From Rhytidiadelphus loreus (Eukaryota > Streptophyta > Bryopsida > Hypnales > Hylocomiaceae), in the NCBI GenBank assembly GCA_947034895.1, contig OX344764.1:66941348-67005347 (forward strand): 64,000 bases of DNA, read 5' to 3'. Of this stretch, positions 1 through 64,000 are shown one piece after another. Position numbers and translations under genes: made by a program. The notes under the pieces were generated by a model. It did no database searches. It was not told where the DNA came from and worked only from the letters and a program-made list of their open reading frames with translations. Numbering within the stretch: position 1 is the first letter of the stretch; every line of letters begins with the position of its first letter.

Positions 1-2
1 TG

Positions 3-134
3 TATGCTCAACTCCTGCCTCTGGCTCTACCTGCTCCTCCAGTTGCTGGTATGCCCGGTATGGGTGGTGGCATGCCAGGTTATGGCATGCCAAATATGTC
101 CGGTTACGGAATGCCTTCCATGAGTGGGTATTAA
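3..134 (+). CDS. 3' end of a Gly/Met/Pro-rich protein gene (partial)
   Basis: The window opens inside a reading frame that ends at TAA (132-134). The visible 43 residues are rich in Pro, Ala, Gly and Met, with repeated MPG/GMP/SGY steps (for example [14 protein letters not shown]) and the C-terminus MSGY. There is no stop before position 134, and the low-complexity tail resembles C-termini of RNA-binding or adaptor proteins, but no domain is visible, so no family can be named. The 5' part of the gene lies outside the window. The GC content is higher than in the DNA that follows, as for other exons here. The alternative is a chance open frame, which the regular composition makes less likely. 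Confidence 0.6.
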
Positions 135-775
135 TTTTCTGCGAGCCTTTAAATGCACAAAGATCTCTAGGTGAGCCTGGGTGGCGGGCGATGAATGCCG
201 GGCAACACTGGTCAGTGGCCATTGAGCCGTTTCGTTGAGAGAATCTAGAGACATTTGTCGCATTTTGATTGTTGGAGCATGCTCCTGGTCACTGCATGCC
301 TTATAATAAGGGTGTTGAATCCATCAATTCTTTTTTAGACTTTAGCCTGGTTAGTAATATCCAGGGAGGCCGACAGTGGCTGCATTTAGCATCATCCTGC
401 CGGAAGATGTACATGAGGTTGGTGCTAAGGGCTTTTGTGGAAAGTATCATTGTTTGGCTGATAGGCAATGGTAGATTAGGTCGTATTCATATCCATGTTC
501 ATTTTTGTGAGTGGGTCTCACTGCACATATATAGATCAGTGAACGTTGCAGCGGCTTCACTTGGAGTAGAGAGATTTAGCCTTCTTTGTGTAGCAGTATG
601 TGCAGTTCGACCTCAGCCTTCCCGGCTCGGTTTCTTTCTGCGCTGCAGTAAAATTTTCTGGACTAGTTTAAATTATTCACTTGTTGTTGAGAATTGAGTT
701 GACGAATTTAGTGCATGAATATGGTAAGAGTTATATTTCGTTTTACTACATGGTGAGACTTTCCTAGTTCAAGTG
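135..775 (+). other. Probable 3' UTR and flank of the truncated gene
   Basis: Mixed-composition sequence with no recognisable protein. An open frame at 269-697 codes for a protein with no domain or repeat and is probably fortuitous. T-rich tracts and moderate GC fit a 3' UTR that fades into intergenic DNA. Confidence 0.35.
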
Positions 776-975
776 GGCCAGGGTGAACTGACCCCCTCAT
801 TGCCCCGTCCAGGGGTTATTGTGAAAAAAAGCCCCCTTAATTTTTGCTGTGATTGCAAATCTGAATTTAGAATTTGCAAATTTTATCATCTGTTTGCAAA
901 TAAAAAATTCCAGTGTTTTCCCCAGGGGTAAAACGGGGCAATGAGGGGATCAGAAGGGATCAGTTCACCCTGGCC
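776..975. mobile_element. 200-bp MITE-like element with ~40-bp inverted ends
   Basis: The left end (GGCCAGGGTGAACTGA...CTCATTGCCCCG) returns as its reverse complement at the right end (CGGGGCAATGAG...TCAGTTCACCCTGGCC). The right arm has an extra ~10 bp (a repeated GATC-containing step). The interior is AT-rich and non-coding. I see no convincing target-site duplication, so the superfamily is open. Confidence 0.7.
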
Positions 976-1283
976 AAATATTTGTGAAAAATGTTAGCAT
1001 GGGTGGGGTTATCTTAATAGTGGGGTCTTTTGTCGAGGTTCATGGATATTGATACGGTACCTCATGTGAGCAATCGGGTCAGCCGTGTCAAGCCCGAAGT
1101 GGACGATGTGACGGCGCAGTACAAGTTACCCGGTCGCATTGTCACAACTCACAAGCAGTTCAAGTCCCCCATTTCACATGACAGGAAGAAGGCAAAAAAA
1201 AAAAAATGTAAGCTAAAGAATGAGCGATGGTCAAAATCGCAGTAAGGTGGGAATCCCCAATACTGCTACTCTGCCTAATTACT
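976..1283. other. Intergenic spacer, no gene seen
   Basis: A short spacer with one GC-richer patch (1040-1170) and an A-run at 1195-1207. The small open frames here have no recognisable features. Confidence 0.4.
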
Positions 1284-1364
1284 AACTTTTGCATACAATA
1301 TCCAAATGTCATGTTCTTTGGTGCATTGGAAGAATGTGACATTTGGATATTGTATGCAAAAGTT
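1284..1364. repeat. 28-bp perfect inverted repeat (hairpin) opening the 76-bp array
   Basis: The arm 1284-1311 is the exact reverse complement of 1337-1364, with a 25-nt loop. The right arm contains the GTGACATTTGG core that starts each following tandem unit, so this is a diverged or rearranged edge of the array. Confidence 0.85.
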
Positions 1365-2030
1365 ATGAAAGAACAAAGTTTGGTTCTAAAAGCATTTCTT
1401 CCATCCAAATGTCACATTCTTCCAATGCACCAAAGAATGTGACATTTGGTATGAAAGAACAAGGTTTGGGTCTAAAAGCATCTCTTCCAAATGCACCAAA
1501 GAACGTGACATTTGGTATGAAAGAACAAGGTTTGGTTCTAAAAGCATCTCTTCCATCCTTCTTCCAATGCATCAAAGAATGTGACATTTGGTATGAAAGA
1601 ACAAAGTTTGGTTCTAAAAGCATCTCTTCCATCCTTCTTCCAATGCATCAAAGAATGTGACATTTGGTATGAAAGAACAAAGTTTGGTTCTAAAAGCATC
1701 TCTTCCATCCTTCTTCCAATGCACCAAAGAATGTGACATTTGGTATGAAAGAACAAAGTTTGGTTCTAAAAGCATCTCTTCCATCCTTCTTCCAATGCAC
1801 CAAAGAATGTGACATTTGGTATGAAAGAACAAAGTTTGGTTCTAAAAGCATCTCTTCCATCCTTCTTCCAATGCACCAAAGAATGTGACATTTGGTATGA
1901 AAGAACTAAGTTTGGTTCTAAAAGCATTTCTTCCATCCAAATGTCACATTCTTCCAATGAATGTGACATTTGGATACTATATGCAAAAGTTATGAAAGAA
2001 CAAAGCTTTATTCTAAAAGCATTTTTTCCA
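1336..2030. repeat. Tandem array of a 76-bp unit
   Basis: Units begin at GTGACATTTGG at 1336, 1439, 1505, 1581, 1657, 1733, 1809, 1885 and ~1962. From 1505 to 1885 the spacing is exactly 76 bp; the unit at 1439 lacks 10 bp. Unit contents are GTGACATTTGGTATGAAAG, a GGTTCTAAAAGCATCTC block and CCATCCTTCTTCCAATGCA. The last complete units are nearly identical. A second small hairpin (around 1937-1975, arms with CCAAATGTCACATTC) closes the array. The open frames reported here on both strands are by-products of the repeat. Confidence 0.92.
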
Positions 2031-2645
2031 CATAATTAAGCACATAATTGATTTTGGAGATGTACATAGAGTGAAGTTGGTAGTTTAGGGTCAATGGTGC
2101 ATTTTGGGGTGCCCACCATACATTTCGTTACAAACAACAATAATACATCTTACTTCTACCTTAACGTAGTAACACCTCAAGACAACAAGTGAACAACAAA
2201 AAGAAGTTGCAAAACACACAAATGAAGACAAAAATTTCATCAATGCGTGAATGAATAATGCAATAGAGATTGAGCCAAGAAATAAAAGTCAATGGACCTC
2301 CGTGATGTTGCATTAGAAACGGACCTTGTCTACTGAACCCTTCAAAGTCCAACAACTTTTTGACAATGGAGGTTTTCAATGATCTATTCCATTTTGATAT
2401 TTTCTTGTTTTACACATGGAAGCACTTGAAAATTTTAATTTTCACCAAACCAAAGTAAAGACTACTTTGTCTAGTATGCATGAAATTAATTGTGGAAAAT
2501 TTAGACGGTTAAATTTTTAGATTATAACAATCCTAGATGATCAACTTTATAGGCAAAAAAAACAGCTTTAGGGGAAGAAAAATGATAAGAAGATGAATAA
2601 TGCTTTTATATCCCCCCCCCCAAATGGATTAAATTATAAGGCAAA
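2031..2645. other. AT-rich intergenic DNA with a diverged duplicated segment
   Basis: No gene seen. About 170 bp at 2215-2390 (ATTTCATCAATGCG..., GATTGAGCC) resembles 3100-3260, so this is an old dispersed or local duplication. A C-run lies at ~2611. Confidence 0.4.
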
Positions 2646-2837
2646 CACTACTAGAAAACACTGAAATTTCAACAGATTTCAGTTGATTTGGTTGCCTTGT
2701 TCCGGTCACTTTTCTGTTGATTTCAACAAAAATCTATTAAAATCAACAGATTTTTGTTGAAATCAACATAAAAGTGACCGGAACAAGGCGACCAAATCAA
2801 CTGAAATCTGTTGAAATTTCAGCGTTTTCTAGTAGTG
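2646..2837. mobile_element. Palindromic CACTA-type MITE (192 bp)
   Basis: It starts CACTACTAGAAAACACTGAA and ends with the reverse complement. The two halves are complementary over about 90 nt each with only a few mismatches, so the whole element can fold into one long hairpin. It is flanked by AAA on both sides (2643-2645 and 2838-2840), the 3-bp duplication expected for CACTA (En/Spm) transposons. It is non-coding and hence non-autonomous. Confidence 0.9.
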
Positions 2838-3685
2838 AAATGCAGTATTTTTTAATTTAAAAAATTGAGAAATAAAAAACTCTCTCAAATTTGCACACAT
2901 TTTCCAATAGAAGGAGTAGAAACTCAAAATTGACCAAATTGGATCCTACAAAAATTTATAAAATTTATAAAATTATGCATCAATTTTTGAAATTCAACAA
3001 TTGATATTATTAACATATTGTTTGGAACATCTTCAAAATATTTGGAATCATTCTAATTATTTTGTGTTCCAAACAATATGCAAATGAATCATTCTAATAG
3101 ACAAGGACAATAATTTCATCAATACGAAAATGAACAAAGCAGTAGACTGCATAAGACTTGATCGAGCCTAACCTTCGTTGCAGTCATAGCGGAGCTAGTC
3201 TGTTGAGCTCTTTCACATTGAATTTTGCCAAATTACTCTTGGTGATGCAATTCAGCAAATTACTCCAAACCCTAAAAACGGTGATTGTCTAAAAAGATTC
3301 ATTTTCTAAGAAGTGTCAAAGTGTCAATATAAAATGTTATAGTGGTGCTTCAAATTTCAACATTCATCCACATATTGGATAGAAAAGATCAGATTCATAC
3401 ATATCATATGTCTATAATTTGGTTTTCATTCACAATCTAGCAATTTCATCCAATATTTTTTTTTATTTGAATTTTTTTGGCGATTTCATCCATTTTAGGG
3501 GGAATATTTTTCTACCATTTTTTAGCCAAATTATTTTTTTGGGTGCAATTTCGCACTAGAAAGCCTAAAAAAAAAGCCTTGGTACTCAACGAAGATGAGA
3601 TTGTAGCAATGTCGCAAATTGCCAGAGAAGTCGCAACAATATTTTGCAAATGCACAAGCAACTAGTATTGTGGTGAGAAGTTCGC
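2838..3685. other. AT-rich intergenic DNA with a short hairpin
   Basis: No gene supported. A 16-bp perfect inverted repeat (3014-3029 and 3065-3080) flanks a 35-nt loop. The small open frames near 3480-3720 have no domain. Confidence 0.4.
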
Positions 3686-3945
3686 TACACCAAATAGTGA
3701 AATTGGGTTGCCTTAACATTTAGATTACCTTATCCAAAGAAGTTACCTCATGACTCACTGCTTGTCTACATAGAAGCACATGTGACTCTCTAAACTTGGG
3801 CCATGAACTAGTGCACCAACCCATGCAACACACATGGTTCCTCCATTAATGCATCCTTCTATAGTAATAGTAAATATTTATTATATAGTGTAGAATGTCA
3901 AAAAATTAGTGAAGGGCAACTTAATTAATTTCACTATTTAGTGTA
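3686..3945. mobile_element. MITE family 1, copy A (TA-flanked, 260 bp)
   Basis: The left end TACACCAAATAGTGAAATT matches the reverse complement of the right end AATTTCACTATTTAGTGTA; both outer dinucleotides are TA. The interior matches copy B (8441-8681) in reverse orientation, including the ATGCATCCTTCTATAG and ATATAGTGTAGAATGTC blocks. A TA target site would fit a Tc1/mariner-like (Stowaway-type) MITE, though the ends are not the classic Stowaway sequence. Confidence 0.8.
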
Positions 3946-6361
3946 ACAACCTTGAACCGGCTAAACCAAGCATTGCTATATTACAACCTAAACCCCACGG
4001 CAATGTATTTTCATTGCATGGTCTCACAAGAAATATGTTATTGACCTACTTCCAAAAAGCAGAGATTTTTCATCAAATCTCTAAATTTTTCAAAAAAAAT
4101 CTATTTTTCCCTTACATTGATGCCCACAATATTCAAGTTGCAAGTATTTGCAAATACATCCACTCTCAATATGTAATTAGGTGAATACAACAAACTGTAG
4201 GTCATTTTGGTCTAGACAATCCTAAAGGGGTTAATGATGTTCATTGTCTAATGTAGAACAACAATGCCAATGTTCATCTTTGGAATTTTGTATGAAAAAG
4301 GGAGGTCTTACAAAGTATTTAGAGCTCTAATGAGAGCTCTTAGATTTTTAAAGTAAATGATTCACAAGGTAGTAGAAAGTTTGATTTCTACAATGACCAA
4401 TCCGTTTTTCAAGAGTTAAGTATGAAAATGAGTAACTAGACTTGAGATTAGATGATTATGAACTCTAAAAATTCTTACAAATAATGAAGGAAGAACCTTG
4501 GAAGAATGGAGCACACTTCTAATCCATAAATTGAGAGAAGGATGTGATTAACCTAGTATTGGACTAATTAATAGCAAAGCAATCCAAAGTTGAAAAATAT
4601 AACCATAGGTAAGGACCTACTAAATTTTCTTAGTAGCAAAGAAGGTAGTTATGTATTGACCTATGATTGTTCCTTACCACCGCTATTTTCCCTTCACCTT
4701 ATATACTATAACAAGAGAGGTATTGACCTATAATTGTTCTTTATAACATATTTTGCCTTCACTTTCCATACTATAACTTCAATCCAAGTAAGTTTGAGAT
4801 CTCAAAATACTCGGACAAAAAATAAAAAAATTCCAACTCTATTGTTATACCCTAAACTAATGTGTACACTTAATGCTAAAATGCACATGGTCAACCCTTT
4901 AAAGATTTGATTGTTTGAAGGTCTCAAAATACTTGAACAAGATAGAACAAATTTCCAACTCTATTGTTATACCTTAAACTAATGTATATACACTTAATGC
5001 TAAAATTCACATATTTAACCTTAGTCCTTTAAGGACCAAGGATTTGTCTAAATTTCCAAAATTGTGAAGATATATTATAAATGCAATTTCAAATAATAAT
5101 GTAATAATGACTCTCAAATATTAGTTGTAAAATATGATTCATAGATGATATCTATATGATTAGATCAAATAGTACACAAACTAATATTTTTCAATAAAAT
5201 TTGAAGCCCAAAATTGAAAATTCCTTCTAATAGATTGGATATTTGTGATATCCACATGCAAGAATTTTTCCTTAAAGTTCAAAATGTTAAGTTCTAATCA
5301 TAGTATGTTTTTAAATTTTTTATTTTATTTTTTAATTCAATTATTTTTTAAGGGTCATATTTTGAACTGAAAAAAATTAGCTTTTGAGGTCAAAACTACC
5401 AATATTCTTTGAATTGTAGAATATTTGCAAAACAAAGACTTCAAAATCTATACTATACAAATGTTAAAGAACTCACAAAAGAATCTTCAAAAAATCAATG
5501 CATGCAAAATGCAAAAAAATCAAAGCATTTTTGTATGCTTGAAATGTCTTTGTGTTCATTTATTGTCTGAATGTCTGGTCCTTAAGGGATTAAAGGACCA
5601 CAAAGCCACATTGACACATTTGGATGATTTCAAGTGAACAATACATGATAAGGAAAAACATTTTTCATCCACATTTTTTATGAAGAATTCTTTGAATGTA
5701 TTTGCATTGAATGTTGGTCGACTGATTCACCTCATTAAGGTATTATTGACTTCTCTATAGAAGAAAATGCTAAAAATTGGATCACAAAAGATGCTTATTC
5801 ATTATGTTCTCACAACTTGTTTTTCCTTGCTTTATATTTATATTTTAGTGATGAGAAGTAGTGGGTGTGAAGCCCTATGTGAGTGGCAATTTTTCAATGA
5901 AATAATTGAAGTTGAAGTCCGAGGACATGTGGAAAGATGTAGATTGTAGAATTGGCAATGATTGTTGGCAAGTGTAATGTGTGAAAGATGAGATTTCCTT
6001 GCCAAATTGTATTGATTGAAGATGAATTTATGTTTAAAAAGATGCAATGATTGCATGTACTTACTTATGTTGTTTTAAGATAGGGTAGTCGTGATTGAGT
6101 CAAGTTGTTTTATGTGAATAAAAATGAATTCTTAAAGTGTGGAGAGGCAAATCACTTATAACTAAACAACTATAAGACAAGTTGTCTTATAGGTTGCTAT
6201 AGCATACTACAAGATAATTTTGTTGTCTATTTGTCAAAGAATCCAAATGTCATAATTTTAAAAGTGAATGAATTGGGTCTAATTGCTACATGTGTTATGA
6301 ATGGAAGTATTAAATTGTTGATGGTATACCAAAGCTAATAGTCTTGTAGTAACGACTACAA
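3946..6361. other. AT-rich gene-free stretch with small tandem duplications
   Basis: No protein or RNA gene seen over 2.4 kb. Two local duplications are visible: about 80 bp (ATTGACCTAT...ACTATAAC; 4656-4700 and 4734-4775), and about 120 bp (CTCAAAATACT...CACTTAATGCTAAAAT; ~4800-4905 and ~4920-5030). Open frames around 5425 and 5767 are AT-rich and unsupported. Confidence 0.5.
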
Positions 6362-7576
6362 CACTATAAGAAACCCGTGTTTTCTGTGGTGTTATGAAGA
6401 AATGGGTCATGCTTTCATTGACATCAATGCATTACAAATTCTAAGCCTATAGGAGGCAGATTTTTGCTAATGTTAGAAAAGACATGGAGATGTTAGAGCA
6501 AAAACATATGGATGACACAAGAGACGTGTATGTTTTTTTGAACATCAAATAAAACATGGTGACGTTTATTAGAACATTCCAAAAAACATGGAAGTGCCAC
6601 GTCAACTAGGGTTTTGGAATTCACTTGGGTAAATTTTTATAAGTTGTTGTAGGCTAATGTAAAATGTTGACCGGATGTGAAAAAAATTGGAAAAGGGTAG
6701 CAATGTGGCATGCTTTGAAAAAAAAATGAATGGATGTATACTATGGATGAAAAAAATATATCTTTATACAAGTGGGGTAGTAGGAAGTAAGACAATCCAT
6801 ATGGGATATGTAAAGTAAAATTTTTGTTCAAAATTGAATGTCTAAATAAACATCCATATGTTTAAAACAACCTCCAGATGTTAGAAATAACATGCAGATG
6901 TCAAAAAAAACGTCTTCATGTCTGAAACAACATCCACACACAACGTTGTCAAGATCTCATTTGTGAATTATTCTATATCTTTTGTCGTGGATGGACAACG
7001 AATTTCAGTATAAAAGAGACCTCTCCACCCTCCATTTTTACTAAATGCCAATGAAATAATTACTTGACTTTGCCATTAAAGATTCTTTTGATGGTAGATA
7101 GTAAATTCTTGGTGAATTTGACAATTTCACTTGTTCATTCTTTTGGAATTTAAAAATAATAATTATTTAATGTAATTAAATTATTATTGTTTTTATATAA
7201 TTTTATATAATTTTTTAAAAATAATTATTTCATAAAATTAATGCCATTTGTGATTTTTAGTGAGCCACGTCATGTGATGTATTGTCATGATGATTTTTTT
7301 ATTAATAAAAAAGGACATTGCCCAAACAAAAAAAATGATGTGGCAGCCATGTGGCATCTATGTGGCAAGCTTTTGGAGGGTGAAAACACAAGGTATCAAC
7401 AACCGTTTTCATGAAACATGCAGACATTAGAGCACGTTATAGTAGATTTCAACCGTTTGTGGAAACACCACCTACAACGGATTTTAGGTGACATTAGAGT
7501 TGACATACCTTTAATTGAAAAAAACATACTTTTACATCTTTAAAAACACCATAGAAAACATAGGTTTCTTCTAGTG
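6362..7576. mobile_element. Non-autonomous CACTA element (1.2 kb)
   Basis: The left end CACTATAAGAAACCCGTGTT pairs with the right end, whose reverse complement is CACTAGAAGAAACCTATGTT; the similarity extends ~31 bp. Flanking triplets are CAA (6359-6361) and CAA (7577-7579), a 3-bp target duplication. The interior is non-coding and AT-rich, with repeated ACATCCATATG/ACATGCAGATG-like subterminal motifs near 6850-6950, typical of CACTA transposase-binding repeats. The stretch at 6763-6830 matches 63,925-63,990 in another element. Confidence 0.9.
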
Positions 7577-8066
7577 CAAGCTATACATTGATAAATTAAA
7601 CAAAATAAAATTTCATTCATTTGAATAATCATTTGAGATTTCAATTGTCTAAGTAAGATTCCAATCTGATCAATTGCAAGTTTATAGTTGATATTTATTT
7701 ACACATATATTGTTTAGACCACACTAGTATAATGTGCTGAATTGTCTGGGTTGCAGTGCATGTGTGTTGAGGCAACTAATGTGATGTTGTATTCCTTGCT
7801 ACAAATTGATCTGAATTTGGTAAGTCTAAATTGAGGAATGAGAGAAAGGACTTTTGAGTGATTTAATGTTTTATTAGCAAAAATGTTATTTTGAAAGCCC
7901 AGCTACTTAAAAGCAACCTTATCCCCTAAAAGAATCCCTATACTTATAGCTTTAAATTTAGTTTTGGAGAAAGAAAATCATAGATTACACTAAAGAAAAC
8001 AAGGACCACTTATATTTAGTGACAAAATAGAGCACACATGACCATCTTTTAATGGTTAAGGGTCAT
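7577..8066. other. AT-rich intergenic spacer
   Basis: Nothing recognisable apart from the target duplication of the preceding element. Confidence 0.4.
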
Positions 8067-8381
8067 CATTAGAAGAGATTTCAGGATTTTAAGGGCCGTT
8101 TCAGGGCCGTTCCAGGTGCTGTTCCCCCGGCAGTAAAAGAACGCCGCTGTCAGATTTTATTTTTTTTGAAAAAAAAAAAAAAAAAAAAAAAAAATCTTTT
8201 TAAGTCCTTAAACTGAGAAACAAAGTTAACTTTTTTATTTTTTTTATTTTTTTTGAAAAATCTGACCTGGCCGTCTCTCGGCCAGGTCAGCACAGGCCGG
8301 GAACAACGGATATCGGCGGTTCGGGGGGGGGGTCAAGTTGGGAACTCGCAGCCCTCCCCCAGAGCCAAATCACATGTAATG
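8067..8381. mobile_element. CATTAG-end MITE-like element, copy 1 (poly-A core)
   Basis: The left end CATTAGAAGAGATTT and the right end CAAATCACATGTAATG are imperfect inverted ends. The interior has a GC-rich arm, a long A/T homopolymer core (8158-8260) and a second GC-rich arm ending GGGAACTCGCAGCCCTCC. That right arm resembles the left arm of 58,947-59,221, so the two elements lie in opposite orientation. The open frame at 8253-8435 crosses the element end and is probably meaningless. Confidence 0.5.
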
Positions 8382-8440
8382 TGTCAAAAAGTGTCTAGCA
8401 TTTTCCACCTTAATTTGCCCCAACTTTGCAAATGAAAACT

Positions 8441-8681
8441 TACAAAAAATAGTGAAATTAGATTGCCCCACACTAGTTTCCTGACATTTGACACTATATA
8501 AATATTTATTGTTATTGTAGAAGGATGCACTACTTTTGAATTAGATATTGTTGTAATTGGAACTCATAAACCTCCATGTGTACAAATGGAAAGATTTGTT
8601 GAATTTGATGGCTTGTAAAGTAACTTTCTCGAGATAAGGCAACCTAATTGTTAAGGCAATCTAATTTCACTATTTTGTGTA
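8441..8681. mobile_element. MITE family 1, copy B (TA-flanked, 241 bp)
   Basis: The end TACAAAAAATAGTGAAATTA pairs with TAATTTCACTATTTTGTGTA. Inverted ends of ~25 bp continue into GATTGCC/GGCAATC. Its interior is the reverse-oriented homologue of copy A at 3686-3945. Confidence 0.82.
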
Positions 8682-9240
8682 CCACAACAACAAAACTTTT
8701 GGGGCATTTATGGTTCATGATCATCCCTTGGGGGGTAGGTATCTTCAAATTTGGACCATTTCAAAATAAATCTCTACTTCTTGCCAAATAAAAGTAGTCT
8801 TTTTTGCTTGACATTTTCCATTTCTATTTTAAATGTGGATAAAGTCACTAAATTTGAATGAAAAAGTGTATGAATACAATTGGAAGTGCCATTTTGGGGG
8901 GATACAAAAGAGGGATGAATGAAGAAATATAGTGCTTCATCAAATTTTAAGTGATCACCATCTTGGCAATTTCAGAAAAAGTAAAAAGAAAAGCTCTACT
9001 AAATGGCACAACATTTTTGCCTTTCAACGCTCACCACTCCACTCTAGTAAACACCAAATACACAACAATTCCATCCAGAACACAGACGCCCATGAAATTC
9101 TAAATTTTTTCGATCTATCTCCAAAATTCCAAACCCAAGTGCATGTGCAAATAAAACGATACAAAAGACAGCAGATAATCTGATATGATCATATAAGAGA
9201 TACATGTTCATATGTTGTGTACGAATAATAATATTGGATC
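8682..9240. other. Intergenic DNA, possibly a decayed LTR edge at 9150-9235
   Basis: No gene. The segment 9150-9235 (GATAATCTGATATGATCA, TTGTGTACGAATAATAA) resembles 13,236-13,300. As the two copies bracket the broken copia coding region they may be LTR remnants, but I cannot find LTR termini. Confidence 0.35.
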
Positions 9241-10703
9241 GGATGAACTCAACACCACTGGAGATAGTATTTTACATTGTCAGGATCAATTATTTTGAAA
9301 CGATGCATAAGTTTTTGCTTGAGGTTTTTAATTCCATCATTGTCTAATCCAACAACCAAGAGATCATCCATGCATAAAATGAGAATTATGATTCCTTTTG
9401 TACTTGTGATATAAAAGAGACTATAATTAATTTGCTTTTGTATTTGTACCGATAAGAACCCATTTATTTTTTTGAACCAAGTATGTGGTCATGATTGTTT
9501 CAGGCCATATAGTGATTTTTTAAATCTCCAAACCTTGTTGCATGTGTATTGGTTTCTGAACCTTTCGAGAACTTCCATATAAACAATTTCTTTTAGATCA
9601 CCATTCAAAAAGGTAGTTACAACATCTAAGTAGATTAGAATCTAGTCATTGGTTGTTGCTAAGGCTACTACTATACATACCTCGTTCCATTTTGCAATTG
9701 GTGCAAAGACCTTGTCAAAATTGATGCCCTTTGTTGCTGAAAGCCTTGAGCTAAGAGCCTAGCTTTTAGCTTGGATGGACAACCATCATGTCCTAATTTA
9801 GTCTTATATAACCACCTTGTAGTTATAGGTTCGATTCTTGGTGGAGGATTGCATAGCTCCCATGTTTCATTTTTTAGCAATGAATTGCGTTTGCTTTTCA
9901 TAGCAACACTCCAATTTGGGTGAGAATCGGCTTCTATGAATGAAAGTAGCTCGGAAGGTTCCTCGAGAACTGTTGATATCTATAGGCTCTATAAGTTTAA
10001 TGTAAGCACTAGGTGGTGGAAATATTTGCTCTAGATCAAATAATAGGTTCTAACGAGTAGATGTACATGTCCTTCAGCCTGCTTGATGGTTGTCTAATTC
10101 TAGTGGACGGTGGGTGGGTTTTAGGGACTTTAGGCTAATTGTTTGGCAGTGTAGGAGATTTGTCGGGGTTGTCTTCTAGACAAGGTAAGCTCAATGTGTC
10201 TGGTAGTTGGATTTGTGAGTGAAGTTCTGGCATAATGGGTGGATTTAAACTAGGCAGAGTGGATATGGTTGAATGGCTATGTGGAATTATAGAAATTGTG
10301 GTGAGTAATGAAAGAGTTGCAGTTTGAGTTATTTTTTTTACTAAATAGATGAGATTCATCAAATCTCATACTATGAGACATTATGATTTTTCTTTCGTTA
10401 GGTAGCCAAATTCTGAAACCTTTGGCTAACCATTGTAACTAACAAAGGGTCCAAGTTTGGATTTGGGCTCTAAATTATCACGCTGGCTTTTTTTTTACCC
10501 AAACATAGACTTTAGATCCAATTATGGATAAAAAAAATATCAATAATTTTGTTAAAGAAGCATTGGAAAGGTGATACCTATAAGTTGACTACAATTGTTG
10601 AATGGTTCAGAAGGAATGTGACAGTATTGATGGCTTCAGTCCATGAAAAACACAGGGGCGTGGCGAATAATGACTTGCTCTTGGCCATTTCTAAAAGTTT
10701 ATG

Positions 10704-11577
10704 GGCCATTTCAGTCATTAAAATGGCGCCATTCCACTATTTGGGCAGCTTTTACTATTCAGACTAGATGTTTGAAATCTATACCCCGGGGCCCGGGGGG
10801 TCACTCAATGTATTCTTTAGACATCACTTGCGATCAAGTAAATTTTCCATCCCAATTTACTTTTTAATAAATTTTGACTTAGCTCCAAATTTTTGGATGT
10901 TGTTACATAATCAATATATCTTTTATGTAAAAAAAATTTGGATTCAATTGAATTCAACTAGATATCCAAATGCACAATTGAAGATTGCACTAAAATGGTT
11001 GTATTTTCACTTCAAATATTTATCAAGATTGCATTTGAATGACAATTGTATCCAACTTTGGTATGCATAAACTTTAACCAAACCTTCATTCATTGCCAAT
11101 TTTAAAGATATTTTAAAAATATTATTTACCATATAAAATAGGGGGTTGAATTTTTTTTCAACTATACAATGTATTTATTTTCTTACAAAATTTGTAAGTA
11201 ATTATTTCAAATAAAGAAAATTTTCAAAAATTCACAATATGAACTTCCAACATATTAAAACATACTATAATTTTTTCAAACTATTTAAATGATTTTTTAC
11301 CATATAAGATAGGGGGTCAAAGATTTTGTTTACATGTGATCCAAAGAATACATTGAGTGATCCCCCTGGGAATCTATATCCTTACCAGATGTCTGAAATC
11401 TACACTTGTCTTAGATGTCACTTTTATAGTTCAGACTACATAGTTTGAAATCTATATTTGTCTTAGATTTCTGAAATCTATATTAAATCTATACATGTCC
11501 TAGATGTCACTTTCACAGTTCAAATCGAGCAATCTTAAAATGGCACATTGAATACTGCCATTTTAACAAAATTGCCC
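10704..11577. mobile_element. GGGCAATTT-end element 1, inserted in the copia integrase
   Basis: The ends GGCCATTTCAGTCATTAAAATGG and the reverse complement of CCATTTTAACAAAATTGCCC bound a non-coding insert flanked by ATG (10,701-10,703 and 11,578-11,580). The integrase frame resumes on either side, which confirms an insertion. The inside carries diagnostic blocks: 'TTTGAAATCTATA', 'CTAGATGTCACTTT' and 'CAGTTCAGAC' repeats. The element was later split by a 587-bp hAT-like MITE. Confidence 0.7.
10784..11370. mobile_element. hAT-like MITE nested in the preceding element
   Basis: A perfect 8-bp duplication AATCTATA flanks it (10,776-10,783 and 11,371-11,378). Its ends are inverted: GGGGGGTCACTCAATGTATTC at the left, GAATACATTGAGTGATCCCCC at the right, with a CCCGGG-rich left tip. 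The interior is AT-rich and non-coding. An 8-bp duplication points to a non-autonomous hAT element. Confidence 0.85.
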
Positions 11578-12480
11578 ATGTTTGCAATTATTCCTCTCTG
11601 CTATGCCATTTTGCTCTCGTTATTAATTGTTGCCTGATGCTAGCATCTTTGCAAAGTTGTGAAAAATGTGATGAAATGAATTCACCTCCTCGATCGCTGC
11701 AAATTATACAAATATGATGTTGTAATTGAAGTTCGATCATAGCTTTGAATGTTTTGAATTCTTCAAATGCATCCAATTATTTCCGTAAATTTTTTATCTA
11801 GATGAATCACCTATAGTCATTGACTATAACCATAAAGTAATTCAACCCTTCTAGAAATGATATTGGTAATGGACCGCATAAATCCATAAATCCATGTGAA
11901 TAAGTTCTAGCAGTTTGGTAGCTCGTGAGGTGCTTTGGCGTGGGAAGCTCTCCCTAGTTTGTTTACCTTCTTGGCATTGGCTGCAAATTTCTTGGTATGT
12001 CGGAATATAAAGGATGCTTGTAGCTCTCCCTTTTGCTGATATTTCTTGCAATCTGTCATAGCTAATGTGGCCTAGCTTGTAGTGCCATAATCTTGTTGTA
12101 TCAATATCTTTTTGTGCTATATTGGCCAATACTTCTAAATTCAACGTTGATAGTCTATATAGTCCATTTTTTTTGTCGCATAATCTCTTAGCAACAATGC
12201 TTTTGTTTCCTCAACTATATAATAGATACATTTTTGATCATCAAAACATGCTATAATGCCTTTATCTGTCAATGATCCAATGGACAACAAGTTTTTGCTC
12301 AGCCCAAGAACGTAAAGAATACCAAATACATTTTTTATTTCTCCTGAAGGCAAGGTAAAATGAATAGATCCTTTTTTTGAGATTGGATGGCTTTGGTCAC
12401 TAGAGATCTTAACAATTCCGTCAAACTGATCTAGACTAGTAAAACTTGCATGACCTCCACTTACATGCTGTGTAGCATCT

Positions 12481-12753
12481 AAATGGACAATTTCTTTAAA
12501 ATGGCATCATTCTGCTATTTTGGCAGTTTTCACAGTTCAAACCAAGCGGTTTGAAATGTACAATCGTTCTAGATGTTTGAAATCTATATTCATACTAGAT
12601 GTCACTTTTAAAATTTAGACCATGCGGTCTGAAATCTACACCTATCCTAGATTTTTGAAATCTATATAAAGTCAAAGATTTCTAAAACCTACACCTATTC
12701 TAGATGTTACTTTTACAGTTCAAATTGGGTGGTCTGAAAATGGCACATGGAAT
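12481..12753. mobile_element. GGGCAATTT-end element 2, inserted in the copia protease
   Basis: It is flanked by CATCT on both sides (12,476-12,480 and 12,754-12,758). Removing it restores the protease frame WYVDSDATQHVSGG. Contents match element 1: TTTAAAATGGCATCATTC at the left, repeated 'TTTGAAATCTATA', 'CTAGATGTCACTTT' and 'GCGGTCTGAAAT' blocks. The right end looks truncated relative to element 1. Confidence 0.75.
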
Positions 12754-13057
12754 CATCTGAGTCTACATACCACCCAGAGTCAGAGTCGTTAATATTCAAT
12801 GACAATATGGCTGCCTCAAACATACCAAAGTTTTCATGTTCTTGTTGTTCTACATGCACGATACAAGTATTTGAATTACGCCATGACGTACTCTTCCTGG
12901 ACAATATTGGTAGAGAAGGGCTTGATCCCAAGCTTTGTTCGTCTATTTGCCTCTAGCTTACAAATATCTATCAACCTCTCTAGGCACATCAATATCCTTG
13001 TGATGGCCGGGACGACTACAGTTTGTAATTTCAGAGGTTTTTAACATATGTAGATTT

Positions 13058-13232
13058 CAGATTCCAGGGTCTGGATTTTTAAAGTGACATCTAGGATATG
13101 AGTAGATTTCAAAAATTTAGTAAAGGTATAGATTTCAAACATCTAGGACTGTTATACATTTCAGACCGCCTAGTCTGAACTGTGAAAACTACCAAAATAC
13201 ATGAATGACGCCATTTTAACGAAATTGCCCAT
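13058..13232. mobile_element. GGGCAATTT-end element 3 (partial, opposite orientation)
   Basis: The same blocks in reverse: AAAGTGACATCTAGGATA, GATTTCAAACATCTAGGA, TTCAGACCGCCTAGTCTGAA, and the end CCATTTTAACGAAATTGCCC. This orientation is opposite to elements 1 and 2. The outer left boundary is not clear. Confidence 0.65.
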
Positions 13233-13758
13233 AGATACAAAAGAGAATAGATAATCTGATACGATCACACAAGAGGTACACGCTCGTATGTTGTGTAATG
13301 ATAATAATAATAATGTGTAATGTAATAAGAATAATAATAATAATAATAATGTTGTGTAAGAATAATAATAAAGAGAGAACGAGAACAAGAACAAGAATAT
13401 ATATTGACAGTACAGATGATGAACCTATGACTAACAGATGAATAGTGCGAGGTGGATGAACGAAGTGATCAGTGTGCCGTGATGTACATTTTGCAAGTTT
13501 TTCCAATCCATGGCGTAGAAGGAGCCATTCATCTTTGTTTCTCGAGGACTATCGACGAAATTGCCTACAGTAATTTTCTACTCTTGACGTCAGATGTGGA
13601 AGTGGAGTTCGTAAGAAGGAATCTGATGAGGATGGGATCAAGGGAGTCGTAATTGTTGTGTGGGTGATGGAACTTCTACTGAACTGTTGTGTCGATTGTT
13701 GGTGCTTGGATGCTGAAGAATAGCATTTGAGAGTTGGATTTGTTGGAAATTTGTTGTG
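13233..13758 (+). promoter_or_regulatory. Upstream region and 5' UTR of the AAE gene, with an AAT microsatellite
   Basis: An (AAT)n tract lies at ~13,300-13,375. GC rises from about 13,440. The last ~300 bp are likely core promoter plus 5' UTR of the gene starting at 13,759, but I see no clear TATA box at a fixed spacing. Confidence 0.45.
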
Positions 13759-16700
13759 ATGGCGATGCCGAAATGCGCGGCCAATTACACTCCCCTCACG
13801 CCGATTACGTTTCTGGAGCGGACGGCCGCGCTCTACGGCAATCGCACTTCCATCGTGTACGGTGATTTGCGATGGACGTGGGCGCAAACGATGGAGAGAT
13901 GTCGTCGCCTCGCGTCCAAAATCTCGGAGCTCGTCTCCGTCGGCCAGACGGTACAATTGGATTCGCCGCCGATCCTTTCTCTTCATGTTCCGATTGCTTA
14001 ACATTCCGAATTTAGGGTTTAGGGTTTAGGGCATCTCTGTGCACTAATTGCACTCTCGCCGCACATCAACATTGGAGAATGATTGCAAGGAAGTAGGTTT
14101 ACTACTTCTGTGGATTGTTACGTTGCTTGTAGGATTGCAGAAAACTTTCTTTCATCACCAACTTTTACTCTCTCGGCAAGAATAATTATGTGCACTGGAT
14201 GTGGGATGAAAGGGAAGCTCTTTTGTTTATGAATTTCTGGTTCTTCATCACTAAATTCATCACTTATCACAAGAGATATATTATTTCTGAATTATTTTGT
14301 TGTGAGAGGTTTCAGATTCAATCATCCATCGATTACTGTAGACAGTTTCAAGTCATGTAATACAATTTGAATTTGCTAAGCCATTTGAAACTTGAGATGT
14401 ATGGTCATGCATGCCATATCCAGCTCTTTCTTCTTCAGTTCCTTTTTCTTTTGGTGACTTTTATCTGTAGGAATTACATATTGTGGTAGCAATTTTAAGG
14501 TGAGCAACAACAATAAAATGTCAATTCCATGAACTTAGCTCAATCTCTCACTCTCCTTTCCTCACTTGCAGGTATCCGTCTTGTCGCCAAACTCGCCTGC
14601 CGTCTACGAGATGAACTTCGGCGTTCCCATGGCACGAGCTGTCTTGAACTCCATCAATTCCCGTCTCGATGCTCGCACCGTCTCCGTCCTGCTCGCCCAT
14701 AGCGAAACCAAAGCCTTGTTCGTGGACTCGCAGTACCTGCAGCTGGTGCAGGAGGCTCTTCGCATGTGGTTGTCATCTCCTGATGCACCAGTCGTGAAGC
14801 CTCAGATCGTTGTTATTGAAGACACATTGGATGCCGGTAGGATCAGTTTCAAGACGTTTCTTCCTGGGTGGGGAGTGCTCGTGGAGTACGAGGAGCTGCT
14901 TCAAACTGGAGACCCTGCGTTTCCCATTCAGTGGCCCGAGGATGACTGGGAGACTATCTCTTTGAATTACACTTCGGGGACTACCTCCCGGCCAAAGGGT
15001 GTTCTCTTCCATCACAGGTAACATAGACTTTCCGCTTCTCTTTCAAATTGTTTTGTGTACGTTAAGCAATTTGTTTTATTCTTTTGCATATTCAAGTACA
15101 TTTAGGCCTCTTTCGAATGACCTCTAAAATGACATCCTCTACACCATCATTCACTGTACCACACTTGTCACTCAATCAGATTATGTCCTTGTTACTGATT
15201 TGGAACCCAAACAGTCAGGTTGTAGAGGTTAATCCCTAGAGAACCAAGGAGTCAAATTGGGCTTCTCCTTAGTCTAACTTTATGTATTTCTGAACAGCAC
15301 TTGCGATGTTCTTCATAGATTCTGGTGATATGAAATTTGGCCCCATCTGAATATAATTTTCACAAAATGATCAATCAAATTGGTCTTTTTTTAACCTTGA
15401 ATCCTAAGGGTGAATAGACATTACAATGCAGATGTCAAAAAAGTTCAAAAAAACATTCCTAGAGAAAAGTAGCAAGCGATTTGGTCCGGAGAAGTCATGG
15501 TGGGTAGATAAGTACGTATTGTAATTGAAATAGTACCAATAGAAAAAATATTAATTTAGAGTAAATCCTTTTCCTTCTCTTCATTCATTCATCCTATTAG
15601 TGAGGGGGCAAAGTAAGTGTCGCTACAAAATCTTCTTTTTTGTGGAAATTAGTGCAATACATTAACTTTCACAGCGTGCACTAATTTGAAACAGTGTGAC
15701 TTCGGTAAATTAGTGTCACACGCACCAATAGGATAAAATCAGTGTACTTGTTTTGTGAGCATAACATTCTTGAATGGTAAGGCTTGTATCCTTCCGGAGT
15801 GCCATTCCGGAGTGCCACTGTAACAGGGATATTCTTGTTACAGTAGCCTCGTCAATTGAGGGTGACCTTTGATTCAAGAAATTTATGGCCTATGCTTGGC
15901 TACAAGAGCGCAAGGATCTGTAGAGAAAGGGTCCTGCGTTCTTTAGTTCAAGAATGTTATGAGACCCATTGCATTGTGACCATGGATTCTTGTGCCTGGA
16001 TGTGCATTTCAGGGGCGCGTATTTGTGTCCTTTAATCACCCTCCAAGCGTGGGGCATGGCCGACGAGTCCGTGTACCTGTGGACTCTGCCCATGTTCCAC
16101 TGCAACGGCTGGGGTTTCACGTGGGGCGTGGCGGCCATCGCCGGCACTAATGTGATCCTCCGCACCGTCGAAGCCAAGGCCATCTACGACCTGATCGCCA
16201 AGCACAAAGTCACGCATCTGTGCGGAGCGCCTGTGGTGCTCAACATGATCACCAATGCAGGGCGGCATGAGAGGAAGCCTTTGCCTGGCAAAGTGTTCAC
16301 GCTCACAGGTGGGGCTCCTCCCCCTCCGTCGGTGCTCAGCAGCATGGAGGAGAAAGGGTTCTCAGTCACCCATTCATATGGACTCACGGAGACGTACGGT
16401 CCAGCGTTGGTGTGCACGTGGAAACCCGAGTGGGATCGACTGGATGAAACCCAAAGGGCTCGCATCAAAGCTCGACAAGGGGTAGCACATTTGGGGCTGC
16501 AAGGGGCGGATGTGTTGGACCCGAGCTCCTTGCAACCTGTAGCAAGGGATGGGAAGCAGATCGGGGAGATCATGGTCCGAGGGAGCACCGTCATGAAGGG
16601 CTACTTCCGAGACGAGGAAGCCACCAGGTATGGCACTGTGTACTCAAATTCAGTGTAATTTTACACACCTATTGTATTATTATTCCATGATTTTTATTAA

Positions 16701-17526
16701 CAATGATATAACAATGATGAAGACTAGCACATTGCACCTTTATAGATTGAAGGATGTCAGAATGTGTTTTCACTCTCATTAATATATCGTAGTTACTTCT
16801 AAATATGCAGTAAGATATGGTGTACTGAAGTTGTTCCATCTCCGATACTCCCACTATCTTACTATGTATTTTATTTTATTTTACTTGAGTTTTTATTTTG
16901 GTGTCCCAATCTGTTTAATTTTGAGAAGATGATAGAACTTGGGTAACCTTTTTACGGGTGCTTTTGTTTCATCTTGAATTGGTGGAAATGTTTTTCTGGT
17001 TCCATTTCCAGCTCACGTTTTATACAGGTGTGTTATGGCCATCGAGGGATCTCACTCTGCAATGGATTTCCCTTGGCTTTTGTGCAGGCAAGCCTTTGAG
17101 GGCGGGTGGTTCCACACCGGTGACCTCGGCGTGATCCACCCGGACGGGTACATCGAAGTAAAAGACCGTTCGAAGGACATCATCATCTCCGGTGGCGAGA
17201 ACATCAGTTCCATTGAGATCGAGTCCGTGTTGTTCAAGCACCCGGCGGTGATGGAAGCCGCCGTGGTGGCGCGGCCGTCCCAGCAATGGGGCGAGTCTCC
17301 GTGTGCGTTTGTGACGTTGCGGGAGTCGGCCAAGGAGGTCACCACTGCGGAGGACATTGTGGTGTATTGTCGAAGCAACCTCCCACGATATTATGTGCCC
17401 AAGACGATTGTGTTCTGCGATTTGCCGAAGACCTCGACGGGGAAGGTACAGAAGTTCAAACTTCGGGAGCAGGCGAAAGCTTTGAGTCAATCTTCTTCCA
17501 TTCGATCAGGCAGCAGCAAGTTGTAG
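13759..17526 (+). CDS. Peroxisomal acyl-activating enzyme (AMP-forming acyl-CoA ligase, AAE1/AAE7/CNL-like)
   Basis: Four exons, all GT-AG: 13,759-13,950, 14,572-15,017, 16,013-16,627 and 17,088-17,526, joining to 563 aa, a usual length for this family. The enzyme should adenylate a carboxylic acid with ATP and pass it to CoA. Motifs: the P-loop [11 protein letters not shown] at the end of exon 2; [13 protein letters not shown] in exon 3; the adenylate motif [21 protein letters not shown] and [15 protein letters not shown] in exon 4; and a C-terminal Lys in [10 protein letters not shown]. It ends in SKL, a type 1 peroxisomal targeting signal. Relatives in this plant clade act on acetate/butyrate, benzoate or cinnamate; the substrate cannot be told from sequence. 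The start ATG is preceded by GTG and followed by GCG; a second ATG lies two codons on. Introns are 621, 995 and 460 bp. Confidence 0.93.
14011..14031 (+). repeat. (TTTAGGG)3 telomere-like motif in AAE intron 1
   Basis: Three perfect plant telomere units, 60 bp into intron 1. Such 'telo-boxes' near 5' ends of plant genes can bind Myb-type or AP2 factors; function here is inferred only from position. Confidence 0.7.
15018..16012 (+). other. AAE intron 2, holding possible MITE debris
   Basis: The longest AAE intron. It contains GGCCTCTTTCGAATGACC at ~15,106, resembling Tourist/Harbinger ends, and a short hairpin around 15,818-15,845 (ACTGTAACA / TGTTACAGT). Neither has a clear partner end or target duplication. 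Confidence 0.35.
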
Positions 17527-18640
17527 TCCATGGTGGGCGTGTGAAGCTTGTGAATTCTTAGCTTGTTGTAAATTGTTGTAAATTATACATTACCCAGTCC
17601 TCCACTCGCAACTGCCTCGAGCGGGGGGTCAATGTGCTTCTAAAGTGGAAGTTGTTCAACTGGATTACAAGTACACAATGTGACATTCGCAAGGTGTATT
17701 AGAAATGTACATTTGGAGACGCTAATTATACTTCAAGAAAAATTAGAGGATAGTATGCCGTTGGCTTACTAAAGTCAGTGGCAACCACAATAGGGAACAG
17801 CCAGGAAGATTGAGTTCGTTTTTCAATTGGGCATGCTTTGGGTGGCCCATGAAAGATGACTTGGTAATGAAGACGCAAGTGCTGTTCTTCGGGGCATCAT
17901 TGCTTGGAAGTCTAAGCAATTGGGAAAAAGTAGAGCTTCTGGTTAACATTATTGATGCCACATGATTGGAAGAGGTGATGTCTGCCTCTGCTGTACTGTA
18001 TTCTGGTTTTGTTCTTAGTTCAACTGATGTTTTAGTCGTTGTTGCAATATGAGAGGTATAGGCAGGTGCGGAGCTTGGTGAAAAGAAGGCATGGGCAGAG
18101 TTCATCTGGCTTTGTGTTTCTAGCTGGTAACTACCGGTAGTCAAGAAGGTAGTTTCGAACGGGGCCGCATGGTTCAGGTTTCCAAGCGGAGGTTTGAATG
18201 TGGAGATTGTTTGTTCTGTTTGTTGAATCGTTGCAGAAGCCTCGTATTTTCCAGCAGAGGGAGATTAGTCCACCAGCTGGACTCAGCATATTTGTTGATA
18301 AGGTATCTTCTGATCTGGGTATGTAATCGGAGTAAATATTGTTGTACCTTGAGTCCAATTTCTGAAAAGATACATTCTAATTTAGCTGAATATCGTAGTT
18401 TAAGGTTTCCTTCGGGAGCTGCAAAATGTAGCACTCATTGATTTACGATTTTGGATAGTAGCTTGGAATATTTTACATTTGAACATCTCCAGCAGTGCAA
18501 GAAAACTTCTGCAGAACCTAAAGTGCAGCTCGAGGATGGGTAACTTAGTTACTGCATCACTATACTCAGTTTGAGTTGGTTGCAAGTTTCCGCATTTGCA
18601 AAATAACATCTCTGTCATTTGCTATGACAACATGCTGATT
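17527..18640 (+). other. AAE 3' UTR and flank; master copy of the duplicated segment
   Basis: Contains the 3' UTR and downstream sequence. Two paralogous pieces exist elsewhere in the window: 17,336-17,797 matches 23,350-23,807, and 17,800-18,440 matches 40,976-41,498 plus 47,119-47,270. The GC-richer patch at 18,000-18,300 has small open frames on both strands but no recognisable protein. Confidence 0.7.
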
Positions 18641-18860
18641 GTAAAAGATGCAATGATGCAATGTTTAGAGTTGTTGGCAAAGATGCAATGATGCAATGAT
18701 TAGGTGATCTTTTACAATGTTGTAAAAGATGCATTGTAAAAGATGCAATGATGCAATGCTCTTTGCTCTTCCAAATAGATGCAATGATGCAATGATGCAA
18801 TGTTTAGAGTTGTTGGCAAAGATGCAAAGATGCAATGATGCAATGTTTAGAGTTGTTGGG
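18640..18860. repeat. Irregular GATGCAAT minisatellite
   Basis: The 9-mer GATGCAATG recurs more than ten times, with a TTTAGAGTTGTTGGCAAAG block repeated three times between runs. A short GTAAAAGATGCA/TGTTGTAAAAGA palindromic patch lies around 18,710-18,745. The paralogous segment at ~47,600 has only one unit, so the array expanded after the duplication. Confidence 0.8.
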
Positions 18861-20742
18861 CAAAGAGCATATGAAGAAGGTGGGTCCAAGCATTGATTAT
18901 GCACTTTTCATCCAAATTTTTGACTATGGCAAGGTTTCTCTTTCACTACTTCAATTGCTTCTAGTGTGAAGTCTTTGTTGCATTTAATGTTGAAAATTAA
19001 GTGTTTTCATTGTCCATCAACTATCATCCAAAAGAATTTTCAAATATGGTATAGGAAATGTTCTTGCTAGCTAGCACCAAGTGGAGATGAATTTTTTTAA
19101 AATTTTTCATATTCTCTCTTATATCTTTGTACAAAAATATTATTTATTTCAATTTCATCTATGTGTTCATAAAAAAAGATTGTATTTCAAAATTCAACTA
19201 CTATTTTTGAACAAATATACATCCTAACTAAGATCATGTAGATTATCAACTTGGGAATCTTTGAATGGATAATCAAATTGACAACAATTTTGTTACATTG
19301 GTAGTATTGCATGTGCCAAACTTGTGACATATCTTCACAAAAGTTTAATTTTAGGCCACAAATTAGGATGTGTATAGATTTTGGGTTTAGGTTGTATGTG
19401 CTAAAATAATGGAATATTATTGCCCATTCAACAAATTGACATTTATTGCAAAATTGGTGTTAGTACTTTTTCCTCTAGTATTGCAAGCAAATGGTGGACA
19501 TTGGCTTTTCAAGCTATAGTTGTTTGTGCATTATTTATTTCTTCTTCACCATCAATATCCTAAATGCAAATTATTCCCCTAATTAAGGAATTGTGGCATT
19601 GTGACACAAATATATTCATATCAAAGTGCTATTCTAGAAGAGGAACCAAAAAACAAGACTCTTTACATTCAAGAGTACTATGATTTTCAAGTACTTTCAA
19701 AATTCATAGTCCTTTGCATAAAGTCCACATCTTTCCTCAACAATGTACAAAACTTGCCCCAAAAGTATCAAGAAATAAAACGAATGGAAAAAGTCTTTTA
19801 TTTGTGAGTTTTGAAAATAAATAATGCATTTGACTTGACTTTGAGTGGCAAAACTCTTTCAATTCATGTCCTAATATATACATATTCCACATGCATTGTT
19901 GTACCTCAGCACTTGTCTTCTCTCTACAAATCAAACTTTAAGTGGCTTGCAGCAATGTATAATTTACACATAGACAAAACAAGTTGTTAAATTCCATATT
20001 AATTGAATAAAAAATATCAAAACAATTAAAATTTTTTTTTGTGTCAAACTACTTCTTTCCACTTTGATTAATTATTTGACCAACTCATGTCAAAGAAGCT
20101 ACTTGCCTACAATATTCCAAGATGCATTAATAATTTATAACTTTATGCATTGAGAAGTGTTAAAAGTATTATGGCAATGCACATACTTTCTTCTTCAAGG
20201 TCAAATATCACATGCGTTGAAAGTATATCTTTGTGCCATTCATGGAATCAATGAACTTAAATTTTTCCTTAAGATACAATTGAATAATAAGTTTGGCAAT
20301 TTTTAAATAATCACGATATAGAAGTATTAAAGGTACAAACTTCCATGCTATGGAGATAAAAAAAAAATGACACATTCCTTGTGTATGACTGAGGGATGAC
20401 CAATAGATCCAGTAAATGGAAAAAAATATCCCATTTTTTTTTTAATACTTTGATAATTTTTGAATAAATCAACATTGAATTACTTGTTTTCTTGAACTTT
20501 TCTATTAGTCTACTTTCATGCATAACTTTGGGAGACTCTTTTTATAGGCTTAAATTTTGGTCAATACATCATTCTTCATTTTTATCGTTTGTATATGTAT
20601 ATATATGCTTGAAAATGCAACACAATCAATAGGGCTTTCTGGCAATCCTCCAAAACTCACTCTAGAAGTCTATATTCATATGATTTAAAATCTTGCAATA
20701 CAACAACTTACAATTATGTAAGTTTTATAAGCATACCTAGGC
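18861..20742. other. AT-rich intergenic DNA
   Basis: 18,861-19,040 still belongs to the duplicated segment (matches ~47,655-47,860: TTTTTCATCCAAATTTT, TTTCTCTTTCACTACTTC). Beyond that no gene, RNA or element is recognised. Confidence 0.45.
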
Positions 20743-20973
20743 CTATGTATTTATAATGCTTTTATAGTTTTTATTGTTAGAATGCTCAGACAGAAACGAG
20801 TGCAGAGCAGTCTCTAACTTGTGTTGCAATTCTGAGCTTGGGCTTCGGATCTCCTTCAGTACCACTGCTTTGCATTTCGTCGTTGTTGTGGGTTTTCGTT
20901 GCAGTCTCGGGAATCCTTTGATCGTGCGTCTGATTCCGAACTCTGACAACGAGCTAGGGGGGTGCAGCTCCAT
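20743..20973 (-). CDS. Hypothetical N-terminal exon or fragment (76 aa)
   Basis: A GC-richer island (20,790-21,120) in AT-rich DNA encodes on the minus strand a basic, Ser/Thr-rich start (MELHPPSSLSEFG..., KGFPRLQRKPTTTTKCK) followed by an amphipathic stretch (SELQHKLETALHSFL). That looks like a transit peptide followed by a mature start, but I do not recognise the protein and find no further exons downstream. The plus-strand frame 20,774-21,112 overlaps it and is Cys-rich without a domain. It may be a gene fragment or a 5' exon. Confidence 0.25.
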   Translation of the reverse strand: MELHPPSSLSEFGIRRTIKGFPRLQRKPTTTTKCKAVVLKEIRSPSSELQHKLETALHSFLSEHSNNKNYKSIINT

Positions 20974-21326
20974 ATCAGCTCCAGAATCCGCAAGTTGCTT
21001 AAAGATCGAGCGCCTTGAATCATTCTGCTTCTACCATCTGTTCCATACAACTTACTGCAGTGCGAGAGCTCGATCTGGCGTATGTATTGAACGCTCTTCT
21101 TTCTTGCGGTGAAGTGAAGCGAGCTCTTTGTGAAGAGCTATAGTTTGCTCTTACTAGCTTCCTCCTCGCAGACTCTTAAGCTTACTTCATTTGCAAATTT
21201 ATACTTCTAGATTCTTGAACATAATTATATGCAACTCCATGCCTTCACCAGCTCGTTTAATTGTGGAGTTGAACCATTTGTGCTTTGAGCAGTCAATAGG
21301 TTCATATGATGTACTTTGTCAATTAA

Positions 21327-22760
21327 ATGAAGAGCCTCATTGTGGACACGTGTGGTACCCATGGAAATGATTGCAACTATAATGTGGTGGAGTCAATGTT
21401 CAATGAAAGGAGGGGTGTCATGACCTGCAAGTGCATCCTTTTGGTTGAGTGGTTGCATGCCATTGTACACAATTTGGCTTATGGAGATTCGTTGTGGACA
21501 CGTGTGGTACCCATTGAGTGGTTGCATGCCATTGTACACAATTTGGCTTATGGCTTGAGGTTCTAGTTAAGTGTTTCCGTTTCATTCCTTTAGGTTGTTT
21601 CCAAATTATCTTCAAAGAATGATGTGGAGGCGTGTGGATCTAGTTCACTCACTACTTCCCTTAGTTTCAATTGCAACCATTTGGGGTGTAGTGTATGTGC
21701 AAAGCAACACAAATGGGCCTTGTAATACAAAGTGCATTAGAAGGCAATATGTATCAATGGTATTGGTGGACATCTATGTGGGGTTTCATTGTCACCTTGG
21801 TTGCCTTGACAATGGATGCTTGGAGAGTTTCAAAGGCCATGAATGAAAGCACAATACTTGTGGTTGCTAAAACACTCTTCTAGGATGTCTTGAACCCTTT
21901 GTTTGTTCTATGGGTTATGCTTGAGAGAACCCTGAACGGCATGGCAATGCTAGCCAACCTTCATGAAGTATTTGGAGATGATGTAATTGCCCCGTTGTAT
22001 CCTTGGCGCAATTCCCACATCAAGATCATCTCAGGTTGTAATGTTATTGCAAATTTATCTCCAGATGTCCACAAGAGAATTAGAATCTCAATACCTTTTG
22101 GGAAGATGTTGAGGTGGAAGATCTTTCAGAGGCACTTGTTATTGGGCCTAAAGTTACAAATTCCAAATAATTCAACTTACAAGAATTGGGGAATTAGCAT
22201 TATTGAGATCAAATGTGCTTCCACTATATGATGAACTCAAAATCATTCAAGGAAACTCCAGTTTGGGTATGGCTATTGCAAGTGCACAAGCTACACGCTA
22301 TATCTATGGAGTTGTAGTTCATTGTGCACAAGGACTTTGAGTAAGTCTGATTAAAGCCATTGCATGTGTTTTGAACATGGTGATTTTCATGAAAAGTGTC
22401 CTTTATAATTTTGCATGCTTAGGTCATAGACCCCTACTTCTTTACTTGCTTTCTGAAGAAGAAGCAAAGTTCATAGAAGAATGCAAGAAGATGCAATATT
22501 TCAAATTCAAAATTGGAGGTAGAATCAAGCTTGTAATATCAATTGCATGTGGGGTTCTATTATTGGCAGGTGCTTACTTTATAGTCAACCTTCTAAAGTC
22601 TTTGAATAGAATATGTGTAGTCCCCATTGTATTTTTAGAGTTGTATTTTGTTTTGGGAGGAATACACGGATTTTTATGGAGTGATTATATTAGTGACAAT
22701 TTTGAAATATGTTTGATATTTTCAATAGTGTTGAATTTTGTAGGATATGTGTGGGTTTAG
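21327..22760 (+). pseudogene. Broken multi-pass membrane-protein-like gene
   Basis: From ~21,695 one frame runs with hydrophobic segments (WTSMWGFIVTLVALTMDAW), an in-frame TAG at 21,881-21,883, and continues (NPLFVLWVMLERTLNGMA..., DVIAPLYPW) to a TGA at ~22,229. The sense frame then shifts (LYDELKIIQGNSSLGMAIAS), meets another TGA near 22,338, and ends with two or three membrane segments (LVISIACGVLLLAGAYFIV; VVPIVFLELYFVLGGIHGF) at 22,760. Two stops plus a frameshift make it a pseudogene. The family is not recognised. At the 5' end, a direct repeat (TTGTGGACACGTGTGGTACC at ~21,340 and ~21,489; GAGTGGTTGCATGCCATTG at ~21,446 and ~21,517) duplicates part of the sequence. Confidence 0.5.
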
Positions 22761-23349
22761 TTGTAACATTCAAGTATTGGAAGGGAGAAGAGTTTGATGT
22801 TCAACCTTCCAACTATCTATCTCAAGAGCTTTTCTACATAGGATAATTTTAGTGGTAGCATATGTGAGTTGAAGAATTGCATATTTTGAAACCTTCAACA
22901 AAGAGTCCTTATTGGAAGGAGTTTTATTCTTTTTGATATCAATTATATCAAAGTCTTGTTCTGTATATAGAAACTTTTTGTGTATGTGGTGATTTGTTTT
23001 TATATGTTGTGATTATATGGTGCTAGATGGTTCACTTTGTGAGTTTAAGAGCTGCTTGGAGTGGATGTTGCAAAGAGAATTTGTTTTTTGTTTGTAGGTT
23101 ACTTATTGTTTGTCAAGGGTGTAGTTTAGAGGTGGAAAATGTTTTTGCAATAGATTTTTTTTTGTGCCACAAAATAAACAAGGAGACCAAAATGGTGAGT
23201 TTAAGTGTAAATTCTCAAACATGTTGGTCTCAAATGTATTCCATAACCCAAGTCTAAGCTTGATTTTGTAGCCTACTTATGAAGTTTAGTACATTCTAAG
23301 TCACTCAAGCAATAAGGGATGTACTTTTTCAAGTTGAAGCCATCAAAAT
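22761..23349. other. AT-rich spacer between two pseudogenes
   Basis: No supported feature; the open frame at 23,027-23,257 has no domain. Confidence 0.35.
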
Positions 23350-23807
23350 TTGAATAGAAAGAGGTCACCATTGCAAAGGGCATTGTAGAGTATTGTCAAA
23401 GCAACCTCCCAAAGTGTTATGTGCCAAAAACGTTTGTATTCAATTACTTGCTTAAAATCTCAACAAGAAAGGTATAGAAGTTCAAACTTTGGGAGGATGC
23501 AAAATCTTTGAATCAATCTTCTTCCATCTAATCAGGGAACATCAAGTTGTAATGCATGGTGGGCTTGTGAAGCTTGTAAATTCTTTTTTCTTGTTGTAAA
23601 TTAAATGACAATGCCGTTATACATTACCATGTTTCCACTTGTAATTGCCTTGAGAATGTGTGATATTTTGTACTTGTAATCTAATTGAACAACTTCCACA
23701 TTTCAAGTTGTGAATACAACATTTGGAGATGCTTCTTACACTTTACAAAAAATTAGAGGATAGCATGTCATTAGCTTATTAAAGTAAATGACAACCACAC
23801 TAGAGGA
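23350..23807 (+). pseudogene. Pseudogene copy of the AAE last exon and 3' UTR
   Basis: Aligns with 17,336-17,797 of the intact gene: the exon part (EYCQSNLPKCYVPKT..., then a frame-breaking TAG where GTACAG stands in the gene, then QSSSI) is followed by matching 3' UTR. The 3' UTR match includes ATGGTGGGC.TGTGAAGCTTGT, ACATTTGGAGA.GC and AAAAATTAGAGGATAG. The coding part has stops and lost the SKL frame. A 31-bp piece of the 3' UTR (23,669-23,699) is inverted relative to 17,645-17,675. The copy stops abruptly at ~23,807; its continuation is at 40,976. Confidence 0.9.
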
Positions 23808-26604
23808 GTAGTATAGACTAACTTAGATAATCCAATTAGAAAAAATAAAATCTAGTATAGAGTTCATTCAAAGAGGGAAGATAAATAGGATTGCTACTAA
23901 GTATTTCCACTTTGAATCATTGCAACCAAAAGTAAGAGTATGTTCTTCCAACTTGAATAATGTGAATTCCTCGCAAGTTAAGCTAATTCCAAATTTGTCA
24001 CTCCACTCTTAAAGGCCAAGAGGGTATAGAATCTCCCAATTTATTCTATTTTTAATCTTTGTTCCAAGCTTTTCTCCAAATGGAAAAGCTACAATCAACT
24101 TAGAAACATATCTTTATTCCATCATTCAGCAACTCTGACTCTGGTGTCTTTACTCATCCAATTTGGTTTCATTTTCACTGCATTGATTTATTTTCCATCA
24201 CTAGAATACTTGGAACTTTAACATTTGAATCAGTTTTGACATTCTTAAAGCATGCCCACCCATCTGTCAAAATGGATGACTTCTTGAGAGTGGCTTGCAA
24301 AACTACCCCACCCGTTTGCCAAAATGGATGAACTATTTAAGAGGCCCACCTCTTAATTGCCTGCAGTCTCTAAAATAGGTTCGTTTGCCAACCAAAGCCC
24401 AACTTACAAACCGCATACAACAAAAATTGACGCACCTAATTTTCCAACAAGCATGGACTTACTAAGGTGAAAGTATTTCAGAAATACAACCTTTGAATTC
24501 TAATCAATTATATTTTTTCAATGAAAAGTTCTCGTTAAGAAGATGATTATTTTCTGAACACCATTTGTACTACGACTATGGTAGGAGCACCGATTATCAA
24601 CTAGGGATGGGTATCTGACTTGTAGGATACCGCTATTTCCGGCCAGGCAAAACTTCTCTATGAATCATATTTAGAAGTCTTGTTTTAATAACATGCACAA
24701 TATGTGAGGCTGAAGGGACCAATTGCTAAATGTCACGTATTACAGGATTGCAAGAAACACTTGTCCTATTTTGTATCCCCTTGACTTTAGACATGTAGTT
24801 TTTTGCTCATAACTTTTGCATCACTTTTCCGTTTTTGATGAAACTTGAAGTGAAGGTACATGTGGTAGTTTAAGATGTTGAGTAATTTTTTGGAATTTTA
24901 AAAATTGTTTTATTATTTTTAAATAGCCCCCAATTGGATATCTACCTTGGCCATTTTGGGGGGTTGTAGTACTATTGCTGACCCAAAAATAAGAATTTGA
25001 AGCTCAAAATTGGTATACAAGGACTTATACTAAAGTTACACAATTTCTCCGAAGGATTTCTAAAAATAGTAAACTTTCCACCCTCCACATGTGCTCAAAG
25101 TGCACTACCTTGTGCAAGTGCAGAGAACACAATTTTATTGGAATTTCATTTTTAGAAAATATTTAAAAATTTTAAATTTAAAAAAAAAAAACCCGTTTTT
25201 TTCTAACTTAGAGATGCTCCTTCTCAACCATTTTTATCTTTGAAAAAGTGTCTATTTTTATGGTATTTTCCATCACTCTTTGAGTGTGTTTAACTTTTAG
25301 AGATAAGTTTTTTTTGTCTTGAATTTTCACACTTATACTTTTTAGAATGCTTTACAAATTATCCATATTTTATTTCATTTAAAAAAAAAATTATTCCAAA
25401 AGTTCACAATACTCCAGTACTATGGCTGTTTGAGCCAAAATTGACAGGTGTTTCTTGCAACGACCCTACAACATTTATTATTTTGAAATTTGTACACATG
25501 AGTAGTAACTGGTCTCCCCTATGAGTGGGATTGCAAGACTCTAGATGTCATGTACTGGTTTGGAACACTTTTTGCCTTCTAAAATTCACAAAAATTTCAG
25601 ATTTGCAAATAAAATTCTGAAAATTTTGCAATCCCAATATTTTCTATCTCCCTACACAAGAAAAAATTCAAACATACCCAAATGCTCACCATTTGTTCCA
25701 TAGATGCTTAAATGATTAGATATGGATGGTCCAACCATAGTTTAGGGTTGTAAGTGTGATCGATTTAGTTCTCTAATTCTCTAATTTACAACTTTTGGGA
25801 AGAAGTTACAAAATTTCCAGTTTGGAAAAAGTAAAAGAAATTCAATTGGAAAGAAATCACATAATTTCTTTGCAGATTATAGAAATGCTCAACCAAAAAT
25901 TACCAAAAATCACCTTGCTAGTGGCTGCTTAACAAGTTATGGGTGAGGCAAAGCATTCCAACCCAATTTGCAAAGTGCATGGCCTCCCATTTTGCAAGCC
26001 AAATCACCACCGCATTTTGCAAGACAGGTGGTGATTTTCTTAGAAGCACAATTTTATTTCACATAGCATTAGAAGAGATTTCCGGCCACAAGAAGGCCGT
26101 TTTAGGCTTGTTCCCTTGGTTGTGAACCAGACATACGCAATCAGAATAAAATACAATTTAAAAACAATTAAAAAAATATCAAAATATCAAAATATCAAAA
26201 ATAATTATTTTATTTTATTTTACAAAAAAATAAAATTTAAATAAAATATTAAAATTTGATGTGGCTAAACTTTGGCCACATTAGACTGCACATGTGGCTG
26301 AATTCACAGAGCTAATAAGAGACTCTTCGGGAATCATTCAAACTTTATAACTCACAACTTGACTTCACTCACGCATTTAATGCATCAACCACAATCACCA
26401 GGTTAACACACATTTTACACAACTCACTGCACTTTAAATACAACTTGGCCTGTAAATACTGATTAGGACTCACCACGACCATCAAACATGAACACTTCTC
26501 AATTATCACAACACTTCATCACATGAGAGAACACATAGACTGCACATCTATATTCATACTATGACTGGGCTCGCATATTCAAACTACCAATTTGGAAAAC
26601 ATTC
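23808..26604. other. Left part of DNA separating the two halves of the AAE-flank paralogue
   Basis: No gene seen. Together with 40,235-40,975 it makes ~3.5 kb of sequence absent from the master copy, into which the large hAT inserted. It includes the inverted-end element at 24,744-25,467 and a CATTAGAAGAGATTT-type end at ~26,067. Its own termini and duplication could not be fixed. Confidence 0.5.
24744..25467. mobile_element. Possible DNA element with ~22-bp inverted ends
   Basis: AGGATTGCAAGAAACACTTGTC at the left is repeated inverted at the right (reverse complement AGGGTCGTTGCAAGAAACAC then CTGTC). The interior is AT-rich with TCATAACTTTTGCATCA and homopolymers. No target duplication seen. 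Confidence 0.5.
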
Positions 26605-26612
26605 TCTGTACC
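26605..26612. repeat. Left 8-bp target-site duplication of the large hAT
   Basis: TCTGTACC directly before CAGGGTTGTC; the identical octamer follows the right end at 40,227-40,234. Confidence 0.95.
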
Positions 26613-27080
26613 CAGGGTTGTCTATCCGGACGTGACGTTGGCTTTTTACGTCCGGATGTCATGACGCGTCCTGACGCGTCAGAGCCCGTCGCCGATACTG
26701 ACGAGACCATCCGCGGCGCGGATGAAGTCTGTCCAGTCTGCGACGGCGTCGGGCCGTCTCCTGGACGGTCATTCCGTCGCCGAATGGACATCCGTCTCTT
26801 GGACGGAGAGCCCATCTGTCCCCTGGACGGTCAGCCGTCCCCTAGATGGAGAGCCCGTCTCTGGACGAAGAGGTCGTCTCCTGGACGGAATTCTCGTCTC
26901 CAGGACGGTAATCCGTCCCCTGGACGCGAATCCGTCCTCTGAACGGGAAACCGTCCACAGGACGGGAATCCGTCCCGTCCCCTGGACCGGAATATCGCTG
27001 GACGGGACAGTCGCCGCTTGGACGGTTTAGGGTGCGGGGCTGCGGGTTTAGGGTCCACCCCATCAGCCGGATGTCCGTCC
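26613..27080. repeat. Left subterminal GGACGG array
   Basis: Dense GGACGG/CCGTCC and TGACG motifs, in the second half with a period near 19-20 bp (CCGTCCCCTGGACGGNA pattern). Very CpG-rich against AT-rich surroundings. The open frames across it on both strands are repeat artefacts. Likely roles: transposase binding and promoter of the following transposase gene (inferred). Confidence 0.85.
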
Positions 27081-27087
27081 AGCTGGG

Positions 27088-27117
27088 TTTAGGGTTTAGG
27101 GTTTTAGGGTTTTAGGG
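27088..27117 (+). repeat. Telomere-like TTTAGGG/TTTTAGGG run
   Basis: GGGTTTAGGGTTTAGGGTTT followed by TTAGGG units, between the left array and the transposase gene. Related units occur at 27,028-27,055 and, in reverse, at 33,407-33,432 inside the same element. Confidence 0.75.
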
Positions 27118-27354
27118 AGGGCTTCAAGGTGTATATTAAGGACTTCCGCCTATTCAAGATTACTTTCCCTTGCTGATTTTGCCTTTCATGTCTTGGTTGG
27201 AGTACAACCATTGCGGTAGAGCGAAGTCCAAGAAGAGTGTGTTGTGGTGGCACTTGTTGTGAGAGCAACAAGTGTTGTTGCCACATCACATTTCAAACAG
27301 AATACTAATCTTTTTTTTGGTGCAGGGGCAGGTAGAGGAGGATAGATAAGAGCA

Positions 27355-28650
27355 ATGGGTGGAGGAAGATCACAGTGGGAACCTTGGTACACACTACAGC
27401 CAGATGGAAAAGTTGCTTGCAAGTTTTGCGAAACTTTGCTAAGCTACCGAAAGGATCGGTTGCTTTTCCATTTGGGATACAGACGAAACGACACTGTCCA
27501 GGGAGTGAGGGCGTGCACTAAAGTCAATGCAGCCGTGAAGGTAATGTTTTGGAATTGTGGAGGACATATACCTACGGACACTTTGCATGGACCTGGACGC
27601 GACGTGGAAGTGACATCACCATCAACGATACTACCAAGTGTAGTACGTGGCGAGCAACAAGTTGATGCTTCAATCTCAGCAAATGATGGAGGAGAAAACA
27701 CTGGGGGGCAAAGCTCTCAAGTACGATCATCGGAGGCGCCCATTCCTAATTTGACCCACAGTCGATCGATGAGGCAATTGTCTGTACAAGATGGAATGAA
27801 CGCATCAAACAAGCAAGTACTAGACAAGAAGTGGGCTAAGTTTTTCTATGAAGCCAATATACCATTCAATGTAGTGAGGCATCCTGCTTTTTTGGATGCA
27901 GTGAAATCAACATCGGAATCGAGAGTTGGCTACAAACCTCCAGCGTACCATGCACTTCGTACAAAGCTCATAAAATCTACAAAAGATGAAGTGGCAGCAA
28001 TTGTAGCAGAGAAGACAAGGGCACCAATCCACAAGTATGGCGTTACAATATGCTCTGATGGATGGGATAATGTGACACATCGACCATTGATGAATGTCAT
28101 GTTGGCATGTACAAGTGGAGAGGTATTTCTTGGATCGATAGATACAACAGGCGAATGCAAAGATGCTACTTACGTGGCTAATTGCATGGGTGATTACATT
28201 GACGGGGTAGGGGCACAGAACGTGGTACAAGTTTGTACAGACAATGCAGCAAACATGTTGGCCGCTGGCGCTCTGTTAATGCGTAGATTTCCACACATAT
28301 ATTTTCAAGGATGTTCAGCACATGCACTTGACCTTCTACTTGAAGATTGGGGAAAACAAGATTGGGGCCAACGACCTCTTCGGACGTTGTCTTCTATAGC
28401 TCGACCACAACGAAACCGCAATGATGAGGCCTCCAGCGAAAGTGATAGTGCACCATCCAATCATTCCAATGATGATGGTGCATCCATCGGTGGTACTATA
28501 GGTGAAGATGGTGAGGTTCCAGGAGATAGTGATTACAGGGGGCCGGTGCCTCGACAAGGTCCACTCGAAGAAATTGGTGGTAATGAACCAATAGTACAAG
28601 AAACAAATGCAAATACTTTTGTGCGCATTCTTAGGCATGGAAGACGTTGA
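27355..28650 (+). CDS. hAT transposase-like protein, DUF659 type, internally shortened (431 aa)
   Basis: The ATG follows an apparent 5'-UTR intron acceptor (T-run then GGTGCAG). Residues ~8-55 form a BED-like zinc finger (CKFC at 22-25, H39, C54). Residues ~158-335 match the DUF659 domain of plant hAT transposases: AKFFYEANIPFNVV, GYKPPAYHALR, CSDGWDN (Asp235), CTDNAAN (Asp296), GCSAHALDLLLED. These Asp residues stand where hAT enzymes keep the first two catalytic acids. After LLLEDWGK the protein jumps to RPLRTLSSIARPQRNRND and an acidic Ser-rich tail. The region with the third catalytic acid and the hATC dimerisation domain is missing. A near repeat AAGATTGGGG at the join (28,344-28,368) suggests deletion by short homology. 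Probably inactive as transposase but may still bind DNA. Confidence 0.85.
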   Translation: MGGGRSQWEPWYTLQPDGKVACKFCETLLSYRKDRLLFHLGYRRNDTVQGVRACTKVNAAVKVMFWNCGGHIPTDTLHGPGRDVEVTSPSTILPSVVRGEQQVDASISANDGGENTGGQSSQVRSSEAPIPNLTHSRSMRQLSVQDGMNASNKQVLDKKWAKFFYEANIPFNVVRHPAFLDAVKSTSESRVGYKPPAYHALRTKLIKSTKDEVAAIVAEKTRAPIHKYGVTICSDGWDNVTHRPLMNVMLACTSGEVFLGSIDTTGECKDATYVANCMGDYIDGVGAQNVVQVCTDNAANMLAAGALLMRRFPHIYFQGCSAHALDLLLEDWGKQDWGQRPLRTLSSIARPQRNRNDEASSESDSAPSNHSNDDGASIGGTIGEDGEVPGDSDYRGPVPRQGPLEEIGGNEPIVQETNANTFVRILRHGRR

Positions 28651-30000
28651 ATGTTTTTGAAATGACAATAGGGTCTTCACATTTTCAAATGCAAATTTTT
28701 TAGAGGCTCAATACCTTGCATATTGAAATCAGCATTAATATTAAATATGACTTAGGTTCCTTTCATTCTCATGGAACTATTTACCCCTAAAGTCCCAAAG
28801 TCATTACAGAAAAAGAGATGCAAAACTGTTTTTTCTCTTGCATTTGCCTCAACATGTGGAAAAAAATGTTTTTTACCATATCTAACCGTAAGATCTTGTA
28901 CTTCACATGTTTTTTATCACGTGGAAAAAATTTCATGAAGTTTGACCGAATAGATTGAAAGATATTAGCATTCAAACTTGGAAGAACTAGTTTTCTGAAT
29001 GCGGTCTTTGCAATTTCAAATTAACTTTCACTACGATTTATGGAAAATTAGGCCTCTGGAGTTTGGAGCAATATTGTTTTTGAATTTTTTTTTGTGAATA
29101 CGAAAGAATCGATGTCTAAATTTGAAAGAGTTATTGCAATTGAAAACTCAATGTGTTAAAATCCAAATAACACAATCTGACAGTCTAGTGTTTTTTTCAT
29201 GTATGTTTTCTTTTTTTCAAATTTAATTTAAATTAAAATTCTAAAACTATGTTTTTCATTCATTCCTTCGTTTACGACTTTATGGTAAGAGTTTCCGGTT
29301 ATTCTGATACATATTCTAATTGATAAAATTTGATTTCCACGTTTAGCTTTATAAAATCACAATAAATTCATTTTTCCATTAATTTTGCTGAAAAAAATAA
29401 AATAAATTTAAAATAAATTCTTACGAGTGGGGAGAAATATTAAAATATTATGCTGATTTTCAATAAAAATATAAATTTGGTTTGATAGTGAAATTTGACT
29501 TCAAGCCCGTCTTTGTGGTTGTTTATTAGTTTCGGGTGTGAAAACTAAAATAACCAATTGAAAATTGGTTCGACTAGAAATCTCTATTGATATTTGGACC
29601 TCTTGTAAAAAACTAAAAATTTAGAATCTCGTGAGTTGTTTTTTCTATTTTTACTTATTTATGGCACGAAGTGCAACAAAAATGATGACAATTACAATTG
29701 TGCACAAAACTAATTGGAATTTCTTATAATGATGTACAATTCAGAGTTTTTAGTACTAAAGATATAAGATTTTTGTTTAAACTCAATTTAAATGATAAAG
29801 TTAGGAAAGACAATAAGTTCTTTACAACTCAATGTTTTGGTAAAATACTTTTATATCTTTATATAAACCAAAATGAGTACAAAATGCATTGAAGCCACAA
29901 AGTGTGCTACATTGCTACGTATGTCCTCAAGCCTACATTATAATAACCGCATGTGCTAAGTAAACACTAACTTTGCAACTATATGGTAATACACTATTAT
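28651..30000. other. AT-rich spacer inside the hAT element
   Basis: No gene. It holds a module (28,888-28,985: AGATCTTGTACTTCACATG, TTTGACCGAATAGATTGAAA, TATTAGCATTCAAA) that recurs at 38,045-38,135 after the RING gene and in diverged form at 58,750-58,850 outside the element. Confidence 0.55.
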
Positions 30001-31680
30001 CTAATCTTCATTGCGCGCCTGCTCTTCTTGAAGGTCTTGTTCTTTGCGAGCCTCGCGATAGCAATCCACAGCTGGTGTCCAAAACGTTGGAGCACCACTT
30101 AGACGTTGCACGACGTATGTCACCGAGCGTTGTTGTAGTGGCTCCACCTTGCACAATTCACCCAACATGGTTTGAAATGCACCAAATGCCGTATGGTCCG
30201 GAATCATCTCTAGATTTCCACGATCTTTTTTCCATACCTTCATAGCCAATTTGCCTATGGAGTATCCATCTGTGTGTATACTAACACACGGTGGCTTAAC
30301 CCTGCGAGTAGGAGATGATGAAGTTCCTGTCTCTCCAGTCAAGTACATCAACTCAGGAGCCACCCACCAACGTTGCGCTCGGGTTGCCTGCAACTTCCTT
30401 GAACAATTGAATTGGTAAAGAGAAGGGGTTTCTTCGTTGATGCGGCTACCCATTCCCCAATCACATAGACCAATCCACACGGTTCTGCCATCATCATTCG
30501 GAAAATGAAGCATTATGTTCTCCGGTGTGATGTCGTTGTGCAATACAGAGCATTGTTGCACTGCATCCACAATGCAAATCATTGCCCACGCAAGTTCAGT
30601 GCGCTTGCGTCTATATGCCATGAGGCGTTTCATGGCTTGCATTGTTTGTGGAGTTGCATCGTAAGCCACCTCTCCAATTTCATCTAGATCTCGGTTCTTC
30701 TCATCTAGTGTAAACATGGCGCCGAGAGTACCGCCATTCCACCACTGCGAATAACACTCCATGGTCATATCATTTATAGCAAAGAATTTGATGACCCCTG
30801 GATGCTCGCATGGACATACCAATGCCTCGATGGACAACTTCTCCCTGGACTTTTTCAATTCATCCACGCGCAAAGCTGACTTCCCAGCTAATTCCATATT
30901 CTCCGGAATATGTTTTGAATTTTGAACACATACTTTGCGCACCCTCCCATGCCCCCCTTGTTTGCTATGGCCAGACAAAGGAACCACCACCACTCCGCGT
31001 TCAAGAAAAACCACTCCTCCTGCAGCCTGTTGACCAAAGGCCAAATTTTGACTTCGTTGAAACCACGGAGCGGAACGGATGTTGTTTGAAGACAGTCCAC
31101 GCATTGTTTCATGCCACCAATACACCTTCTTGTGCAACAAATTCAATGCTTGTTGTCTGGGCACTACACTCTTCTGAAAGCCTTTTATTTTTTCCGCAAC
31201 TTGGGCAAGGTTGAAGATACACGTTTGCACTTGTGACTCCAACCAATGATCGAAGCATTCTTTCGTGCGGTCTTCATGCCACTCATCCGCGCTCATTGTT
31301 GTCCAAAACATGTGGTGGAACTTTTGTTTTATGACATCCACTCCCTGTAATCCGCGCGAGACGTATGTTGTGTTCAACTGCGAAATCGAATACTGCTCAA
31401 AAAAATCCAACGCCACTTCATGCAATTTTCGCGTTGCACCCTTGCTTGGCCACTTCTCCGGATTTGTAGACTTGTGCCTCCTTCGGGTTTTTTTTTTCCC
31501 CTTCGAAGACTCTCCACCCCCCCCAGCAGCTGTGGCCCCTTCTGCAGCTACGGACCCTTCAGCAACTACGGCCTCTGAAACGGGCTCTGGTGATTCTGCA
31601 TCCAGGTCCATCATCGGTGCATTTCCAATACCTGTATACCAATCATCAACTTTTCTCTTTGAGAAATCTCGACCAGCCAT
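30001..31680 (-). CDS. Protein-kinase-like protein carried by the hAT element (559 aa)
   Basis: Single-exon ORF. I prefer ATG 31,678-31,680 (MAGRDFSKRKVDDW); an upstream in-frame ATG at 31,836 would add 52 residues in poor context. Residues 1-60 are low complexity (Ala/Glu/Gly); GKKKTRRRHK (~61-70) is a possible nuclear signal. A helical, Trp/His-rich region follows (~85-200). A kinase fold occupies ~235-530: Gly-rich GGHGRVRKV, AGKSALRV (candidate Lys), VLHNDITPENIML (catalytic loop, Asp383 and Asn388, with Asn in place of the usual Arg of HRD), CDWGMG (Asp407, DWG for DFG), APELMY (441-446), and HTDGYSIGKLAMKVW for helix F. Key acids are kept, so activity is possible. Substrate unknown. Closest kinase subfamily cannot be named by eye. 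Confidence 0.8.
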   Translation of the reverse strand: MAGRDFSKRKVDDWYTGIGNAPMMDLDAESPEPVSEAVVAEGSVAAEGATAAGGGGESSKGKKKTRRRHKSTNPEKWPSKGATRKLHEVALDFFEQYSISQLNTTYVSRGLQGVDVIKQKFHHMFWTTMSADEWHEDRTKECFDHWLESQVQTCIFNLAQVAEKIKGFQKSVVPRQQALNLLHKKVYWWHETMRGLSSNNIRSAPWFQRSQNLAFGQQAAGGVVFLERGVVVVPLSGHSKQGGHGRVRKVCVQNSKHIPENMELAGKSALRVDELKKSREKLSIEALVCPCEHPGVIKFFAINDMTMECYSQWWNGGTLGAMFTLDEKNRDLDEIGEVAYDATPQTMQAMKRLMAYRRKRTELAWAMICIVDAVQQCSVLHNDITPENIMLHFPNDDGRTVWIGLCDWGMGSRINEETPSLYQFNCSRKLQATRAQRWWVAPELMYLTGETGTSSSPTRRVKPPCVSIHTDGYSIGKLAMKVWKKDRGNLEMIPDHTAFGAFQTMLGELCKVEPLQQRSVTYVVQRLSGAPTFWTPAVDCYREARKEQDLQEEQARNED

Positions 31681-32290
31681 CGTGACAGTAACAAGTAACA
31701 AATAATCAAAATGATAGGAATTAGGAATTCGGCTTCCACAAAGTGAAAAACCGCCCCCCTTATTCCTCAAACCAGCCTCTACCCAGCACCCGCGCTCGCA
31801 AGCAAGGATTGCAACCAATCCAAGACAAGAGAGCACCGTCAGAGCAAGAGAGACTGTGGCGAAAGTACCCTAAAAACAATCTTTATATACCCATTTCACG
31901 TCGACGGAAAGGCCGTCGAGAGGACGGACAGGGCGTCCAGGGCCGTTTAGGGCCGTCCAGGGCGTCCAGAGGACGGGAAGGCCGTCTAGGGGGACAAGCC
32001 GTCCAGCCCGCGGACCAGTCATCGAGAGGACGGACGACCGTGCAGGGGCTGAGACCGTCCAGCCTAAACTCTGGGCGTCCAGAGGACGGGAAGTCCGTCC
32101 CCCCCCATGGACCAACCGTCCAGCGGGCTAGGCCGTCCAGAGGACGTGAAGACTTTCGAGAGACGGCACAGGTTGTCGAGAGGACAATCTGAATCTCGAG
32201 AGACGGAAAGCCCGTTGAGAGGACGGACAGGCCGTCGAGAGGAAGGGAAGGCCGTCAAGAGGGCGGGAAGGTCGTCGAGCGGGACGTTCG
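31681..32290. promoter_or_regulatory. Kinase gene upstream region with GGACGG array
   Basis: 31,911-32,290 is a run of GGACGG/CCGTCC/CCGTCGAG motifs spaced about 20 bp, ending close to the 5' side of the minus-strand kinase gene. The same kind of array precedes the other two genes of the element. Open frames in it are repeat artefacts. Confidence 0.75.
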
Positions 32291-34660
32291 AACAAGTGGA
32301 ATTCATTTCTAATCCTTGTTCCACGAATTTTTCATTTATGTGGTTCGGCACTCTCGGACTTGTCAGGACAGGTGTCCTTCCTCTCAATCGGGCATTAGTC
32401 TACGGGGGCGGGTAGTTTAGGAGTGCTAACTTAATGTATTTATTTGTTTCAATTAGAGGACAAATAAATACCAGGGATGACATTCAAATGCTGAAAACGA
32501 GGTTTACTGCTCATTTAGAATGGAATTCTATTTTGTTGCACGTAAATAATGGGAGATACATAGAAAAAAATCACCAAAGGTCAAATTGAAAACTTCTTAA
32601 TGTCGGTCCTTTAATGTTCTATTTGGATGTTCATGTTAACATTTGATTCATTCTATTGATTCTAATTGCACCCATTTTCACGAAAGTCGTTGGCATTGGG
32701 CAATGTTTTTATTCCCAAAACCTCAAAATCTCGCAATCCCTTAAAATAATTTATAATCTGTAGGGCTCAAATTTGAATTCAAATGAATTTTATCAATTAT
32801 ACGTAGAACAATTTCACCTTTGGAATTATTGTATTTTGATTCCATCCTTCCTTGCATGTAAGTGCACATGACAATTTAGTATTTTGTTGAATTTTAAACC
32901 CTATCTATACTAGTATACTCAATTCAAAGTCTCAATCGTACAAACATTCAATAACTTACTGAGAACGGATCAAATATACAAAGACCAAGACAAAAACAAC
33001 CCTCTAAATGCTCTAGTTAAAGGTAGTAAGATTAATACTCTAAAATGGTTAATTATCAAATAAGTGAAAGACCTCCTAAACAACATATGTCATATGCATA
33101 TCATTGATTCATGTAAAACATTGTTTCTTCTTTCCATTCATACATTACATAAAAAAAATGTAGCCCTATACATCTATACTTAAGAATGTTTTACCTTTTA
33201 CAGATATTGTTATGCCATTTTTTGGTGTCTTCAATATGTTTTCTAAAACTTTGAATTTAAATCATTAATCTATTTTTTTCCAATTCAAACTTCAAAGACT
33301 ACATCTTGATTGAGTTTTGCACTTGTAATGCCAACTACCGAAATGAAGGACATGTTTCGTAGTATCCGGTCCAACCTAGGTTTTGAAGTAAATCCTATAG
33401 GCTTATACCCTAAACCCTAAACCCTAAACCCTAGACGTTGTTGCAATTTTAAGAGAATTTGATGTTCAAGTTTATGTAACTATGACAAATAAGAGAGGAT
33501 TGGTGTAAGTCTGTAAGATAAAGGAAAAAAAAGGACGAATGGATTCTAATGTTCCATGTAGTTTTCCACACAAAGGGAAACTCTAAAAGACTAAAACAAT
33601 AACATAATAACATATGGCATTTGCCTTTTATTTTTATTCTCAAAATCAAAATGCAACATTGAGTACATGAACTTGACATTTTTGTGGTGCCTATATTTTT
33701 TTTATGGCTTCTAAATTATAATGCAACTAGCGGTGAATTACTATAGTTTTTCTTATGGATTGTTTATTAATTGCTTATGTAGTATCGTATGTTAGCCACT
33801 AAACTGACTGAAGTCGCAAGGCCTCTTTTGAGTCTTTTCCATACTAAATCTGAATAAATTGCCATTTCTAATTTTCTATAGCAAAGAATTAAAAAAAAAA
33901 TAATGTGTTTAGGCCTCTAAGGTGCACCTTTGCTTGTAGCATGTAGGATCTCATACTAGAGTACTAGACTAGTGTTCAATTGATCGGAAGAAATTTCACA
34001 AACTTGACCTATGTAGAATTGTAGATTGCAAGATATTTACAATAAACTTCACCCTCTGAACACCCAACGGCATCATTTAGTGCCAATTTAATGGCAGTTC
34101 AATCACTTCAATGACATGGAAAGAAGTTGGAAGCGTTCATTTCATTTTCTTGGGACCTACCATGTTGAGTTACAAAGTGTATCCAATTGATTTTGTAGTC
34201 TTTCCAATATTTGCCTCCAAGTAATTCCGAGTTTAGAAAAAATAAAAAATAAAAAATATGCTCCTTTAGTGTATTTTAGGAAGTTGTTGCTCCTTACTCT
34301 AAATCTAAGATTTCTCCCCAAAATTGATATTTTGGGAGTTTGAGTCTAACTATCAAACAAAAGGTCCTTTTCTCTAGTTCCTATTTTATGTAAAATCCCC
34401 CAACACAACCCTAAATTGAAATTTCATTATTGCGATTTGAACTTCGAATGTGTTTTTAATGTCTACTACATTGAGTACAAAACAAATATATCATGAAATG
34501 GAAATTAAGTTTACACTATGATGAATTCTAATGTCATTGTCCTTGTGATATATACACATGGTGAAAAATTGAAAATCTGAAAATTACTTTTCTATTTAAC
34601 GTGATTTTGTCAAAACTTCCACCCTGAACCAATTTAAAAAAAAAAAAAAAATTTATATAT
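32291..34660. other. AT-rich internal spacer of the hAT element
   Basis: 2.4 kb with no gene recognised. It contains a reverse telomere-like run (ACCCTAAACCCTAAACCC at 33,407-33,432). Confidence 0.5.
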
Positions 34661-34663
34661 TGT

Positions 34664-35160
34664 GAAGGGCCGTCCAGAGGACGGAAAGGCCGTCCCAGAC
34701 CACGAACAGGCCGTCGCGAGGATGGGCAGGTCGTTCCCGACCAGGGACAGGCCGTCGAGGATACGGGCAGACCGTCCTCCTGGACGGGCTTTCCGTCGAA
34801 GAGACGGGTAGGCCGTCTAGGGGACGGAAAGCCCGTCCAGGACCAGATCCAGGCCGTCCAGGGGACGGAAATCCCGTCCCCTCCCACATCCAGGCCGTCG
34901 AGGGGACGGGCAAGCCGTCCAGGGGACGGAATGCCCGTCCCCTCCCACACCCAGGCCGTCGAGGGGACGGAAAGCCCGTCTAGAGGACGGAAAGGCCGTC
35001 CGTCGAACTCTCGGGCGGCGGTGTAATCATTCCCCGAACCTGGAGACGGCGCCCCGAACCCGTTGACGGCGTTCCGACCCGAGGCTGGACGTCCGTGGAC
35101 GGATCGGCCGTCCATTCTAGGGTTGTCCCCCGCCGTGGACGGTCTGGATTTGGGGGGGGG
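34664..35160. repeat. GGACGG array upstream of the RING gene
   Basis: About 20 tandem-like units of 20-21 bp (GGCCGTCCAGAGGACGGAAA pattern, with CCGTCGAGGGGACGG variants). It ends ~265 bp before the RING gene ATG. CpG-rich. Open frames through it are artefacts. Confidence 0.85.
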
Positions 35161-35425
35161 ACGGGCTGATTAGGTGTTAATTACCCTTGCTAACCGGGTC
35201 GGTAATTGGGGGGTATAAGTGACATTTTTTCACATTTGCCCTTGCTTCCTCTTTTGAATTGCACTGTCTTAGCTTGAGAAAGCTTTGCATTGCAATTTGA
35301 GGGGAAGTGTTATACATTTGACATTGTTTTGCCACATTTCAGTTGCCTTCACGCAACAGAAGGCAAAGCAAATTGTCATTGTATTCGCATACAGTATCGT
35401 GTGTGTCATTGTGCAGGTATCAAGA

Positions 35426-37660
35426 ATGGATGCAAAGGATGTAGCAGGAGGTGAGGGACCTGGAGGTGAGGGAAGCGGTAGAAAGAAGAGAGGAAATAGA
35501 GCAACTTTGGATTGGGGCACACTTAATGCCCCAGCGATTATGGCACAGCCTGGGTGGTTGGAGGCAGAATCACTATGGACAAGAGCGACATGTCGGCGGT
35601 TTGTAGATTGGGCCCACATCAACCGCCATTGGCCACACGACCGGTACGAGGTGCACGTGAAATTTGGCGTGGTGAATATTGACCAGTGCACCCATCCGCA
35701 CTTCAAGAAGAGGATGATTGAAGTGTCATTGGCACTTTGGGGTTCAAGATCGAAGAAGGACGGGACACTTTCATTGTGCCAAATGGCATATGCGGAGGTT
35801 TTTCTTGGCAAGGATGTGGATTGGAGAAGCTTTTTGGGCAGACAGCGGGACAACAAGTTTCCAAATAGAACTCGCCACATTCCAACAAATCCTGCCGTGC
35901 CACTAGACAATGCACAAATTCCTGCCGTGCCATTGGTTGGTATTCAAAATGTGCAAATGGATGTGGTTCCACCCGTGGAGCAGCCAAGGACGGAGTTGAT
36001 GGAAGTAGAAGTTGGTCAGAGCAGCGGTGCAAATGTCAACCAACAAAATGTGATTGGTGGAGCCCAAGCTGACAGTGAAGAACTAATTCGCTTGCGCCAA
36101 TTAGTACAAACACTGCAAGCGGAAAAAGAAGAAGCGCTACGACTTCATGCAACAGAGTTTGAAGTTCAAAGTGCAAGGATGCGGGCCCTTGTAGATGAAA
36201 ACGTGCGCCTCATCGCACGTGAAGCAGAGCTTGTAGAGCGCAACAGGCGGTTCAGCACAGACTCAGTTCCACCACTCGATGTTGTAGTGGAACGTGCTAC
36301 ATACGGGGCAGACGAAGACAGAGCAGGCCCGAGCAATACACCTGAGTTTGTGGTACGACCACGGGCCATTTTTCCAAATGCAAAAAGTGCCTCATTGGAT
36401 ATTATGCGTGCACGTGCTGAGCGGGCTGAAGCAGAGGTTGGAAGTACTCGCACAAGCATGGAAGAATTAACAAGCGCCATGCGTGCTTTGGAACTCCGTG
36501 CCAACAGCGCTGAGGCAGATGTGGCGGTGTTGACTGCAGCTCGAACTGACATGGAACAGACCATGACCGCAATGAGTGCTCAAAACATGCGGTTGGTCCA
36601 CAATCCTCAGAAGGAACAGATGCTGCTTCAAATGTGCAACATGAAGTTGACATGCAGCATGGCGCTAAACGAGGCTGAGCAAATGCAGCGTGAAGTGAGG
36701 AGAGTGGCTGCGGAATTCAATGATGGCGGTCAACGTTATTTTGGCTTGACCTCATGGCCTCGAGTGGAAGAAATGTTCACCAACGATTTGCTAGTGTTTG
36801 CCGAGAATTCAAGCATCGATTGGAATTCCCGTGCAGACTTGGAATTCCAATACAATATCGAGCGCCAACGGTACGGGCCACCCAACCGCGATGGCATTAC
36901 ACCACTAGTGTGGCCGTCCGTTCCAGCTTTTGTACAAGATGGAACAACATGTATAATTTGCCAAGAACCGTTTGGCCCAGAAGGTGGATGGAATCTTGGT
37001 ACATGTGGCCATCTATACCACCCCGGGTGTCTCATTCCTCACATGGTCACCAGAAAGAGATGTGCGCAATGTAGAGCTCCATTTCATGCACGACTGTACA
37101 AAACGTTTGGCCTTCAAGACCACATGCCTATAGCGTACGAGTACAATGAAGAAAATTTACCGGGCCTCGGTAATAGAGTACATTGGGGTTCAGACGTGAC
37201 ATGGCTTTGGAAGTGGGGCCACGACAACCGACACTTCCTGGCAGGAACGGTCGCTGAGATACATTGGCAGAGTGATGCCCAAGTGACAGAGGTGATCAGG
37301 AGGGTTTTTGGAGAGGGTGATCCAGGGCGTCGACTATATTTTGGTCAGATTGCGGGTGGACATTGGGACCAAGACCGCTCCATTTTTGTGCGTGCGCCAC
37401 ATCCACAGCGCATCATGTTTAACTCTCAAGGCGCGCCAGTCGGATTTGAGGGTGAACTGAGTTTTGAGGAACAAATGACGTACATTGAAGACAATACCTT
37501 CCATGAGCCAGCTCTCGTGAGTGCCATTTATTCCCACTTACATAATAGATACGACATCGACGCATTTCAGCTATTGACGACTTTGCAATTGCGACGAGAA
37601 TTGCAACAATTTTTGAGAAACAGCATAGCACGAGGCGTTGTAATCGAAGAAGTAGAATAG
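35426..37660 (+). CDS. Coiled-coil RING-H2 protein carried by the hAT element (744 aa)
   Basis: Single-exon ORF; ATG 35,426-35,428 follows a likely 5'-UTR intron acceptor (TCATTGTGCAG). The frame stays open upstream to 35,285 but those 47 residues look like leader sequence. A basic patch RKKRGNR lies at ~19-25; an N-terminal Trp/His-rich domain of unknown type (~35-145: FVDWAHINRHWPHDRYEVH, CQMAYAEVFLGKDVDW) follows. Coiled coils lie at ~216-277 and ~325-390 (LQAEKEEALRLH, MRARAERAEAEVG). A RING-H2 finger has C509, C512, C527, H529, H532, C535, C546 and C549. After it comes a conserved-looking C-terminal domain (HWGSDVTWLWKWG, GGHWDQDRSIFVRAPHP, helical end). RING-H2 proteins are usually E3 ubiquitin ligases; the target is unknown. 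It is intact, which hints at recent constraint or recent capture. Confidence 0.85.
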   Translation: MDAKDVAGGEGPGGEGSGRKKRGNRATLDWGTLNAPAIMAQPGWLEAESLWTRATCRRFVDWAHINRHWPHDRYEVHVKFGVVNIDQCTHPHFKKRMIEVSLALWGSRSKKDGTLSLCQMAYAEVFLGKDVDWRSFLGRQRDNKFPNRTRHIPTNPAVPLDNAQIPAVPLVGIQNVQMDVVPPVEQPRTELMEVEVGQSSGANVNQQNVIGGAQADSEELIRLRQLVQTLQAEKEEALRLHATEFEVQSARMRALVDENVRLIAREAELVERNRRFSTDSVPPLDVVVERATYGADEDRAGPSNTPEFVVRPRAIFPNAKSASLDIMRARAERAEAEVGSTRTSMEELTSAMRALELRANSAEADVAVLTAARTDMEQTMTAMSAQNMRLVHNPQKEQMLLQMCNMKLTCSMALNEAEQMQREVRRVAAEFNDGGQRYFGLTSWPRVEEMFTNDLLVFAENSSIDWNSRADLEFQYNIERQRYGPPNRDGITPLVWPSVPAFVQDGTTCIICQEPFGPEGGWNLGTCGHLYHPGCLIPHMVTRKRCAQCRAPFHARLYKTFGLQDHMPIAYEYNEENLPGLGNRVHWGSDVTWLWKWGHDNRHFLAGTVAEIHWQSDAQVTEVIRRVFGEGDPGRRLYFGQIAGGHWDQDRSIFVRAPHPQRIMFNSQGAPVGFEGELSFEEQMTYIEDNTFHEPALVSAIYSHLHNRYDIDAFQLLTTLQLRRELQQFLRNSIARGVVIEEVE

Positions 37661-39516
37661 ATAGTTTTGGACTAGATTGTGTATAACTAGATAGATGTAT
37701 AGAATTAAATACCGGAAGTTGTACAAAGCAAACATATGTAATTATATAAAGTCTTTATTAGTTTACTATGTACTTCAGCGGATTTATAAAGTATGTACAT
37801 TTATCGTTTTCTTTCCACCTTGTGTATTGTTGCTTCGCCTTTGTCTATTTTTGTAATCTATTGTACCTTTTTGTAATAGTATAGAAGAAGCTTGTATGCT
37901 TAGATGGTAGGTAAAAGAGTGTTCTATCTTTATTTTGGGTGTTGCCCTAAAGTCCGAAGTCCATTTTTTGGCCCAAACCACCCTAAACCACCCCTATGTT
38001 CACCTATGAATTAAATTTTCCAATTTTTTTTTGAATCGAACCAAAGGATCTTGTTCTGCACTTGTCTTAGATGACGTGACCATAAATTTGTGATGTTTGA
38101 CCGTATGGATTGAAAGTTATTAGCATTCGAAGTGAAAGCTCCAAATCTATTTAAAGAAGTGGCTAGGATTGCCCGCTCCATAGAAAAATCCATAACTTTT
38201 CCATTCCTAATCCAAATGGGATGAATGAAAGCCTCCCATTTAAAAGAAAATATAATGCAACTAGAAAAAAATATACAAATTTGTATTTCATTTTATTGTG
38301 GATTTTTTTGTCTACCCGGAGTCCTGGACCGCCCAGTGTCCCGATCTCCCCTGTTTGAGGTTATTCTGTTCTTGTGGCCTATCCCTAACCCCTTGCTCCT
38401 AGGCACCGATTGGAATAGAAATTGTATTATGAATAAACTCATAAGTTTATCTATCATTCTATAATTCTATTTTATCATTCTTATGAAAAAGTTTTCAAAA
38501 GTTTGAGTAAAAAATTAGATCATGGGCGCCTATCGAAAATCCATTTTGTCCCTTGCAGCAAGGACAATGAGAGTATGTTACTTTAGGGTCTAAGAAATAA
38601 AAACAATGGAAATTCTTCCCCAAAGCCTAAAATAATAAAAAAAAATCTCTATTGCTTCATAATTGATGAAATCTCCTCTAAGTCTTTAGAATTAAACCCT
38701 AAATAATTCACGTTTTGTAACTTCTTTTCTATTAGTTATTTAGTTTGAATCTTTTTTTAGTTGGACACATGATTGACTACTCCCTCATTTTTTTTTTAAC
38801 TCCAAAGTTTACAAATTAAAGTATTTAACATTTTCCATTTTCTCTCAAATGGCATTATGGCATTATTGAACAAAATGTCAACATTTTGGATTAGGAGACT
38901 AGGTGTATCAATTTGCAAAAAATTGTAACCGTATAAATTCAAACAAGACATGTTAGCAATCTCATAGGTTGCTAAAACACAACAATATCACTTATAGAGT
39001 AAAAGATTATAATGTTTGAACATGAGGGTGTTAAAAGTACAAAAATGATGTGAAGTCTTCCAATCCTCTTTTCAGTTTTCACAAGTAAAATTAAAAAAAA
39101 TTTAGACCCAAAAAACATGAGGTTAAATTGCCTAACATGTATAACCCCAAACAATTTATGGCTTTTAAAAGTATACTCCATATTTTTCTTTTAATTAAAT
39201 TTCAAATTTGAATGTGATGTTTTCTCCAAGATCTTGTTGTGTTTTCGAGGCACATTTCCAAAAGCTCTCAATGCTACAAGAAGTTAAGATTGCAATGGGT
39301 ACCCTTGCACAAAGTCTTAAAACGATAAATCACTATCATTTATTTTTAAGAATAGACTATTGATGCTAAAACTAGACTTCAAGAAGAACTTCCTAAAAAT
39401 AGCAACTTAGATACTACTAAAAATAGCAATTTGGTTAGGTTTTATTTGACTTCGAAGTTTTGCCAACACCAAATTTGGGTGCTTCGGGCATTTAGGCAAA
39501 AAATCCAATCTAACCC
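37661..39516. other. AT-rich spacer inside the hAT element
   Basis: No gene. 38,045-38,135 repeats the module seen at 28,888-28,985 (GGATCTTGT, TTTGACCGTATGGATTGAAA, TTATTAGCATTCGAA). A neighbouring block (CCATAACTTTTCCATTCC, CCAAATGGGATGAATGAAAG) is also of a dispersed type. Confidence 0.5.
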
Positions 39517-40226
39517 GTCCAGAGAACCGTCCACTTACCCGTCCAGATGCCCGTCCACATGCCCGTCCAGTATTCCGTCCAAAGACCCGTCTATACAACC
39601 GCCTACCCTTCCGTCTACATGCCCGTCCACACAACCGTCCACCCTTCCGTCCACATGCCCGTCCAGAGAACCGTCCACTTACCCGTCCAGATGCCCGTCC
39701 ACATGCTCGTCCACCCGCCCGTCCACCCGCCCGTCCAGTTTTCCGTCCAAATACCCGTCCATCCCGCCCGTCCAGATACCCGTCCACACAACCGCCCACC
39801 CTTCCGTCCACATGCCCATCCAGTTTTCCGTCCACATACCCGTCCATCCCGCCCGTCCAGATACTCGTCCACACAACCGCCCACCCTCCCGTCCACATGC
39901 CCATCCAGATGCCCGTCCACCCGCCCGTCCAGTTTTCCGTCCACATACCCGTCCATCCAAACCGTCCAGATACCCTAAATCCCGCCCGTCTAGATACCCG
40001 TCCATCACGCCCGTTCCGTGCCCGTCGACGGAAGCTCGCCCGTCCGGCGCGCCCGTCGACGAAGAACGTCCATCCATTTCCGTAGTTTTCATCCTCTGTG
40101 AACGGTTCTCGTTCAGATTACATCCTGACGGACGCCGGGGTTGAATCCTGACGGACGCCGGGGTTGAATCCTGACGTCCGTCCGGACATCCTGACGGACG
40201 GACAGGACGTGACGGGGACAACCCTG
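39517..40226. repeat. Right subterminal 12-bp CCGTCC array plus TGACG repeats
   Basis: From ~39,517 to ~40,000 the motif CCGTCCANNNNN repeats with a strict 12-bp period, dozens of times. Because 12 is a multiple of 3 it creates long repetitive open frames on both strands that are not genes. From 40,124 a 23-bp direct repeat (TCCTGACGGACGCCGGGGTT...) occurs twice or more before the terminal GACAACCCTG. Confidence 0.88.
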
Positions 40227-40234
40227 TCTGTACC
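40227..40234. repeat. Right 8-bp target-site duplication of the large hAT
   Basis: TCTGTACC, identical to 26,605-26,612. Confidence 0.95.
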
Positions 40235-40975
40235 CACACTCAAATTGGCAACATTTTCTTTCACGATAACTCAATAAGACTCTCACGCTCAAAACAGACA
40301 CCTTCAAACACAATTATAAGCTTAGAACCAGCATACACAAACTTTTCCAATTTAGAACACAATCAAATTTCCACTTGGACATAAGCTTACATGACACAAG
40401 CACACACACTGTTCTTCACTAGAACTCCACATATTGCAATTTCCAATTTGCACCACTTCAAACACACGCTCACATCTCCAAAACTGATTGGGCCTAAAAT
40501 TATATTACATTAATCAAAATGGTGAGCAAATTTCTTAGTTTAATTGACAACAAGTTCGTCATCCCACAACATCTCCACCAACTTAGATACTTACACCACC
40601 TTCTCATCGATTAGCATTCTAACACTCAGTATTCATCCTCAAATCTCATACTCCACCATCCCATAAACTCCAAAAACGAAAGAAATTATACAACCTACAT
40701 GGCTGGGACATGCACTTGACTCTCTCAAAGTGGGTGAAACCCAAAATTGAGCATCACCAACCTAATCGAAATCACAACTTGGCAATTACAAGCCCAGCTT
40801 GAAGGCAACCTAACCGTACCCACTAACTACCGAATTGGAACTGCAGCCCATTCACAAACCAACTTCCAACTTGGCTCCTTCACAACCTAGCTGGCACAAA
40901 ACCGGCTCACACAACTAGCCATGAAAGATTGAAAGGACAACAAAAACAAAAATCCAACTAGTAGGCACTTAACAA
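40235..40975. other. Right part of the DNA hosting the large hAT
   Basis: A C/A-rich gene-free stretch continuing the sequence left of 26,605. It ends where homology with the AAE 3' flank resumes. Confidence 0.5.
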
Positions 40976-41498
40976 GCAGTGAGGAAGATTTGTGTTCGTT
41001 TTTCAATGGAGCATGCTTTGGAAGGCTTATAGAAAATGACTTGGCAATGAAGAAGCAAGTGCAATTCTTTGGGGCATTATTGCTTGGAAGTCTTTGGAAT
41101 TGAGAAAAAGGAAGAGCTTATGATTGTTCCTAAATCCACATAATTTGGAAGAGGTGATCCCTGCCTCCGTCTGCTTTTTTTGTAGTGTGGCGATGTTCTT
41201 CGTTCAACTGATGTTTTAGTGGTGGTTGTTGCGGCACATGAGCTCAGGTACAGGCGGGTGCGGAGCTTGGTGAGGAGAAGGCATGGGCAGAGTTCATCTA
41301 GCTTTGTGTTTCTAAGTTGTAACACTGATACATCAACACCCTGGCTAGTTGAGAAGATTATTTATGTGATGCAGGTTCAAACGGGGCCGCATGTTTCAGG
41401 TTTCGAAGCGGAGGTTTGAATGTTCGAGATTGTTTTGTTCTGTTTGATGAATTGTTGCAGATTGAAGCCTCACATTTTCCAGCAAAGGGAGATTAGTC
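40976..41498 (+). other. Paralogous copy of the AAE 3' flank, first part
   Basis: Aligns with 17,798-18,272 (TTCGTTTTTCAAT, GGGCATGCTTTGG-like, GGCGGGTGCGGAGCTTGGTGA, GCATGGGCAGAGTTCATCT, CAAACGGGGCCGCATG, GGAGATTAGTC). It carries a ~50-bp insertion around 41,325-41,375 relative to the master. It is cut by the retrotransposon exactly at TAGTC. Confidence 0.9.
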
Positions 41499-41797
41499 TG
41501 TTGCAAGTAACTACACAGACAAGACACAAAGACACATAACATGTAATTCAAGTGACTTCAATTAGGAGAGCCAATTGGGCTGTTATATATATGCTTACGT
41601 TGGAGTCCCACTACTTGGACAACTTAACTGCCACTAAGTACTTGTCACTAAGTGGGTTCATTACCACTAAGCTGCATTACTAAGTTGATATGTACAGTAC
41701 TGTTGTGAGTTTGTTATTGGCTAACTCTTAACTGTGCTTTCGTAGGTTGGATGAAAGGCGTGCAGATGAGAGAGGGCTGAGGGCAGTAACGCCAACA
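41499..41797 (-). repeat. 3' LTR (in element orientation)
   Basis: Begins TGTTGCAAGTAACTACACAG on the plus strand and ends GTAACGCCAACA. Confidence 0.95.
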
Positions 41798-42416
41798 TCC
41801 TCCTTTGCACGAAGACCTCTTCAACAAGTGCCTTCTCTGACTTGAGTGCCCTCCCTGGCTTCGCATTGTCGTAATGCTTGAATATGGTGCATGTATTTGA
41901 ATTGCCGATGGACGCCTTGAGAGTGTGTCGGAGCTTGGTGGATCAAATGTCCCTGATGAGCTTTTTGATTGAGCTTGTAACCTCAATGAGCAATTTAGGG
42001 TTGGCAATGCAAGGACACTAATCGGGTTGAGTGTGATTCCAGGTTCAGATGGTCGTAATGTCACTATGATTCGAGATTATGGTGATGAGACGAGTTTGTG
42101 ACAAGCTGCAAGATACTTGTATATTTCTGTGGCAGCTATTTCAAGGGAGCGAGACGGGAGACAAGATTGGAGCACATGTGGTCCGGACTGACGGAGGTAT
42201 TGCTAAGTCTGTTAGGATTTTAGGAGGTACAAGTGTACAGAGAGATGAAGGTGAGAGTACTGTGGAGGATTGCTGGGGAGATTTGATGGACAATCCGGGA
42301 GACTGGTGGGACAACAGAGAGTCGCGGAGAAACCCTAGAGCTCCGGACTTCAAACACAAAGTCACGAGAAGAGCATTATGGATAGACAATTATCAGACAC
42401 CGGCATGGGTTCAGGG

Positions 42417-45400
42417 CTAAATTTCAAACTTAGATAGAATGCCGACGTGACGCCTGTTTGCGTTGAAGCTACTGAGAGCTAAGGGTTTCGTGAAGAAATC
42501 AGCTAGCGGGTCTTTGGTGGGGATGTACCCTACCTGTATCTCTCCTGCTTTTGCAGTATCACGAATAAAGTGATGCTGAATTTCTATGTGTTTAGTTCTG
42601 GCATGCAAGACAGGGTTTTCAACTAACATGATGCACAATTGGTTGTCACTGAGTAATGTTGTGGGAGCGTCCATGTTGAACCCTAGTTCTTGAAATAATC
42701 TTCGCAGGTGAATGATGTCCTTGGCTACGTCGGTGAGGACTCGATATTTGGCTTCAGTTGTTGAGAGAGAAACCGTCGGTTGCATTTTAGTATTTTACTG
42801 CTCCAGCCAATACTTGAACTTCCAAATTGGTGGAGTATGCCTGATATGGATTTGCGAGTGTCGATATCTCAGCCCCAGTCTGCATCAGCATAAGAGTGGA
42901 GGGTGCTGTTGCAATCAGAGGACAGGAATAGGCCGTAGTTGGCAGTGCCGCTCAAGTATCGCAGTATCCTTTTTGCTGCTTGGAAGTGAGCCTCTTCCGG
43001 TTCTTGCATATAACGAGAGATACTACTGACAGCATAACAAATATCTGGACGAGTATGGGAGAGATAGAGCAAGGATCCAACTAGAGATCGGTACAATTCG
43101 GGATCAATCCTCGTTGTTCCTGTGTTCTTTTGAAGTTGCAGTTTGGGGTCAATTGGTAGCTTACTTAGATTGCAGTGTTGTAGATCAAATCTTTCAAGTA
43201 ATTTTTTGATATATCCATGTTGATTGATGAAGATACCTTGAGTTGTTCGATTGATCTCAACTCCTAGGTAATTGTTGGCTTCTCCCAAGTCCGTCATTTC
43301 AAATTCGGATTGCAGCTTTTGTTTGAGATCTGCAATGCCTTTTGTATCGTCCCCTGTGATCAGAAGATCATCAACATAAAGTAGAAGAATGATGAGTTTA
43401 CCGTCTGTTTTCTTGAAGTAGAGATTGGAATCACTGACGCTTCTTGTTAGTCCTTGCTGTTGGAGCCATTTGTCAATGCGATCGTACCAGGCCTTCAGAG
43501 TCTGCTTGAGACCGTACAAGGCCCTGCTGATTCGGCATACTTTGGTCGAGTCTCCTACGCTTGGAAAACCTTTAGGTATCTCCATCAAGATGTCTTTATT
43601 AATAGTCCCATTCAAGAATGTTGTAATTACGTCCATTTGGGACAGTGCCCAGTTGTGCTTTGCAGCAAGAGCAAGGATAACTAAAATTGTTTCCCAACAT
43701 ACAACATGTGCAAATACTTCATGATAGTCAATGCCCTCCTTTTGTTGAAATCCTCGGGCTACAAGTTGAGCCTTGAGCTTGTTTATCGTGCCTTCAGCAT
43801 TTCGCTTTGCTCGGAAGATCCATTTTGCTGTAATCGGAGTTTTATCATCGGGTCGATCAATGACGTCCCATGTTTTGTTCTTTAAGATAGATTTGACTTC
43901 GCTTTCAATGGTCGTCTTCCATTCCTTCTGATCGCTTGCCTCTTTGAAGTTGATCGGCTCTTCTATTACTTCCGAGAAAAGGGACCAGAAGTCCTTCAGT
44001 CGTACTGACGGAGCTCTTGTGCGAGTAGGATAGCGGCGGGTTGCTGGACCTTTCTGTCGATTGACAGGAAGAGGAGTTTTGTTCCTCTTGAGAGAACTTG
44101 TTTGCAGGTGCTGATCTAAATTTTGGTTTGTTTCTTCGATAGAGTCTGGGAAGTCTGTGGTTTGGCTGATCGGGGGTTTGGGTGGCTCGATACTATTGCT
44201 TCTGTTTCCTAAAGGTATTGAGTTCCTGTTGGGTGAGAGATCTGAGAGTCCTAGATTTGAGACAAAGGGTTGATTAGTATTTGGGCTCGGTGGATCAGGG
44301 TGTATGGGAGCATTTTCGAGGACTGTCTCAGGATCTAGGTTGTCCTGTTTTGAGGAATTATCAGTGCTGGGTTCTGGGAAGATGAGGGGACTTGAGGAGG
44401 AGTCCGTAGGTTCTAGGTGGTGATAACCTACGAGGTTTTTGTCGAAAACTACATCACGACTTATTAGGACCTTTTGTCTACTGCGGTCAAACAATCTGTA
44501 TGCTTTGGTTTCATTGTCAATTCCTAGGAACAGACACTTCATAGATTTGCTATCCAGCTTTCTACGATTTTCTTTTGGTATGTGTACATGAGCGATACAA
44601 CCAAAAATTTTGAGGTTTGTGACGTCGGGTATCATACCTGTGTAACGAGCTTCCAGGGTTTCTCCGTTGTTTGCTCGAGTTGGACTTCTGTTGACAAGAT
44701 GAGTTGCATGGGACACAGCCTCCGTCCACAAGAAGCACGGTAAGTTGCAGTCATGCGAGATGCTGCGGGCTCTCTCCATAATTGTGTGGTTTCGCCTCTC
44801 GGATATGCCGTTTTGCTGGGGCGTATGTGCTTGGGTAAGCTCTCTCTTTATACCATTTGTTTTGCAGATGTCCGAGAACTCATCAGACAGATACTCACCG
44901 CCTCGATCCGAGCGAAGTATCTGAATGCAATGTCCTGTTTCAGTTTCAAGTTGTTTCTTGAAGATCAAAAACTTATCTACTGTTTCGCTTTTGTGTTTTA
45001 GGAAATACACCCAGCTTTTGCGAGAGAAATCGTCCGTAAATACTAATGCATAGCGGGATCCACCAAGAGATGTTTGCTGCATCGGACCTATGACATCAGA
45101 GTGTATTTTCTGACCTGGATATTGGGCTCTGCTGTCGGATCTTCGAGGGAATCGTTCCCAATGCTGCCGTCCAGAGAGACAACATGTGCAAACTCGATGT
45201 TCCAGTGCTATCTTTGGAAGTCCGGTAACTTTCCCATGTTTGGACAGGAAGCTAACTCCAGCATAGCTCAGGTGACCGAGTCGGCGATGCCATAATGTTG
45301 TCAGGTTCTTGTGTTCAGCTGCAAGCGCCATCATTGGTTGTTGGAAGGCGTACAATCCATTCGATCGATCACGTTGTCCAATGGCTACAGTCTTTCCATG

Positions 45401-46660
45401 CTCATTGATGACCCAACAATTCTTACTGGAGAATATAACTTGGTTTCCAGAGTCGGCAATTGCTCCAACCGAGATGAGATTTTTCTTCATACTAGGGACG
45501 TAAGAAACGGTCTTTAACTTTATTGTGCCGTTTTCAGTCTGAACAGTGGTAGGACTGAAGCCTATTACAAGATGCGACTCCCCCCCTCCAGTTTTGATTT
45601 CACGAATCTCTACACCGGAGGAGTTTGGAGAACGATCTAATTTTTGAATGTCTGACGCTATGTGGCATGTGGCCCCACTATCAAGATACCAGGGGCCGTT
45701 CCCCCAATGATAGTATGGATCATAATAGTCATAAGCTAATTCTGATTCAAAAAACTCGGCCGAGTTTGCGTACTCTATGGTCTTGGTTTCTTGGACGTGA
45801 TAACCGCGCGGATTGGGCGGCAGTCTACAGTCCCGAGCAAGATGCCCTCGCTTGGAGCAATTGTAGCAGATTGGAGGAGGTCGATTTCCGTATTGGTGCC
45901 GACCTGGGAAGCCTCGTCTTGGGAAACTTGGGAAGCTTCGTCCTCTGATCATATATGGCCAGCGTCCTCCTCCGTGGCCACGTCCAGCGCCTGGTGACTG
46001 TATCGATGTTCTCTGAAAGCTGGCAGCGAGGGCTTCTTCATCTCCTAGTTGCTGGTGACAGTGTTGACGCCTGTGGAATTCTAACAGTAAACTGGCGTTG
46101 AGTTTTTCGAAACTCATATTGGAATCCAAATGCGTGAGAGTCTGAATAGTACTCTCATATGACCTTGGAAGACCGTTTAAGACTATTTGGTTAACGTTTC
46201 TGTCAGACATCTTCTCTCCTATGCTTGCTAACCGGTTCTTTAGTTCTCTAGCTCTCTTTATATACTCTTCTATCGAGCTACCTTCATTCATCTTTAGTGA
46301 CTGCAATTTTCCCATCAAAGTGAGGATCTAAGACTGATCTCCAGAATTGAAGTGATCCTTCAGAGTTTTCCAGATCAATGCAGGATCGGAGTGCTCAGCG
46401 ACAAGATCGACTAAGTCATCGGATACGGACAACAACAGTAAGCGGCAAGCTAATACTTTTTTTCTTTTCAACTGAATTTCAGTCAGTGTCTCTCCATCAA
46501 CTACTGCAGGAAATGCGGTAGGGTTTTGCTCTGTTTCAGTAGCTCCCCATTGCCCCTCAGTTCTCAGCATGGCCTTCATTTTGAAGGCCCAGACATAATA
46601 GTTTTAAAACCCTTTCAACTTATCTCCTTCTCTCATGACTACGCTCGAGCCCTTAGCCAT
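42417..46660 (-). pseudogene. copia gag-pol polyprotein, nearly intact but with stops
   Basis: Starts at ATG 46,660 (MAKGSSVVMREGDKLKGF) with an in-frame TAA where an Asn/Thr of the gag motif would be, continues (YYVWAFKMKAMLRTEG), meets a stop at 46,328, then runs open for ~1,150 codons to 42,869. Domains there: CCHC knuckle CYNCSKRGHLARDC, protease WYLDSGATCHI, GAG-pre-integrase LWHRRLGHLSYAG, integrase FTDDFSRKSWVYF and RSDRGGEYLSDEF with NGISERRNHT, and RT LKAQLVARGFQQ with LLYVDDLLITGDD. The RNase H part is broken by a TGA after YADADWG and a frameshift before QPTVSLSTTEAKY; it ends at 42,417 (KHIEIQHHFIRD, TKDPLADFFTKPL). So three stops and one frameshift make it defective. Confidence 0.93.
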
Positions 46661-46807
46661 TTTTCCTCGTTGATCTATCTTGTCCATGAGCAGAGCTCAA
46701 CTGACTTCGATTCTCTTCGACAATCTACTTCGTTCAGGAACAAGGCTCAACTGATTCTATCGGTACGCTCTCTATTCACTCATCTAAGTTTTCTATCGCT
46801 TTCTATC

Positions 46808-46819
46808 GCTCTGATACCA
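46808..46819 (-). promoter_or_regulatory. Primer-binding site for initiator Met-tRNA
   Basis: TGGTATCAGAGC on the minus strand, immediately inside the 5' LTR, the usual plant copia PBS. Confidence 0.95.
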
Positions 46820-47118
46820 TGTTGCAAGTAACTACACAGACAAGACACAAAGACGCATAATAGGTAATTCAAGTGACTTCAATTAGGAGAGCCAAGTGGG
46901 TTGTTATATACATGCTTACGCTGGAGTCCCACTACTTGGACAACTTAACTGCCACTAAGTACTTATCACTAAGTGGGTTCATTACCACTAAGCTGCATTA
47001 CTAAGTTGATATGTACAGTACTATTGTGAGTTTGTTACTGGCTAACTCTTAACTGTGCTTTCGTAGGTTGGATGAAAGGCACACGGATGAGAGAGGGCTG
47101 AGGGCAGTAACGCCAACA
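46820..47118 (-). repeat. 5' LTR (in element orientation)
   Basis: 299 bp, same ends as the LTR at 41,499-41,797. Confidence 0.95.
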
Positions 47119-47860
47119 TAGTCCACCAGACTCGGCATATTTGTTCTTCTGATCTGGAAAAATACTGTTGTACCTTGAGTCCAATTTTTGAAAAGATACA
47201 TTCTAATTTAGCTTAATATTGTAGTTTAAGGTTTCTGCTAGAGCTGGAAAATGTGGCACACAGTTATAGGATTAATTGTGAAGTGTGTGCAGTGAGGGAC
47301 CAATAGCTGGAGTTTGAGAAAAACACAAGATGAAACTCCTTGAAGCACCCAAATTGGAGCTTGAATGGAATTTGGTGTTGTGTTTCTTTTGTACTATTCT
47401 TAATTAAGCCTTCCTCTAACACCCCATTAGAAGAGTTTTTTGCGTTCCGGGAGATTGAGAGTTCCCAAACTGTGGAAATTCTGGGAACACTCTAGGAACG
47501 CTACTGCCATATGAGATATAATTAATTAATATATTTTTAATTTTAAAATTTTAAAATTTTAATTTTAATTTAAAAAAAATTATATATATAAATCTTGCTA
47601 ATTGTAAAAGATGCAATGTTAAGAATTGTTGGCCTTGTCAAAGATCACTTATTTGGAAGAGCAAAGAGAATATGAAAGTAGGTCCAACTATTGAGGCTAT
47701 GCATTTTTCATCCAAATTTTGGCAAAGGTAAAATTTCTCTTTCACCACTTCAAATGCTGACTCCTAATGCAGTCTTTGTTGTATTTGAAGAGTTGAGAGA
47801 ATTAAGCATTCCCTCTCTCCATCAACTCTCACCCTAAAAGAATTTCCAACCAAATGAGTT
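47119..47860 (+). other. Paralogous copy of the AAE 3' flank, second part, with a MITE-like insert
   Basis: Resumes at TAGTCCACCAG and follows 18,268-19,040 of the master (TACCTTGAGTCCAATTT, AAAGATACATTCTAATTTAG, later GCAATG...GTTGGC, TTTTTCATCCAAATTTT). Around 47,426-47,590 an extra CATTAGAAGAG...TTCCCAAACTG segment with an AT-rich core is absent from the master and resembles the elements at 8,067 and 58,947. Confidence 0.8.
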
Positions 47861-48322
47861 CTACCATGTTCCTCATTCTGCACACATGGCCGTATCTCAA
47901 AGTGGTGGACTCACCATGCCATGCTTCCGGCGTTGGTTTGCGCATTACTTAGTTTTCCTTCACCATCGATTCACCATCGATTTCTTGTTCATCGTCGATG
48001 ATCTGGAGCTTTTCCGTGAGCTTGGTTTCTTCTCCAGCTTCCGTTCTTCACCCCAGAACAACTCCCCACCTTTGGGACCCCAAGACGTTTCCCAGTGACA
48101 TCCGGTGCAATCAGCGGAGTCCTTGACGAGCCGACTGCATTGCACTGAGCGAGTTTCTTTCTTTCCGACACTGCCATCAGCCTTCGGAGGAAACAGTAAC
48201 GACCGCAGGAACTTCTGTTGACACACATGCAGACAATTATATTGATACAGTATATATGAGGAGCAGATGGACTGAGAGTCGATAGATCTCCAGTTAGGAA
48301 ATAAAAGAAGTTGTGTATACAT
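47861..48322 (-). CDS. Hypothetical exon-like ORF, unrecognised
   Basis: A GC-richer patch. On the minus strand an acceptor-like TGTGTCAACAG (~48,218) is followed by an open frame ending at TGA 47,960 (FLRSLLFPPKADGSVGKKE, ADCTGCHWETSWGPKGGEL, then a Lys/Ser-rich tail). It looks like a terminal exon but I find no upstream exon or known family. A plus-strand frame (47,886-48,098) overlaps it. Low certainty on strand and on existence. Confidence 0.25.
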
Positions 48323-48795
48323 GTACTGTGCAGGAGATTTTGATTAATGCACATGATAAATTTGGACATATTAATCAACTCCTAAATGGTCAGGAGTGGC
48401 CACCCTTGGAGGTAGAGAGGATTTGATATAAATCATATATATGTGAAACTAGTCAAATGGGTCGATACAAGAAATTATATCCTACGTTGTTGAATGGCAA
48501 AAATGTGGTTTTAAAATTGCCAATACAAGAAATTATATCTCCTCACATTATATTGTTGAATGGTGAACATGTGGTTTCAAAATTACTAGAATTAGCTATA
48601 ATAACACTAATAGAAAGCATACCTAAATAAAGTAAATTTTAAGGTTTGAAGTTTATTTCACTATCTCCTCACATAATGATAGATGTGGATATAAAAGCTT
48701 AGTCTATTCTAGGTCAATTCAAGCATGTCTTTGAATAGCATAAGCTTTCAAGCACAATGTAATTCTATATTGTCCTTTTTTATTTGTTTTTTAGT

Positions 48796-50554
48796 TCAAG
48801 TGGGATTGAACACCTCTATCATCTTTGGAGAAGTTGTTGGAGTGAAGCGCTCAATTACTACACCATCTTTGCCAATGACAAATTTGGCAAAGTTCCACTT
48901 GATATTGTCTCGATATAATCCTTGGATTCCACCTCTAGTGGCTTTCAAGAACTTGAATAAAGGATGTTGGTGTGGCCCATTCACCTCAATCTATTCCAAC
49001 ATGGCATGCAACTCTTAGGAATATTAATAATGATGTTGGTCCCAATTCCATCATGAAAGAAGAGTCTATAGAAGTAGTTTGATTAACCATACTTCTAGCT
49101 AGGACATGGGTAGGCCAAGCTACTAACTTTGTAGAATAATACTTCTATCAATTGCAGTTGAAGTATAAAACATCTATCAATAATAAACATGTAACTCACA
49201 CAGTTTGGATATAATTTTGAAATTCTAAAGGTCCATTTGGATCTCTCAAACTTGAATTTCATTGTGACATGGTTCCAAACTAGACATGTTTTGTATAGAT
49301 GGTAGTTTCTAATTTGCTATTATCAACCCCAAGTGAAAACTAAAGATGTCATCCTTCATTTCCATACCATTTGACTTCTACAAGAACATAAGAACTTCAC
49401 ACTCCAATTTAAATAATTTAAATAATAAATTTAGTAAAAGAGATATAAAGAAGTACAAATAGAAAGAGACACATGGAAATAAGGCTCATGAGTTGTTTGA
49501 AATTATAATAGGTAGCTCAAAATTGGAGGAGGATTACAAGGTATAGTACCTATGTTGCCACTCTTTGACTTGGAGTGTGCTATTTCCTGTATCTCTATTC
49601 CACAATTGAATTACCTCATGCATATCAATAAGTGTACCTTTTCAAAGAGAGGAAAAGTTCCCTCGTATTTTTCTTCAACAAATTCCTTGATTTGTGCGTT
49701 AGTACCAGGCTCCATTTCTGCAAATTGATTGCATGGGAATGCCAAAACCTCAAGCCCTTCACTCCAACACCCAAAACATGATGCAACATCAAAACAAGTG
49801 TAGAAAGTCACATTAGAAGTCACATCTCAGGAGATTTCCAATAGACTTCATGTTATCTTAAGAGTTGCCTATGGGACATGTACAAATCTTGTGGTATGAA
49901 AATGATACCATCATTCCTATACTTCTCGTAAATCTCCTGTAGTTCAGTGTAGTCGCGGTCTGTAAGCCCACTGAGGACAAAGGCCACAAACATGCCAAAT
50001 TAGAAGGTGTTCATATCAATTTCGAAACCACACTTGAATCTTAATAAGGAAGCTGTAAAACAATGAAATTCAAGGCATAGAACTTCTAAGCAAGTATGAA
50101 GGTGATAGCAAAAGAATTCATGAGAAAAGATTACACAATCTTGAAAGATAATAAAATATTTAATCCAAAAATATCACAAAATAATTGATCTCAGAAAGCC
50201 CTCACTATGACACCTATAAATCACTAACATTACATTGTATAATGAAGGGTATCATATTACCATTTAGAAGCCACATTCAAAAGAACAATAATCTTGTTTG
50301 CATACTTGCTCAATTTAGTATCACGTCCATCAATATTCTATTGTCACAGGCAACATTGAATTACTATCTTAATGAATCCAACTAAACTAGTATGTGCTCA
50401 AATGTATAGAGGTGATCAAATATAAACAACATGATCCGCCAGCTCCTATTTTGTGGTATGTAAACTTATTCCGAAATCTGTTGACATTTCATACCTTGAC
50501 AGTGAATTCGAAAATGCTCTTCTGAGGTACCAAATGAGCCTCTGATTGAAACAT
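48796..50554 (-). CDS. Glutathione-peroxidase-like protein (Cys type), five coding exons, ~170 aa
   Basis: Minus-strand exons, all GT-AG and in phase: 50,495-50,554 (MFQSEAHLVPQKSIFEFTVK), 50,261-50,337, 49,909-49,970, 49,638-49,756 and 48,796-48,990. The enzyme reduces hydroperoxides. Catalytic residues: Cys46 (NVASKC, codon TG|T split by an intron; not selenocysteine), Gln77 (LAFPCNQF) and Trp138 (KWNFAKF). The position of the resolving Cys of thioredoxin-dependent plant enzymes is occupied by Glu (IKEFVEEKY), so the reductant may differ. The end VFNPT at 48,796 is one option; a donor at GAG|GTGTTC just before it could lead to a further small exon near 48,740. No signal peptide is visible; a cytosolic form is suggested, though the frame is open upstream of the ATG to an acceptor at 50,598. 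Confidence 0.9.
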
Positions 50555-51245
50555 TCTGCAGCAAACTCTCAATGAAAAATCGCTGAACAGCTTCAACCCT
50601 GAAAATGGTATGAAAAGACTCCTTAATTACATGCAACTAACAATGGTCACAACGTTGAAAAGATTTCATCGTGCACAATTGGTTATCACAGCATTTGCAA
50701 ATATGTAGACGCAAATCAGCAACAGTTTCTCCACCTGATAAAACACTTCACAGTCGCCATACACAACATAAAATTCTGCTGGCGGTAGGTCTTTCAGACA
50801 AATGGGAAGTTGTTTTTTCCTGAAAAGCTTGGCAGGCGCCTCCATGATTCGGAATCACCTGACGCACGCACCGTGATCAGGAATGCACAACAATTTCTGT
50901 CGATACTCAGGCCACAATTCAAAATGCGTTTTCCAACGAGAGTCGCAATAGCAAACTCTAAACTGTATCAACGAAGCTGGGAATTGATTCTGAGTGCGCC
51001 ATCACAAAACCTAATTCCAATCACCTCTCTGTCTGCTTAGTTCTGTTTCTGCCATTTCTCTCTTCCCTCGATCGCAAATGCAGAAAAATTGAAGACAAAC
51101 ATGCCAATGGGCGCAGATTTGCTCACAAATCTCCGACACAATTAGGGTTTATCACAGAGTAAGTTGCAAGGATTCATACGATTGTTCATCCAAGTAAGGA
51201 TGAGTTCCGAGGTTCCAGGACCTGCGACGTGTCGCACTTTCATAA
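50555..51245 (-). promoter_or_regulatory. GPX 5' UTR, 5'-UTR intron and upstream region
   Basis: An acceptor (TTTTCAG) at 50,599 indicates an intron upstream of the ATG. A GC-richer patch at 50,790-51,110 is probably the first, mostly non-coding exon and promoter. On the minus strand it holds an ATG frame (MEAPAKLFRKKQLPICLKD...) that could be an upstream ORF or an alternative N-terminal exon. Confidence 0.4.
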
Positions 51246-51329
51246 GTCAGCATGGCCGAGTGGTCTAAGGCGCCAGACTCAAGTTCTGGTCTTCGTAAGG
51301 GGGCGTGGGTTCGAACCCCACTGCTGACA
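51246..51329 (+). tRNA. trnL-CAA: tRNA-Leu (anticodon CAA)
   Basis: Acceptor arms GTCAGCA (51,246-51,252) and TGCTGAC (51,322-51,328) pair; discriminator A at 51,329. D arm GGCCGAGTGGTCTAAGGC (A box), anticodon stem CCAGA/TCTGG with loop CTCAAGT and anticodon CAA at 51,290-51,292, long type II variable arm, and GGTTCGAACCCC (B box). No intron; a TTTT terminator follows at ~51,339. It reads UUG codons in the cytosol. Confidence 0.97.
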
Positions 51330-52379
51330 AAGATGCTCCTTTTGGTTTTACAATCTTTGAAACTAAAACCCTAAAATGAAATCAAAAGTAATTTTGTTAA
51401 TTTTTTTATTTTAAAAAAATTCAAAATTCAATATATTTTCTTGTGAGTCGAAACCCCACGAAACAAAGTCCATGTACCCCTCCTCATTGAGGTTTTCCGA
51501 TAGTACCAAGAATACCAAGATTGTGGGACACATGGTCCAAGAAATCTCATTGGTATCTTATCAACTTATCTTAACCCCTTTAGGATGTTAGCAGTTGTAC
51601 ACTTTTGTATACTATGTAGTAAAATACAGTCTGACTCGCATTAAAGTCTGAAATCTGAAAATGTGATAGTGCACAAGTTTCCATCAATAGATTAATAGAT
51701 TTATCCAAAATTTTGCATTTTTGTCTCACATCCCAAGTTTTGAATTGAATTTCAGCAATTAATGAGAAGAATCACATGTTGAACAAAAGGAAAGAAGCAA
51801 TGAGCCATCCACTTACATTTGCCCACCTCAAACCATACAACAAAAACACATTAAAACTCACTACACATTTAATGGAAAGCGAAAACATTGGAAAGAGAAC
51901 CCAATTAAGGCAAGGCATATTGTATTGTATAAAAATTCGTAGGCCAGTTTGGGCTGCTAACATCCTAAAGAGGTTAAGGTATGGATATTTAAAGTGTTAT
52001 CTATAAGTGTACCTTGGATTCTCATTGGTTCACATGCATCATTAGACACAATGTAAATAAACTAATATGAACATTCAAAGTATCATCTACAAGTGTATCA
52101 AAAATTGGCCCTAAAATTTCTATTGATTGACATGCATTATTAGACAAGGTATAAATAAATTAATATGAATATTCAAAGTGTTATTTATGAGTGTACTGAA
52201 AATTGACAATCGGATACTTGTAGGCTTTTATGTTCAAATTGTCTTTATTATAGATAATAAACATTTAGTTTTATAGTTGCTTTTAGATCCTAATGCATAT
52301 CCTAGTTGGAGGTAGGGATGATTGTAGGTGTATGTATCTTGAAATGCATTTAAATTCTTATTTAACTTGTAATTCTTTT
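51330..52379. other. AT-rich intergenic DNA
   Basis: No gene. A small direct repeat is visible: AATATGAA(C/T)ATTCAAAGT...TCTA(C/T)AAGTGTA-like blocks at ~51,985, ~52,070 and ~52,165. Confidence 0.4.
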
Positions 52380-53615
52380 AGAAGAGACTAAGACTGAACA
52401 TCCCTGTAATAGGGCCTCATCTTTTCAAAACCTAACTTTGTTGCCAAAAAAACGAATCAAAACAGTATATATAATAGACCATAAAAATCTCAAGCAAAAC
52501 CAAAAACAGTGTCAAGGTAGGACACTTTTTAGAATTTTGGTACAATGGTAAAATCCTACACATGTCTCCTCAAGTGTTTGTGCATCAAAAATATCTATGT
52601 GACTAAAAAAGATGACAAGATGTCCCATTGCTTGTAAAAGAATATGCTCCAAGTGATCCAAAAAAGGAACTTGTAGACCTGAAGGCTCAGCCTCACCTGT
52701 ACCCATCCCAATGCACACAACAAACCAATGTAGTGTTAGTGAGGTTGTAACAGGTGTCTGCAGCTGAAGGCCAATTGTTATCTATGTCGCAGGTCAACAA
52801 AAACCATGAATAAGAGCAAAACATTGTAAATCAAAGAGCAAACTTGGTGAGTAAAGCAAGATCCTAAGCCAAGTATAAAAATCCCAAAGACCTTTGCCAT
52901 TCCCGTGAGTTACAAAAACTTGAAGCTGAAGAGACGCCCACAACAAAAACACTATGCCACCAAAACTCAACCGCCACAGTGAAAGATGAAACACAAGGGC
53001 AAAGAAGCCACTATATGCAAACTCACTAATTTGAATTTGGGAGGGAAGTTTCATAGGAGTGGTCATAAAGTGGTAGCCAGACTTAATTATTAGGCCACAT
53101 GTAGTGGTATTTAAGTCATTTAGAAAATCACCCTTAGTGGGTGGGTGGGTGGTCAGTTCCACAAATCAGGCTAGTTAATTTAAAAAGAATCCAAATACCA
53201 TTTTAGGTAAACCCATCTAGTAGTAGATGTTTTAATGGATTTTTAAAGAAACCATGGCATAATTAGATATATGTGACCCATGTATTTGGGTTTCTAAAAT
53301 ATCTTTGAAAGCCTGGTGTGGTCATGGAATTAAAATAGTTTCATAGAAGCATTATTTTGGTAACCATAGACCATGTGGGGTTTTAAATTTAGAATTAAAA
53401 AATTAAAGAAATGAAAAATGAAATGTGAACAAAACGGGAGTTTTATTAAAAAAACTAAAGGCAAAAATTGATGTCTTTTAAATTTCCTTGATATTCCACA
53501 AACATGTGGGATTATACAACATAGGAAAAATAAATAAATCAGGTCAAAAGGGCCTACTTCACATAATTTAGCCATTGGATGGATTTAGAAAAATTATGAA
53601 CTAGAGTTGTTCAAA
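52380..53615. repeat. Tandem unit 1 of a ~1.25-kb array
   Basis: Starts at GAAGAGACTAAGACTGAACA and ends at GTTCAAAGGCTGAAG. It includes the conserved box 52,675-52,792 (GACCTGAAGGCTCAGCCTCA, CCTGTACCCATCCC, GTTAGTGAGG.TGTAACAGG, TTGTTATCTATGTCGCAG) and the G-rich motif GTGGGTGGGTGGGTGG at 53,137-53,152. Nearly identical to unit 4. Minus-strand open frames inside it recur in unit 4 because of the copy, not because of proven coding. Confidence 0.92.
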
Positions 53616-54941
53616 GGCTGAAGAAGAAGGGACTTTTACTGAAACACCCCTAACAGGGCTTCACTTTTCCAAAAAACCCAACCTTATGCTAAACTGAGAA
53701 CCACATCAGTTTACATCAAATCATACTTCCATAATTAAAAACTATGGCTATTTGTAAAAATATCTCATTGAAATAGATGCCCAAGGATCTATCTTGGATA
53801 CATATGAGTCCACAGACTCAAAATAAAAGTAACAAGTGCAACAACCCATCCATGTCTATTTATAAAATAACCGCACAAAAGAAGGAAGACTCCTAATAGG
53901 AGTTCATGTGCATGAAAGCAAATTGTTCCATGAATTCCAAATCGGAAGAGTCGGATTTGAAGGCTCAGCCTCACCTGTACCCGTCCCAAACACCAAACAA
54001 ACAAATGTAAAGTGAGTGAGGATGCATCAGGTGTCTGCAGCTAAAGCCAATTGCTATCTATGTCACAAATCCAGCAAATCAAAAAAGGAGAATAGACACA
54101 ACAAGACATAAAGCAAAATAAACTTCAAACAAACAAACTTCACATAGCCCAGTGACCTTTGCCATTCCTCCTTTACTATGGAAGTCCAAGAGTTGCACAA
54201 AAACTAGATCCTCAAAGCTCAAACCACGGTGAATCGTCACAGTCACAACCAAAGATGTGTGACACCAAAAAATGGGAGGCTAATATAAGCCCAAATGGTG
54301 GGAGCAAAAACCTAAAAGAGTCATAATGAGGTAGGTGGGACATAATTGCCCACTACATGCATTAGAATGATTTAAAATTTAAGCACCACCCATAGTGGGT
54401 GGGTGGGTGGTCACTGGTGCTACCCCGCCAAATTTCAAATTAGTTTGAAAAAACTCACATGATGTGCCAACCAATTAAGTTTGGGACATAGAATTTTATC
54501 AAGTTTATCCAAATTGGAGAGGCTCTTAAGCCTAGTTATGGTAAATAGGTCCAAAGTGGAAACTGGTCCATAAAAAGGCCATAAATAAAGAGAATTTCAG
54601 GTATTTACAAAATATAGAATACAAAAAGTATTTTTATAAATTCATGAATTGAATTTATACCTAAAATATAGTGAAAGTATTGGTATAAGCATGTAGTTCT
54701 ATAATTTAGACTACAACCAAATATTTTATTTTAAAAAAAAGGGTGCATTTTATGGGATAAATAATTATATTAAATCAGCATAATTTAATATTATTATTTA
54801 ATTGTAAAAGGAAGGAAAATATTTATATTGGTATGATTTTAATCATACACCAAGGTTCTATGGGATCTTCACATGGCAATGTGTAATGTACTAATCTAGG
54901 GAAAGAAACCCTTAATTGAAAAATATTTCCTAAACGATTGC
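53616..54941. repeat. Tandem unit 2 (diverged)
   Basis: Same order of landmarks: GAAGAAGAAGGGAC start, CCCTAACAGGGCTTCA, box at ~53,955-54,070 (GAAGGCTCAGCCTCACCTGT), CCTTTGCCATTCC at ~54,158, and GTGGGTGGGTGGGTGG at ~54,396. The rest is diverged. Confidence 0.88.
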
Positions 54942-56144
54942 CGAAGAAGACTAAGACAGGACATCCCTAAACAGGGCTCCAACTTTTCAAAACCTTACTT
55001 TGCAGCCACATATAAAATCACTCTAAAGCAATATAGAGTAGTACATAGCAATGTCTGCCTTTGAAGCAAAAAACCATACAATATATGGTCATCTCTAACT
55101 TATAGTATCAAGTGCTTGTCAAGTCTAATCCATAAAAAGCACAAAAAGGATGGTAATATATTCCATGTGCTAGAAAAATTGCTCCATGTCTTCCCAAAAT
55201 TTGGAAATTTTAGACCTGAAGGCTGCGCCTCACCTGTACCCGTCCCAATACACAAAACAAATCAATGTAATGTTAGTGAGGTTGTAACAGGTGTCTTAAG
55301 CGCAAGCCAATTGCTATCTATGTCGCAGATCTGCAAAAACCAAAAGAGAAACTAAATGTTTCAAATCAAAGAGCCCAAAGTTGCAAAATATCCTAAACAC
55401 AATCCAAACATGAAGACCTTTGCCATTCTTGAAAAATATGAGCACTGGAAGATGAAGAATCGCCCAACACAAACGCTCTATGTTGCCAAACTTTAACCGT
55501 CACAGTGAAAGATGACGAGACTATGGCAAAGAGGTCACTATATGTTTACTAATTTAGACATGGGAGAGAGGGAGACTATTTTGAATTTTTAGGAGGGAAA
55601 ATCACATGGTAGTGGTCATAAATGATTTTTATGATGTCCTGCCACCTGTGAATGAATTACTCTCAAGTAGTGGTGATTGTATCCCCATGAAAACTCACCC
55701 TTAGTGGGTGGGTGGGTGGTTCATTTCACCTCAAAGTGTACCAAAAATCAGCCCATGTATTATGGGATGTCCCATAGATGTCTAAAAAAGCTCCTAGTTT
55801 GTGTTTAGAGTTGTCTAAAAAATTAATTAATTTTTTGGGGCTCTTATCTTGTGCAAAAAGATTTAATCTTTTTTGGAAAAATCTCTAAATAATCATAAGT
55901 AAATAATCAATAAAAAAAATACATATATATAAAATATATATATATATAATATATATATATAAAATATATATATATAAAATATATATATATATATTAATGA
56001 TAAACCCAAGGCCAGTATCATGGTAAAACATACTTTAAACCAAATTATATAGGCCTATAGAGATTAAAGGTCAAAGGGACTACTTTCACTTAATAGGCTA
56101 ACTTAGCCTAAAATTCATTTGGACTAATTTAATAGTGCCAAAAA
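54942..56144. repeat. Tandem unit 3 (diverged), with an AT microsatellite
   Basis: GAAGAAGACTAAGACAGGAC start, box at ~55,212-55,330 (GACCTGAAGGCTGCGCCTCA), CCTTTGCCATTC at ~55,418, GTGGGTGGGTGGGTGG at ~55,698, and (AT)n tracts at 55,920-55,996. Confidence 0.88.
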
Positions 56145-57396
56145 CTGAAGAAGAAGAGACTAAGACTGAACATCCCTGTAACAGGGCCTCATCTTTTCAA
56201 AACCTAACTTTGTTGCCAAAAAAACGAATCAAAACAGTATATATAATAGACCATAAAAATCTCAAGCAAAAACCAAAACAGTGTCAAGGTAGGACACTTT
56301 TTAGAATTTTGGTACAATGGTAAAATCCTACACATGTCTCCTCAAGTGTTTGTGCATCAAAAATATCTATGTGACTAAAAAAGATGACAAGATGTCCCAT
56401 TGCTTGTAAAAGAATATGCTCCAAGTGATCCAAAAAAGGAACTTGTAGACCTGAAGGCTCAGCCTCACCTGTACCCATCCCAATGCACACAACAAACCAA
56501 TGTAGTGTTAGTGAGGTTGTAACAGGTGTCTGCAGCTGAAGGCCAATTGTTATCTATGTCGCAGGTCAACAAAAACCATGAATAAGAGCAAAACATTGCA
56601 AATCAAAGAGCAAACTTGGTGAGTAAGTAAAGCAAGATCCTAAGCCAAGTATAAAAATCCCAAAGACCTTTGCCATTCCCGTGAGTTACAAACACTTGAA
56701 GCTGAAGAGACGCCCACAACAAAAGCACTATGCCACCAAAACTCAACCACCACAGTGAAAGATGAAACACAAGGGCAAAGAAGCCACTATATGCAAACTC
56801 ACTAATTTGAATTTGGGAGGGAAGTTTCATAGGAGTGGTCATAAAGTGGTAGCCAGACTTAATTATTAGGCCACATGTAGTGGTATTTAAGTCATTTAGA
56901 AAATCACCCTTAGTGGGTGGGTGGGTGGTCAGTTCCACAAAACAGGCTAGCTAATTTTAAAAAAAGAATCCAAATACCATTTTAGGTAAACACATCTAGT
57001 AGTAGATGTTTAATGGATTTAAAAAAAAACCATGGCATAATTAGATATATGTGACCCATGTATTTGGGTTTCTAAAATATCCTTGAATGCCTGGTGTGGT
57101 CATGGAATTAAAATAGTTTCATAGAAGCATTATTTTGGTAACCATAGACCATGTGGGGTTTTAAATTTAGAATTAAAAAATTAAAGAAATGAAAATGAAA
57201 TGTGAACAAAACGGGAGTTTTATTAAAAAAACTAAAGGCAAAAATTGATGTCTTTAAATTTCCTTGATATTCCACAAAAATGTGGGATTTTACAACATAG
57301 GAAAAATAAATAAATCAGGCCAAAAGGGCCTACTTTACATAATTTAGCCATTGGATGGATTTAAAAAATTATGAACTAGAATTGTTCAAAGGCTAA
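56145..57396. repeat. Tandem unit 4 (near-identical to unit 1)
   Basis: Matches unit 1 end to end with scattered substitutions and 1-4-bp indels, offset by ~3.77 kb. It ends in a (GAA)n tract (57,397-57,421) after TTCAAAGGCTAAA. Confidence 0.93.
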
Positions 57397-58946
57397 AGAA
57401 GAAGAAGAAGAAGAAGAAGAATGCATGATTGCATGTAATCTAATCACATTCACTTGTCATCTTCTTATTTTGAGGTTTAGGTCCAAACTCTACAAGTCTT
57501 TTCACTTTGTTTCTCATATAGCTTTCACAGTTGGAAGAATAGTTTCTATTCATTTTAGAAGTTTTGGAAATTTTCAAAAATTCAATGAATTATTGCAAAT
57601 ATAAGCCCTACTTTGATTTTGTATTTGATTATGAACTTTAGGGCAAATCACTTCAAATCCTCATAACCAAATTGTACTTTGTCAAAAAGAGTGATTCCAC
57701 TGTCTATGACCTTCCATAGTATTGACCTTCACAATGGGCCCAAAAAATGTATTTTTGATACGTACTCAATCATCTAAGAGGGCAAATCAAAAACATGAAG
57801 GCCACAATAGGATGTTTACCTTTACTAATTTGCAAAGTTTGCTATGGTTACAAGAAGTAGGTTTACTTGACCAATGCAAGGTTGACCTACTATCCAAAAA
57901 TCTATATCTTAAATTAAATTTTTCTTTCTTTTATTCGTTGTTTGTTTTGTTTGTAAGTTGAGATCTTTGGAATCATATGTCCTTTGACTGCTTTCTTGGT
58001 ACCATTGGAAAGCCCTCTATGAGGAGGGGTGCATGGATCTTTTTTCATAGCGTTCCTACCTATGGCAAAAAATATTTTTTGAAGTGTATTTATTCATCCA
58101 AACTGTGTATAATCATTCCCAAAGAGTGATTCTAACTCAAGATTTTGTAGCAATTTAGTAATTTCAACCATTGAGAAATCAGACATTAAATGCAATACAT
58201 CATCAAATATTCCCTCAAAATATTGTTGTATTGTTTTTTACCAAACTTTTGCTCAAATAGAAAACTTGATTTGGTTATATTAGTCTTTTTGGACTGTTTG
58301 GAGTAAAAGGCCAAAACATTTATTTTGATTCTTTACTTCTATTTTTATTTTCAAAAGAATACTTTATAAGATTAATTTTCACCCTATGCATGTGATAACT
58401 TTTAACCACAAAAGTACAATAATATTAAACTTGGTTATCAAGGTCAACAAAAAATAATTTTCAAAATAGATGCCAAACTTTAGGGAAATAATAATTATTG
58501 ATTTTATACAAAAATATTTAAAAAATCATCAAAATATTTATATTTTAATCATTTTTTGGATTGGGTTCCCAAATTTTATTTAATATTTGACATAAAATGC
58601 CAAATTTGATAACTGAGTAAGGTATTGTATAGGAAAACTTTAACCCCTAAATGATTTGGGCTATGTTTTCACCAAAACCGCTCCAAAACTGCCATTTCTA
58701 GGACAAGTACCAAATTTTAGAAAAATGTCATTTTTAGATACATATAATTGTGGGATCTTGTATTACATTGGTTTGAAAAGATGTGGAAAAAATTTCAGAA
58801 ATTTTCACTATGTAGATTGCAAGATATTAGCATTTGAAGTGCTAAAAATCCTTTTGGGGCCCTGCAAAAAACCAGGCAATTGCACTTCAAGTGTTTATTG
58901 AAAAAGTCAAGGGACACTTTAAATTCTTGTTGAACTATTGAACTCT
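57397..58946. other. GAA microsatellite, then AT-rich intergenic DNA
   Basis: (GAA)8-type tract at the start. No gene. 58,750-58,850 carries a diverged form of the module found twice inside the large hAT (GGATCTTGT, GATTGCAAGATATTAGCATT). Confidence 0.45.
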
Positions 58947-59221
58947 CATTAGATGTTTTTTTCCTACTTTGGAGGGTTGTGAGTTCCCAATTTGGGAACC
59001 AACCAAAACTGGCCAAAACTGCAATTTGCAAGCTGCGCTGACGTGGCACAGTGATTGCCACGTCACTTTTTTTGAAAAAATTAAATTTTAAACTTTGTTT
59101 TTCATTTTAAGAATTTTTCATTTAAAAAAAATTTCTAACATTGACGTTCGATGAGACCTAGGGAAACAAAACTGGAAACAGGTCTGAAACAGCCCTCCAT
59201 CCCTCCAAATCTCATCTAATG
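58947..59221. mobile_element. CATTAG-end MITE-like element, copy 3
   Basis: Left CATTAGATGTTTTTTTCC...GGAGGGTTGTGAGTTCCC and right CCCTCCAAATCTCATCTAATG are inverted ends with a T/A-rich core (59,065-59,135) and a TGACGTGGCA...TGCCACGTCA hairpin (~59,039-59,066). Related to 8,067-8,381 in the other orientation. Confidence 0.6.
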
Positions 59222-60500
59222 ATCCTATCCATTTGAAGAGTAATGAATTGTACAAGAGATCTTTGTTGAGGCCCAATTTACTCTTACTTTCTCATTGTGT
59301 CTTTATACCATTGCACTTGGATTGCAAAGAAGGCGAGAATAAAGGAGTGTATGTTGAAAATCTATCAGAGTTTGCGGTTGAAAGTGTCCGAGATGTGGTT
59401 TGTTGACTTCTTCTGGTATGGGTCACAAATGATGAGACTATGGATTTATTTGCAAACAAAAAACCTCAAGAGTTGAAGGAGAACAACTTAAGGAGGTATT
59501 TTTAGCAATGCTTTCTCAAGATAGGCTCAACCAATTAGACTCGTCATCATAATACTCGTGGACATTGTAAACGGAAAGCAACGGCATGTTCCCTATTGCG
59601 ATTCAAAACTCTCATATCTACTATAGGTTTCACAAATAACCATTCTCAGACTATTAATGAGCCAATACATTTTTTTAGGAATATCTGTAGTTATGGAGAC
59701 ATTACAATTGATAACTAAGTTGGTAAATTTGGACTATTTAGTGAATTTTGGACAAAACATTTGAAGATATTTGGATAATAACATTGGGGGATTGCCCGAT
59801 GTTTGTATAGATCTCTCGATGTTTTGTATTGATTTCTCGATGTTTTGCCTAGATTTCCTAATGTTTTGCATTCTCTCTTGATGACTAGTTCTTTTTTTTC
59901 TCAATGACTATTACTAATTTTGGACTTTCTAAAGTCTAGAAGTAGTTAAATGTGGCATTTATCAATCATATTCTTCATTTGGAGATTGGGGTAGTATGTT
60001 GTGAAGGTCTCTGAGAGCCATGTAAAGTGCAACATCACTTTTGTTTGGGGTATGGTGTCTTCTTGCCACACATCTCTTTCATTTACTTGACTAAAACTCA
60101 TTTGACTCACTTGGTATCTTGATTGTCTGTTTTGTAATTTCTACTACTTACCTTGAAAAATATCAAATGATTATATTTTGTGCAAATTATACATGATTGT
60201 AGCTTTCTAATGATATAGAATTTAGTAACTATCAATCCTGGTAACTATGCTTTAGTTCAAATGATATATAAATTAAGTATCAATAATTTGTTTCTTACTT
60301 GCTACCAATTATCCTAAAAGTTCACCTAGTCTTTTTACAGAAGTTCACTCATTAAAGTATCAACCATCAAGGGCTAAGTGGGTATTATCCCAATTTAAAT
60401 AAGCCTCCAATTGGGACCTCCATATGATTGCTTCTCCATCAAATCTTATATGTATAAATATATACACTTTGATTTTAATGTGACTTTGTTTCTTTTGCTA
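59222..60500. other. AT-rich intergenic DNA
   Basis: No gene recognised. Repeated short steps GATTTCTCGATGTTTTG at ~59,810-59,870. Confidence 0.4.
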
Positions 60501-60630
60501 ATAGAGCATATGATTTTTTTGTGCAGAGACCTCAATATCTCCACATTAGCCAAGGTGTAAACTTTTTCTACGTTGTAAATTTTTCCCTAAGTGTAATGCC
60601 AAGATTTGAGTGTTACTCAATTGAGTGCAC

Positions 60631-60861
60631 TCAATGGAAGCCTTTAGTTGTACCACTTGTGGAGTCACTGGGTTTAGGAATGCTAAGGCTCTTGGTATTC
60701 ATAAGAAATATCTAGGTAGTGGATCTAAAAGACCAAGAAGGCCAACTGTTGGTCACAATTTAGATCCATTTTCTCCTATATTTGAGTCACCTAGGGATGA
60801 TTTTTCCATCTTTGAAGACAATAATTATAAAGTCTCTTATGATTCTACATTCAGTTACTAA
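60631..60861 (+). CDS. Small zinc-finger-like ORF, possibly TE-derived
   Basis: A TATAAATA box lies at ~60,453 and an acceptor-like TTTTTTTGTGCAG at 60,527. The frame MEAFSCTTCGVTGFRNAKALGIHKK has the spacing of a C2H2 finger (C-x2-C, Phe, Leu, His) but lacks a clear second His. A basic stretch GSKRPRRP and an acidic tail follow, then TAA. Similar one-finger starts occur in plant transposon-linked proteins, but the rest is missing, so this is at most a fragment. Confidence 0.35.
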   Translation, partial: SMEAFSCTTCGVTGFRNAKALGIHKKYLGSGSKRPRRPTVGHNLDPFSPIFESPRDDFSIFEDNNYKVSYDSTFSY

Positions 60862-63576
60862 AAAAATTAAAATTATTTAAAACTTCTATCTTCTATAATA
60901 AATTTATTAGAGCTTTTTTTAGTGGTTTTAATTTCTTCTAATAAATATTTTATTTAATTAAATATTTGAAAAAAATTTAAATAAAAAAAGAGCTACACTT
61001 TAACTATTCATTTAGTTTAGTTCAATTTAATAGAATTTTTTTAATTTATTTAAAATACTATCAAAAGTTTTTTACAATATATTTTTATTTTATACACGTC
61101 GCTTTTTTGAAGGTCTACATCCATTATGTGGCATGGGAGTTACATCACGGACAAAATTTAAAATAATACCACTCCGACACATTCAATACGTACATGCAAA
61201 AATAATAGTAGTTTATCAATAAGAGATATAAATTTTTATTCAACCAAGTTCTATTTCACCCAAGTTAGTTTTAAATTAGAAGAAGTTTTGTCCCATCCCT
61301 TGGTGACACTTACCACCTTAAGCTCACCACCAAGTGCTTCTTGTAGCACTTAAACTTCTAGTAGCACTAAAGGTCTCAATCTCCTAACAGTGCACATGCC
61401 ATGCACATGCAACATTGGGTCCAACTCTAGTTACGGGATTTTCTATTCTTCCATGACTCTTCACTATCCACTTCTAACACTTAACTCCCACAAGACACCG
61501 GGCATGTCATTTGATGACATGAAGTGGAACTTCTATTGATGTCCAAGCACTCAATGGCGGCACTACTCCCCAATGTTACTAACCACCCTTGAATGGTACC
61601 CAGCTCCCTACTAGATCCAAACTACTTTACTTCGGGACTCACTTTAGGACTCACTTACTATGGTCTAGTGTGGAGTGGGATACATCCAACCGGTATCAAA
61701 GAGTACACAAGCACTCCATAGTGACACATCAGTGGTGGTAAGGCTCCAACACTAACCTCATGGCCACTATGGCTTACTATGGTACCAATAATTGTATTGT
61801 GGCTGTTACAGCCACTTTTGGGTGCATAGTGACACTTCTGTCACTATGCACTCAAAATTTTAGTTAATTGATTTTAAACTCCCCTCCACCCCCCACCCCG
61901 AGTTTAAAAAAGAATTTTAATTAAAATTAGTTTCTTAATTTTTCATCCCCCCTCCCCCTACTTGTAATTTTTTGAATGAGGTTAACATGACAAACAATAT
62001 GGGACAATGAAAATCCTGTATATCGTATATCGTATCTATATCCGTATTTGTATTGTATAATATTCTAATACCAAGTATCTATATCTGTATCTGTATATTG
62101 TATTCTGATTTTATATTTGTATCCCTACCCTAATTTTGTATTTGTATTTGGATGGATGACTTAGATTCAATCTGAAAGATCAACAGCTTAAGAAATTTTG
62201 AGGAATCAATGGCATTTTGGAGGGGGAAGCAATTAAAAAAAAAAAAAATCAACAACCTATTCATTTTTGGGAGGGGGGTGGAACTAATGGCAAACCAGAT
62301 GTGTGACTGCCTCTTTTGGGTGCATAGTGGTACCATTCAAGAGGGAAGAGGGAGACCACACCTCTTTATAGTTCTCTTTACGGAATTTGGCATTCCCTCC
62401 TCCATCCTAAGGGTCTCCCAAAACACCCAAGACACTCCCTAACTTGAAAGACCACCCATTTCCAAGTTGTCTCCCCAAAATCGGACCCCCCCAAACTCCC
62501 AATCTTTCCATTGGAATAACTTTTAGCTTTGAACTCCAAATCCAAAGTGCAAACCCATTTTTGTAATCTACTCTTTTTGTAGGTCATTGTGGACTACTCA
62601 ATTATTCAATTTTGACAAGTCTCAAGGAAGTTATGGCCCTTTGGAAGGTCCAAGTCCCCTAGGAGAGTAGTTCTTCGGGACTCCCCCCTCTTTGGATGCC
62701 CATAATTTTTAGCACACAACTCATCTCTTCATGAGCCTTGGAATTCTAAAAATCTGGTCTCTTTATTTTTCCAACAATGTGTGTCATGCCCTATTTGAAT
62801 AAAAGAAATTCTCCCAAACCTTAACTCCTACGTACCACCCTCTCAAGACACAACTAGGGCACTGTCAACTTTGAGAAGCCATAATTTTTTACTCCAAATT
62901 TGGATTCTTGCGTTCTTTAGACCCATGAACGTGCCTTCTCACGAGCTTTCCAAGCATGTGCAACACGTTATCCAATTTGTCTTGAGTAGAGTGCTACAAC
63001 GCTCTGATCGCTCAGAACTCCCAATTCCTCTCACCTCATCTCTTGCAAGGCTTAGAGACTCACTCCCAACGTTCCCCTTATTCTCCAAGGTGGCATGGGC
63101 ACGTCTCAAGATGAGGGTCGTGACACGTTTCAATAAGATGAATTGTTGATTTGGACAGTTATAAAGGAGATACCTTATCTACAACAGATCGTTGAAAATA
63201 AAAACTTATTCAAGGGCACATTTTACATTACCGAGACCCTATTGATGCTTCAGGGTCTCTATTCTCTTCTTTTGTTGTAGTTGAAGGGTTTGAGTTATAT
63301 CCAAACTCTAAGAATTTGACTATGGATGAGAAGGTGTATTCAACTTCCAACACAACGAATTGGTGGGAATAGATGCAAGGAAGTTGTGGTTTATTTGCAA
63401 ATATATTATTGGATTCCTAGTCTTGAACTTAAAATCAACTTTTAATACATGATGTCTCATTTTCTAAATCTTTGATTGTGTCTTTGCCGGAGCATTCCAA
63501 TATTGAAGGTGTTGTGATTGCTCCATTAATACTTTACAATGATCATACTTCACTATCAAAAATATTGGAAAAGTTA
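60862..63576. other. Intergenic DNA with a hairpin and C/T-rich tracts
   Basis: No gene supported. It contains the hairpin at 61,817-61,858, polypyrimidine patches near 61,880-61,960, and in 62,500-63,000 several steps of the dispersed type (AAGTTATGGCCCTTTGG, CCATAATTTTTTACTCC). Confidence 0.4.
61815..61860. repeat. 18-bp-arm hairpin
   Basis: TTTTGGGTGCATAGTGAC and GTCACTATGCACTCAAAA pair with one mismatch around a 6-nt loop. The left arm sequence recurs at ~62,315 (TTTTGGGTGCATAGTGG), so it may be the end of a small element. Confidence 0.7.
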
Positions 63577-64000
63577 CACTACAAGGAAATGGGGGTAAAT
63601 GTAACCATAGAAGAATGATTGCTTGTCCGGAACAACTTGAATATGACTCATGTTCTCTAATTGCACCAAGGGTTTGGGATTGTCATCGTTAGAGTCAATT
63701 CAAAGTCACATTCGTGACTACAGGATGACGACTTAGCGGTAGGGAGTCTTCATCCACATTTTTACATCTGAAACGTGCTGAAAAACTTGTTTTTTCCACT
63801 TTAAATGATGTGAATATTATTTTCTAAAATCTAGGAAATGTGAATATTATTTTCTAATACCTAAAAGATTTGAAGATTATTTTCAAGCCATTTAGTGTGT
63901 TAATACAAAGAGTTCAAGTAACAAGCCTTTTATACAAGTGGCGTGGTAGGAGGCAAGACAAACCATGTGGGATTTGTAAAATGTTGATGCAATAGTAGAG
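63577..64000. mobile_element. CACTA-type element, left part, cut by the window end
   Basis: Begins CACTACAAGGAAATGGGGG, a CACTA-style end. At 63,925-63,990 it shares TTTATACAAGTGG.GT.GTAGGA and AAGACAA.CCAT.TGGGAT with 6,763-6,830 of the complete CACTA element, at a similar distance from the end (about 350 versus 400 bp). The other end lies outside. Confidence 0.6.

Follow-up and report, generated by a model that had tools for sequence, protein, structure and literature searches.

Cut-and-paste transposons are mostly regarded as a transposase between two ends. The window analysed here, a stretch of 64,000 nucleotides from Rhytidiadelphus loreus, raises the question of whether a hAT transposon can stably hold more than this, an earlier note having proposed from the letters alone that a single mobile unit carries a kinase gene and a RING gene as a real cargo system, not as random gene fragments.

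An internally deleted member of a hAT family with several genes

The exact ends and the perfect 8-bp duplication described in the note are both in place. Within the window, CAGGGTTGTC has a single occurrence, at 26613, as has GACAACCCTG, whose last base is 40226; the two form perfect terminal inverted repeats of 10 bp. Two occurrences of TCTGTACC (at 26605 and 40227) lie immediately outside the ends of the resulting 13.6-kb element. Between them lie all three gene-sized open reading frames that had been reported, running from stop to stop over 27346-28650 (+), 30001-31869 (-) and 35273-37660 (+), with Pfam matches to DUF659 (E = 1.7e-37), Pkinase (1.9e-8) and zf-RING_2 (2.1e-6) that each lie above the curated cut-off; an APH match below its cut-off was also among the results for these three frames. 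Apart from its repeat arrays, the element is laid out as follows:

26605..26612, no strand: left target-site duplication TCTGTACC
26613..26622, + strand: left terminal inverted repeat CAGGGTTGTC
27355..28653, + strand: transposase remnant (CxxC..H..C motif, DUF659, acidic tail)
30001..31680, - strand: protein-kinase gene, 559 aa
31881..31889, - strand: TATATAAAG, 209 bp upstream of the kinase ATG
35214..35219, + strand: TATAAG upstream of the RING gene
35426..37660, + strand: RING-H2 gene, 744 aa, coiled-coil-rich
40217..40226, - strand: right terminal inverted repeat GACAACCCTG
40227..40234, no strand: right target-site duplication TCTGTACC

TTTAGGG-type repeats also lie within the element, and a Copia element was detected as well.

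In the host genome (407 Mb) there are 2,333 occurrences of the 10-base end and 254 of a reversed control, and other copies carry the same ends, some with one mismatch; five of the six in which both ends were sought are flanked by perfect 8-bp duplications, all different. Chance is therefore excluded as the source of the ends. Of four features by which hAT membership was tested, an 8-bp duplication, short terminal inverted repeats and subterminal repeats at both ends are present here, while the C-terminal dimerisation region is found in an undeleted copy and is missing from the window copy; cut-and-paste activity is seen solely as footprints of past insertion.

The proposed ‘DUF659 hAT transposase-like protein’ stands as to its family, but what the window holds is only a remnant, in which 1,794 bp (598 codons), including the hAT dimerisation region, have been lost in frame at 28365/28366. 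The deleted stretch is retained in six other copies read, and a 31-base pattern spanning the junction, with up to three mismatches allowed, has a single match genome-wide, in the window; the deletion is private to this copy. No second half of the transposase was found elsewhere in the window, either by reading three frames or by tblastn with 94 proteins, of which P0094 matched in the window with its tail only (28366-28647) and none matched in the window outside the element. In undeleted copies the transposase is about 1,030 aa long and has both DUF659 and the hAT dimerisation region, the latter detected in copy L055 as Pfam PF05699 (7.4e-9), and the frame is open in one copy read. In P0094, residues 183-570 form a long tail after the dimerisation region that is rich in acidic residues and serine, and the close transposase comparisons P0023, P0024 and P0025 gave no clear difference from the neutral BLOSUM score. 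The window element derives by deletion from a family of multi-gene hAT elements, and resembles an internally deleted Ds-type derivative.

That the kinase and RING genes might be ordinary host genes of this locus is rejected, as both are multi-copy (at least 78 and at least 60 copies, respectively) and spread over the five largest contigs. A scored kinase lies within 12 kb of 42 of the 60 scored RING copies, in divergent orientation in all 42, where 1,000 random placements gave a mean of 0.33 and a maximum of 3 of 60; the gap between the two genes is 3.58-3.96 kb in 38 of these pairs. The remaining 18 RING copies have no kinase within 12 kb among the kinase matches listed, and may or may not be unpaired. 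Read from the other side, all 15 kinase copies checked have a RING gene where it was predicted, one being partial, and L076, one of three kinases in a group of 514-518 codons, has no RING gene in the stretch read. The several copies with the same ends, different duplications and the same gene set for which the note had suggested a search thus exist. Many are decayed: stops interrupt 52 of the 78 scored kinases and 38 of the 60 RING matches, and no copy with all three frames uninterrupted as far as their usual ends was seen among the six that were read in their left part.

Identity and constraint of the kinase and RING proteins

The kinase of the window is divergent, and retains the Lys, Glu, HND and DWG motifs. 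In an alignment of 19 rows, K267 and E285 are invariant and N388, D407 and G409 are present in at least 90%; in P0003 Asn replaces the Asp of HND, and P0008 ends before it. A structure comparison with the AF2 model (pLDDT 72) gives kinases at E 4e-8, with TM scores of 0.29-0.36 by model length and mostly 10-16% identity, and a profile run against PDB sequences gave FUS3 (2.7e-4) as its sole match at E <=0.001. Judged by predicted fold and catalytic residues, the protein is a member of the protein kinase superfamily, which agrees with the earlier description of a kinase-like protein with its main catalytic acids (Pfam PF00069 above cut-off). The coiled-coil RING-H2 protein was likewise correctly named: besides the zf-RING_2 match, its zinc ligands follow the C3H2C3 pattern (C510, C513, C528, H530, H533, C536, C547, C550) and are invariant in five aligned proteins, these eight ligands making it a predicted RING-H2 E3 ligase. 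Its AF2 model (pLDDT 47) was too poor for use; a profile search of PDB returned 19 chains at E <=1, mostly RING domains with RNF24 best at 2.5e-5, followed from 0.045 upwards by some other proteins, partly coiled-coil.

The selection tests point to constraint on the cargo, a clear signal between relatives and a modest one within the genome. Kinase variants common to at least three of 30 copies have an N/S relative to neutral of 0.49 (p = 0.015-0.017) and singletons one of 0.97, the comparison of singletons with shared variants giving a Fisher p of 0.14; the pooled within-genome test gives p = 0.007. The expectation of a cargo dN/dS below 1 between copies is modestly supported by the shared kinase variants and more weakly by the RING gene alone, with 0.70 for variants in at least two copies (p = 0.12) and 0.84 in at least three. 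With a cargo that looks constrained and a gene set that recurs, the notion of a real cargo system is supported.

Repeat arrays and a second, diverged element

Short CCGTC/GACGG words are gathered in four GGACGG/CCGTCC arrays, which hold 114 of the 120 words in the window element and are given here with the word counts of 500 dinucleotide shuffles:

26613..27100, no strand: left array, 21 words (shuffles mean 3.8, maximum 9)
31900..32290, no strand: kinase-promoter array, 18 words (shuffles mean 3.1, maximum 8)
34660..35160, no strand: RING-promoter array, 31 words (shuffles mean 4.4, maximum 13)
39510..40226, no strand: right-end array, 43 words (shuffles mean 8.2, maximum 15)

The subterminal repeats at both ends thus exceed all 500 shuffles. 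The left array also lies upstream of the transposase gene, with TATATTAA next at 27132, and the RING-promoter array contains, at 35118, a TIR-like TAGGGTTGTCCCC that differs from the right end at two of 14 bases. Both the kinase-promoter array and the neighbouring TATATAAAG are retained in 29 of 30 copies, the window being among those with TATATAAAG.

A second element in the same genome, of 14,986 bp and with the target-site duplication CCCGAGAG, carries the same gene types at low identity (kinase 26%, RING 31%, transposase 40% to the window remnant and 46% to P0094). Its gene order differs, it has an extra gene with the N-terminal domain of the RING protein, and its RING gene and transposase are broken by stops. 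Five arrays hold 80 of its 89 words, and in both elements arrays stand at both ends and upstream of every gene. In a kinase tree, whose long branches call for caution, a 100/100 branch separates the two families of this genome, and public proteins group with each. So, given the copy family and its linkage, the diverged second element, the arrays and the cargo constraint, the kinase and RING genes belong stably to a hAT lineage with several genes.

Known systems and the role of the cargo

Many hAT elements work without kinase or RING proteins, and no hAT element with both genes was described in the literature searched (titles and starts of abstracts of open-licence papers). The elements share with the hAT superfamily (Ac/Ds, hobo, Tam3, Tol2/Tgf2), in its DUF659 branch, the 8-bp duplications, short inverted ends and subterminal arrays, and L055 has DUF659 and the dimerisation region that the window copy lacks; they differ in their size (13.6 and 15.0 kb), the stable kinase and RING genes, and the arrays before internal genes. 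For hAT elements the transposase gene is described as encoding about 600-800 aa (PMC4890040).

Three other groups of mobile elements invite comparison. VANDAL elements, which are of the Mutator type, have a duplication longer than 8 bp and a MULE transposase, and membership is rejected on the 8-bp duplications and DUF659/hAT transposase found here. The likeness is that of plant DNA transposons with extra genes and short-motif arrays in their non-coding parts: Arabidopsis VANDAL elements with VANC anti-silencing proteins have dense arrays that evolve through tandem repeat formation, and VANC is a DNA-binding protein (PMC5735166), whereas the extra proteins of the moss element are a predicted kinase and a RING protein. 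ToxhAT/ToxTA is also a unit of about 14 kb with several genes and was once filed as hAT, but has a 2-bp TA duplication and 74-bp ends, is now placed near Tc1/Mariner and is present as a single copy per isolate; the text consulted does not describe a conserved kinase and RING set for it (PMC12506042). Starships are likewise eukaryotic mobile units with cargo, but fungal, with a tyrosine recombinase captain and about 200 kb long in one example (PMC12506042); membership is rejected on the three gene-sized ORFs of the window element, which were the ones scanned and match the DUF659, kinase and RING families.

How the two genes serve the element can be proposed in outline. The zinc-finger-like N-terminal region of the transposase would bind the GGACGG/CCGTCC arrays: contact at the ends would build the transposition complex, and contact at the promoters would switch the transposase gene jointly with the two cargo genes. 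Tgf2 offers a precedent for a zinc finger that binds hAT ends carrying subterminal repeats (PMC4890040). More speculatively, the kinase might mark a protein that the RING protein then sends to ubiquitination, with perhaps either a host silencing factor or the transposase as its target; copies could thereby escape silencing, or transposition be kept in bounds. The window copy would be mobile only in trans, might remain a source of both cargo proteins, and could have a repressor in its truncated DNA-binding protein. To the whole of this explanation, a demonstrated family with a proposed array control and a proposed modification module, we assign a probability of roughly 0.6.

Plant transposons do capture genes, and stops in most scored cargo copies are what one might expect had a hAT element taken up host kinase and RING genes by chance, with no role in its life. 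That reading is already strongly weakened, and we hold it to be improbable: the genes are whole and, in paired copies, of constant order and spacing, not the fragmentary, copy-specific cargo of Pack-type elements; element-type arrays precede each of them; the same two gene types recur in a far-diverged element in another order; and signs of constraint appear both in shared variants and between relatives. Large multi-gene mobile units of eukaryotes are sometimes viral, yet arrival of the cargo with a virus or bacterium is highly improbable, the kinase and RING genes having no relatives in viral contigs and the kinase none among 84,980 prokaryote species, in searches with short word patterns that could miss distant relatives.

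A rather stronger contender, though one we would still bet against, is that both proteins act solely on the element's own transposase, controlling its activity or amount, and not on host defence; the promoter arrays in common suggest joint control with the transposase, and the acidic, serine-rich tail seen in P0094 could be modified, against which stand the many hAT elements that function without such proteins. Rather unlikely, in our estimate, is a composite origin, in which three once separate units, each with an array and end-like sequence, fused and now move together. The TIR-like sequence in the RING promoter speaks for it, as do the other gene order and extra RING-N-terminal-domain gene of the second element, whereas no unit with a single cargo gene turned up among the copies read; 18 of the 60 RING copies are without a scored kinase nearby. 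As it concerns origin, it is compatible with the stable multi-gene lineage favoured here and does not exclude it.

In its boldest form, the favoured reading is that a hAT lineage has kept a kinase and RING ubiquitin-ligase module, controlled by the transposase's binding sites, through deep divergence and probably in more than one host species, and that the module disarms host silencing or licenses transposition as a protein-modification counter-defence; this we advance tentatively, as a possibility with the odds against it. If true, a high-copy hAT element with kinase and RING genes behind end-type repeats would mean that elements of this kind can bring along signalling machinery of their own, and resistance of a DNA transposon to silencing via protein modification could be tested directly in a single genome where recent copies are numerous.

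Structure, copy number and linkage of the element

The window (C4:66941348-67005347 in a host genome of 407,041,205 bases and 489 contigs) carries a hAT element with exact ends, an 8-bp duplication and three large ORFs, as the earlier note had claimed and as positions and Pfam matches confirm. The left end (CAGGGTTGTC, at 26613) and the right end (GACAACCCTG, last base 40226) each occur once within the window, and TCTGTACC abuts both ends directly outside. The three large ORFs between them match DUF659 (1.7e-37), Pkinase (1.9e-8) and zf-RING_2 (2.1e-6), all beyond the curated cut-offs. Two neighbours were noted in the window:

14539-17526 (+): an AMP-binding (acyl-activating) enzyme gene, seen as exons and apparently a normal, intron-containing gene of the host; the ORF 16978-17526 encodes the C-terminal domain
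42869-46327 (-): Copia-type polyprotein (gag, integrase, reverse transcriptase) of 1,152 codons without a stop, beside the hAT element; likely a recent retrotransposon

The element is a member of a multi-copy family. Genome searches placed the kinase at a minimum of 78 places, each at least 91% identical and 26 of those scored free of internal stops (best 78 of 1,253 candidates), and the RING gene at a minimum of 60, all 60 at 94% or more and 22 free of stops (best 60 of 2,700 candidates). One of the 78 scored kinase places lies within 12 kb of 42 of the 60 scored RING places, where 1,000 random placements gave 0.33 on average and never more than 3; every one of these 42 pairs is divergent, with a gap of 3.58 to 3.96 kb in 38. 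The other 18 have none of the 78 scored kinases (best of 1,253 candidates) nearby and may or may not be paired. Where kinase copies were read directly, a RING gene stood at the predicted place beside 15/15, one of them partial, and it was present in two of three stretches read from a group with a shorter kinase frame (514-518 codons).

Other copies with the same ends, different 8-bp duplications and the same cargo, the check that had been proposed, were indeed found. For eight copies both expected end places were fetched, placed by the window's spacing; the right end was exact in five, carried one mismatch in a sixth and was not found in two, and the left end turned up in no case, because undeleted copies are longer there. 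On fetching further left it was located in 6/6 copies (with one mismatch in L055). Perfect duplications, all different, flank five of these six (AGCGGAAT, CTACTGGT, TTCCATGG, GTCCGCCC and TTCTGAAC), the right end of the sixth lying outside the stretch read.

The end 10-mer CAGGGTTGTC itself occurs at 1,155 + 1,178 places in the host genome, where its reversed control has 115 + 139. The excess of about 2,080 is far above the scored kinase copies (at least 78), and many of these ends are probably parts of different or shorter elements; L001, L003 and L007, for instance, differ in the adjoining bases. At L052 (C1:10703897-10705097), one family copy has landed next to or inside a different DUF659 transposase gene, 57% identical to the window's remnant.

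Transposase and constraint on the cargo

The hAT transposase-like protein of the earlier note holds insofar as a DUF659 ORF is present, but the window's copy is broken by a deletion. Its residues 1 to ~337 are 86-87% identical to two relatives, P0023 and P0024, and its last 94 residues are 71% identical to the end of a third, P0094, which has the hAT dimerisation region; the rest of the hAT C-terminal half was not found elsewhere in the window. The missing stretch is present in all six other copies whose left part was read (L055-L060), where alignments reach window 28365 (28350 in L058) and resume at 28365 or 28366 in five and at 28512 in L060. Relative to L055, the window lacks 1,794 bp, or 598 codons, in frame, and the L055 transposase is a single open frame of 1,074 codons with both DUF659 and the hAT dimerisation region. 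Searched through the whole host genome as a 31-base pattern with a tolerance of three mismatches, the junction matched at a single site, and the deletion therefore appears private to the window copy. In each of the six copies, at least one of the three frames fails to stay open to its usual end; the kinase and RING frames of one copy contain no stops, and its transposase frame stays open for 978 codons before ending in a shifted frame.

The transposase N-terminus holds a CxxC..H..C pattern, and among 71 relatives examined CxxC falls within the first 90 residues in 27, of which 24 have the whole pattern. We read it as a putative BED-type finger, Pfam reporting none there at E 0.01 or 0.1.

By sequence, the kinase has no close PDB relative (FUS3 at 2.7e-4), and its model (pLDDT 72) matched kinase folds at low identity. 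Among 8,000 candidates scored, its public relatives form a close group of eight (57-84%) and a distant group of ten (29-34%). The RING protein has four public relatives (41-69%), with all eight zinc ligands invariant. Replacements were more conservative than in neutral simulation for the window kinase against 7/7 relatives (the simulation starting from the window's gene) and for the RING protein against 4/4; for the transposase the difference was small for three close relatives and clear for two distant ones. That the relatives are free of stops gives no evidence of selection, because they were found as open frames.

Signs of constraint are also seen between copies. In 30 kinase copies the ratio of nonsynonymous to synonymous variants, relative to neutral expectation, was 0.97 for singletons, which is neutral (14 stops against 12.2 expected), 0.77 for variants in two copies and 0.49 for those in at least three (27 nonsynonymous, 19 synonymous; one-sided p = 0.015); the direct contrast of singletons with shared variants was not significant (p = 0.14). 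RING variants gave 0.92 for singletons, 0.70 in at least two copies and 0.84 in at least three. The expected constraint between cargo copies is modestly supported by shared kinase variants and by shared variants of both genes pooled (p = 0.007); RING variants alone give a weaker signal (p = 0.12 in at least two copies). Copies were chosen by protein score, a bias against damage, which the neutral singletons suggest is small. These results are consistent with dead copies derived from a constrained source.

A second element and an old pairing

Inspection of the first eight end 10-mer places (L001-L008) revealed two sites encoding distant cargo relatives; a third (L001) encodes the tail of a closely related transposase. 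The two sites are as follows:

C1:514032-529017: second element, 14,986 bp, bounded by CAGGGTTGTC and by GTCAACCCTG, the latter differing from the window's right end at one position, and flanked on both sides by the duplication CCCGAGAG
within it, minus strand: kinase gene, 26% to the window's kinase, with Lys, Glu, HND and DWG motifs kept
within it: RING gene, 31% around the RING, interrupted by stops
within it: transposase gene, 40% to the window's remnant and 46% to P0094 in its C-terminal half, interrupted by stops
L079: a distant, degenerate kinase gene at 7295-9000, about 1 kb inside a right end of this type, which is at 10000 (C1:543603)

The pairing of kinase and RING genes is old. In a tree of 19 kinases, those of the window and the second element are split by a 100/100 branch, at which the program warns of long branches meeting, and each stands next to public proteins. 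At L079 small motif clusters were seen, and no left end was found within the 10 kb read. An extra gene of the second element (616-1746, +, in the stretch L080) contains a domain also found at the N-terminus of the RING protein (31-33%) and has no Pfam domain, hence no RING finger reported; it represents a duplicated domain.

Motif arrays and a proposed mechanism

Both elements carry GGACGG/CCGTCC arrays. In the window element, 114 of 120 core words (CCGTC/GACGG) fall in four stretches making up 15% of its length, namely the two ends and the promoters of the kinase and RING genes, with bounds set after the distribution was seen; each exceeds all 500 of its own dinucleotide shuffles. Each of the element's three promoter arrays has a TATA-like box downstream of it, and the kinase promoter array (14-22 words) with TATATAAAG at -208 to -210 is kept in 29/30 kinase copies, window included. 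The second element has 80 of 89 words in five arrays, two of them terminal and one each upstream of the kinase, RING and transposase genes, each above all 300 shuffles; TATA-like words have no regular placement there. Within the window's RING promoter array, a TIR-like TAGGGTTGTCCCC (35118-35131, +) differs from the right end by two mismatches over 14 bases, possibly a trace of a once separate unit.

The family has the features of hAT elements, and in one of these, Tgf2, an N-terminal zinc finger is described as needed to bind ends with subterminal repeats (PMC4890040). By analogy, the transposase's N-terminal finger may bind the arrays and, if binding holds as in Tgf2, the promoters would be under the transposase's control through them. 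A precedent for a multi-gene element with motif arrays in its non-coding parts is Arabidopsis VANDAL, where, as PMC5735166 reports, an element protein reads the arrays and removes silencing. The kinase and RING proteins would act as a modification module, the weakest step of the proposal. The 14-kb fungal ToxhAT was rejected as a precedent, having a 2-bp duplication and, according to PMC12506042, having been moved out of hAT. A search of open-licence papers found no hAT element with such a kinase and RING set; new to us are this stable set and the placing of end-type arrays before internal genes.
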